A DNA stretch of 40,394 bases, from the NCBI GenBank assembly GCA_947372355.1, contig CANBTI010000018.1, forward strand, positions 1 through 40,394, given 5' to 3'. Shown here in pieces: positions 1 to 40,394 of the stretch. The stretch is from Bdellovibrionales bacterium. GTDB taxonomy: Bacteria > Bdellovibrionota > UBA1018 > CAIMNF01. The position numbers and the translations under genes are program-made. How positions within the stretch are numbered: position 1 is the stretch's first letter; each line of letters opens with the position of its first letter. Below the pieces are notes generated by a model. It was not told the DNA's origin, ran no database searches, and was given only the letters and a program-made list of their open reading frames with translations.

Positions 1-195
1 GTAGAAGGCTGGACCCGAATCCGTTTTGATCTCACTGCAGCCATCATTCAAGCCGATGGAAAAAAATATCGCATTCAAACCACTCAAACTGAAACGGGCC
101 GTAGTCGTAATGCAGTGATGGAAACTGTTTCAGATAAATTATCGGAAGATCTTTGCAATCAGCTTTTTAACCGTATCAACGAAATGTCTAATTAA
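1..195 (+). CDS. C-terminal fragment of an unrecognised envelope-operon protein
   Basis: An open frame runs from the left edge to a TAA at 193-195; its start lies outside the window. The 64 visible residues (beginning VEGWTRIRFD, ending NRINEMSN) read like a beta-strand pair followed by a C-terminal helix. I do not recognise the family. It ends 15 bases before the start of the LPP20-like lipoprotein gene, with only a Shine-Dalgarno in between, so it is probably the upstream member of the same lipoprotein operon and may itself be exported. That role is inferred from context only. Confidence 0.6.
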   Translation, partial: VEGWTRIRFDLTAAIIQADGKKYRIQTTQTETGRSRNAVMETVSDKLSEDLCNQLFNRINEMSN

Positions 196-210
196 TCAGG
201 AGAAATGAAT

Positions 211-882
211 ATGAAACTTAAACAAACCAGCCAATTGATTTTGATCGCAATCGCAGCAAGCACCATTTTGAGCGCCTGTGGTGGAGCACCCATCAAAGAA
301 GTGAAAGTGGAAGAACCACAATTTAAAGTAACCGATGCCGCTCCCGGCGGACGCGAAGCTTGGCTAGATAATCCAAACTGGTGGGCGGATAAAGAAGGCC
401 AAGATATCAAGGAATTTTATTTCTTCACGGGAGATGCTCAAAGTGCGGATAAGAGAATGTCTTGCGAAAAAGCACACGCAGATGCCGTGGACGATATCGC
501 AAAACAAGTGAGCACTTTTGTGGATTCCACCATCGCACGCGCCAGCACGGATTCTACTGGTAACGATTCAAATGGAATGACTTCATCGAGCGCCAGCCAA
601 ACAGAAACGGCTAAACTCTCTTCTCAGCTCACTAAGGCATTAGTAACAGGCGTAGAGAAAAAGAAGCAATACTGGGAACAAAGGGATTACTCTGAAAAGG
701 GTGGGGCTAAATCCATTTTCTACTGCTGGGTACTCACCAAAGTTGCTAAGAAAAAAGTGGAAGATCTCGTGAGCAAGGCTGAGGCGATCCGTTTTAAGGA
801 AGATCCTAAGTTAAAGGATAAAGTTGAAAATAAAATGACCGATATTCAAAAAGAGTTTGAGAAGTACATGCAAGCTCATTAG
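211..882 (+). CDS. LPP20-like lipoprotein
   Basis: Secreted lipoprotein of about 223 residues. The N-terminus has Lys residues, a hydrophobic stretch and a lipobox LSAC followed by GG, so it should be lipidated at that Cys. The body has a Trp-containing segment (NPNWWADKEG), then FFTGDAQSAD and a long helix rich in Ala and Asp (AHADAVDDIAKQV), the pattern of LPP20-type lipoproteins found beside LpoB-like genes. I chose the ATG at 211, not the in-frame ATG at 205, because the Shine-Dalgarno AGGAG at 198-202 would touch 205 but sits 8 bases from 211. It is followed 12 bases later by the LpoB-like gene, so the two are probably co-transcribed. Exact function unknown. Confidence 0.72.
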   Translation: MKLKQTSQLILIAIAASTILSACGGAPIKEVKVEEPQFKVTDAAPGGREAWLDNPNWWADKEGQDIKEFYFFTGDAQSADKRMSCEKAHADAVDDIAKQVSTFVDSTIARASTDSTGNDSNGMTSSSASQTETAKLSSQLTKALVTGVEKKKQYWEQRDYSEKGGAKSIFYCWVLTKVAKKKVEDLVSKAEAIRFKEDPKLKDKVENKMTDIQKEFEKYMQAH

Positions 883-894
883 TATGGAGACAAT

Positions 895-1518
895 ATGAAA
901 AATACAAAAACGATTCCTTATGCATTATTACTCGCCGGCATTCTTTCTCTTTCTGCATGTTCTTCTTTTAAAGCTGAACGGGTAGATGATTCAAAGGCCG
1001 ACGAAAAAGCAATGGAGATCACGGATAATTGGGTGGATGGAGATACTATTCGCGTGATTGATGGTGCGATCAAACAAATCAATGTTCATAAACGTTTTGC
1101 TGAATACAGCACAAAATTCAATGGCAAACGCATAAAATTGTTTGTCGGTGAAATTCGTAACAATACTGCTGAATCTTATTTTCCAGTGAAGGATCTTGAA
1201 GATGCTTTGCTTGAAAAAATGTCAAATTCAGATAATTTCACTCTCATTGATGCCGCGAAACGTGAGCAAATCTTAAAAGAGATCACTTATCAAAATGATG
1301 GCATGGTGGATCCGAAACAATCTAAAAAGATTGGCCGTCAATCGGGTGCAGATGTGATGATTTTTGGTGATATCAACATGAAACCAGAAACTCGTGATGG
1401 TAAAACGATCAAAACTTATACCGTGAATCTTCGCTTAACCGATATTGAAAGTTCTGAAGAAATTTGTAGAGCACGTGAGAAAATCAATAAATTCAGTAGC
1501 GGTGGCGCTCGTTTCTAA
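895..1518 (+). CDS. LpoB-like penicillin-binding protein activator lipoprotein
   Basis: Lipoprotein of 207 residues with a signal peptide ending in lipobox LSAC followed by SS. The mature part matches the LpoB family pattern: a strand KLFVGEIRN, a helix pairing to DNFTLIDAAKREQIL, then MVDPKQSKKIGRQSGADVM, IFGDINM and a terminal VNLRLTDIE strand. In E. coli LpoB is an outer-membrane lipoprotein that reaches through the periplasm to stimulate the peptidoglycan synthase PBP1b; here the role is inferred from family resemblance. A GGAGA at 886-890 precedes the ATG. Its TAA overlaps the ATG of the next gene (TAATG), showing translational coupling. It lies in a four-gene lipoprotein operon. Confidence 0.75.
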   Translation: MKNTKTIPYALLLAGILSLSACSSFKAERVDDSKADEKAMEITDNWVDGDTIRVIDGAIKQINVHKRFAEYSTKFNGKRIKLFVGEIRNNTAESYFPVKDLEDALLEKMSNSDNFTLIDAAKREQILKEITYQNDGMVDPKQSKKIGRQSGADVMIFGDINMKPETRDGKTIKTYTVNLRLTDIESSEEICRAREKINKFSSGGARF

Positions 1519-3143
1519 TGATTCATTCTCGTTCACGCATGAAATTTAAAGTCCCTGTCATTTTAGCAATGATGGGGATTTTTCTTTCGCCCTTGTTCCT
1601 AACAGGCTGTAGTTCTGATTCCAAACAGCTCAAAGTTTCTCGGGATGCATTTTTACGAGATGATTATATTACTGCAGAGGCAGCACTTTACACTCAAGAT
1701 GTTTTCAAAGAATCAGAAAACAGATTTGTTCACTACTCATCCCTTGCCTCGATTGCCATGAGTGAGGGGAAGTATGAGAAGGCGATCTACTTTCTTTTGA
1801 AATCACGTGATTTGGTGAATTCGCTTAGGTCTTCTCATTCGGGATTTAGTTGGTTTAGTCATGATTATTTGAGTAATGGGATTGAATACTCTTATCTCCA
1901 TTATTTTTTAGTCATGGCTCATTTGCTTCTTGCTGAAGAGGGCAAAAGTGCAGCTTGGGCCACTCCTGAGATTAAAGATAAGGATGGAAATATTTTAGTG
2001 GGTGCCCAAAGTTTCCCCGCTAAAACTTTTGATGCCCGTGAAGTGGCCGATCTCAAGAGGAAAGCTCGCTCCGAATTACTGGCGTGGGACACCCATCTAC
2101 AAAATTTAAAACAAAGCGTGAGTGATCCCGGTTTATATCGGAACGATCTCTGGGCAAGGTTACTGGCGAGCTACATCCATGGACTTTCAGATCAAAACAA
2201 TGAAAAAAGAACATCTGAGTTATTAGCTGAAGATGCACTTCAATTATTAAAAACCGATTTTCAAAACTATCCTTCTCATGACGTGAACCAAGATCAAGTT
2301 CAAGAGTTGGTAAAAAAATTAAAAAAACGGGACCCCAAAAATTCTCTTTTCGTTTTAGAGGCTGGGGTAATGAGTAAGTATAAAATCAAACGTTTTCACC
2401 TCGGTTTATCCACTCTCTTTAAAGGTATTGAAGATCCATACCTCCGTTCTCAATTGGAACAAATTGGAATCCGCATTATTTTAGAGTGTGCTCCTGAGTT
2501 TGGACTCACTCTATTCACGGGTGCAGTAGCTGGAGCAATTACCGGAAGTTCAAAAGATGAGGATTCTGATTTTGAAGGTCCTCCTCGTCAGTTCACCGAT
2601 GCGGTGGATGAAAGTTTTGGATTTTTAATTCAATTCCCCACCTTGGAAATGCCTCCTACCAATACAAGGGTAGCTCTAAGCTTATCTACAAAAGATAAAA
2701 CGCTAGAACCCATCTCCCTGCCTTTAGTGAGTCCACTTCAGGAAATCATCGCTACGGATCTAAAAAATCGGGAAGCGAAAGATATGTTTAAGGAGTCTGT
2801 TTCTGTAGGATTGCAGTATTTGGCGATTCTCATTCCAGCGATTAAAACCTATAAAGATGCTCAAAAAGAAGGAAATTTTTTTAAAAAACTAGCCGCTTTG
2901 GGCGGATACTATTTGGCAAAAAAAGTAATCGATAATGCCCATAAGCCTGATATTCGATCTTGGAATTACTTACCCCAATTCATTGCCGCAGAAGTGATCG
3001 CGGTTCCTCCAGGGGGTTACCACGCAAAGGTCACCGTAGATAATGCATTAGGTAAAACTGAAAAAGATCTGGGTGAGTTACAACTCGGGGATTCTTTGCA
3101 TTCAATTGTCCGTCGCCGCATCGGGGACTTGCCTAAACACTAG
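1518..3143 (+). CDS. COG3014-like TPR-type lipoprotein, partner of LpoB-like gene
   Basis: Protein of 541 residues. The N-terminus (first about 30 residues) is a signal peptide with lipobox LTGC followed by SS. Residues about 40-120 are helical and TPR-like (repeated Ala/Leu/Tyr helices, e.g. [16 protein letters not shown]). A Gly/Ala-rich hydrophobic segment lies near 325-345 and another helical segment near 430-470. The C-terminal part has [18 protein letters not shown], a motif I associate with COG3014 proteins, which commonly sit next to LpoB and LPP20-like genes. The ATG at 1518 overlaps the preceding stop codon; an alternative ATG at 1539 lacks a visible ribosome binding site. A role in cell-envelope synthesis is inferred from neighbours. 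Family call moderate. Confidence 0.65.
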
Positions 3144-3163
3144 TATTTTGGAACAATGAGGGC

Positions 3164-4489
3164 ATGAAGATCATTGATTGCCTTGCTCGTGAAGTTCTCG
3201 ATTCCCGTGGTTACCCAACTGTTGAAGTGGAGCTCACTTCTGAAAATTTTCAAGCTCGAGCAATCGTGCCCTCTGGTGCTTCGACCGGTGAAGGGGAAGC
3301 GCTTGAACTTCGTGATGATGATAAAAATCGTTTCTTAGGCAAGGGCGTTTTAAAAGCCGTTCATAATGTTCAAAAAGAAATTGCTCCAGCGATTATCGGC
3401 AAAGAGTTTGTAGAGCAATCCATTCTTGATTCTCTTCTCCGTAAACTGGATGGCACTTCCAATAAATCTCATTTCGGAGCGAATGCAATTTTGCCTGTGA
3501 GTATGGCGTATGCGCGTTTATCGGCGCTCGAAAATAAACAAACTCTATCCCAAGGAATTGCGAAAAATTTCGGCACCAGTGGTCTTACGCTTCCTGTGCC
3601 TTTGATGAATATTTTTAACGGTGGAAAACATGCCGATAACGGCATTGCGATTCAAGAATTCATGATCATCCCTGCAGGCTTTTCTACTTTTTCTGAAAGC
3701 TTACGTGCGGGTGTGGAAGTGTTTCATCATCTTAAAAAAATCCTTCATCAAAAAGGACTCACCACCGCAGTCGGTGATGAAGGTGGCTTTGCTCCTCGTT
3801 TAGATCCATCCCTTGCAGCAGGCGCAGAAGCAGGCCCTGGTTCACATGAAAAGGTGATGACCTTACTCTTAGAAGCAATTCAAATGGCTGGATACAAAGC
3901 CGGATCACAAATTTTCTTGGCTCTGGATTGTGCTGCCAGTGAGTTTTTGAATAAAGATAAAAAGAATAATACAGAATATTGGTTTGAAGGATCTTCCCGC
4001 ACTTCCAATGAAATGATTCAAATGTATGAAAAATGGGTTTCTCACTACCCAATTCTCTCTATTGAAGATGGTCTTGCTGAACACGACTGGGAAGGTTGGG
4101 CAACGATGACTCAAAAAATGGGGAAAAAGATTCAAATCGTGGGGGATGATTTATTTGTGACCAATCCTGAGATTTTGAAAAAGGGGATTGATCTTAAAGT
4201 TGCCAATTCCATTTTGATTAAACTCAATCAAATCGGAACTGTGACTGAAACTTTAGATGCCATGAAAATGGCTCATCAAGCGGGTTACACCACAGTGGTC
4301 TCTCATCGCAGTGGTGAGAGTGAAGATGCATTCATTGCGGATCTTGCCGTAGGAACCGAAGCTGGACAAATTAAAACAGGTTCTGCATCTCGTACGGATC
4401 GAACTGCAAAATACAATCAGTTACTTCGAATTGAGCATGCACTTGGAAATCGTGCAAAGTACCCAGGTAAGGCTGCATTCAAAATATGA
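3164..4489 (+). CDS. eno: Enolase
   Basis: Converts 2-phosphoglycerate to phosphoenolpyruvate in glycolysis; cytoplasmic and also a common RNA-degradosome partner. All expected landmarks are present in 441 residues: the N-terminal REVLDSRG, the [15 protein letters not shown] loop, E165 in IQEFMI, general base E206 in VGDEGGFAP, metal ligands D255, E301 and D328 ([28 protein letters not shown]), K353 in LIKLNQIGT, the SHRSGE signature at 380-385 and the KTGS Lys. It is somewhat longer than the usual 425-432 because residues about 212-228, just after the E206 loop, form a Pro/Ala/Gly-rich insertion. A GAGGG lies almost against the ATG, an unusually short spacing. Its stop overlaps the ftsB start (ATGA). 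Confidence 0.97.
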
Positions 4490-4785
4490 ATCTGAAAACC
4501 AATCAAATTCGTAAATTATGGTTAGCTATATTTGGAATTTGGTTTGTATTGGTTTCGGGGATTCTTGATTTTTGGATTAAATCTCCAGGCTTAAAGCAAT
4601 GGCTTCAAGTAGAACTTTTAGTGAGAGAGCGACGTCAAGAAATTGCCGTTATTGAAGCAAAATCAAATGTCTTTAAAAACGTTGCTCATCAATTGGAGAA
4701 TAATCCCATCGCTCAGGAGCGTGAGATTAGAAAAGTGCTCGGTTATCTTGGAGATAACGAAATCGTGTTTGAATTTAGCAAATAA
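4486..4785 (+). CDS. ftsB: FtsB/DivIC-like septum protein
   Basis: Small bitopic membrane protein of 99 residues. A short basic cytoplasmic tail is followed by a transmembrane helix (about residues 12-32) and a coiled coil rich in Glu, Arg and Lys (about 38-70), then a short C-terminal region. This is the architecture of FtsB/DivIC, which joins FtsL and FtsQ in the divisome. The start ATG overlaps the eno stop codon, and an eno-ftsB pair is a well-known arrangement in proteobacteria, which strengthens a call that sequence alone would not settle. There is no separate ribosome binding site, so translation is probably coupled to eno. Confidence 0.75.
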
Positions 4786-4805
4786 GCCTGTCATGATTTA
4801 GACAG

Positions 4806-5027
4806 ATGCATACCGGACAAGTAGTTTGGTTTAACGATTCAAAAGGATTTGGACTCATCGAAGCAGAAGGCGGGCAAACCGTTTTTGTGCATTACTCATC
4901 CATTCAATTTAGCAATGCCACCAATTTAGAAGAGTTTCGTAAACTCACCGCCGGACAAAAAGTAGAGTTTGATCTCTATGAAGATGAAGCCAAGGGATAC
5001 TTGGCTCGCAATGTAGTTTCTTGTTAG
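4806..5027 (+). CDS. Cold-shock domain protein (CspA family)
   Basis: Single cold-shock domain of 73 residues that should bind single-stranded RNA or DNA. RNP1 is present as KGFGLI (usual form KGFGFI) and RNP2 as VFVHYS. The opening TGQVVWFNDSKGFG is typical of the family. The central loop (SNATNLEEFRKLTAGQ) is slightly longer than in CspA. The Shine-Dalgarno is weak; the nearby ATG at 4794 is in frame but runs into a TAG, so 4806 is the start. It follows ftsB by 20 bases on the same strand and is followed by a hairpin terminator. It could be a housekeeping RNA chaperone and need not be cold-induced. Confidence 0.9.
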   Translation: MHTGQVVWFNDSKGFGLIEAEGGQTVFVHYSSIQFSNATNLEEFRKLTAGQKVEFDLYEDEAKGYLARNVVSC

Positions 5028-5077
5028 TTCAAAAGCACATAGTGCTAGATTATGCGTTCACTTTTTAAAATAAAAAA

Positions 5078-5112
5078 CCCGACTCACCTTTTTAGGGTAA
5101 GCCGGGATTTTA
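5078..5112. terminator. Bidirectional hairpin terminator between csp and the minus-strand lipoprotein gene
   Basis: The left arm 5078-5088 (CCCGACTCACC) pairs with 5096-5106 (GGTAAGCCGGG) with two mismatches around a T-rich loop. On the minus strand the stem is followed by a U-rich run complementary to the A-rich stretch at 5067-5077; on the plus strand by ATTTTA. It fits termination of both convergent genes, best for the minus strand. Confidence 0.7.
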
Positions 5113-5163
5113 GAGAGTTGAGAGGACGGTGAGAGGGAATTTGTGAGTGCCGAGCAGATTAAC

Positions 5164-5826
5164 TTAAAGAGCTACTGGAGCTTGAACTACTTGGCCATTG
5201 TTGAGGTACAAGTAAACCAATGCTGTGCTGATTGAACCAGTAGACATTTGTCCGTACATGTTTGCACCAGAGTAAGAAGATACATAAACCACATCAAGAG
5301 CGATTGAAGTCACGCAAACTTGAGAATTCATTCCAGTGTTGTAACCATTATTGTATCCAGTGTTTGAATACATGCTGTTCATTACACCGTATTGATAAAG
5401 AATTTGTGGGCTGATTTGAATCATTCCAGAAGCAGTTCTTGCTGCAGGATTCAAAGTCATGTTGATAGAACCGTTAGCAGATTGTTTTTGCATGGAGATT
5501 GAACCAGCAGTTTGTTGCATTCCACCGCTTAAAGAAATAGTTCCGTGTGCTCCAGCTGCAGTTCCAAATTGTGGAATGTTACCTGCGAAGAAACGTGCTT
5601 GAACTGCATCAATTCCTTGTGCTGTAAAACTTAAAGAAAGGGGTTGATTCATCGAAGTGATACAAGCGTTTCCGCCCATCATTCCAATTCCGTTATTTCC
5701 GTAGATTGGAGTTCCGTTTTGGTTGTAACCGATGATTTGTTGTCCGTTAGGGTTAGTTGCAGTACCACAAGCTGATAATCCGATTGCAATCAAACCTGCC
5801 ATTAATAATTTACTTAAATTTTTCAT
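5164..5826 (-). CDS. Small Asn/Gly/Tyr/Met-rich lipoprotein, sigma-54 controlled
   Basis: Lipoprotein of 220 residues: signal peptide MKNLSKLLMAGLIAIGLSAC with lipobox LSAC. The mature start is rich in Asn, Gly, Thr and Gln. The middle is predicted to be beta-rich with alternating Ser, Thr, Gly and Ala, and about residues 150-165 form an Asn/Gly/Tyr/Met-rich patch (NTGYNNGYNTGMNS). Two Cys remain in the mature part (ACITSM and QVCVTS) and could pair. I chose the ATG at 5826; the longer frame reaches 5844 only through a TTG, and AAAGGA/GAGAG elements precede 5826. No family recognised. A clear sigma-54 promoter lies 44-60 bases upstream, so expression probably answers a specific signal. Confidence 0.8.
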   Translation of the reverse strand: MKNLSKLLMAGLIAIGLSACGTATNPNGQQIIGYNQNGTPIYGNNGIGMMGGNACITSMNQPLSLSFTAQGIDAVQARFFAGNIPQFGTAAGAHGTISLSGGMQQTAGSISMQKQSANGSINMTLNPAARTASGMIQISPQILYQYGVMNSMYSNTGYNNGYNTGMNSQVCVTSIALDVVYVSSYSGANMYGQMSTGSISTALVYLYLNNGQVVQAPVAL

Positions 5827-5869
5827 ACTCTCTTTTCCTTTCAAAATATTTGTCTCTCATAGCTTAATA

Positions 5870-5886
5870 ATGCAATGGGAGTGCCA
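5870..5886 (-). promoter_or_regulatory. Sigma-54 (RpoN) promoter, -24/-12 elements
   Basis: Read on the minus strand, TGGCAC (5886-5881), five bases, then TTGCAT (5875-5870). This matches the sigma-54 consensus TGGCAC-N5-TTGC, with the invariant GG and GC exactly 10 bases apart. The predicted start near 5860 gives a leader of about 35 bases that contains the ribosome binding site of the lipoprotein gene ending at 5164. No enhancer-binding protein gene is visible in the window. Confidence 0.68.
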
Positions 5887-5975
5887 AAGTGCAGAAAATG
5901 AGAATGGAATAGAGTAAGATATTGAAATAATTAATAAACAGCTATTATGTAAACAACAATCATTGATGGAAAAAT

Positions 5976-5990
5976 GCCTAGGTTCTAGGC
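5976..5990 (-). terminator. Short hairpin terminator downstream of the PLP enzyme gene
   Basis: A perfect 6-bp stem, GCCTAG / CTAGGC, with a 3-base loop. Read on the minus strand it is followed directly by ATTTTT, as in an intrinsic terminator, 64 bases after the stop codon at 6054. The stem is short, so the call is tentative. Confidence 0.45.
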
Positions 5991-6053
5991 GCGTGAGTGT
6001 ACAAGCTTTTTACACCTGTCAGGGCTTTTACATAGAATGGATAAAAATCTCGA

Positions 6054-7070
6054 TTAATTCAGACAACGATCCAGTGCAGGGAAGAGATCAGCAGCTTTAC
6101 CCGTGATCTGAAGACCACGTCCTTTTAGGAATGCATCGTTATACATCTTAGAAACGTACTTCTGGCCGGAGTCACATAAGATAGTCACAATTTTTTTACC
6201 TGGGCCCATTCTTTTAGCCATGAGGTAAGCGGCACAAAGATTCGCTCCAGAGGATGAACCCAGAAAGATGCCTTCGTTTTGGACTATATAATGAACCATG
6301 TTCACAATCACTTCATCGTTCAACTGAAAGCATTCATCGACTAATGCTGGTTTCACGTTTGCAGTAATAAAGGTTTGGCCAATTCCTTCTGAAATAGAAT
6401 CGCCAGGAGAAACTTCAGCCACCCCTTTTTGAAAGTAATTGAACATCGCTGAGCCGGCAGGATCTGTACATCCGATTTTAACAGATGATTTTTTCTCTTT
6501 TAGGTATTTTGAAATACCAGCTAAAGTTCCACCAGTACCAACTGCGCAAGCAAAAGAATCAATCTCACCGCTGGTTTGTTCCCAGATTTCTTTACCGGTA
6601 GTGTGGTAATGCATCCAATAGTTTGATTCATTCTCAAACTGATTCATGTAAATTCCGCCTTCTGCTTTAGCGATATCGGCAGCCATGATGCGATAATTTT
6701 TTGGATCTGGGTACGGAGCAGGGGGAACCACTAATACTTCTGCTCCCATTCCACGAAGAGTATCAATTTTTTCTTGAGCTTGATTGCTGGTGACTAAAAA
6801 CTTGGTGCGATATCCAAGAATATTTCCAATTAGTACTAAACCAATGCCGGTGTTTCCAGCAGTGGCTTCAACAATGAGTCCGCCTTTTTTGAGGAGCCCT
6901 TTTTTTTCTGCGTCTCGGATCATGCCAAGAGCAGCGCGATCTTTTACGCTTCCACCTGGATTCATGAATTCAGCTTTACCGTAAATTTCACATCCCGTGA
7001 GTTCGGATAATGATTTCAAATAGAGGAGAGGTGTATTTCCAATTGATTGAATAAAATCTTTTTTTTCCAT
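6054..7070 (-). CDS. Cysteine synthase-type PLP enzyme
   Basis: Fold-type II PLP enzyme of 338 residues, the cysteine synthase / cystathionine beta-synthase group. Visible: PLP lysine K43 in GGSVKDRA, the substrate loop TAGNTG at 70-75, phosphate-binding GTGGT at 178-182, ISEGIGQ near 226-232, GSSSGAN at 271-277 and CDSGQKYVSK near the end. Cysteine synthase would combine O-acetylserine and sulfide; a cystathionine beta-synthase would use homocysteine and serine. There is no haem or CBS domain, and the motifs do not decide between the two. The start lies 9 bases after the upstream UppP-like gene's stop, so the pair is probably co-transcribed. No strong Shine-Dalgarno is visible. Confidence 0.9.
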   Translation of the reverse strand: MEKKDFIQSIGNTPLLYLKSLSELTGCEIYGKAEFMNPGGSVKDRAALGMIRDAEKKGLLKKGGLIVEATAGNTGIGLVLIGNILGYRTKFLVTSNQAQEKIDTLRGMGAEVLVVPPAPYPDPKNYRIMAADIAKAEGGIYMNQFENESNYWMHYHTTGKEIWEQTSGEIDSFACAVGTGGTLAGISKYLKEKKSSVKIGCTDPAGSAMFNYFQKGVAEVSPGDSISEGIGQTFITANVKPALVDECFQLNDEVIVNMVHYIVQNEGIFLGSSSGANLCAAYLMAKRMGPGKKIVTILCDSGQKYVSKMYNDAFLKGRGLQITGKAADLFPALDRCLN

Positions 7071-7079
7071 GATGGCTGA

Positions 7080-7913
7080 TTAACCTCTCAAAAAATACAG
7101 AACAAAGCAACTCAGAGATGCGAAAATACTAAACCATTGAAACGATCTCAATGTGTTTTCACTCAGGTTTTTTTGAAGGTTTTCAATCGTCATCCAAATA
7201 ATAGCAAAGGAAACCACTACACAAGCAATGGCATTTAAGTGTCCTACTGTTTCGAGTGCAGAACGGAGAGTCACTGACCCCATTAAACTGAATAAATGCA
7301 CCAAACTTCGAATCCCAAGTAATAACATCGAGTATTTGAAAATCGCATCATAATGATAATTCGTGAGTGAGAAACCAACCCAAAATACGAATGCAAAAGT
7401 AAAGACTGGGTGAACACTTAAAAGCGAAACAAGGATAATGGGAACTGCATCCATAATTCTTAAATGATTTAAGCCTCGCACACGGCGATTCCATCGATAT
7501 GAAAAGCGAAGAACGCCGAAACTCACTAAAAATAAAATCCCATAAGTGATCGGTGAATTTAGAATTTCAATTTCAGCGATGATGGGAGAAAGCCAATGAT
7601 GGATCAGTATAGTTGGGATGGAAATTGCGGTTAAAAAAATCAACACTTCTTGATCCAAGGTGCGATTCTCAGGTTTGATGCTTTTGGGTTGCATGATCGT
7701 TTTAGCAAATGCGGATAACATTCCCAGCCAATCAAATCGAAAATAGATAAAAAAAGCGATGCACAAAACAAGTGTGGTTAAATAATCCACTTCCACTTTG
7801 GAAGTAAAATGAAGAAAATGTTCTTCTAATTGGCTGGCCCAGGGATAAGAAAAGGGAATCACTCCAGACAAAATGCGAAAGATGGAATCAAGGATGACCT
7901 GAAATGTGCTCAT
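7080..7913 (-). CDS. UppP-like membrane protein lacking catalytic residues
   Basis: Polytopic membrane protein of 277 residues. Its layout follows undecaprenyl-pyrophosphate phosphatase (UppP/BacA) along the whole length: a short N-terminal re-entrant region, LTTLVLCIAFFIYFRFDW where UppP has its HxGTLLA...YF helix, the RGLNHLRIMDAVPI helix where UppP has the helix before PGxSRSG, a segment matching the post-motif FSFL helix, and a Leu/Phe-rich C-terminal helix. The catalytic sites are gone: the E-SSS-H region reads GVIPFSYPWASQ and PGVSRSG reads HPVFTFAFV. It could be a pseudo-enzyme or a lipid-carrier-binding protein. A canonical uppP exists at 20606-21406. The homology is by eye and needs a profile search. 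Confidence 0.62.
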   Translation of the reverse strand: MSTFQVILDSIFRILSGVIPFSYPWASQLEEHFLHFTSKVEVDYLTTLVLCIAFFIYFRFDWLGMLSAFAKTIMQPKSIKPENRTLDQEVLIFLTAISIPTILIHHWLSPIIAEIEILNSPITYGILFLVSFGVLRFSYRWNRRVRGLNHLRIMDAVPIILVSLLSVHPVFTFAFVFWVGFSLTNYHYDAIFKYSMLLLGIRSLVHLFSLMGSVTLRSALETVGHLNAIACVVVSFAIIWMTIENLQKNLSENTLRSFQWFSIFASLSCFVLYFLRG

Positions 7914-8000
7914 GTTGACTCATTCTAGCATATTAAAACTTACAATCAACTTACATTGCAACGCTTCAGAAAAACTTTGATCCATGTACAATAAAGGTAT

Positions 8001-8933
8001 ATGAAAATTAAAATTTCACAAAAAACGCTCGATCTTGGTTTCTATTTATTGTTAATTGCATCTTGGTTGGGATCCTTTTACTTGATTCCTCACTTGGGTT
8101 TTGGTCAACATGGGTTTTTTGGTGATTTTTTCAAAAATAATACTGTTTTAAAATTCGCGTTAATTTGGATTTTAACCGCTCATGTGACTATCGTTGCAAT
8201 GAGTCTTGATTTTCATCGCTATCACACCCATCAAGCAATAAAGATCAGCAAGTGGCTTGATTATTCCATGCAAACTTGGCTCTGGGCCATTAGCAGCATG
8301 TCGAAATTAGACTGGGTGAGTGTTCACATTTATCACCATGCTCAATCCGATACTCCGAAAGATCCACATAGCCCTAAACACAATGGTTTACTCCATGTGT
8401 TCTTTTTAGGAGCTCATGATTTTACCAAAGCGAAGGCATGGCCAGAAGTTTTAAAAATTCGCGCCAGATTAACAGCCACTCCTTTTGAAAACTTCATCGC
8501 TAGCCATTTATTTTTTGCCCCCATCATCATGGCAGTATTATTAATTGTATTATTTGGGCCAGTTTACGGCTCCATTTTTGCTTTTTTAAATTTCGCTATC
8601 ACCCCGATTTTTGCAGTGGGTGGGGTGAATGCATTAGCTCATGCATTTGGTTATAAAAATTATGACTCCAAAGATGAGAGCCGTAATTTAGGATTTTTAT
8701 TTTTCCTCAATTGGATTATTGCAGGAGAACTCGATCACAATAATCATCACCGTTTTCCAAAATCTCCAAGTTTCGGACATCGTTGGTTTGAGTTTGATTA
8801 TGGATTTATGTACGTGCGTTTCTTTAAATTGTTGGGTCTTGCGGAGATCACTGGCAAGATTCCAACTTACCATCCAGAGCCACTCCAATCATCAGAAGGC
8901 TTATCGATTCAGCCCTTGCAATTTAATAAGTAA
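8001..8933 (+). CDS. Acyl-CoA/acyl-lipid desaturase (fatty acid desaturase)
   Basis: Integral-membrane di-iron desaturase of 310 residues that introduces a double bond into a fatty acyl chain, most likely at delta-9. Three histidine boxes are present: HRYHTH at 72-77, HIYHH at 109-113 and HNNHH at 246-250, plus the NALAHAFGYKNY segment at 210-221 typical of acyl-CoA desaturases. Hydrophobic helices lie at about 12-30, 50-68, 165-190 and 193-210. There is no fused cytochrome b5 or ferredoxin domain, so an external electron donor is needed. AAAGG precedes the ATG closely. It is monocistronic: the neighbour on the left is divergent and a strong terminator follows. Confidence 0.93.
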   Translation: MKIKISQKTLDLGFYLLLIASWLGSFYLIPHLGFGQHGFFGDFFKNNTVLKFALIWILTAHVTIVAMSLDFHRYHTHQAIKISKWLDYSMQTWLWAISSMSKLDWVSVHIYHHAQSDTPKDPHSPKHNGLLHVFFLGAHDFTKAKAWPEVLKIRARLTATPFENFIASHLFFAPIIMAVLLIVLFGPVYGSIFAFLNFAITPIFAVGGVNALAHAFGYKNYDSKDESRNLGFLFFLNWIIAGELDHNNHHRFPKSPSFGHRWFEFDYGFMYVRFFKLLGLAEITGKIPTYHPEPLQSSEGLSIQPLQFNK

Positions 8934-8950
8934 TACGATAGTTATTTTTG

Positions 8951-8998
8951 AAAAGCTCCTTGTTGGTTTTACTAACCACAAGGGGCTTTTTGTGTTTT
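8951..8998 (+). terminator. Strong intrinsic terminator after the desaturase gene
   Basis: A long stem pairs AAAAGCTCCTTG with CAAGGGGCTTTT, continues after a one-base bulge as TGGTT/AACCA, and closes on a small loop at 8969-8973; a T-rich run continues to 8998. It separates the desaturase gene from purA. Confidence 0.88.
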
Positions 8999-9018
8999 AA
9001 AGGCGTTTATTGATATAA

Positions 9019-10313
<1,295 letters not shown>

Positions 10314-10314
<1 letters not shown>

Positions 10315-11489
10315 TGGAAAACAAACCAATGAGTAAGTTCGAAGAAGTCACGGGAATGAATATCAGCATGAAACAAATTAAAGTTGGATTCTATGCGTTC
10401 TTAGCGGTGTTTGTGATTTCACTGTTTACCTTAAAGCCTTTTTTAGCGACTGCCATTTATCATAACTTTGCAACGATCCAAGATTATAAATTTTTTTCCA
10501 ATCGGGAAGTTAAAATTGCAACACCACAACCATGGGAAATGGGATCAGTGCCTCATTCTCCACCCGATGCAGAGTTACAAAAACTTTTAGATCAATTAAA
10601 AACAACGGCAGTGGTGATGATTGATCATGGTAAAATCACTTATGAAAAATATAATTTAGGTGGCGGCGTTGATGAGATTTCTGGTTCATTTTCGATGGCT
10701 AAAAGTATTGTTGCCATCCTCACCGGATTTGCGATTCAAGACGGTGCGATTTCTCGTATCGATTCTGAGATTAAAACTTGGATCCCTGAGTGGACTGACT
10801 ATCCGGAAGGAAAGATTACGGTCCGTGATTTATTAACCATGAGTTCTGGATTAAATTGGGATGAATCCTATTACAATCCTTTTTCAATCACGACAGAGGC
10901 CTATTATGGTAGTCACTTAGTTTTTACTGCCTTAAAGCAAAGATTGATCAATGAGCCAGGTAAGGTTTTTTCCTATCAAAGTGGAAGCACTCAGTTACTC
11001 GGCTTAGTGGTATCGCGAGCAGTGAATAAATCACTAGCTCAATATGCTTCAGAAAAACTTTGGCAGCCCTTAGGCGCTGAAAAAACGGCTCTTTGGTCAA
11101 TTGATCAAAGTGAAAATTTAAATGAAGCAAAAATTCATCCTTCGATTGAAAAAGCTTATTGTTGTTTCAATGCAAGAGCTCGTGATTTTGCAAAGTTAGG
11201 ACAGTTTATTCTTCAAAAGGGTCAGTGGAACGGAAAATCGCTTCTGGATTCAAAATATATCGAAGAAATGACTTCTCCAAAAGTTGCACCTTATTATGGT
11301 TATCAATGGTGGGTTCTTCCTACTCCAGAAGGAAACATTCCTTATGCTAGAGGGATCTTAGGACAATACATTATTGTGATCCCACAAAAAGATAGAGTGA
11401 TTGTTCGCCTAGGAATGAAAACAGCCGATCGAATCGATCATCATCCTATTGAGGTGCGCTCGTTGGTTGCTTGGGGTTTGAAAGATTAA
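10314..11489 (+). CDS. Membrane-anchored beta-lactamase-family serine hydrolase
   Basis: Protein of 391 residues with an N-terminal cytoplasmic tail and one transmembrane helix (about 23-45), leaving the enzymatic domain outside the membrane. The class C beta-lactamase/esterase fold shows SxxK as SMAK (S127, K130), the second motif as YQSG (Y221) and, near 345, GILGQ where other members have KTG or HxG. WDE near residue 182 and YGYQWW near 330 are typical of the family. Likely substrates are an ester, amide or peptidoglycan peptide; antibiotic resistance is not implied. It is translationally coupled to purA but unrelated in function. The last 44 bases overlap the convergent gene. Confidence 0.85.
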
Positions 11490-12816
11490 ACGCCCAAACA
11501 AAAGTTTCGCTCATGAGATAAATCCAATCTCCGAAAAAATCAACTGCCACTGCATTTTCAGCCATTTGAGCTGTAAATAGATAATTTCCATCCTCTAGGC
11601 TGTAAAAGGCAGTACCTTCACGATCATCAGAATCGGCTGTAGGCGCTACCAGTAGGTTTTGATTTGGATCAATTTTAAATGATTTTAAATCCACTTGGTT
11701 CATCTTCTTTTGCCAAATAAGATCTCCAGTTTTTAAATCTCGTTTTTCTAAAATTTTATTTTCATAAGCGACTAAAAACCCATGATCATCGATGATATTT
11801 ATTTTAATAATCTCATCCATTGAGGTTTGAGACCAAATTACATTCAGATCAGTCGGATTGAGTAAAAAATATTGTTTAGCATTGATCTGAGCCAGAACAC
11901 GTAAGCCATCAGTAGTGGAAAATGGGGTAAAGTTTTCCATTTCAGGGTAAATGTGATTTTGTTTTTGAATCACAGCTCCCGTGAGAGGATCTAAAAAATA
12001 CCATGCACCCACTTTTTTCCCTACAGGGGGTTCAAAAGCTAAAAAGTTTTTGCCCGCAAGTAGGACTTTAGTTTTAGAAAAAATTTCTGGTTTTTTCCAA
12101 AGGATTTCGCCCGTTTTAGACTTTAAAGACCAAATTCCATCTGATGCACTAGACACAATCAAACTTTGGGTTTCGAAATCAAATACAGCTGCGCCCTCTT
12201 TGCTTTCTGGAATCATTCTTTGCCAAAGTACGGAAGGGGTTTGAAGATCAATACAACTCACTCTCAAATTTTCATTTTTAGGTGAATCGATTAAAAATAG
12301 CCTTTTTTGGCCAACCACTTGAGAAATGATGCTTTTAATGTTGGTTTTAATTTTCCAGTGATTGAGCGCGCTGTAGGGATCGAAACCTCGAATGTTTCCA
12401 TCTTGATCTAAATATACGAATTCATTTTCTTGAATGGTGAGTAATTTTTGAAAATCATTTTCAAGTCTTAATTTAAATTTAAATTTAAATTTTTTATCTT
12501 CTGGTACTTTTTTCATCCACGCCATTTCATCAAAGGTAGGATCTAAAATAGTAATTGGATTTTCAACAGGCTCTTCCCAGGCAGTAATAGGTAAGTGATC
12601 GAGTGCAATTTTTTTTGATTGAATTGGGTTCACTTTACGCAATACCAAAGGCATGAACCAAGTTCCTACACCCAAGATCATCCCACTGACAGCAGTGGAA
12701 ATTAAAATTTTACGGTATTTTCTGGTTATGGGGTGTTTTACTGAGGTGATCATCAGTGCACAAATCACGGAAACTAAGAAAAAAGCCCAACTTAAGATGA
12801 GGTATGTGTTCACCAT
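11446..12816 (-). CDS. PQQ-like beta-propeller membrane protein
   Basis: Protein of 456 residues. Two N-terminal hydrophobic helices (about 5-25 and 37-60) are followed by a repetitive domain with WD/PQQ-type blades: VYLDQDGNIRGFDP, LKSKTGEILWKKP, WYFLDPLTGAVI, LEKRDLKTGDLIWQKK and YSLEDGNYLF. These Asp-Gly and Trp patterns repeat every 40 to 50 residues, as in quinoprotein-like propellers such as BamB, but the anchor is transmembrane, not lipid. No enzyme residues are evident; it may be a scaffold or sensor. Its 3' end overlaps the convergent hydrolase gene by 44 bases. It follows the unknown gene at 12821-13699 by 4 bases, so the two form an operon. Confidence 0.72.
   Translation of the reverse strand: MVNTYLILSWAFFLVSVICALMITSVKHPITRKYRKILISTAVSGMILGVGTWFMPLVLRKVNPIQSKKIALDHLPITAWEEPVENPITILDPTFDEMAWMKKVPEDKKFKFKFKLRLENDFQKLLTIQENEFVYLDQDGNIRGFDPYSALNHWKIKTNIKSIISQVVGQKRLFLIDSPKNENLRVSCIDLQTPSVLWQRMIPESKEGAAVFDFETQSLIVSSASDGIWSLKSKTGEILWKKPEIFSKTKVLLAGKNFLAFEPPVGKKVGAWYFLDPLTGAVIQKQNHIYPEMENFTPFSTTDGLRVLAQINAKQYFLLNPTDLNVIWSQTSMDEIIKINIIDDHGFLVAYENKILEKRDLKTGDLIWQKKMNQVDLKSFKIDPNQNLLVAPTADSDDREGTAFYSLEDGNYLFTAQMAENAVAVDFFGDWIYLMSETFVWAFNLSNPKQPTSAPQ
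12470..12491 (-). repeat. Short in-frame 6-bp tandem repeat inside the propeller gene
   Basis: About three and a half copies of AATTTA lie in the coding sequence and encode an alternating Lys-Phe stretch (KFKFKFKL). The 6-bp unit means a slip would add or remove two residues without a frameshift. Confidence 0.7.
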
Positions 12817-12820
12817 AAAA

Positions 12821-13699
12821 TCATAATCGATTTTCTATCCAAAATCCACGAACTTCACCACTGTGGGCCAGAGATCTTTGAGTGGGAAGAAAAAATCCGG
12901 TGATCGATATTTTTCTAGTTTTTGGAAAATGAAATATTTTTAAAAAATCAGAGTGGGTGGCCATTTCTCTGAATAAAATATTTGAATGTTCAGCCGTAGG
13001 CCAGATCTCATTGAGTGTTTCTTTAGATGTTAAAGAAGGGCATTTATAGGTTAATTGAATGATGATTCGATTATTGTATTCTGCAAGTAAAAATTTTGTA
13101 GCAGCTTCTTCAGGAGTTTGGATTGTTTTTTCTTTAAATCTGGAAAGCCAAAGTGCCGTCACAAATAATCTTAAGTTTGGAACTCGATCTTGAATGGCAA
13201 TAGTTTGAAGGATCGGATTAGAAAATATTTGATCAATACAAAGTGAAGATTCTCCATCCATTTGAAACCATTCACTGCTGATGTAATGAGCAGTTTTTCC
13301 AAAGGCTTCCATGATTTCAGTGTCTTCTGATTTCGCGACTAATAATTTAAGTAAGATTTCAATCTCATCAAGATTGAAACGGTAAAAATCGAGCAGAATG
13401 AAATTTTGGTAATTGGGTACAGCTAAAAACTCAAAATGCAATAATGGATCTGCAAAATATCCAACAATTCTAGTGGCATTATAATTTGCAGCTTTTTTCC
13501 AACTAAAATAAAGATGCCAAGGAATCATGACAATGTCGTAATTATCTTTTTCCAAGTATTCAATGAATGTTTCTTCATCAAATCCAATAGGAAGGAAATC
13601 AACGGAGTATTTTGATTTAAATATAGTCATGTTACGGTTAAAAACTTTCTTGCGATCGTGAGAAAGTCTTTCGTCGAATAAGAGCCCTATTTTTTTCAT
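12821..13699 (-). CDS. Protein of unknown function
   Basis: About 292 residues, starting MKKIGLLFDERLSHDRKK. I place the start at 13699; a longer frame to 13771 would overlap the divergent helicase gene and add an unlikely N-terminus. The first 110 residues look like an alpha/beta receiver- or glycosyltransferase-like fold (KIGLLFDE, YSVDFLPIGFDEE, YDIVMIPWHLYF, RIVGYFADPL). The rest is mixed, with no signal peptide or membrane helix, so it should be cytoplasmic. I do not recognise the family. A good promoter with its -10 element six bases before the ATG supports this start and suggests a leaderless message. It is probably co-transcribed with the propeller gene. Confidence 0.7.
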   Translation of the reverse strand: MKKIGLLFDERLSHDRKKVFNRNMTIFKSKYSVDFLPIGFDEETFIEYLEKDNYDIVMIPWHLYFSWKKAANYNATRIVGYFADPLLHFEFLAVPNYQNFILLDFYRFNLDEIEILLKLLVAKSEDTEIMEAFGKTAHYISSEWFQMDGESSLCIDQIFSNPILQTIAIQDRVPNLRLFVTALWLSRFKEKTIQTPEEAATKFLLAEYNNRIIIQLTYKCPSLTSKETLNEIWPTAEHSNILFREMATHSDFLKIFHFPKTRKISITGFFLPTQRSLAHSGEVRGFWIENRL

Positions 13700-13705
13700 A
13701 AATCC

Positions 13706-13735
13706 ATTATCTCTTATCTTGAGTAGTTTTGTAAA
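13706..13735 (-). promoter_or_regulatory. Sigma-70-type promoter for the 12821-13699 gene
   Basis: On the minus strand TTTACA (13735-13730), 18 bases, GATAAT (13711-13706); each hexamer matches the consensus at five of six positions. The start codon begins six bases after the -10 element, so transcription should begin at or near the ATG. Confidence 0.5.
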
Positions 13736-13756
13736 AAAAGTTACTTTGAGGGGGTC

Positions 13757-16660
13757 ATGAATGAGCAGCAACTTGAAATTATCAGCTCTTTTGGTGTCGG
13801 CCAGGCCGTCATCGCTGGAGCAGGCTGCGGTAAAACCACGACATTAGTCGCCAAATGTATAGCGCTACTCAAGGAACGCCCCAAAGCTAGATTTTGTGCT
13901 GTTTCTTTTACCGAAAAATCGGTTCGTGATCTGAAGGAATCTCTCAAAAAGGGTTTTCAAAAAGAAGGCTTTGATTCACTTTATTTACAAGAAATGGGAC
14001 GTCACCATTGGATCAAAACGATTCATGGTCTTTGTTTAAGCATTATTCAAGAATTTCCACTGGAATCAGGACTCTTAGGTGGTGAGCGGATCATTCTTCA
14101 AGATGAAGCGGATCGATTGTGGGAGCGGAGTCTTTACCTGCTTTGGACTAGAAATGAAAACAAAGAAATTTCTCTCGCGGTAGATCGACTCCTTCATCGT
14201 TATTCTAGGGGAATGCTGGAATCTAATTTCAAGCAACTCCGTAGCTTAATTTCCTTTGGTGTTAGCAGTTTTATGGAAAAAGCCATCATTGATCGTGAAG
14301 AGATGAAAGATCTATGGTTGGTATTTCAATCCGTTTTTGATCGTTTTCAACAGTGGAAAATGAAAGCTGGAGCACTCGATTTTAATGATCTTGAGCGCTT
14401 TGCAAGGGTAGCTTTAGAGCATGAATCCGTTCAAAAACATTATCATGAACGTTTTGATTTGGTTTTAGTGGATGAGTTTCAAGATACGAATCCCATTCAA
14501 GGTGAAATTTTAGAAAAGTTAGTTAAACCCGGTTATTTGAATTTATGCATTGTGGGAGATCCTAAACAATCCATCTATCGATTCCGTGATGCAGATGTGA
14601 GTGTGTTCCAGGATCTCACCTTAAAACTGGGTAAAAAACACCTTTTAGATACGAATTATCGAAGTGTTCCAGAAATTATTCATTTTGTGAATCAAGTGTG
14701 TGCTCCGGTTTTTGAAAATGCACAATTAGATTATGAGCCACTTCAAGCAGGGAGAGATTCAAATCCCTTGATTTCAGATCGAGTGATTAAGCTTCAGATC
14801 GAAGATGAGCGGAGTTTAGCTCAATATTTAAAAGAACAACAAAATTCCGGAATTGATCTCTCGGAATATGTCATTTTAGTGAGATCAGTGAGAAAAGATA
14901 AAACTCAAAGATATTTAAATGCACTGGATACAATGCAAATCCCTTATCTTTTAGGCAGTGGTGGTCGCTTTTATGCCGATCCAAGAGTGCGTGAACTGGT
15001 GGCATTTTTAAAAGGATGGTGTTCACCCAATCATACTTTATCTCAAGCAACAGCGCTTAGGTCTCCATGGATTAAAGTGAGTGATCCTGAGTTACTAGAA
15101 TGGAAAGATGATTTTTATGGTTCGTTTTTTCAAAAATCTACTCATCCCATCGCCATTGCGCTCAAAGATTCATACTTAAGCCGGATCCCCCTTAGGCCGG
15201 GAGAGGTATTGGAAAAAATATGGGACTCCCTCGAAGTAGGCAGTGAAATGGAGCTTCCTATTGCTTCACTTTGGCAGAAAGTAGAGGAATTTTCGTCTAG
15301 AGGAAGCCGCTTTGAAGAAGTGGTTCAAGAATTAGTGAAGGCAATTGATGGAGATAAAATTGAAAAAGAAATTCCTACTCCTGCAGAAAAAGGAATGCTT
15401 CGGATCATGACCATTCATGCTTCCAAGGGACTTCAATTTCCTCGAGTCATTTTACTAGATTTTGAAGGTGAATATCGGATGCCCACTGGATCTAATGATC
15501 TCATTTGGAACCGGAAAAAAGGCATTCATCTCTATGTGAGAGATGAAGCGGGTGTGCGAGATCCCGACAATGTTGAAAATCAAAATTGGGCTGAGATGGA
15601 AAAAAGAGCTGCCGTTGCTGAGAGTAAACGCTTATTTTATGTAGCGATTACGCGAGCGCAAGAACAATTGATATTAGGCTGGAAAAAAGATGTAAAAGTT
15701 TCTAAAACTAAAATCCCATCTTTAGCGGCCGATGATTGGCGAACCTGGGTAGATCATTCGGTAGGATTGAGTTTACCCGTGTTAGAAGTGCTTATTTCTG
15801 TAGATCAAAACGCAGTAATGAGTTTAATTGAAAACAATGTTGTTTCTGAACCGATTCAAAATTCAAAACTAATCTTGGATTCTAAGTCTTATCGTCCTCG
15901 TCATTCTGCCAGTGAATGGATGATTTTAAATCAATGTAAACTCAGGTATCAGAGGAAGTTTTTCTCACCCGAATGGGAAGAAGAAAAACAAGTTTTTACG
16001 GATCCATCGCTCAATGAAGAGGCGCCAACTGATGTTGAAAAATTAGGCGAAAAAGTTGCAGAAAAGGGTTTACGGGTTCACAAGCATCTAGAAAATGAAG
16101 ATTGGGATCAGTTGATAGAAGAGTTTGCCACTCCTCTCATAGGTCAAAAAGTAGTGAGTGATCTGAATCATTTACTTCAGTCTCAAGAGAGTCAAGATTG
16201 GAAGATTTTCCGAGAAATCGCTTTTGAGGTTCCTTTTACTGATACAGGAACGGGTGACGAAGCGTTTGTGGGCATGATGGATCGCTTAGAAGTGAATCAA
16301 AAAGAAGGAATCATCAGGGTTTTAGACTACAAATGGACTTTAGCTGAAAAATCACCTGAAGAAATGCGTGAGCATTATCAATTGCAGTTAGAACTTTATT
16401 CATGGGCAGCGATTCAACTTTGTGGTGGAGATTTTGAAGTTCGATCACTGGAAACGAAGTTGATTCATTTTACGCATCAAGGTGTGAAGGTGATTGATGT
16501 GCAAATTGATTTAAATACGCTCCCTAAAACAGTGATGAATTTATTAGCCGAGGCAAGACTCACATTAACGGTTGAAAGATCCCTCCAGCAAAATATCGCA
16601 ACAAAAGGTGAGTATTGCCGGTACTGCGAATTCAAAAATACTTGTCCTGAATTTCAGTAG
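13757..16660 (+). CDS. AddA-like UvrD-family helicase-nuclease
   Basis: Superfamily 1 helicase fused to a RecB-type nuclease, 967 residues, expected to process DNA double-strand ends. Helicase motifs in order: Walker A GAGCGKTT near 21-28, VDEFQDTNPIQ, VGDPKQSIYRFRDADV, LDTNYRSVPEII, MTIHASKGLQFPR and FYVAITRAQEQL. The C-terminal PD-(D/E)XK nuclease has GMMDRLE, LDYKW and QLQLELYSW. Cys residues in LNQCKLRY and YCRYCEFKNTC fit the iron-sulfur staple of AddA/AddB-type nucleases. A GAGGGGG lies just before the ATG. AddA usually works with AddB; none is seen here. It is shorter than typical AddA (about 1200 residues). The topoisomerase VI genes follow 79 bases later. Confidence 0.88.
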   Translation: MNEQQLEIISSFGVGQAVIAGAGCGKTTTLVAKCIALLKERPKARFCAVSFTEKSVRDLKESLKKGFQKEGFDSLYLQEMGRHHWIKTIHGLCLSIIQEFPLESGLLGGERIILQDEADRLWERSLYLLWTRNENKEISLAVDRLLHRYSRGMLESNFKQLRSLISFGVSSFMEKAIIDREEMKDLWLVFQSVFDRFQQWKMKAGALDFNDLERFARVALEHESVQKHYHERFDLVLVDEFQDTNPIQGEILEKLVKPGYLNLCIVGDPKQSIYRFRDADVSVFQDLTLKLGKKHLLDTNYRSVPEIIHFVNQVCAPVFENAQLDYEPLQAGRDSNPLISDRVIKLQIEDERSLAQYLKEQQNSGIDLSEYVILVRSVRKDKTQRYLNALDTMQIPYLLGSGGRFYADPRVRELVAFLKGWCSPNHTLSQATALRSPWIKVSDPELLEWKDDFYGSFFQKSTHPIAIALKDSYLSRIPLRPGEVLEKIWDSLEVGSEMELPIASLWQKVEEFSSRGSRFEEVVQELVKAIDGDKIEKEIPTPAEKGMLRIMTIHASKGLQFPRVILLDFEGEYRMPTGSNDLIWNRKKGIHLYVRDEAGVRDPDNVENQNWAEMEKRAAVAESKRLFYVAITRAQEQLILGWKKDVKVSKTKIPSLAADDWRTWVDHSVGLSLPVLEVLISVDQNAVMSLIENNVVSEPIQNSKLILDSKSYRPRHSASEWMILNQCKLRYQRKFFSPEWEEEKQVFTDPSLNEEAPTDVEKLGEKVAEKGLRVHKHLENEDWDQLIEEFATPLIGQKVVSDLNHLLQSQESQDWKIFREIAFEVPFTDTGTGDEAFVGMMDRLEVNQKEGIIRVLDYKWTLAEKSPEEMREHYQLQLELYSWAAIQLCGGDFEVRSLETKLIHFTHQGVKVIDVQIDLNTLPKTVMNLLAEARLTLTVERSLQQNIATKGEYCRYCEFKNTCPEFQ

Positions 16661-16739
16661 CTAATGCGTGGCAGCATAAAATTCCATTACAGCAAATCTT
16701 GACGGTCTCCGATTCTTTTGGTTCACTAAAGAAACAAAT

Positions 16740-18383
16740 ATGTCAGAAAAAAAAATCTCGAGTAGCAGTACAGCGGAATATTTCTCCAAAAACTTGCAGC
16801 AAGTTGGCTTTTCGAGTCAAACAAAAGCGGTTCTCACCACGCTCAAGGAAGCCGTGGATAACGCTCTTGATGCTTGTGAAGAACATGGCATTTTACCCGA
16901 GTTAAAAGTAGAAATTGAGAGATTAGGTGCAGGTTCAATTAAGAATTCTGAACGCATTCGTGTACTCGTAACCGATAATGGTCCGGGTATTGATGCAGAT
17001 GATCTACCTAAGGTTTTTGGTGAGTATCTTGCCTCCTCAAAGTTCGGTCGGGGACGTTGTACCCGTGGACAACAGGGGATTGGTATTTCCGCTGCAACCA
17101 CATGGGCACAGATGACTTGTGCGCAGGGTGCCAAAGTTATTTCAAAAACAAAAGCCATGCGTAAGGCAGTCTCTGCGGTCATCGAAGTTGATATTAAAAA
17201 CAACAAAGGGATCGTGAAGAAACGTGAAACAATTGATTGGGATCGCCCTCAAGGAACTCAAGTGGAGTTCGTTTTTGATGGTCGTATTCAAGTAAACGGT
17301 GAAGCCGGAATCATGAATTATCTTTTGGGTACAACACTGGTGAATCCCCATTTAACTCTTCACTACCAATTGCCAGATCAAGAAGTAGTAACCGTTGATC
17401 GAGTGAGTAATGAAGTTCCTGCAATTCCAGATGCAGCAGATCCTCATCCACATACGATGAAATTGGGAGAATTTATTTCTCATTCTCATCTTTTTGGTCG
17501 TGTAAAAGTTTCTGCATGGTTAAAAAAAGGCTTCAGTAGAATCTCCGATCAAGTGATTGAAGACATGATTAAAGTAAAAGAAAACGGTTTAAATCGTGCT
17601 CTTTTTGATAAAAATGTGGATCAATTGGCAAACCCGGAATTCACTAAAATTTTTGCTGCGATTCAAAATACTGAACTGAAAGCACCTTCCACATCTTCAG
17701 TGTTGAGTATTGGGGAAGATTCCTTATCTAAAAGTATTCTTCGTTTAGGAAAAGTGGATTTCTTTTCAGTCGTGAGTCGTAAACCCACTATTTGTGATTT
17801 TAAGCCGGTTCAAGTAGAAGTTGCCATTGCTCGTTTAGAACAAAAAAATATGGACGCGGATTCTCCGGTGCAATTACTTCGTTTTGCTAACCGTGTGCCT
17901 TTGCAGTTTGATAAATCTGCATGTGCAATTGCTCAAGCAATCACTACCGTAAATTGGCGTTCATACGGATTAGGACAACCTAAAGATGCAATGCCACAAG
18001 GTCCCTATATTTTTGCAGTTTCCGTAGTTTCTCCCTTCATTAAATTCAAAAATGCTTCAAAAGAAACCATTGATGCTTCTGATGAATTGGTTGAAGAAAT
18101 TCGCCGTACTTTAATGCAAGCGGGACAAAAACTTTCCCGTTACATCAATGCTGAAGATAAGGCCAATGACCTTGAAGAAAAGTTACGTTATATCGAACAA
18201 TTTGGTCCGATTTTAGTGGATGGATTAGCTCGAATCACTGGTGCAAAAGAAGATCAGAAGAAAAGAGCACGCGAAGGATTAATGAAACTTTTGGGTAGAG
18301 ATACTTCCTCTGCTGAAAAAGAATTGTCAGCAGCAAATCAAAAGTTAGCAAAACAAGAAGCAAAGACATCAGAGGCTGAATAA
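16740..18383 (+). CDS. top6B: DNA topoisomerase VI subunit B (GHKL ATPase subunit)
   Basis: ATP-gated subunit of a type IIB topoisomerase, which passes one duplex through a double-strand break made by subunit A. GHKL Bergerat fold: N-box EAVDNALDA (E37, D40, N41, D44), VTDNGPGID at 78-86, and RGQQGIG at 109-115. The opening STAEYFSKNLQQVGF mirrors archaeal Top6B. A central HPHTMKLGEF and FSRISDQVIEDM fit the H2TH region, and the transducer contains LRFANRVPLQFD, TTVNWRSYGLGQ and SPFIKFKNASKE, all family-specific. The 547 residues match the usual length of about 530. There is no strong Shine-Dalgarno. Two bases separate it from the subunit A gene. Bacteria use gyrase and topo IV, so this is an extra, unusual enzyme. 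Confidence 0.93.
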   Translation: MSEKKISSSSTAEYFSKNLQQVGFSSQTKAVLTTLKEAVDNALDACEEHGILPELKVEIERLGAGSIKNSERIRVLVTDNGPGIDADDLPKVFGEYLASSKFGRGRCTRGQQGIGISAATTWAQMTCAQGAKVISKTKAMRKAVSAVIEVDIKNNKGIVKKRETIDWDRPQGTQVEFVFDGRIQVNGEAGIMNYLLGTTLVNPHLTLHYQLPDQEVVTVDRVSNEVPAIPDAADPHPHTMKLGEFISHSHLFGRVKVSAWLKKGFSRISDQVIEDMIKVKENGLNRALFDKNVDQLANPEFTKIFAAIQNTELKAPSTSSVLSIGEDSLSKSILRLGKVDFFSVVSRKPTICDFKPVQVEVAIARLEQKNMDADSPVQLLRFANRVPLQFDKSACAIAQAITTVNWRSYGLGQPKDAMPQGPYIFAVSVVSPFIKFKNASKETIDASDELVEEIRRTLMQAGQKLSRYINAEDKANDLEEKLRYIEQFGPILVDGLARITGAKEDQKKRAREGLMKLLGRDTSSAEKELSAANQKLAKQEAKTSEAE

Positions 18384-18385
18384 TT

Positions 18386-19546
18386 ATGGGATTACGTAAA
18401 GGTGGTAAAGTTAAAAGTGATATACCAATTATTAGTAAAGAATTGTGCTTAAGATTACTCAACGATCTAGAAAAAGCTAAGCGCCCTGTATTATACGCAA
18501 CAAAATGTTCTCTTGATAATGCTATTTATAATCACAAAGTAGGGTATTTAACTCCAGGATCTAAAAAAGTAGCGACCGAATTAAACGTGAGTTCTGTGAA
18601 AAAAATGTCTCGCGCGGTATTCATGCTTGAAATTTTGCTCGGCAATATTGATACCGGTGCCGTGAATACAAAAAGAGAGTTGTACTACATGAGTAAGGGT
18701 GCCATTAAAAGCACTCCTGCACTCAAGCCTCTCGATTTTGCCGATCAGCCCGAATCCGATGATACCATCGACTTTATTTGTGAATTGATGGAATGTTATC
18801 GTGAAGATATTAACTGTTATGCCAATGATCGCGGTGGCCAAACTTATTCTCAGCAATTAATTGTGACTGAAACAATGACCGATGGAACGATTGCAACCAT
18901 TGATTTATCAAAACTCGGAACATCGCCATTTCAGCCAAAAAATAGACCTCAAAACTTAAAGCTTTCGACGAGTAAAAAAATTGATTTCGCATTGATTGTA
19001 GAATCAGAAGGTACCGCCAATACCTTAGTGGCGAATGGATTTACGAAAAGAAATAATTGTATTGTGATCGGTTCTCAAGGGGTTCCTTCTAATGCAGTTC
19101 GTGGGTGGTCTAAACTCATTCAAGATCAATTGAAGATTCCACTTTATTTCTTCGGAGATCTCGATGCGTACACCCTTCAAAATATTTATCGTACTTTAAA
19201 GGCAGGTTCTGCTGCTTCATTGATTCGGAATCAAGATTACAGTGCACCGGATGTTAAGTTTTTAGGTGTGTTACCTGAAGACATTAAAAAATACGATCTA
19301 TTCGATTACCCGGTGAAAGAACACGATGCTCAAGAAGGACGTGCTTTGAAAAAAGCTTCTGATGCTCTAAAAAATGATCCATTTTTCCAAGATAAGAAAA
19401 ACCGTGGATTAGCTGATATTTTAAATTGGTTACTGAAGAACAAGCGTCGTTGTGAGCAGCAAGCATTTTTCTCAGTGAATCCTAAAGATCCAACCATGCC
19501 TGAGAAGATCATTTTAGATAAAATCAAACGCGGAAATTACGTTTAG
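18386..19546 (+). CDS. top6A: DNA topoisomerase VI subunit A (Spo11-type DNA-cleaving subunit)
   Basis: DNA-cleaving subunit of topoisomerase VI, homologous to meiotic Spo11; 386 residues, close to archaeal length. The 5Y-CAP winged helix carries the catalytic Tyr in TKRELYYMS (Y101 by analogy with Spo11 RDxYY-type motifs). The Toprim domain has the acidic residue in LIVESEGT (E206) and the DxD pair in FFGDLDAYT (D258, D260), the metal-binding residues for cleavage and religation. The helix LQNIYRTLKAGS after DxD matches archaeal members. Two bases downstream of top6B, so translation is coupled. It ends 2 bases from a convergent gene with no obvious terminator between. Seen: all catalytic residues; inferred: an active heterotetramer. 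Confidence 0.92.
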   Translation: MGLRKGGKVKSDIPIISKELCLRLLNDLEKAKRPVLYATKCSLDNAIYNHKVGYLTPGSKKVATELNVSSVKKMSRAVFMLEILLGNIDTGAVNTKRELYYMSKGAIKSTPALKPLDFADQPESDDTIDFICELMECYREDINCYANDRGGQTYSQQLIVTETMTDGTIATIDLSKLGTSPFQPKNRPQNLKLSTSKKIDFALIVESEGTANTLVANGFTKRNNCIVIGSQGVPSNAVRGWSKLIQDQLKIPLYFFGDLDAYTLQNIYRTLKAGSAASLIRNQDYSAPDVKFLGVLPEDIKKYDLFDYPVKEHDAQEGRALKKASDALKNDPFFQDKKNRGLADILNWLLKNKRRCEQQAFFSVNPKDPTMPEKIILDKIKRGNYV

Positions 19547-19548
19547 TT

Positions 19549-19959
19549 TTATTTTGAAACAACGATATTTCTAAAAGTGGATTCAAATGAGATCCATAGT
19601 TCAATCATTGCTGCTGGCACATGCTGAGCTTGCAAGGTTTCTCTTAGGATTACTAATCTACGATCAAAATGGCCTTCTAGAATGGGGGCGAGGGCAAGGT
19701 GTGCAGACGCTGGTCCTTTTCCTTCAAATTGATCAATTAAACCTGCAGCATTCAGTAAAAATTTACTTTGTTGATGGGCAATGTGTTTAAGATCTAGGTT
19801 CGCAAAGAAAAACCCAATCATGGTATCACGGCTCATGCGCTCATAAAAATCTTCTAAAATGAGATTCATTCTATTTTCTCGAGATGATGAATCCTCACCC
19901 AAGCTAAGGAAAATACTTCTCAGCTGAATTCTCATGAGTGAATGCACTGGTTTATTCAT
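19549..19959 (-). CDS. Truncated haemoglobin (2/2 globin)
   Basis: Small haem protein of 136 residues, likely binding O2, NO or CO. The pattern follows truncated haemoglobins: LEDFYERMSRD with Phe-Tyr at B9/B10 (F38, Y39), FFANLDLKHIAHQQSKFL through the CD/E region, and SAHLALAPILEGHFDRRL with H87 as the probable proximal F8 His; then a VPAAMIE helix start. A weak GGA precedes the ATG at 19959; the next ATG (Met9) is also possible. It converges on top6A at 2 bases. Whether it transports, senses or detoxifies gas cannot be told from the sequence. Confidence 0.8.
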   Translation of the reverse strand: MNKPVHSLMRIQLRSIFLSLGEDSSSRENRMNLILEDFYERMSRDTMIGFFFANLDLKHIAHQQSKFLLNAAGLIDQFEGKGPASAHLALAPILEGHFDRRLVILRETLQAQHVPAAMIELWISFESTFRNIVVSK

Positions 19960-19998
19960 AGTTCCAATTTAGCCTTTGCTTTGATAATAAGCAAAAAA

Positions 19999-20028
19999 AA
20001 TGCCCCAAGAATAAATTCTTGAGGCATT
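19999..20028 (-). terminator. Intrinsic terminator of the FKBP gene
   Basis: A 14-base stem with one mismatch (AATGCCCCAAGAAT / ATTCTTGAGGCATT) on a 2-base loop. On the minus strand it is followed by a run of U (the A-run at 19993-20000). It lies 23 bases after the FKBP stop at 20052. Confidence 0.88.
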
Positions 20029-20051
20029 GATTAATTTTAGTTTGAAATTGA

Positions 20052-20510
20052 TTATTTAACTTCTAAAAGTTCAACATCAAAAATCAAAGTAGAGTTAGCT
20101 GGGATTGCTCCAACAGCGTTAGCTCCGTATGCAAGTTCAGCAGGGATAGTGAGTTTGCGTTTTCCGCCAACTTTCATTCCAACAATACCTTGTTCCCAGC
20201 CTTTGATCACTTGGCCAGCACCTAATGCGAAAGTGAATGGCTCTTTACGATCCACTGAAGAATCAAATTTAGTTCCGTCTTTTAAAGTTCCTGTGTAATG
20301 AACAGTTACTGATTTTCCAGAAACTGCTTCTGCACCTTTACCAACTACAGAATCAACACTTTCAACTTTTGGTTCAGTTGTTGCTGTTTGAGCAGTTGTT
20401 GCTGGAGCAGCAGTTGTTTGTGTAGTTTCAGTTTTTGCTGGTTCAGCTTCTTTTTTTGTACAAGCAGATGCAAGAGTAATTGCCATTAGAGCAACGAGTA
20501 ATGATTTCAT
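20052..20510 (-). CDS. FKBP-type peptidyl-prolyl isomerase lipoprotein
   Basis: Exported prolyl isomerase of about 152 residues. MKSLLVALMAITLASAC is a signal peptide with lipobox ASAC. A Thr/Ala/Gln-rich linker (about residues 20-45) precedes a single FKBP domain with VTVHYTGTLKDGTKFDSS, VIKGWEQGIVGMKVGGKR, LTIPAELAYG and a terminal LIFDVELLEV. The aromatic and Asp residues of the active pocket (Y, F, D, W, Y) are present. I chose the ATG at 20510 because AAAGGAAC stands 6 bases upstream and the lipoprotein signal then begins correctly; the longer frame to 20558 adds a non-signal N-terminus. It probably folds envelope proteins. Terminator at 20028. Confidence 0.92.
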   Translation of the reverse strand: MKSLLVALMAITLASACTKKEAEPAKTETTQTTAAPATTAQTATTEPKVESVDSVVGKGAEAVSGKSVTVHYTGTLKDGTKFDSSVDRKEPFTFALGAGQVIKGWEQGIVGMKVGGKRKLTIPAELAYGANAVGAIPANSTLIFDVELLEVK

Positions 20511-20559
20511 CGAAATGTTCCTTTCACGAACGGTTTTAAGTAATAAAAATATATACATA

Positions 20560-20589
20560 TATTAAAAACTAGCTTTCAGTTTTTTACAA
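20560..20589 (-). promoter_or_regulatory. Probable promoter of the FKBP gene
   Basis: On the minus strand TTGTAA (20589-20584), 18 bases, TTAATA (20565-20560), in an AT-rich region divergent from uppP. It leaves a leader of roughly 45 bases carrying the ribosome binding site. Weak matches, so tentative. Confidence 0.35.
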
Positions 20590-20605
20590 GGTTAGTCTTA
20601 GGAAT

Positions 20606-21406
20606 ATGGATAATTTTACTGCTTTTATCTATGGACTCGTCCAAGGTGTTACCGAGTATTTACCTGTCAGTAGTTCGGCGCACTTAACCCTTTTACCTCA
20701 TATTTTAGGCACTCCTGATCCCGGCCTCGCTTTTGATGTTTTTTTGCATATTGGTACTTTACTGGCTACCGCAGTTTACTTTTTTAAAGATTGGATTCAA
20801 ATTTTAAAACACCCTTTTCCTAAGGCTGCGCGGCATGATCATTCATCTTCGGTACATATTTCATGGGTTCATTTAATCATTGGAACATTGCCTGCTGTGA
20901 TTGCGGGTGTACTTCTCAACCATTGGATCTCTGATCACACACGCTCTTTATGGGTGATGGGGGTGACGATTCCACTTTTTGGTATCATCCTATGGCTTGC
21001 AGATAAGAAGTCTCCAAAAGATAGAAATATTTCTAGAACAACTTTGATGGATATGTTTTTGATTGGCTGTATGCAAACCCTTTCCTTAGTTCCCGGAGTT
21101 TCACGTTCTGGAAGTACCATGACGGCAGCTCGTTTACGTGGATTCAAAAGGCAAGATGCAGCTCGTATTTCATTTTTAATGTCTCTACCGATTACTTTAG
21201 GTGCCATTGTTTATGAAGCGAAACATTGGCATGAAATTGTTGATTCTCTTCAAGGATGGCAACCACTCGTGATCGGAATGGTTTCAGCATTGGTATTTGG
21301 GGCGATTGCGATTCATTATATTATTAAAATGCTGGGTAAAATGAGTTTTGCTGCGTTCGCTATTTATCGAGTGATTTTAGGTGCTGCTATTTTATTTTTT
21401 CAGTAG
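20606..21406 (+). CDS. uppP: Undecaprenyl-diphosphate phosphatase
   Basis: Polytopic membrane enzyme of 266 residues that recycles the lipid carrier undecaprenyl pyrophosphate for peptidoglycan and other surface polymers. Motif 1: VQGVTEYLPVSSSAHL with E17, S22-S24 and H26; motif 2: PGVSRSG at 163-169 with R167. HIGTLLATAVYFFKDW and ARISFLMSLPITLG are the standard helices. AGGA precedes the ATG by 2-3 bases. It is divergent from the FKBP gene and its last 20 bases overlap the convergent membrane-protein gene. It is the catalytically complete counterpart of the UppP-like gene at 7080-7913. Confidence 0.96.
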   Translation: MDNFTAFIYGLVQGVTEYLPVSSSAHLTLLPHILGTPDPGLAFDVFLHIGTLLATAVYFFKDWIQILKHPFPKAARHDHSSSVHISWVHLIIGTLPAVIAGVLLNHWISDHTRSLWVMGVTIPLFGIILWLADKKSPKDRNISRTTLMDMFLIGCMQTLSLVPGVSRSGSTMTAARLRGFKRQDAARISFLMSLPITLGAIVYEAKHWHEIVDSLQGWQPLVIGMVSALVFGAIAIHYIIKMLGKMSFAAFAIYRVILGAAILFFQ

Positions 21407-22409
21407 CCATTTCTACTTGATTACCCCATGCAAGTAGAGCAATCGCCATTAAAATAAAGCCAAGTGCAACCCAATCTTCCGTTGGAGGAAAATCGGCAGA
21501 AAAAAATAAATACAAGATCAGAGAAGCGGTAGTACCACCGATGAGTGAAACCAATCGGTTGGTAACGCCGGTAAAAGTAGCTGATTTTCCAGGATAAAGA
21601 AATAAAAATACAGAAAAAATAGCCACAAAACCATAAGGGGTGCCAGCAATCGAAGCAGGAATCCAATGTAGGTTAGGTGTGGTTAAGGTTTCAGAAAATT
21701 CATGACCTAGTTTTCCAGTTGAACCAGCGTAGAAAAATTCGATGAGAAATAAGCTGATGCCAGTCAGGAATACAAATCCTGAAGCAAACAATTGTTCCAC
21801 ACCAAAATATAATCTTTGATCTAACTTTTGTCCTGCTATCCCTAAAAGTTTTGCTCTATTCATAATGTAAAGGCGAATGAGATAAGCGAAAAAATAAAAT
21901 ATTAGAAGAACACTTGCTGCAAAACTAAAATGGTAACTAGAGGCTGGAGTGAGAAACATTTTTACTGCAACTGCACCGATAGCGAAAAACACTGCCAAAT
22001 TTTCCTGCCATGGAATTTTTTTATGTTGGTAGCCTTGCCAATTTAAAATAAAATCAATAAATCTACTGGCGATAATTACCGAAACCCGCATTAATACCAT
22101 AGCAACCATGACAGAAATGGGTAAAGAAAGAATCAAGGTACTCACCGGTATGATAAAGGCTGTACAAGCACCTGAAAGTAAAAGTACAATTTTTTCATTT
22201 TTAGTGAGTTTTGCGCGCAAGTGCCATCGATTGAATAAAACGATGGAAACACAAAATAAGCTTGAAAAAGCAGTAGAGTAAACTAAGTATTGCATGGAAC
22301 TTAATCCCATGAATCCTTGGTTTAAGTTTCCAGTGAAATACTTTACAGCGATTCCAGTCCCAATATATGAAAGAAAATAGCCAACGCTTAAAGTGAGTAA
22401 CGAAGGCAT
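21387..22409 (-). CDS. Polytopic membrane protein, unknown
   Basis: About 340 residues with roughly 10 hydrophobic helices spread through the whole length. The arrangement is somewhat reminiscent of drug/metabolite (EamA-type) transporters, with a conserved-looking RVSVIIASRFIDF segment, but I see no diagnostic motif and leave it unnamed. The start at 22409 overlaps the end of the LOG-family gene by 22 bases, indicating co-translation. It is the last gene of the acnA operon. The 3' end overlaps the convergent uppP by 20 bases. Confidence 0.7.
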   Translation of the reverse strand: MPSLLTLSVGYFLSYIGTGIAVKYFTGNLNQGFMGLSSMQYLVYSTAFSSLFCVSIVLFNRWHLRAKLTKNEKIVLLLSGACTAFIIPVSTLILSLPISVMVAMVLMRVSVIIASRFIDFILNWQGYQHKKIPWQENLAVFFAIGAVAVKMFLTPASSYHFSFAASVLLIFYFFAYLIRLYIMNRAKLLGIAGQKLDQRLYFGVEQLFASGFVFLTGISLFLIEFFYAGSTGKLGHEFSETLTTPNLHWIPASIAGTPYGFVAIFSVFLFLYPGKSATFTGVTNRLVSLIGGTTASLILYLFFSADFPPTEDWVALGFILMAIALLAWGNQVEMATEKIK

Positions 22410-23035
22410 TCAATCGCTTCCTGCAAAGTATCCACAACTTGGATCCGTGCTAATTCTGATTCATTGATCATTTTTTCTTTTAATAAAGTATCTCGACACC
22501 AATTTAACAGCTCATTCCAGAACTTTTTCCCCACCAAAACAATGGGTCGATTAATCATTTTTCCAGTTTGAAGTAATGTGATTAATTCAAAAAATTCATC
22601 CAGGGTTCCAAAACCACCAGGAAAAATAATATAGATTTCACTATAGCGAGCGAGTAGAACTTTTCTAACGAAAAAGTATTTACATTTTAGTGAAGCAGTT
22701 ACGAATGGATTGATGTTTTGTTCAAATGGAAGTTTGATATTAATGCCAATGGAAGATCCGCCTGCCTCAAATGCTCCTTGATTGGCTGCCCTCATGATGC
22801 CTGGGCCACCACCTGTAAATACTGTAAATTCTCTTTTGGCGAATTCAAAAGCAATTTCTCGAGCGAGCTGACAATAAGGGTGGTCGTCCTCAAGTCGGGC
22901 TGAACCGAAAATACTGACCGCGCGTTTAGTGTGTCTTAAAAAGTGGAAACCTTTCCATAATTCAAAAACAACACGAAAAAAAATGGCGACATCTTTAAAA
23001 AATACCGCACGAAAGGTCGGTTTTTTGAATGCCAT
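22388..23035 (-). CDS. LOG-family protein (nucleotide 5'-monophosphate phosphoribohydrolase-like)
   Basis: Rossmann-fold protein of 215 residues of the LOG/TIGR00730 group, which cleaves the N-glycosidic bond of (modified) nucleoside monophosphates. The two defining motifs are visible: GGGPGIM at 75-81 followed by AANQGA, and PGGFGTLDEFFE at 139-150, with SIFGSAR at 41-47 as the first strand. The N-terminal 38 residues are an extra helix rich in Phe and basic residues. In plants the family activates cytokinins; in bacteria the substrate is often uncertain. It sits 2 bases after the coiled-coil gene and overlaps the next gene. Confidence 0.88.
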   Translation of the reverse strand: MAFKKPTFRAVFFKDVAIFFRVVFELWKGFHFLRHTKRAVSIFGSARLEDDHPYCQLAREIAFEFAKREFTVFTGGGPGIMRAANQGAFEAGGSSIGINIKLPFEQNINPFVTASLKCKYFFVRKVLLARYSEIYIIFPGGFGTLDEFFELITLLQTGKMINRPIVLVGKKFWNELLNWCRDTLLKEKMINESELARIQVVDTLQEAIECLRYSL

Positions 23036-23037
23036 TA

Positions 23038-23295
23038 TTATTTTTTCTTTTTCATCGGAGCGCCGGAAAGGTAGTCTTCTTTAATTTGTTTGAGTTTCAA
23101 CTGAATATTTTCCTGTCGAACACCTTCGAGAAGCTTTTCGATAGCAGATATTTCATCTTCCAACTCCCAGCGAGCGAGATGACTAGCAGCCAGCTCCTCG
23201 TGATTGCCAGAGCCTTTTACGCTATCGTGTACTTTAAGTTTATGCTGTAAACCTAACATTCTCTCAATGAGTTCGAGTTTTTCTTCGCGATTCAT
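23038..23295 (-). CDS. Small coiled-coil protein, unknown
   Basis: 85 residues, nearly all charged heptad-like helix (EKLELIERMLGLQHKL, ELEDEISAIEKLLEG) with a basic C-terminal tail ending in KKKK. It has no signal peptide or membrane segment. An AAAGG 8 bases before the ATG supports translation; it starts 3 bases after the acnA stop and ends 2 bases before the LOG gene, so it is a genuine operon member. Function unknown; a small adaptor or nucleic-acid-binding protein is possible. Confidence 0.72.
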   Translation of the reverse strand: MNREEKLELIERMLGLQHKLKVHDSVKGSGNHEELAASHLARWELEDEISAIEKLLEGVRQENIQLKLKQIKEDYLSGAPMKKKK

Positions 23296-23298
23296 GGG

Positions 23299-25980
23299 TC
23301 AGCCTTTCAACAATTGACGAATCACATAGTGAAGGATTCCGCCGTTTTTGTAGTATTCAAGTTCATTTGCAGTATCGATACGACATAAAAGCGTAAATTG
23401 TTTTACAGAGCCATTCGCAAAGGTAGCTTTTGCACTGAGTTTTTGGCCAGGTTGAACCGTGGTGATTCCATCGATATCAATTTTTTCATCGCCAACTAAA
23501 CCTAATGTTGTAGCGCTTTCACCTGGTAAAAATTGAAGTGGGATCACGCCCATTCCAACCAAGTTAGAACGATGAATTCTTTCATAACTCTCAGTGATCA
23601 CGGCTTTCACTCCGAGCATCATTGTTCCTTTTGCAGCCCAGTCACGGGATGATCCAGTTCCATACTCTTTGCCAGCAATCACAATGAGAGGTGTGCCTTC
23701 TTTTTTATAGCTCTCAGAAGCATCAAAGATCGACATTTCAGTGCCTTCTGGAAATTTCTTAGTCAGACCACCTTCAACACCGTTCATGATTTTGTTTTTC
23801 AAACGAACGTTGGCAAATGTACCACGCACCATGATTTCATGATTCCCACGGCGAGCACCGTAAGAATTGAAATCAACTTGCTGTACGCCCAGGCTCATCA
23901 AGTGTTTTGCAGCCGGTGAAGTTTTAGAAATAGAACCTGCAGGTGAAATATGATCGGTAGTGATCGAATCACCAAATAATCCTAAAATACGTGCACCTTT
24001 AATATCACTCAATGCTTTTGGAGTTGGAGTGAGATCTTGGAGGAAGGATGGTTCCTTGATGTAAGTTGATTTTTCATCAAAGGTGAAAAGTTCACCTTGT
24101 GGAGCCACCACTTTTTGCCAGTATTCATCACCTTTAAATACATCTTTATAGCTTTTTTCAAACTGTTGGGTGGTGACGTGTTTAGAAACAAGTGCCTCTA
24201 CATCTGCATTACTTGGCCAAACATCTTTAAGATAAACCGGAGCGCCTTTAGAATCAGTTCCGATCGCATCCTTAGAAACATCAATGGTAGTAGAACCCGC
24301 AATGGCATACGCAACCACAAGAGCAGGTGATGCTAAGTAATTTGCGCGAACTTGAACGTTGATGCGTCCTTCGAAATTTCTATTACCTGAAAGCACGGAT
24401 GAAACCACGAGTTTTCCATCGGTCACTGCTTTAGAAACTTCAGGAATGAGGGGGCCTGCATTTCCAATACAAGTGGTGCAACCATATCCCACGACATGAA
24501 ATTTTAGAGTTTCAAGGTGAGTGAGTAATCCCGCTTCACGTAAATAGTCGGTCACTACTTTTGATCCTGGTCCCATGGAAGTTTTAACCCATGGTTTTAC
24601 TCTTAATCCTTTTTCGGCTGCATTTTTTGCAAGTAATCCAGCAGTGATTAATCCAGCAGGATTGGAAGTGTTAGTACAGCTAGTGATTGCAGCAATCACC
24701 ACTGATCCGTGTTCTACGGAAGTGTCCACACCATTTAAAGTGATATTTACTTTTGATTCGAGTTTCGCTTCAGGATCTTTCATCTGAGAAAGAAGTGTCG
24801 GCAGATTTTTTGCAAATTCAGTTTTTACATTTTTAAGAGCAACACGATCTTGTGGACGAGAAGGACCAGCAAGAGATGGTTCCACTGTGGATAAATCTAG
24901 TTCCATGGAATCAGAAAAAGTAGGAGTTGCTGATGGATCAAACCACATTCCTTGTTCTTTGTAATATGCAGTGACGAGAGGAACCATTGCACCGCGACCA
25001 GTGAGCTTTAAATACTCCATGGTTTTATGATCTACTGGAAAAATTCCGATCGTTGCTCCGTATTCAGGTGCCATGTTTGCAATCGTTGCACGATCTGCAA
25101 GTGAAAGTTCTGCAACGCCTTGTCCGTAGAATTCTACAAATTTACCAACAACCCCTTTTTTACGAAGAATTTCAGTAATAGTGAGAACAAGATCTGTTGC
25201 CGTCACGCCTTCTTTTGTTTTTCCAATTAATTTAAAACCCATCACTTGAGGAATGAGCATGGAAATCGGTTGGCCAAGCATCGCTGCTTCTGCCTCAATA
25301 CCACCCACACCCCAACCAACCACTGCAAGACCATTGATCATCGTAGTGTGTGAATCGGTTCCTACACAAGAATCTGGATAAACGTATGTTTTGCCATCTT
25401 TTCCTTCAGCAGTCATCGCAACGGTGGCGAGATACTCTAAATTCACTTGGTGAATGATTCCTGTTTCTGGTGGAACCACTCTGAAATTACGAAGTGCAGA
25501 TTGTCCCCAACGAAGGAATTGATACCGTTCCATGTTTCGATCGTATTCAATCTCACGGTTTTTATTGAAGGCATCGGGAGTTCCGAAAAAATCAACTTGT
25601 ACAGAATGATCGACGACTAGATCAGCAGGAGTGAGCGGATTGATTTTATCTGGATTACCACCCAAACGTTTCATTGCAGCTCTCATTGCTGCAAGATCGC
25701 AAACTGCTGCGACCCCAGTTAAATCTTGAAGAACAGTACGTGCTGGCGTGAACTGAATTTCACGATCTGGTTCAGCTTTTGGATTCCAATTCGCAACTGC
25801 TTCGATATCTGTTTTTTTAACGGCAAGATTATCTTCATAACGGAGTAAATTTTCGAGAAGAACCTTGATGGAGTAAGGAAAGTTTGAATTAAATTTTTTA
25901 ACTGAAAAGTATTGATAATTTTTTCCATCAACGGTTAAAGACGTCAGTGCACCAAAGCTGTTTGGATTAGTATTGTTCAT
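23299..25980 (-). CDS. acnA: Aconitate hydratase A
   Basis: Isomerises citrate to isocitrate through cis-aconitate in the TCA cycle; cytoplasmic, [4Fe-4S] enzyme of 893 residues, the expected length. Cluster ligands are C435 in ITSCTNTSNP and C501/C504 in YGCTTCIGNAG. Other landmarks: VVDHSVQVD near 122-130, YPDSCVGTDSHTTM near 201-214, SGNRNFEGR, GDSITTDHISPAG, and the C-terminal swivel-domain KEYGTGSSRDWAAKG. It heads an operon with a coiled-coil protein, LOG enzyme and membrane protein. A candidate promoter with a palindrome in its spacer ends only 8 bases before the ATG, and no Shine-Dalgarno is seen, so the message may be nearly leaderless. Confidence 0.96.
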   Translation of the reverse strand: MNNTNPNSFGALTSLTVDGKNYQYFSVKKFNSNFPYSIKVLLENLLRYEDNLAVKKTDIEAVANWNPKAEPDREIQFTPARTVLQDLTGVAAVCDLAAMRAAMKRLGGNPDKINPLTPADLVVDHSVQVDFFGTPDAFNKNREIEYDRNMERYQFLRWGQSALRNFRVVPPETGIIHQVNLEYLATVAMTAEGKDGKTYVYPDSCVGTDSHTTMINGLAVVGWGVGGIEAEAAMLGQPISMLIPQVMGFKLIGKTKEGVTATDLVLTITEILRKKGVVGKFVEFYGQGVAELSLADRATIANMAPEYGATIGIFPVDHKTMEYLKLTGRGAMVPLVTAYYKEQGMWFDPSATPTFSDSMELDLSTVEPSLAGPSRPQDRVALKNVKTEFAKNLPTLLSQMKDPEAKLESKVNITLNGVDTSVEHGSVVIAAITSCTNTSNPAGLITAGLLAKNAAEKGLRVKPWVKTSMGPGSKVVTDYLREAGLLTHLETLKFHVVGYGCTTCIGNAGPLIPEVSKAVTDGKLVVSSVLSGNRNFEGRINVQVRANYLASPALVVAYAIAGSTTIDVSKDAIGTDSKGAPVYLKDVWPSNADVEALVSKHVTTQQFEKSYKDVFKGDEYWQKVVAPQGELFTFDEKSTYIKEPSFLQDLTPTPKALSDIKGARILGLFGDSITTDHISPAGSISKTSPAAKHLMSLGVQQVDFNSYGARRGNHEIMVRGTFANVRLKNKIMNGVEGGLTKKFPEGTEMSIFDASESYKKEGTPLIVIAGKEYGTGSSRDWAAKGTMMLGVKAVITESYERIHRSNLVGMGVIPLQFLPGESATTLGLVGDEKIDIDGITTVQPGQKLSAKATFANGSVKQFTLLCRIDTANELEYYKNGGILHYVIRQLLKG

Positions 25981-25988
25981 ATGGTTAA

Positions 25989-26017
25989 ATTCTAGGACAA
26001 TTGTCTAAAGCACGCAA
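25989..26017 (-). promoter_or_regulatory. Candidate acnA promoter with a 10-bp palindrome in the spacer
   Basis: On the minus strand TTGCGT (26017-26012), 17 bases, TAGAAT (25994-25989). The spacer contains the perfect palindrome GACAATTGTC (25996-26005), a possible operator. The -10 element matches five of six consensus positions, the -35 only three. Start of transcription is predicted about 2 bases from the acnA ATG. Confidence 0.42.
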
Positions 26018-26038
26018 GTGTAGAGGGAAAAACTAAGG

Positions 26039-27475
26039 CTAAGATCTGGTTCGAATTTTTACCATCTGAGGTGAACCTTGATTGCCGGGTGAGTGAATAA
26101 ATTTTGGCGAAAGTAAGAATGCTCTTCGACGATAGAAAAGTGGCATGACAATCGATAACTTATTTTGGAGGTAATCTGCAGCCTCTCGATAATAGGTGAG
26201 TCTTTGCTCTTGTGCCGAACTGAGTCGTGCTTTTTGAATGATTTGAACTAATTCAGGATTGCTAAAGTCAAAGAAGTCTAGCCCCCCTTGGGCAAAAAAA
26301 GCGCTGAAAAATTGATCTGGCTCAGCGTAATCGAGTCCAAAAAAAGAAAGAATTAAATCATAACGTTTTGCAGCACCAGCGGCTACAGAAAGTGGTTCAA
26401 TTTTAATTTTAATCTTTGGAGTAGAACTTTGAATGAGGGTTGCAACACTTCGTGAAAGTTCATCATTTGGATAACCTAGAGTAAGGGATGAATCTGGAAG
26501 TTTTCCAGCTTTTTTAGATTGATCAATCATTAAATCCTGAGAAAGCATGGGAAGCAAATTTTTTGCTGGAAGTCTGGTCTGAGGGCTGGCTGCTACCAAT
26601 TCATTGGTATGAATATTTTGCATGATCGCACGACGTACTTCGGCAGAATTGGTATGACTTCTTAGGGGATTGAAGTGGAGTAGTCCAACAACTCTCAAAG
26701 GCTCAGCAAATCCAACTCCACTTTGAGTTTCATCTTCAACTTGTAACAAATACTCCAATTCACCTTTACGGTAAGCTTCAAGGGCTAGATTACGATCCGA
26801 AATTGTTTGAAAAACAACTTTAGGTATTGTGGGTTTCTTACCGTAATAATAAGGGTTTATTTGAAGGGTGATGGGATTCATTCCCGTAATTTGATAAGGG
26901 CCAAGAGTCATTGCCGGTTTATCTTTACGAATGGGAAAGGTTGCCCAATGAGTGAGTGCGGGAAGAAAGTTCACTCTTGGTTCGTGAAATTTTAAAGTGA
27001 GGTGAGTGGAACTAGTAGCCTTAACGCCCACTTGGCTGAAGTTTTTAATTTTACTTAAGAAGTAATCTTTGCCTGATTCTAAATCAAACAAAAGAGAGGC
27101 ATTGGGTGAGTTTGTGGATGGATTCAGTAAATTTTCAAAGCTATCTACAAAATGTTTTGCCTGAAGTGGAACTCCATCGGCCCATTTCACTCCTGGTCTG
27201 AGATCGATGTCTAGAGTTTTGCCATCTTTAGACCAAACGTATTTTTTAGCCAAAAGTGAAATTAACTTTTGATCTCGTTGAGATTCGAAAAGCCCTTCCA
27301 TGACGTTCAAAATAATGGCGCTTTCACTTCCGGTTGTTGCAGAGTTCCAGGCTAAGGTTTGAGGCTGTGAAGTGAGTCGAACTCTAAAATCTCCAGCCCG
27401 AGCTGAACATAGAGACGCAGCACACAACAGAAAACACAAAAATAAAGTGAATCGATGACTTAGTATCAGTTGCAT
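26039..27475 (-). CDS. Periplasmic oligopeptide/nickel-type ABC substrate-binding protein
   Basis: Family 5 extracellular solute-binding protein (OppA/DppA-like), about 478 residues. The N-terminal MQLILSHRF then a hydrophobic stretch and SARAG form a cleavable signal peptide. Family features: LTSQPQTLAWNSATT near the mature start, SLLAKKYVWSKDGKTLDIDLRPGVKWADG, and QKARLSSAQEQRLTYYREA near the C-terminus. I chose the ATG at 27475 because GGAAG lies 5 bases upstream; the frame reaches 27505 only by TTG. No permease or ATPase gene adjoins it, so it is an orphan binding protein or serves a transporter elsewhere. It lies upstream of acnA on the same strand and divergent from fadD. Confidence 0.87.
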   Translation of the reverse strand: MQLILSHRFTLFLCFLLCAASLCSARAGDFRVRLTSQPQTLAWNSATTGSESAIILNVMEGLFESQRDQKLISLLAKKYVWSKDGKTLDIDLRPGVKWADGVPLQAKHFVDSFENLLNPSTNSPNASLLFDLESGKDYFLSKIKNFSQVGVKATSSTHLTLKFHEPRVNFLPALTHWATFPIRKDKPAMTLGPYQITGMNPITLQINPYYYGKKPTIPKVVFQTISDRNLALEAYRKGELEYLLQVEDETQSGVGFAEPLRVVGLLHFNPLRSHTNSAEVRRAIMQNIHTNELVAASPQTRLPAKNLLPMLSQDLMIDQSKKAGKLPDSSLTLGYPNDELSRSVATLIQSSTPKIKIKIEPLSVAAGAAKRYDLILSFFGLDYAEPDQFFSAFFAQGGLDFFDFSNPELVQIIQKARLSSAQEQRLTYYREAADYLQNKLSIVMPLFYRRRAFLLSPKFIHSPGNQGSPQMVKIRTRS

Positions 27476-27545
27476 GTTGCTTCCATCTTCTCGTAAAATA
27501 AACAAAATACAAGTTTAATAGACACTTCAAAGGAGTCGATAGATT

Positions 27546-29201
27546 ATGGATAGACCTTGGCTTAAAAGCTACCAACCCGGCGTTCCGGCTCTCATTGACG
27601 AGAAGCAGTTTTCTTCCTTACCAGACTTTTTAGAACAAACATTTCAAAAGTTTGCAACTAAACCCGCATTTCATAATATGGGTAAAACTTTAAGTTATGC
27701 CGAAATTGATCGTTTGAGTAATCAATTTGCTTGCTACCTGCAAAATGATTTAAAGCTTTCGCGAGGTGATCGTGTAGCCATCATGATGCCTAATTTACTT
27801 CAATACCCAATCGCATTATTTGGTATTTTGCGTGCTGGAATGATCGTAGTGAATTGCAATCCTCTTTACACTCCTCGTGAACTTGAGCATCAATTAAAAG
27901 ATTCAGGCTCTAAAGCGATTGTGATTGTTGCCAATTTTGCAAAAACGCTAGAAACAGCTTTAGCTAAAACCGATATCAAACATGTGATCGTTACTGAAAT
28001 TGGTGATTTGCTTGGATTTCCAAAAAAGTACATTGTCAATGCAGTCATAAAACACGTTAAAAAAATGGTTCCACATTATAGCATTCCTAAAACGATTTCT
28101 TTTAGCGACGCGCTTCGATTAGGACAAACCACGTCGCTCAGTAAACCTGTACTTAAAATTGATGACATTGCATTTCTTCAGTACACAGGTGGAACGACTG
28201 GAGTTTCTAAAGGTGCCATTCTCACTCATGGAAACATCATGGCAAATATGCTCCAAGCCAAAGCTTGGATCCAATTTTTAATCAGAGATGGTGAAGAAAT
28301 CATCATTACTCCTTTGCCGCTTTATCACATATTCTCCCTCACTGCGAATTGTCTAATTTTTAATTCCGTGGGTGCTCTCAATGTATTGATTACTAATCCA
28401 AGAGATATGGATGGTTTTGTAAAAGAATTGAATAAGTGGAAGTTTAGCGCCATTACGGGTGTAAACACATTATTTAACGGTTTAATTCATAATGAAGGAT
28501 TTAAAAATGTAGATTTTTCACACCTAAAGGTAGCTCTCGGTGGAGGGATGGCAGTTCAAAGAGCGGTTGCTGAAAAGTGGAAGGAGATCACTAAGGTTCC
28601 ATTGATTGAGGCATATGGACTCACTGAAACTTCACCTGCAGCATGCATCAATCCAATGAACCTAAAAGAATATAACGGATTAATCGGAGTGCCTCTCCCT
28701 TCTACAGATGTCGTGATTAAAGATGATGACGGAAAAGATGTGGATCAAGGACTCACCGGTGAAATTTGCATTAAAGGCCCTCAAGTAATGAAGGGGTATT
28801 GGAATCGTTCAGATGAAACTGCAAAAGTTATGACTTCAGACGGGTATTTTCGTTCAGGCGACATTGGCTATATGAATGAAGATGGCTACTTTAAAATTGT
28901 AGACCGTAAAAAAGATATGATCTTGGTTTCTGGTTTTAATGTATATCCAAATGAAATTGAAGATGTGGCAGTGATGCACCCGAAAGTTCTAGAAGCTGCA
29001 GCAATCGCAGTTCCAGACGAAAGAAGCGGAGAAGTGCCAAAACTATTCATCGTGAAAAAAGATTCATCTCTAACAGAAAAAGAAATGATCGATTTTTGTA
29101 AATTAAATTTAACGGGATACAAAGTTCCTCGGCATGTAGAATTCCGCTCAGAACTTCCCAAATCAAATGTCGGTAAAATTTTAAGAAAAGAATTACGCTA
29201 A
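27546..29201 (+). CDS. fadD: Long-chain fatty acid-CoA ligase
   Basis: ANL-superfamily acyl-CoA synthetase, 551 residues: activates fatty acids with ATP to acyl-AMP and then acyl-CoA. Signatures: P-loop YTGGTTGVSKGA (about 213-224), YGLTETSP, YFRSGDIGYMNEDGYFKIVDRKKDM with the conserved Asp and Arg, SGFNVYPNEIED, and the C-terminal SNVGKILRKELR with the catalytic Lys. AGGAG lies 10 bases before the ATG. First gene of a tight plus-strand run with icd, which starts 16 bases later. It could supply acyl-CoA for beta-oxidation or for the acyl-CoA desaturase at 8001. Confidence 0.94.
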   Translation: MDRPWLKSYQPGVPALIDEKQFSSLPDFLEQTFQKFATKPAFHNMGKTLSYAEIDRLSNQFACYLQNDLKLSRGDRVAIMMPNLLQYPIALFGILRAGMIVVNCNPLYTPRELEHQLKDSGSKAIVIVANFAKTLETALAKTDIKHVIVTEIGDLLGFPKKYIVNAVIKHVKKMVPHYSIPKTISFSDALRLGQTTSLSKPVLKIDDIAFLQYTGGTTGVSKGAILTHGNIMANMLQAKAWIQFLIRDGEEIIITPLPLYHIFSLTANCLIFNSVGALNVLITNPRDMDGFVKELNKWKFSAITGVNTLFNGLIHNEGFKNVDFSHLKVALGGGMAVQRAVAEKWKEITKVPLIEAYGLTETSPAACINPMNLKEYNGLIGVPLPSTDVVIKDDDGKDVDQGLTGEICIKGPQVMKGYWNRSDETAKVMTSDGYFRSGDIGYMNEDGYFKIVDRKKDMILVSGFNVYPNEIEDVAVMHPKVLEAAAIAVPDERSGEVPKLFIVKKDSSLTEKEMIDFCKLNLTGYKVPRHVEFRSELPKSNVGKILRKELR

Positions 29202-29217
29202 TTAGAAAGGCAAAAAA

Positions 29218-30447
29218 ATGAAAAAAATTAAAGTACAAAATCCAGTAGTAGAATTAGATGGCGATGAAATGACCAGAATTATTTGGAAATTCATTAAAGA
29301 TAAACTCATCACCCCATATTTAGACATTGATATTAAATACTATGATCTAGGGATGGAAAATCGCGATAAAACAAACGATCAAGTAACCATTGATGCTGCT
29401 GAAGCAATTAAAAAATACAATGTGGGAATCAAATGCGCAACCATCACTCCAGATGAAGCACGGGTAAAAGAATTTAATCTAAAACAAATGTGGAAATCTC
29501 CTAACGGAACCATCCGTAATATTTTGGATGGAACTGTATTCCGTGAACCCATCATTTGTAAAAACGTTCCCCGCTTAGTTCCAAACTGGACAGCGCCGAT
29601 CATTATTGGTCGTCATGCATTCGGTGATCAATACAAGGCAACTGATACAGTGATTAAGGGTAAGGGAAAACTCACGATGACTTTTACACCTGAAGATGGT
29701 GGGGCTGCCCAATCTTTTGAAGTTTATAACTACAAAGGAGACGGTGTTGCTCTTTGTATGTACAATACTGATGAATCGATCACTGGTTTTGCTGAAAGTT
29801 GTTTTAAAATGGCTCTTTCAAAAAAATGGCCACTTTATCTCTCCACTAAAAATACCATTCTTAAAAAATATGACGGTAGATTTAAAGATATTTTTCAAGA
29901 AGTTTATGAGAAGAATTATAAGTCATTATATGAAGCAGCAGGAATCACTTATGAGCATCGTTTGATCGACGATATGGTTGCATCTGCATTAAAATGGAAT
30001 GGTAATTTTGTTTGGGCATGTAAAAACTACGATGGAGATGTTCAATCTGATACGGTAGCACAAGGATTTGGTTCACTCGGCTTGATGACCTCAGTTCTTC
30101 TCACTCCAGACGGCAAAACGCTGGAAGCAGAAGCTGCACATGGAACAGTGACTCGTCACTTTAGAGCGCATCAACAAGGAAAGCCAACGAGCACTAATCC
30201 AATTGCATCCATCTATGCATGGACGCGTGGTTTGGAATTCCGTGGAAAATTGGACAATAATCCTGAATTGATTCGTTTTGCTAAAACTTTGGAAGAAGTT
30301 TGTGTGAGCACAGTAGAGAGTGGAAAGATGACTAAAGATCTTGCTGCTTGTATTTATGGCGATAAAATTCCAGCCGATAAATACTTAAATACTGAGCCAT
30401 TCTTAGAAGCGATCAATGAAGCGCTTGCAAAAAAACTTTCACAATAA
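29218..30447 (+). CDS. icd: NADP-dependent isocitrate dehydrogenase, eukaryotic-type (type II)
   Basis: Oxidatively decarboxylates isocitrate to 2-oxoglutarate; 409 residues. It belongs to the subfamily shared with mitochondrial and cytosolic eukaryotic IDH, not the E. coli type: it opens [14 protein letters not shown], has [11 protein letters not shown] with the substrate Ser, [35 protein letters not shown] with metal-binding Asp, NYDGDVQSD, and the NADP-binding [15 protein letters not shown] precedes the ATG. It is preceded by fadD by 16 bases and followed by a secreted-protein gene after 1 base. With acnA in the window, two adjacent TCA steps are encoded on different operons. Confidence 0.95.
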
Positions 30448-30448
30448 G

Positions 30449-31321
30449 ATGAGAGTTTTTTTAATTCCATTCCTTTTTTTATCTTTTAGTGTTCAAGCGA
30501 AAGATCTTTCAGTGAATTCAATTCACATGGTAGATCATTGCGTGAAAACCAATTCAGATAAAATAATCTACTTTGTTAAGCAATGGCATCTTTCACCAAC
30601 AGTAGACACAACAAAGATAGAGAGCTCCACTCAGCTTCCTCAATATAAAAATCAATTTGAAATCTTCTCGGCAATCTCGAAATGGGTTGCTGAGAAGAAA
30701 ATTGATACAGCAATTGCTGAGGGGTGCGAAGGTGAAATAAATTCAAAGTTTAAAGAGATTTTTAATGGATGGAATATGGATTCGCTTACCAAAGAAGTGA
30801 ATGGCAAAAATTTTGATTCAATTCTCACTCATGTATTAATGAAAGCGGAATCGAAATTTCCTGAGAAGTTAAAAACATTATGCGGGGATGATTTATCTCA
30901 AATAAAATATGCACAATTAGCACTATCTGATTTAAGAGGCGATGTAGGTTACTGGAAAAGAATCGTCGAAAATGAGAAAAATCCAGTTAAATTAAAAATT
31001 TATCTAGATGGCGTAATCGAAATGCTAAAACTTCCATCCACCACTGATTCCAAAACGGCCTTACTAGCTTTAAAAAAAGATGTATTGAGTTCATTTAAAA
31101 AATTTACAGATGCAAATACTGAGAGGGATGCGGCATTGGTAAGGGCAATCAAAAACACGAATTCTAAAACCCCCCTATTAATAGTTTATGGTGGTTTGCA
31201 CTCGGAAGATCTAAAAAATAAATTCCAGAATGAAAAATGGAATTGTGAGATTTACGAACCAAAAAGTTATGAGAATAATGAGGAAAAATTACTAGATGAA
31301 TTTAAAAAAATTATTAACTAA
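30449..31321 (+). CDS. Secreted protein, possibly TraB/ChaN-like
   Basis: About 290 residues with a cleavable signal peptide (MRVFLIPFLFLSFSVQA, then KDLS). I chose the ATG at 30449, one base after the icd stop; the frame extends upstream into icd but that start is unlikely. The mature protein has IIYFVKQWHLS near its start and LIVYGGLHSEDL near its end, with IAEGCEGE and a helical middle. Two His-bearing strands flanking a helical region and a late Glu/Arg resemble the TraB/Tiki/ChaN fold of metal- or haem-dependent proteins, but this is a weak resemblance by eye. Other features do not decide it. It overlaps the start of the phytochelatin-synthase-like gene by 26 bases. Confidence 0.6.
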   Translation: MRVFLIPFLFLSFSVQAKDLSVNSIHMVDHCVKTNSDKIIYFVKQWHLSPTVDTTKIESSTQLPQYKNQFEIFSAISKWVAEKKIDTAIAEGCEGEINSKFKEIFNGWNMDSLTKEVNGKNFDSILTHVLMKAESKFPEKLKTLCGDDLSQIKYAQLALSDLRGDVGYWKRIVENEKNPVKLKIYLDGVIEMLKLPSTTDSKTALLALKKDVLSSFKKFTDANTERDAALVRAIKNTNSKTPLLIVYGGLHSEDLKNKFQNEKWNCEIYEPKSYENNEEKLLDEFKKIIN

Positions 31322-32009
31322 TGCATTTGTTTTATTAAGTTTGGTGTCTTTTGCGCAAGCAGAAGATCTAAAACCCAAATATGTTTCCACCACGGTTCAG
31401 CTAATTCAAAAGCAAGACTATGTCAGAAAGAATAAAGCACCAGATTTTTGGTCCTTTATGCCTTACTATGTACCCCAACAAGATGGAGCGGCTTGCGGAA
31501 TTGCCAGCATGACCATGCTCATGAATGCAGCTCGATCGCATTTAAAATTAACTGCAAGTGATGCTTTAGTAACACAAAAGGCTTTAGTCGAAAAAATTAA
31601 AGTTGATTATAGTAAGGGATTGACCCTTGATCAGTTAGGGGTTGCTATTAATAAATCAATAACTGCCTTTGGATTAAAAGCGACGGTACAAGTGATTCAT
31701 GCAGATGGATCTACGGCTCAAATTAAAAAAATTCGTGATTTAATGATTAACAACGAAAAAAACGATCGAGATTTCATTGTTGCAAACTTTTTACAAGGTA
31801 CCTTTACGGGCGACCCTGAGGGAGGAGGCCACATTTCTCCTGTGGGTGCATTTGATGCTAAAAACAATCTTGTTTTGATCATGGATGTAGATCGTGAATA
31901 TTATGAACCTTACTGGGTTTCGTTTGATACTTTTATGAAGGGGATCCATTCTGAAGATTCCTCTTCAAAATTAAAACGCGGAATTGTTTATATTCAATTC
32001 AATGAGTAA
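31296..32009 (+). CDS. Phytochelatin synthase-like Cys protease, exported
   Basis: Bacterial phytochelatin synthase homologue of 237 residues with a signal peptide ending SFAQA. The papain-like triad is intact: C67 in DGAACGIASMTM, H179 in GGGHISPVGAF and D197 in NLVLIMDVD. The spacing (112 then 18 residues) is very close to that of the cyanobacterial NsPCS (113, 18; from memory). It has only the N-terminal catalytic half, no plant-type Cys-rich domain. Bacterial members mostly cleave glutathione to gamma-Glu-Cys and Gly and make few phytochelatins. GAGGA lies 11 bases before the ATG. The start overlaps the previous gene, and a gamma-glutamyltransferase gene follows 8 bases later. Confidence 0.9.
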   Translation: MNLKKLLTNAFVLLSLVSFAQAEDLKPKYVSTTVQLIQKQDYVRKNKAPDFWSFMPYYVPQQDGAACGIASMTMLMNAARSHLKLTASDALVTQKALVEKIKVDYSKGLTLDQLGVAINKSITAFGLKATVQVIHADGSTAQIKKIRDLMINNEKNDRDFIVANFLQGTFTGDPEGGGHISPVGAFDAKNNLVLIMDVDREYYEPYWVSFDTFMKGIHSEDSSSKLKRGIVYIQFNE

Positions 32010-32017
32010 AGGTTAAA

Positions 32018-33784
32018 ATGAAAATACAAAGTACACTTTTATTTGCGATTTTTTTTGCATTAATTTCTTGCGCTCACCACCCAGCGATCAAACAAGAGGT
32101 AAAAGTTCAATCGATTAAAATTGCTCCCCGTGAACAAGTAGAAGCTCATGGTAAAAAATGGATGATTTCTACCCAAGGCAAATACACCACTCAAATTGCC
32201 AACCAAGTGATGAAACAAGGGGGAAATCTCATTGATGCAGCAATTGCAGCGTCTTTTGCCATTTCAGTGGAGCGTCCTCATTCTACGGGTATTGGTGGTG
32301 GAGGCTTTTTGATTTACCATGATGCTAAATCAGGTAAAAACCATGTATTTGATTTTAGAGAACGTGCGCCTTTATTATCAAAAAGAGACATGTATTTAGA
32401 TGAAAAAGGAAATGTGATTCCTGATTCATCAGTTTATGGCGCTCTTGCAGTAGGCACTCCAGGATTAGTGAAGGGCTTATCACTCATTCATAAAAAGTTT
32501 GGTAGAAAACCTTGGAAAACACTGGTTCAGCCTGCAAGTGATCTTGCTAAAAATGGATTTGATATTTATCCCAGTTTGGCTCATGCCATTGAAGTTGAAA
32601 AAGAAACGCTTAATCAATTTCCATCTTCGAAACGAATTTTTTTACATGATGATGGTACTGAAAAGAAGTTGGGTGAGATTCTAAAACAACAAGATCTTGC
32701 AAATACTTTGACCATCATTTCAAAAAACCCAAATGATTTTTATCAGGGAATTGTCGCATCTAAAATTATCAATTCAATTAAAAGTATACATGGTTTGCTT
32801 TCGAAGAATGATTTGAATAGCTATCAGGTCAAAGAACGTAAAGCGATCAGTGGAAAATGGAAAAACTTTGAAGTAGTGACCATGCCTCCTCCAAGTTCAG
32901 GTGGTATTCATGTATTACAGATATTAAAATTACTGGAATCGGATGATTTAAAGTATTTAGAGCCAAACTCGATTCATCTTACTGCTAGTGCAATGCAATC
33001 CGCTTTTGCTGATCGGGCAGTGTTTTTAGGTGACCCAGACTTTATTAAAGTACCCATCGTTGGCTTGTTGAATTCAAATTACATTAAAAGTCGGCGCAAA
33101 GAATTCAATGAACTAAAAGCGCGTTCTAAGTCAGAGGTAAAGGCTGGAGATGCACCCCTTTATGATGAAGAAGAAAATACCACTCATTTTAGCATGATGG
33201 ATTCAAATGGTAACGTAGTTGTTTCTACTCAAACCATCAACGGCTATTTCGGCTCAGGCTTTGTAGCGGATGGAACTGGAATTGTTTTAAATAACGAAAT
33301 GGATGATTTTTCAGCAAAACCAGGCGCAGCAAATATTTTCGGTGCCGTCGGTGGTGATGCGAATGCCATTGCTCCTAAGAAAACGCCACTTTCGAGCATG
33401 AGCCCAACCATTGTTTTTAAAAATAATATCCCTATTTTAGCTTTAGGCGCGCCAGGCGGAACCCGTATTATTACCGCTGTTGCTCAAACAATTTTAAACC
33501 ACTTAGTTTTAAATAAAGATCTCTATACTTCTATTGCTTCACCTCGAGTTCATCAGCAATGGAATCCTGATGTGTTAACCATCGAATATGATTCAACAGA
33601 TGGAAATAGGAATGAAATTTCACCTTTAACCATTTCCACTCTTGAAAAAATGGGCTGGATCGTTAAACGAGCAGGCGCTCAATCAAATGTGATGGCAGTT
33701 TCTAGAGAAATGATCGACCAAAAAACGTCAGAATTAACAGGTGTTTCTGATCCAAGAGATATTGGAACAAGCGCAGGGGAATAG
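32018..33784 (+). CDS. ggt: Gamma-glutamyltransferase, lipoprotein
   Basis: Cleaves or transfers the gamma-glutamyl group of glutathione and related peptides; 588 residues, normal length. MKIQ, a hydrophobic stretch and LISC followed by AHH form a lipoprotein signal, so it should sit on a membrane facing the periplasm or outside. GGNLIDAAIAASF and STGIGGGGFLI lie near the N-terminus; the autoprocessing site is N387/T388 in ENTTHFS, giving a large and a small subunit with T388 as nucleophile. LSSMSPTIV and GAPGGTRII are standard. It directly follows the phytochelatin synthase-like gene, suggesting a common gamma-glutamyl peptide substrate. The downstream gene starts immediately after its stop. 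Confidence 0.96.
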   Translation: MKIQSTLLFAIFFALISCAHHPAIKQEVKVQSIKIAPREQVEAHGKKWMISTQGKYTTQIANQVMKQGGNLIDAAIAASFAISVERPHSTGIGGGGFLIYHDAKSGKNHVFDFRERAPLLSKRDMYLDEKGNVIPDSSVYGALAVGTPGLVKGLSLIHKKFGRKPWKTLVQPASDLAKNGFDIYPSLAHAIEVEKETLNQFPSSKRIFLHDDGTEKKLGEILKQQDLANTLTIISKNPNDFYQGIVASKIINSIKSIHGLLSKNDLNSYQVKERKAISGKWKNFEVVTMPPPSSGGIHVLQILKLLESDDLKYLEPNSIHLTASAMQSAFADRAVFLGDPDFIKVPIVGLLNSNYIKSRRKEFNELKARSKSEVKAGDAPLYDEEENTTHFSMMDSNGNVVVSTQTINGYFGSGFVADGTGIVLNNEMDDFSAKPGAANIFGAVGGDANAIAPKKTPLSSMSPTIVFKNNIPILALGAPGGTRIITAVAQTILNHLVLNKDLYTSIASPRVHQQWNPDVLTIEYDSTDGNRNEISPLTISTLEKMGWIVKRAGAQSNVMAVSREMIDQKTSELTGVSDPRDIGTSAGE

Positions 33785-35122
33785 ATGACACTTCAAAATG
33801 ATTCAAACCTAAAACGCTTAATGCTTTTGATCAATCAAGCATATCTTGATTGCTCTCATCCCGTGGATTCACTCTCCATTGAAAGACTCGCTGAATTACT
33901 TTATCAAGTGATGAACGCTCGGTATCGTATTTTTCATAATATTGAACATGTATTTAACACGACTCAGGGTAGAGAAGGTGTCGCTATTTTTGCTGCCCTA
34001 TTTCACGATGTTATTTATCATCAAGTAGATAAACGAATTCACCCATTGCTCGCTGGCCAATTGTCTGAATTTACCATCAATGAAAAAACAAGCGAATGTA
34101 TCTTACCAGATTTGCAGAGTGAAAAGTATTTATCATTTGCAGCTAAGATTTTTGGATTCAAATCTGGTCAATCTTTAAATGCATTTTCTGGTTTGAATGA
34201 ATTTCTAAGTGCAGTCGTTGCCGCAAGGCTTTTAAAAGATACTCTCTCAGAATGGCAAATCATTCATTTAATAGCATGCATTGAATCTACCATTCCTTTC
34301 CGGCCTCAACTATCTCAGGGATCAAATTCTTATCATATTTTAAGAAAGAATATGGATGATCTCAATATTGAATTAAAGCTCAATTTGAGTGAAGAAATAT
34401 TGGATAATTCCATTAAAGCTTGTGTGGCATTATCCAATCAAGATATTTGTGGATTTTATTCTGAAGATTTTGGTGAATTTATTTCTGGTACTTGGAATTT
34501 AATTTTAGAAAATAATCCAATTTTTAAAAATCCGCTCTACACTGTGTGTGAATATGGTAAGGCACTTCAAAAATTACATGCTTTCTTTTCCACATTAAAA
34601 ACAGAAAATGTTGTTCATCAGTGGAGCCATTTTCCAAATGATGCTTCGTATTTAAAAATGAAAAATCAAGTTGCCAGTAATCTAAAGAATGCAATTGAGT
34701 ATTTGGAATTAAAATTAATTGAAATTGTGATTCTTGAGGCACTTGCGATCAATAGCGGTGGTGATGCTCCTTATTTTTTATTGATTGGTGAATCATCATT
34801 GAGTTCTACTAAAGCACCGATAGAACGCTTTTTCCCTGAAAAAAATGAAGTTGCTAATCCTTCCATGAATGCTGTTGTTTATAATGTATTGAAAAAAGGT
34901 AGAAATGAAAAATCATCGTTTGATTTTAATCATTCACCATTAGCCGCATACCTTTATGAAAGTTTATCTCCAGATGAATTGAAAAGTTCTATCAATCTTG
35001 CACATGATTTTCATCACGGTAAAATTGATTCAAATCATTACATTAAAAGTTTTAGATCTGAGTTGATCAAGCCCATTGTTAAAGGTGTGAGCGAAATCTC
35101 TTGGAGTCGTAAATTTAATTAG
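33785..35122 (+). CDS. HD-domain predicted metal-dependent phosphohydrolase
   Basis: 445 residues. The N-terminal part carries FHNIEH (H51, H55) and ALFHDVIY (H74, D75), the metal-binding pattern of HD-type hydrolases, resembling COG4339-like predicted phosphohydrolases; the rest (about 110-445) is helical with no motif I can name. There is no signal peptide. The ATG abuts the ggt stop, so it belongs to the same transcript. The C-terminal region (from about 290) could be a separate domain. Its last 4 bases overlap the convergent receiver-TPR gene. The substrate cannot be guessed. Confidence 0.7.
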   Translation: MTLQNDSNLKRLMLLINQAYLDCSHPVDSLSIERLAELLYQVMNARYRIFHNIEHVFNTTQGREGVAIFAALFHDVIYHQVDKRIHPLLAGQLSEFTINEKTSECILPDLQSEKYLSFAAKIFGFKSGQSLNAFSGLNEFLSAVVAARLLKDTLSEWQIIHLIACIESTIPFRPQLSQGSNSYHILRKNMDDLNIELKLNLSEEILDNSIKACVALSNQDICGFYSEDFGEFISGTWNLILENNPIFKNPLYTVCEYGKALQKLHAFFSTLKTENVVHQWSHFPNDASYLKMKNQVASNLKNAIEYLELKLIEIVILEALAINSGGDAPYFLLIGESSLSSTKAPIERFFPEKNEVANPSMNAVVYNVLKKGRNEKSSFDFNHSPLAAYLYESLSPDELKSSINLAHDFHHGKIDSNHYIKSFRSELIKPIVKGVSEISWSRKFN

Positions 35123-36453
35123 TATGATTTTTTTGGAGGAATTGCTTTTACAGCACTTTCAAAATACTCAAATTGATCTGGCCATTTGTTTTTTGCTCTA
35201 GCCATATAATCATCCGCTAAATCAATTTTGTTGGATGTGTTTAATGCTGCAATAATCCAGTAAAATAAAGTAGGGTCATTACCATGTTGTTCAATTGATT
35301 TTCTTAACCAAGTCACATATTGCCATGAATTTCCACCATCGTAATAGGAGATGAGAAAGCTTGCCACTTGGTATTGATAATCTTGCTGTGTTTCAGGTGG
35401 AAACCGGTTGAGTACTTCTTTTGCATCTGGCAAAAAACTATTGATCGAAAGGGTAAAAACGATTTCAAGTAATATGTTTGGTCTGCCGGCTGCGCTGATA
35501 CTGGCTTTTTTAAGGAAAGATGCAGCTTTATAAAGTTCACCCCGTTGAAATAATTTTTTTCCTGAAACAATCAGTGCTGCACAAATATGTTTAACCGTTT
35601 CTAGATCTCTGGATTCAATTTCCTTAAATGCTTCATAGTATTTTTCAATATCGCTGTAATGAGCAGTTTTAACGGCTAACTCGATTACTTTAGAAAGCCT
35701 TTTTGGATTTAATGGAAAAGCCGCCATTCTTTTCACAATGCCGTAAGCCTCGTGATGTTTTTCTTGTTCAAGTAAAAGATCAAATAAACCGGTAAGGCAC
35801 TTATAGTGAACTTCGTTAAAACTTAAACCTTCTTCCAAGCTTTTCTCAGCCAAGTCATACATTTTTTTCTGCATCTCTATTTGAGAGCGGTAGTAGTAGG
35901 CAAGGGATGGAGTGGTGCTATAGGTAATTGCTTTTTCAAAGTATTGAAGGGCTTCTTCTAAATTGTTTTCAGCTAATTTTTTCTTTCCAAGAGTGATTTT
36001 TCTTACGTAATCTGTTGGATTGATTTTTAATTGGGCAGCCTTGCTCAAAGTTTCAAGGAAATAATTCATTGTGTAAGGTTTTAAGATGTAAATATCAACA
36101 TCTTCTTCAGCTGCTTGGGCCACAACGGATTGAGATGAATTGGCAGTTAAAATTACAAATAAAGTATTTTCATTCCTTTTGAATTTATTAAATTCATAAG
36201 CTAACTCTAATCCTGTTCCTTTTGTAATCGTGTATTCAGTAATGATCACATCGGGACAATCGTTATGAATGACTTCTCTGGCTACTTCGTAATCAGCCAC
36301 TAAAGTTAGATTGCTGGATTTAGCGCCTAAACCAACGAGCATACGTGCCATTCCTGCACGAGCTGGACCGTTAGGATCTACAATTAAAATTTTACGAGGT
36401 AAAAGATATTCCCCTAAAAATCGTTTTGCTTTTTCTAGAGCTGGATCAGCCAT
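35119..36453 (-). CDS. Receiver-domain protein with TPR repeats; phospho-site Asp replaced by Glu
   Basis: 444 residues. Residues 20-135 are a CheY-like receiver (ILIVDPN with D26, ILTAN with T103, LKPYT with K125), but the phospho-acceptor position in DVIITEYTI is E73, not Asp, and only one of the usual two acidic residues precedes it. This suggests a domain locked in a phosphorylation-like state. Residues about 150-440 are TPR-like helical repeats (GKKKLAENNLEEALQYFEKA and later copies), for protein binding. No output enzyme or DNA-binding domain. An AAGGA lies 8 bases before the ATG. The start overlaps the PilZ-like gene by 8 bases, so both are in the metH operon. A signalling scaffold is inferred. 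Confidence 0.85.
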   Translation of the reverse strand: MADPALEKAKRFLGEYLLPRKILIVDPNGPARAGMARMLVGLGAKSSNLTLVADYEVAREVIHNDCPDVIITEYTITKGTGLELAYEFNKFKRNENTLFVILTANSSQSVVAQAAEEDVDIYILKPYTMNYFLETLSKAAQLKINPTDYVRKITLGKKKLAENNLEEALQYFEKAITYSTTPSLAYYYRSQIEMQKKMYDLAEKSLEEGLSFNEVHYKCLTGLFDLLLEQEKHHEAYGIVKRMAAFPLNPKRLSKVIELAVKTAHYSDIEKYYEAFKEIESRDLETVKHICAALIVSGKKLFQRGELYKAASFLKKASISAAGRPNILLEIVFTLSINSFLPDAKEVLNRFPPETQQDYQYQVASFLISYYDGGNSWQYVTWLRKSIEQHGNDPTLFYWIIAALNTSNKIDLADDYMARAKNKWPDQFEYFESAVKAIPPKKSY

Positions 36454-36868
36454 TTTCTGAATCCTTTAATCTTACCAATAAATGTTGTAGCTCAATTTGA
36501 CAATCTTCATAAATACTTTGAAATTTTTTCCAAATCATTGGATCATATTGAACAAATTTTACTGTAACTCTAATGGCTTCTTCATCTGAAGTTTCAATGT
36601 CTAAAATTTTTGCAGTTGTATTAAAAACTAATATTTCTTTAGAACCTTCTGATAAGTGAACATCCAACATCAACTGATGACCCTGGGAGCAAGTGCGCGG
36701 TGGTAAATTAACAATTAATCCCTGTTCTAAAAATTCAGAAATAGTTATGGGTAATTTTGATTTACTAGAAACATTGATACTTGAGGTAATGTTATTAACA
36801 TTAATTTTTAACTCAAAAGTTTTAGAGTATTCAGCTGATTTTAAAGCAGAATTATCATTGGAATCCAT
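36446..36868 (-). CDS. PilZ-like domain protein
   Basis: 140 residues. A beta-rich core (TISEFLEQGLIVNLPPRTC, GHQLMLDVHL, FNTTAKILDIE, RVTVKFVQYDP) followed by a helix (MIWKKFQSIYEDCQ) resembles a PilZ fold. The c-di-GMP motif RxxxR is not visible, so c-di-GMP binding is not supported; it may be a non-binding PilZ. No signal peptide. It is placed between a small unknown gene (21 bases) and the receiver-TPR gene (8-base overlap), which suggests a signalling function together with the latter. Confidence 0.55.
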   Translation of the reverse strand: MDSNDNSALKSAEYSKTFELKINVNNITSSINVSSKSKLPITISEFLEQGLIVNLPPRTCSQGHQLMLDVHLSEGSKEILVFNTTAKILDIETSDEEAIRVTVKFVQYDPMIWKKFQSIYEDCQIELQHLLVRLKDSENG

Positions 36869-36889
36869 ATGAAATATCGTATCAGAAAA

Positions 36890-37204
36890 CTATTCAACAC
36901 CATAGTTATCGAGATAACTTTTTAAAAGATCTGGAAGTGTCAATAATCCAACACTGTTGGTGCCTTGAATACAGCAACTAATATATTCTATTTGATCTGG
37001 AAAGTTTTTACCCAAATGATGATCCCTTAACCAAATTTGAAATAGGACGAGAGAATTAAGCCACTCTATTATTTGATGTGGAGAATCATCAATCAATTGA
37101 ATCCAAACCAATAGGTATGGATCACTCATCAAATCAATTTCTTGAAATAGATAATTACGATCAGGATAAGGAATGGATCCAGCCTCACAGGCATCAGAGA
37201 ACAC
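36890..37204 (-). CDS. Small protein of unknown function, metH operon
   Basis: About 104 residues if it starts at the GTG at 37204, overlapping the metH stop by 11 bases; a frame to an ATG at 37261 overlaps metH by 68 bases and is less likely. GGA stands just before the GTG. Sequence is Leu/Ile/Asp-rich ([39 protein letters not shown]), probably helical, with no signal peptide and no recognised family. The tight packing between metH and the PilZ-like gene argues that it is real. The start codon is the uncertain point. Confidence 0.6.
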
Positions 37205-40200
37205 TTCCAAGAACTTCGCGCGTGCGCTCAATGGCAATTCCCTTTCTTTGCGAATACTCATTCATTTGCTCTTCAGAGATGGAACCTACAGAGAAATATT
37301 TTGAATCTTCATTAAAAAAGTACATTCCCGAAACACTCGAAGCGGGATTCATCGCAAAGCTCTCGGTTAAGGAAACCCCAATTTTTTCATCTGCTTTTAG
37401 AAGCTTCCACATGGTGAGCTTTTCTGAGTGATCAGGACATGCGGGATAACCCATTGCTGGCCTAATCCCTTGGTATTTTTCACTGATCAGTTCATCGGGG
37501 GTGAAGTTTTCTGCAATATTGACTTCTTTGCGTACTTTTTCATGAAGCCATTCAGCAGTGGCTTCTGCAAAACGATCTCCCAGGGCTTTCACGATAATAG
37601 AGGAGTAATCATCAAGAGAATTTTTATATTCAAGTGAAAAATCATCCACACTAGAGCCAGCGGTTACACAAAACATTCCTAGGGTGTCTCGATGATTGCT
37701 CGAATCCGAAGGATGAATAAAATCGGCTAAGGAATAATATTTTTGTTCACCAATTTTTGGCTTTTGTTGTCTTAAGAAGTGGAAACGAGCTAGTTCCTTA
37801 TCTTTTTCAAATAAAATCACATCATCATTAGCTGTAGAATTAGCCTGATAATAACCATAAACTGCTTTGAGACTAAATTTTTTCTCTCTAATCACGCGAG
37901 TAAGGATTTCTTGTGCATCATTAAAAAGGGTAGTGGCCTGTTCCCCATATTTTTCATGTTTTAAAATTGCAGGATATTTACCCTTCAATTCCCAACTCCA
38001 AAAAAATGGCGACCAATCGATGTATTTTACTACTTCTTCAAGCGGAATATTCTCTAAAACTTTAGAACCAAAAAAAGGAGGGGTGATTTTTGATTCCTTG
38101 ATGGTTCCTTTTTGTGATCTTACTTTTGATAAAGGTAATAGATCTTCTGTGGTACGAGATTTTTCATATCGTTCACGAATTTGAATTTGAGAAGCTTTCA
38201 AATCAGAAACAAATTTTTCTCGTAGATTATCACTTTTTAATTTTGTGCAAACTTCAACCACCAAAGAAGCATCACCTACTTGAACCATCGGAGGATCATA
38301 ATACTGAGCAATTTTAATTGCGGTGTGTGCTGCGGAAGTAGTAGCACCACCAATTAATAATGGAACCGTAAACCCTTCTCGTGTCATCTCTTTTGCAACA
38401 TGAATCATCTCATCTAAAGAAGGAGTGATGAGTCCACTTAATCCCACAAAATCAGCTTTATGTTCGCGAGCAGATTTTAAAATGTCTTCACATTTGGTCA
38501 TGACGCCTAAATCAACTACTTTGTAACCATTACACGCCAATACAACACCCACGATATTCTTTCCAATATCATGAACATCTCCTTTAACCGTTGCGATGAC
38601 AAACGTGCCTTGTGCGGTACTCGTGCCTAATTCTTCTTTTTCCTTATCCATGAAGGGAGTGAGGTAAGCCACAGATCTTTTCATTGCCCGAGCGCTTTTC
38701 ACCACTTGAGGCAAAAACATTTTCCCCGCGCCAAAAAGTTCTCCCACTACTTTCATTCCATCCATGAGTGGACCTTCAATGACATTGAGGGGGCGACCAT
38801 ACTTCACCCGTGCTTCTTCGGTATCAACATCAATAAAATCAACAATTCCATGCACGAGAGAGTGTGCAATTCTTTTTTCAATCGATAGAGAGCGCCATGC
38901 TAATTTATCAGAAGGACCATTTGCCTTATTTCCTGAAATGGTATTTTTGATTTCTTCAGCGTGGTTCACTAATTTTTCAGAAGCATCTGGTGAGCGATTG
39001 AGAATCACATCTTCAACCAATTCCTTCAGTTTAGGTTCAATTTCGTCATAAACAGTGATCATTCCAGCATTCACGATCCCCATGTCGAGACCAGCTTTGA
39101 TCGCGTGAAAAAGAAAAACGCTATGCATAGCTTCACGAACTACATTGTTTCCACGGAATGAGAATGAAACGTTTGAGATACCACCACTCGTGCGAACACC
39201 CGGACAGCGTTTTTTAATTTCAGCCACTGCATTAATAAAATCTAATCCGTATGAATTGTGTTCTTCCATGCCGGTAGCAACTGTTAATACGTTTGCATCA
39301 AAAATAATATCAGCCGCTTTAAAATCTAATTTTTCACGTAATAATTTGAAAGAGCGTTCACAGATTCTCACTTTTTCAGAAAAAGTGGCAGCTTGTCCTT
39401 GCTCATCAAATGCCATGATGATCACCGCTGCACCATATTTTTGAATCAGGCGAGCTTGCTCTAGAAATTTTGTTTCTCCTTCTTTTAAAGAAATGGAATT
39501 GACTACACCTTTCCCTTGAATGCATTTTAGTCCCGTTTCAATGACAGACCACTTCGAGCTATCGATCATGAGTGGAATGCGAGTGATATCTGGATCTGAG
39601 CCCAAAAGATTTAAAAAATGTTTCATTGATTTTTCAGCATCGATTAATGCTTCATCAAAGCAAATGTCTAGAATATTTGCGCCATTTTCAACTTGTTGTT
39701 TTGCGATTTTGGCTGCACCTTCATAATCATTTTTCTTGATCATTTCAGAAAATTTAGGAGAACCCATCACGTTCGTGCGTTCACCTACGATTAAGAAATT
39801 TCCACCTGTTTTTGTATAGGGTGAAATCAGTGGTTCTAAACCACTGAGGGTAAGGGAGTGTTCAGGGATGGATGGAGTTGAGCCTTTGACCCATTGACGT
39901 GGCTTAAAATCTTTTGCCATTTTTGCCACAGCTTCAATGTGTGCTGGCGAAGTACCACAACATCCACCTACCACGTTGAGTAAACCTTCTTCTGCAAAAA
40001 TTCTAAGTTGCGCTGCTAAACTGGCTGGAGTTTCATCGTATCCAGTAGGCGCTAAAGGATTGGGTAAACCTGCATTCGGGTAACAAGTAACCGCACAATC
40101 GGCGATATCATTGAGCGCCAATAGGTAAGGGCGCATGTCTTTCGCCCCGAGTGCACAGTTCAAACCAACACTGATTGGATGAGCATGTTGTACGGAAAAC

Positions 40201-40394
40201 CAAAATGCTTCAATCGTTTGTCCGGAAAGTGTTCTTCCCGATTGATCAGTGATGGTGACAGAAAGCATGAGTGGTAATTTTCGCTCAGGAAATTTTTCAC
40301 TATAATTCATGTAAGCAAAAATCGCCGCTTTGAGATTGAGGGTATCGAACGTAGTTTCAAAAAGTAAAACATCGCATCCACCGATTACTAATCC
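37194..40394 (-). CDS. metH: Cobalamin-dependent methionine synthase, 5' end outside window
   Basis: Transfers a methyl group from methyltetrahydrofolate to homocysteine via cobalamin. 1066 residues are visible and the frame runs to the right edge, so the N-terminal roughly 160 residues (by comparison with about 1230 in E. coli) are missing. Order: end of the homocysteine domain with zinc Cys in VGLNCALG and [10 protein letters not shown]; pterin domain ([36 protein letters not shown]); B12 domain with [10 protein letters not shown] carrying the cobalt His, then [12 protein letters not shown] and IGGATTS; C-terminal AdoMet activation domain with [15 protein letters not shown]. All four modules are intact. 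The promoter and any cobalamin riboswitch lie outside. Confidence 0.97.

Follow-up and report, generated by a model that had tools for sequence, protein, structure and literature searches.

The question raised by this locus is whether two adjacent genes in a bacterial genome encode a genuine DNA topoisomerase VI (topo VI), a type IIB enzyme, and, if so, which task the enzyme may undertake beside the type IIA topoisomerases. In the window, which is the whole stretch of 40,394 nucleotides analyzed here, top6B (topoisomerase VI subunit B; 547 aa; positions 16740..18383) and top6A (topoisomerase VI subunit A; 386 aa; positions 18386..19546) lie on the same, forward strand with 2 bases from stop to start, exactly where the original prediction had placed an adjacent pair with a two-base coupling. 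The source assembly, estimated as 93% complete, totals 2.73 Mb over 125 contigs and contains one Top6A. Rfam and tRNA scans of the window gave no match, and the promoter- and terminator-like sites found in the window were no more numerous than those in shuffled sequences.

The catalytic features predicted for the two subunits were all recovered in alignments. Those with PDB sequences located the N box (KEAVDN; residues 36-41; positions 16845..16862), the G1 box (DNGPGI; residues 79-84; positions 16974..16991), and the G2 box (RGQQGIG; residues 109-115; positions 17064..17084) of the GHKL fold in Top6B, all on the forward strand as are the features below. The G1 box was invariant in the Top6B alignment termed A2 (D80, N81, G82, P83, and G84 in the numbering of its first row). 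The transducer domain with the conserved lysine 441 spans residues 316-481 (positions 17685..18182; PF09239, E 6.7e-44). In Top6A, the codon of the catalytic Tyr101 occupies positions 18686..18688; this residue is the second tyrosine of the TKRELYY motif and aligns with the second tyrosine of REAYY in 1d3y, which we take to be Y103 of Methanocaldococcus jannaschii, provided that the 1d3y chain starts at residue 69. Both Y100 and Y101 were invariant among 21 sequences, as judged from the sequence alignment only, and so were E206 and D258/D260, which align with the Toprim glutamate and DxD motif and reside in the Toprim domain (residues 201-367; positions 18986..19486).

The profile searches are consistent with these alignments. 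Top6B matched the topo VI subunit B equivalog NF003218 with an E of 1.1e-156 and 522 bits (cut-off 274) in one continuous alignment over residues 3-544, as well as TIGR01052 with 396 bits (cut-off 380.7), and its matches to the transducer PF09239 (see above) and HATPase_c PF02518 (E 4.5e-10) in Pfam both exceeded the cut-offs. Top6A matched Toprim PF21180 (E 8.5e-38), TP6A_N PF04406 (E 6.9e-12), and NF003335 (E 8.2e-117). The score against the last, 390 bits, is below its cut-off of 424, which is exceeded in 49 of the 172 genomes of the phylum with a match and missed in the other 123; we thus regard the cut-off as tuned to a narrower group. By its other sequence features, the window Top6A is assigned to topo VI-A, even though it falls outside the NF003335 equivalog by score. 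Among PDB sequences, Top6B matched 2q2e_B (E 8e-85) and Top6A matched 1d3y_A (E 5e-32), and all of the PDB matches at E ≤ 0.001 were chains named topo VI (five and four distinct sequences, respectively). The archaeal enzymes in PDB 2q2e, 2zbk, and 1d3y, presumably those of Methanosarcina mazei, Saccharolobus shibatae, and M. jannaschii, share with the window pair the domain content, catalytic residues, and organization into two separate subunits, but are distant in sequence, the window Top6A scoring only 58-115 bits against the solved chains.

We can hardly conceive that the pair is a misidentified combination of GHKL and Toprim proteins, such as GyrB, MutL, topoisomerase VIII, or a defence nuclease. 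This reading could appeal to the cut-off missed by Top6A and to the weak cross-matches of Top6B to other GHKL families, of which the best in NCBIfam were a histidine kinase (E 4.3e-4) and MutL (E 4.7e-4), both far below the cut-offs. Nevertheless, subunit B scored above the equivalog cut-off, the PDB matches are long, and the catalytic residues of both subunits are present. The profile and PDB matches thus contradict such a misidentification. Topoisomerase VIII enzymes are type IIB topoisomerases of mobile elements with a reduced or fused architecture; unlike them, the subunits in the window are separate and match profiles of topo VI over nearly their whole lengths. In comparison with four relatives of the same family (f1), pS amounted to 0.85-0.95, i.e., silent sites are saturated, while pN was 0.11-0.18; little replacement change against saturated silent sites indicates strong purifying selection on both genes.

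The gene directly upstream of top6B could hint at a different role. Located 79 bp away on the same strand (positions 13757..16660) and outside topo VI proper, it encodes a protein of 967 aa with a UvrD-type helicase and a PD-(D/E)XK nuclease by profiles, resembling AddA/RecB. The Spo11 core complex makes breaks without a strand-passing B subunit, and a Spo11-like maker of programmed double-strand breaks coupled to the adjoining helicase-nuclease would account for the presence of this neighbor in all five f1 loci (the window and L060-L063), as well as for the more distant UvrD-like genes (91-109 bits to the one in the window) found within several genes of topo VI in three f10 and three f16 loci. 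We nevertheless regard this reading as very improbable. The direct neighbor was found in none of the 51 other loci, the genes in f10 and f16 differ in place and strand, Top6B retains the full ATPase and transducer, and the copy numbers of type IIA genes point to a topoisomerase role (see below). A general functional link between topo VI and a RecB-like neighbor was rejected as well, since direct adjacency is confined to f1 among the 56 loci. The Spo11-like breaks suggested in the original prediction thus find no support beyond this f1-restricted neighbor. Also relevant to the comparison with Spo11, the Top6B gene precedes the Top6A gene on one strand in all of the 60 loci with both genes, with a spacing of ≤50 bases in 59 of them; this agrees with the complete, functional-looking system in the order B then A that had been predicted.

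To see how widely the enzyme occurs, we counted Top6A profile matches in an evenly drawn set of 290 genomes, with 162 genera, of the phylum to which the window appears to belong, Bdellovibrionota. Top6A was matched in 172 of the genomes and 105 of the genera; topo VI is therefore the majority state in this sample, and neither rarity nor contamination of a single assembly can explain the window pair. Among the 118 genomes with no Top6A match, five (G080, G121, G169, G194, and G075) had a strong Top6B match as judged by eye, and in G121 the contig stops just past Top6B. In Myxococcota, Top6A was matched in 60 of 282 genomes with a maximum of 279 bits, none above the cut-off; the listed full-length NF003335 scores of the families f1 and f13 are higher than this maximum. 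A scan of named genomes with two peptide patterns, one of which was RGQQGIGI, returned at least 573 relatives, the best 80 of which are spread over DPANN archaea and bacteria of more than seven named phyla. The description of type IIB enzymes as sporadic in bacteria was thus an understatement, at least for the two phyla surveyed. Topo VI of Bdellovibrio bacteriovorus (Bd2864) has already been published (PMC11318664 and PMC11302465). The window pair is ordinary for its phylum, and the kind of enzyme is already known.

In the trees of both subunits, the lineage of the window formed one clade with a support of 100/100, subtended by a stem of approximately 4 to 6 changes per column. The stem is too long for the origin of this lineage to be placed. 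The families f12 and f16, together with Bacteriovoracaceae bacterium UBA2394 (Bdellovibrionota in the NCBI taxonomy), possess a second topo VI lineage, alike in the kind of enzyme and gene order but standing apart from the window clade, among sequences of DPANN archaea, Planctomycetota, Myxococcota, and other groups. In the Top6A tree, G040 and UBA2394 grouped together with a support of 99/78, and with two further f16 sequences at 100/99. This grouping is the basis on which the phylum that contains f16 and the window is named Bdellovibrionota here. Within the window clade, the topo VI of f7, a family of the same class as the window, grouped with that of f13 (100/99), and that of f8 grouped, weakly, with that of f23 (81/61); these groupings suggest that topo VI may have been transferred between families. 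The outgroup is biased, as it comprises the best matches to an f12 sequence, two haloarchaeal plasmid records, and PDB fragments, and the program issued warnings on long branches for the GyrA, Top6A, and Top6B trees. The B. bacteriovorus enzyme is of the same kind, comes from the same phylum, and is reported to occur in the absence of topo IV (PMC11302465), but it differs from that of the window, a member of f1, in lineage. The position of its B subunit was judged anomalous in PMC11302465, whereas both subunits behaved alike here, within one 100/100 clade.

We then compared the presence of topo VI with the number of PF00521 (GyrA/ParC) matches in the same 290 genomes, all of which are draft assemblies. 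The genome containing the window, 93% complete, had one PF00521 match, bearing a GyrA-box-like motif, and one PF00986 (GyrB/ParE) match; no second gene of either family was found in this assembly. Among the 172 Top6A-positive genomes, 161 had one PF00521 match, five none, and six two or more. Four of the six contained split pieces of gyrA (G002, G051, G214, and G223), G022 possesses topo VI and a second type IIA pair with a GyrA-box-like motif, and G030, 73% complete, has a ParC-like fragment and may hold both topo VI and ParC. Two or more PF00521 matches were found in 87 of the 118 Top6A-negative genomes, one match in 30, and none in one. The 87 genomes consist of 84 of the 96 members of f15, in none of which was Top6A matched, and three members of f9. 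Their second copies lacked the GyrA-box-like motif in all six sequences read (f15 and f9); those of f15 are about 480 aa long, and the motif was absent in the four examined. The counts of PF00986 were consistent with those of PF00521 in the 26 genomes tried. In three families, f11, f17, and f19 (six, one, and two genomes, respectively), topo VI and a second type IIA gene both appeared to be missing; for four of the nine genomes, the PF00986 count was one.

The original prediction had called for a survey of the co-occurrence with type IIA enzymes, and the near-exclusion between topo VI and a second GyrA/ParC-family gene was striking, with a p of 1.7e-39 in Fisher's test, a simple one that ignores kinship. 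In the GyrA tree, however, the ParC state changes only twice among 42 sequences, and the independent-pairs test (p = 1) has no power, regardless of whether G030 is treated as ParC-positive or three isolated absences are left out; with two changes, the pattern is no statistical proof. In the same tree, the second copies of f15 and f9 made two separate groups on long branches, and f14, which has topo VI, stood together with f15 (94/88, not starred). Outside the sample, 50 topo VI genomes of the 80 loci, namely UBA2394 and 49 from outside the phylum (one archaeal), had one PF00521 match in 40, two in eight, and none in two cases; outside the phylum, 39 of the 49 had one. When the PF00521 genes of the eight two-match genomes were taken together, with GyrA and ParC not told apart, there were two full-length genes in G296, G298, and G301, a possible second gene in G295 and G319, and pieces of a single gene in the remaining three. 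The counts in the phylum agree with Allen and Maxwell, who, in PMC11302465, listed B. bacteriovorus among the topo VI bacteria without topo IV and noted that other topo VI bacteria have both. Altogether, the genomes of Bdellovibrionota fall into those with either of the two topo VI lineages, those with a second type IIA enzyme, and those lacking both.

These patterns lead us to consider it likely that the window pair is a bona fide topo VI that decatenates the chromosome instead of topo IV. We infer the activity and cellular role of this enzyme from sequence identity, active-site residues, purifying selection, operon order, the presence across the phylum, and the absence of a second type IIA homologue from the draft genome. 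Two Top6A and two Top6B subunits would assemble into a heterotetramer, in which the binding of ATP would shut the GHKL gate of Top6B and Top6A would cleave one duplex via Tyr101 and the Toprim metal site; a second duplex would pass through the break, which would then be resealed. Such a strand-passage cycle is known for the family, and topo VI has been reported as a preferential decatenase (PMC8837201). The enzyme would unlink sister chromosomes and remove catenanes and precatenanes, as topo IV does elsewhere, with gyrase providing negative supercoils beside it. M. mazei topo VI is said, as an unpublished result in PMC11302465, to complement a parE mutant of Escherichia coli. Of the roles suggested beforehand, decatenation fits best, as the draft assembly showed a single GyrA-type gene and no further member of the GyrA/ParC or GyrB/ParE family.

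Some observations speak against this role. The families f11, f17, and f19, with neither enzyme, imply that gyrase may suffice in the phylum, and G241, 97% complete with no topo VI and one PF00521 gene, argues against a strict need for topo VI; outside the phylum, a pair of full-length PF00521 genes occurs in three of the 49 topo VI genomes and possibly in two others. Topo VI may instead be an accessory enzyme, which relaxes positive supercoils or serves a special phase such as filamentous growth in prey while gyrase decatenates. The three families that appear to manage with one type IIA enzyme, as well as the topo VI bacteria elsewhere that also have topo IV (PMC11302465), would fit such a role, which we regard as unlikely given the wide retention in the families having topo VI, the conservation of the proteins over saturated silent sites, and the lack of topo VI in f15 and f9, the families with a second type IIA gene. 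The replacement of topo IV by topo VI is further supported by a phage that apparently has a type IIB enzyme for a type IIA one in a single gene slot.

This phage emerged from a pattern scan of approximately 2.9 million viral contigs for topo VI. The lineage of the window was found in one of them, IMGVR_UViG_3300028558_000016 (482,156 bp), in which Top6A and Top6B are 76% and 62% identical to those of the window, respectively; the catalytic residues are preserved, and replacement differences are far outnumbered by silent ones. Profiles identified in this contig a terminase large subunit (PF03237, E 3e-22), tail sheath, tail tube, a family B DNA polymerase, and a UvsX-like recombinase, 37 tRNAs were predicted in the 280 kb read, and PF00521 had no match. 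Based on these genes, the tRNAs, and the absence of PF00521, the contig belongs to a huge phage with T4-like genes for replication and tail, and not to a bacterial chromosome; it may be a fragment. The best tree placed the phage enzyme at the base of the cellular clade with a support of 38/9; the Top6A tree alone placed it beside G007, a member of the same order as the window (87/94), and the Top6B tree gave no resolution. As the phage enzyme stands within the 100/100 clade of Bdellovibrionota, the donor was probably a member of this phylum. A known phage gene was rejected as an explanation, since no INPHARED record matched Top6B or the phage Top6A at an E of 1e-5, and so was a known plasmid gene, the plasmid matches being three haloarchaeal records and one weak partial match. 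Separately, a topo VI of the second lineage was found in the smaller viral contig L232 (35 kb), in which terminase profiles had no match. Among the open-access papers listed for topo VI or type IIB enzymes and phages (PMC13040014, PMC12203943, and PMC13282480 included), no phage topo VI was recognized by title or the start of the abstract. In an overview of jumbo phages (PMC7824862), the phage enzyme is described as having two subunits and as being nearest to topo IV, and topo VI is not mentioned.

A scan with the phage polymerase retrieved a related contig, IMGVR_UViG_3300035183_000733 (L263; 374 kb), of which the polymerase is 65% identical. Both contigs share the order of an SprT-like gene, a topoisomerase pair, a clamp-like gene (named by its position, with no profile match), the polymerase, UvsX, and two unknown genes. 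The slot between the SprT-like and clamp-like genes is occupied by Top6B-Top6A in IMGVR_UViG_3300028558_000016 and by a type IIA pair in L263, the large subunit of which (602 aa) contains Toprim and matched PHROG 543 (DNA topoisomerase II large subunit; E 3e-108) and the small subunit of which (465 aa) matched PF00521 (E 3e-44) and PHROG 551 (E 2e-69). The phage type IIA enzyme differs from topo VI in that Toprim resides in the ATPase subunit and the small subunit matches GyrA/ParC. A third contig (L264/L281) encodes a small type IIA subunit upstream of the same clamp-like gene, and no large subunit was detected in the part of L281 read. T4-like phages generally carry a type IIA topoisomerase. 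As they do so, and as two of the three contigs have it, type IIA is probably the older state of the slot and topo VI the newcomer. In L263, the slot of topo VI is filled by the two-subunit enzyme known from T4-like and jumbo phages (PHROG 543 and 551; PMC7824862), and an in-place replacement of type IIA by type IIB seems to have occurred. In two huge phage records with a similar polymerase, LR756504 and LR745206, the polymerase was the only one of 13 marker proteins with a match in approximately 25 kb. A scan with the tail sheath yielded 12 further contigs.

Type IIA and type IIB enzymes may, as we are inclined to believe, be interchangeable modules in Bdellovibrionota and their phages: IMGVR_UViG_3300028558_000016 would have swapped its own type IIA pair in place for a topo VI of the window clade, presumably from its host, and huge phages may have moved topo VI between families. 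The main interest lies in the exclusion pattern and mostly in the phage, where apparently the same exchange took place in one gene slot, a type IIB enzyme standing in the position of a type IIA one inside a cluster of DNA replication and recombination genes. The phage enzyme also makes Bdellovibrionota candidate hosts of the huge phage. Bdellovibrionota represent a natural experiment and, together with the phage, allow a direct test of whether type IIA and type IIB enzymes serve equal functions in bacteria.

The gene located directly upstream of top6B (16740-18383, forward strand) in the window encodes an AddA/RecB-like helicase-nuclease of 967 aa (13757-16660). Among the 56 topo VI gene neighborhoods compared, including that of the window, this arrangement was restricted to family f1, to which the window belongs, and UvrD-like genes that were distant in sequence were found farther from topo VI in loci of families f10 and f16. 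In 18 of the 56 neighborhoods (L083, L086, L088, L089, L099-L107, L110-L113, and L117), all of which belong to f13, f18, f20, or f22-f27, a gene for a small HNH endonuclease-like protein of about 87-122 aa was found upstream of top6B on the same strand (the assignment is based on a Pfam test of three members). This gene was often adjoined by genes that we read as BolA- and glutaredoxin-like. No HNH-like gene was found at the topo VI locus of the window.

Two related huge phage contigs carry different topoisomerases in one gene slot. The slot holds Top6B-Top6A in L262 (IMGVR_UViG_3300028558_000016, 4657-13827), and in L263 (IMGVR_UViG_3300035183_000733, 2257-13144) it is occupied by a pair of T4-like type IIA topoisomerase genes.

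In Bdellovibrionota, the second gene matching the GyrA/ParC profile PF00521 was read in four genomes of family f15, G008, G016, G024, and G059 (loci L052, L151, L051, and L150, respectively). In these four genomes, the ParC-like protein of the family has a length of only about 480 aa, far below that of GyrA. For B. bacteriovorus, a section of the review PMC11318664 assigns Top II to Bd2865 and Top IV to Bd0005. In view of PMC11302465 and of the sampled genome G048, where gyrase genes are located near 6 kb, we regard it as more likely that Bd2865 is Top6B and Bd0005 is gyrase.

In genome G241 of family f13 (97% complete), Top6A was absent, the Top6B profile matched only weakly (E = 5.5e-6), and a single PF00521 gene was found. 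Topo VI is present in G196, a member of the same genus, and the absence in G241 can be either a loss or an assembly gap.

We compared the 59 loci with full-length Top6A, out of the 80 fetched, to the second topo VI lineage (the f12 type). In 16 of them (L180, L183, L185, L197, L198, L202, L204, L207, L209, L211, L215, L220, and L222-L225), Top6B was close to the f12 type but the adjoining Top6A was far from it, scoring <300 bits against this type versus >450 bits in the other 43. These discordant operons are held by Nitrospira, Elusimicrobia, some DPANN archaea, and a few others. Top6B and Top6A of the 16 operons seem to have had separate histories.
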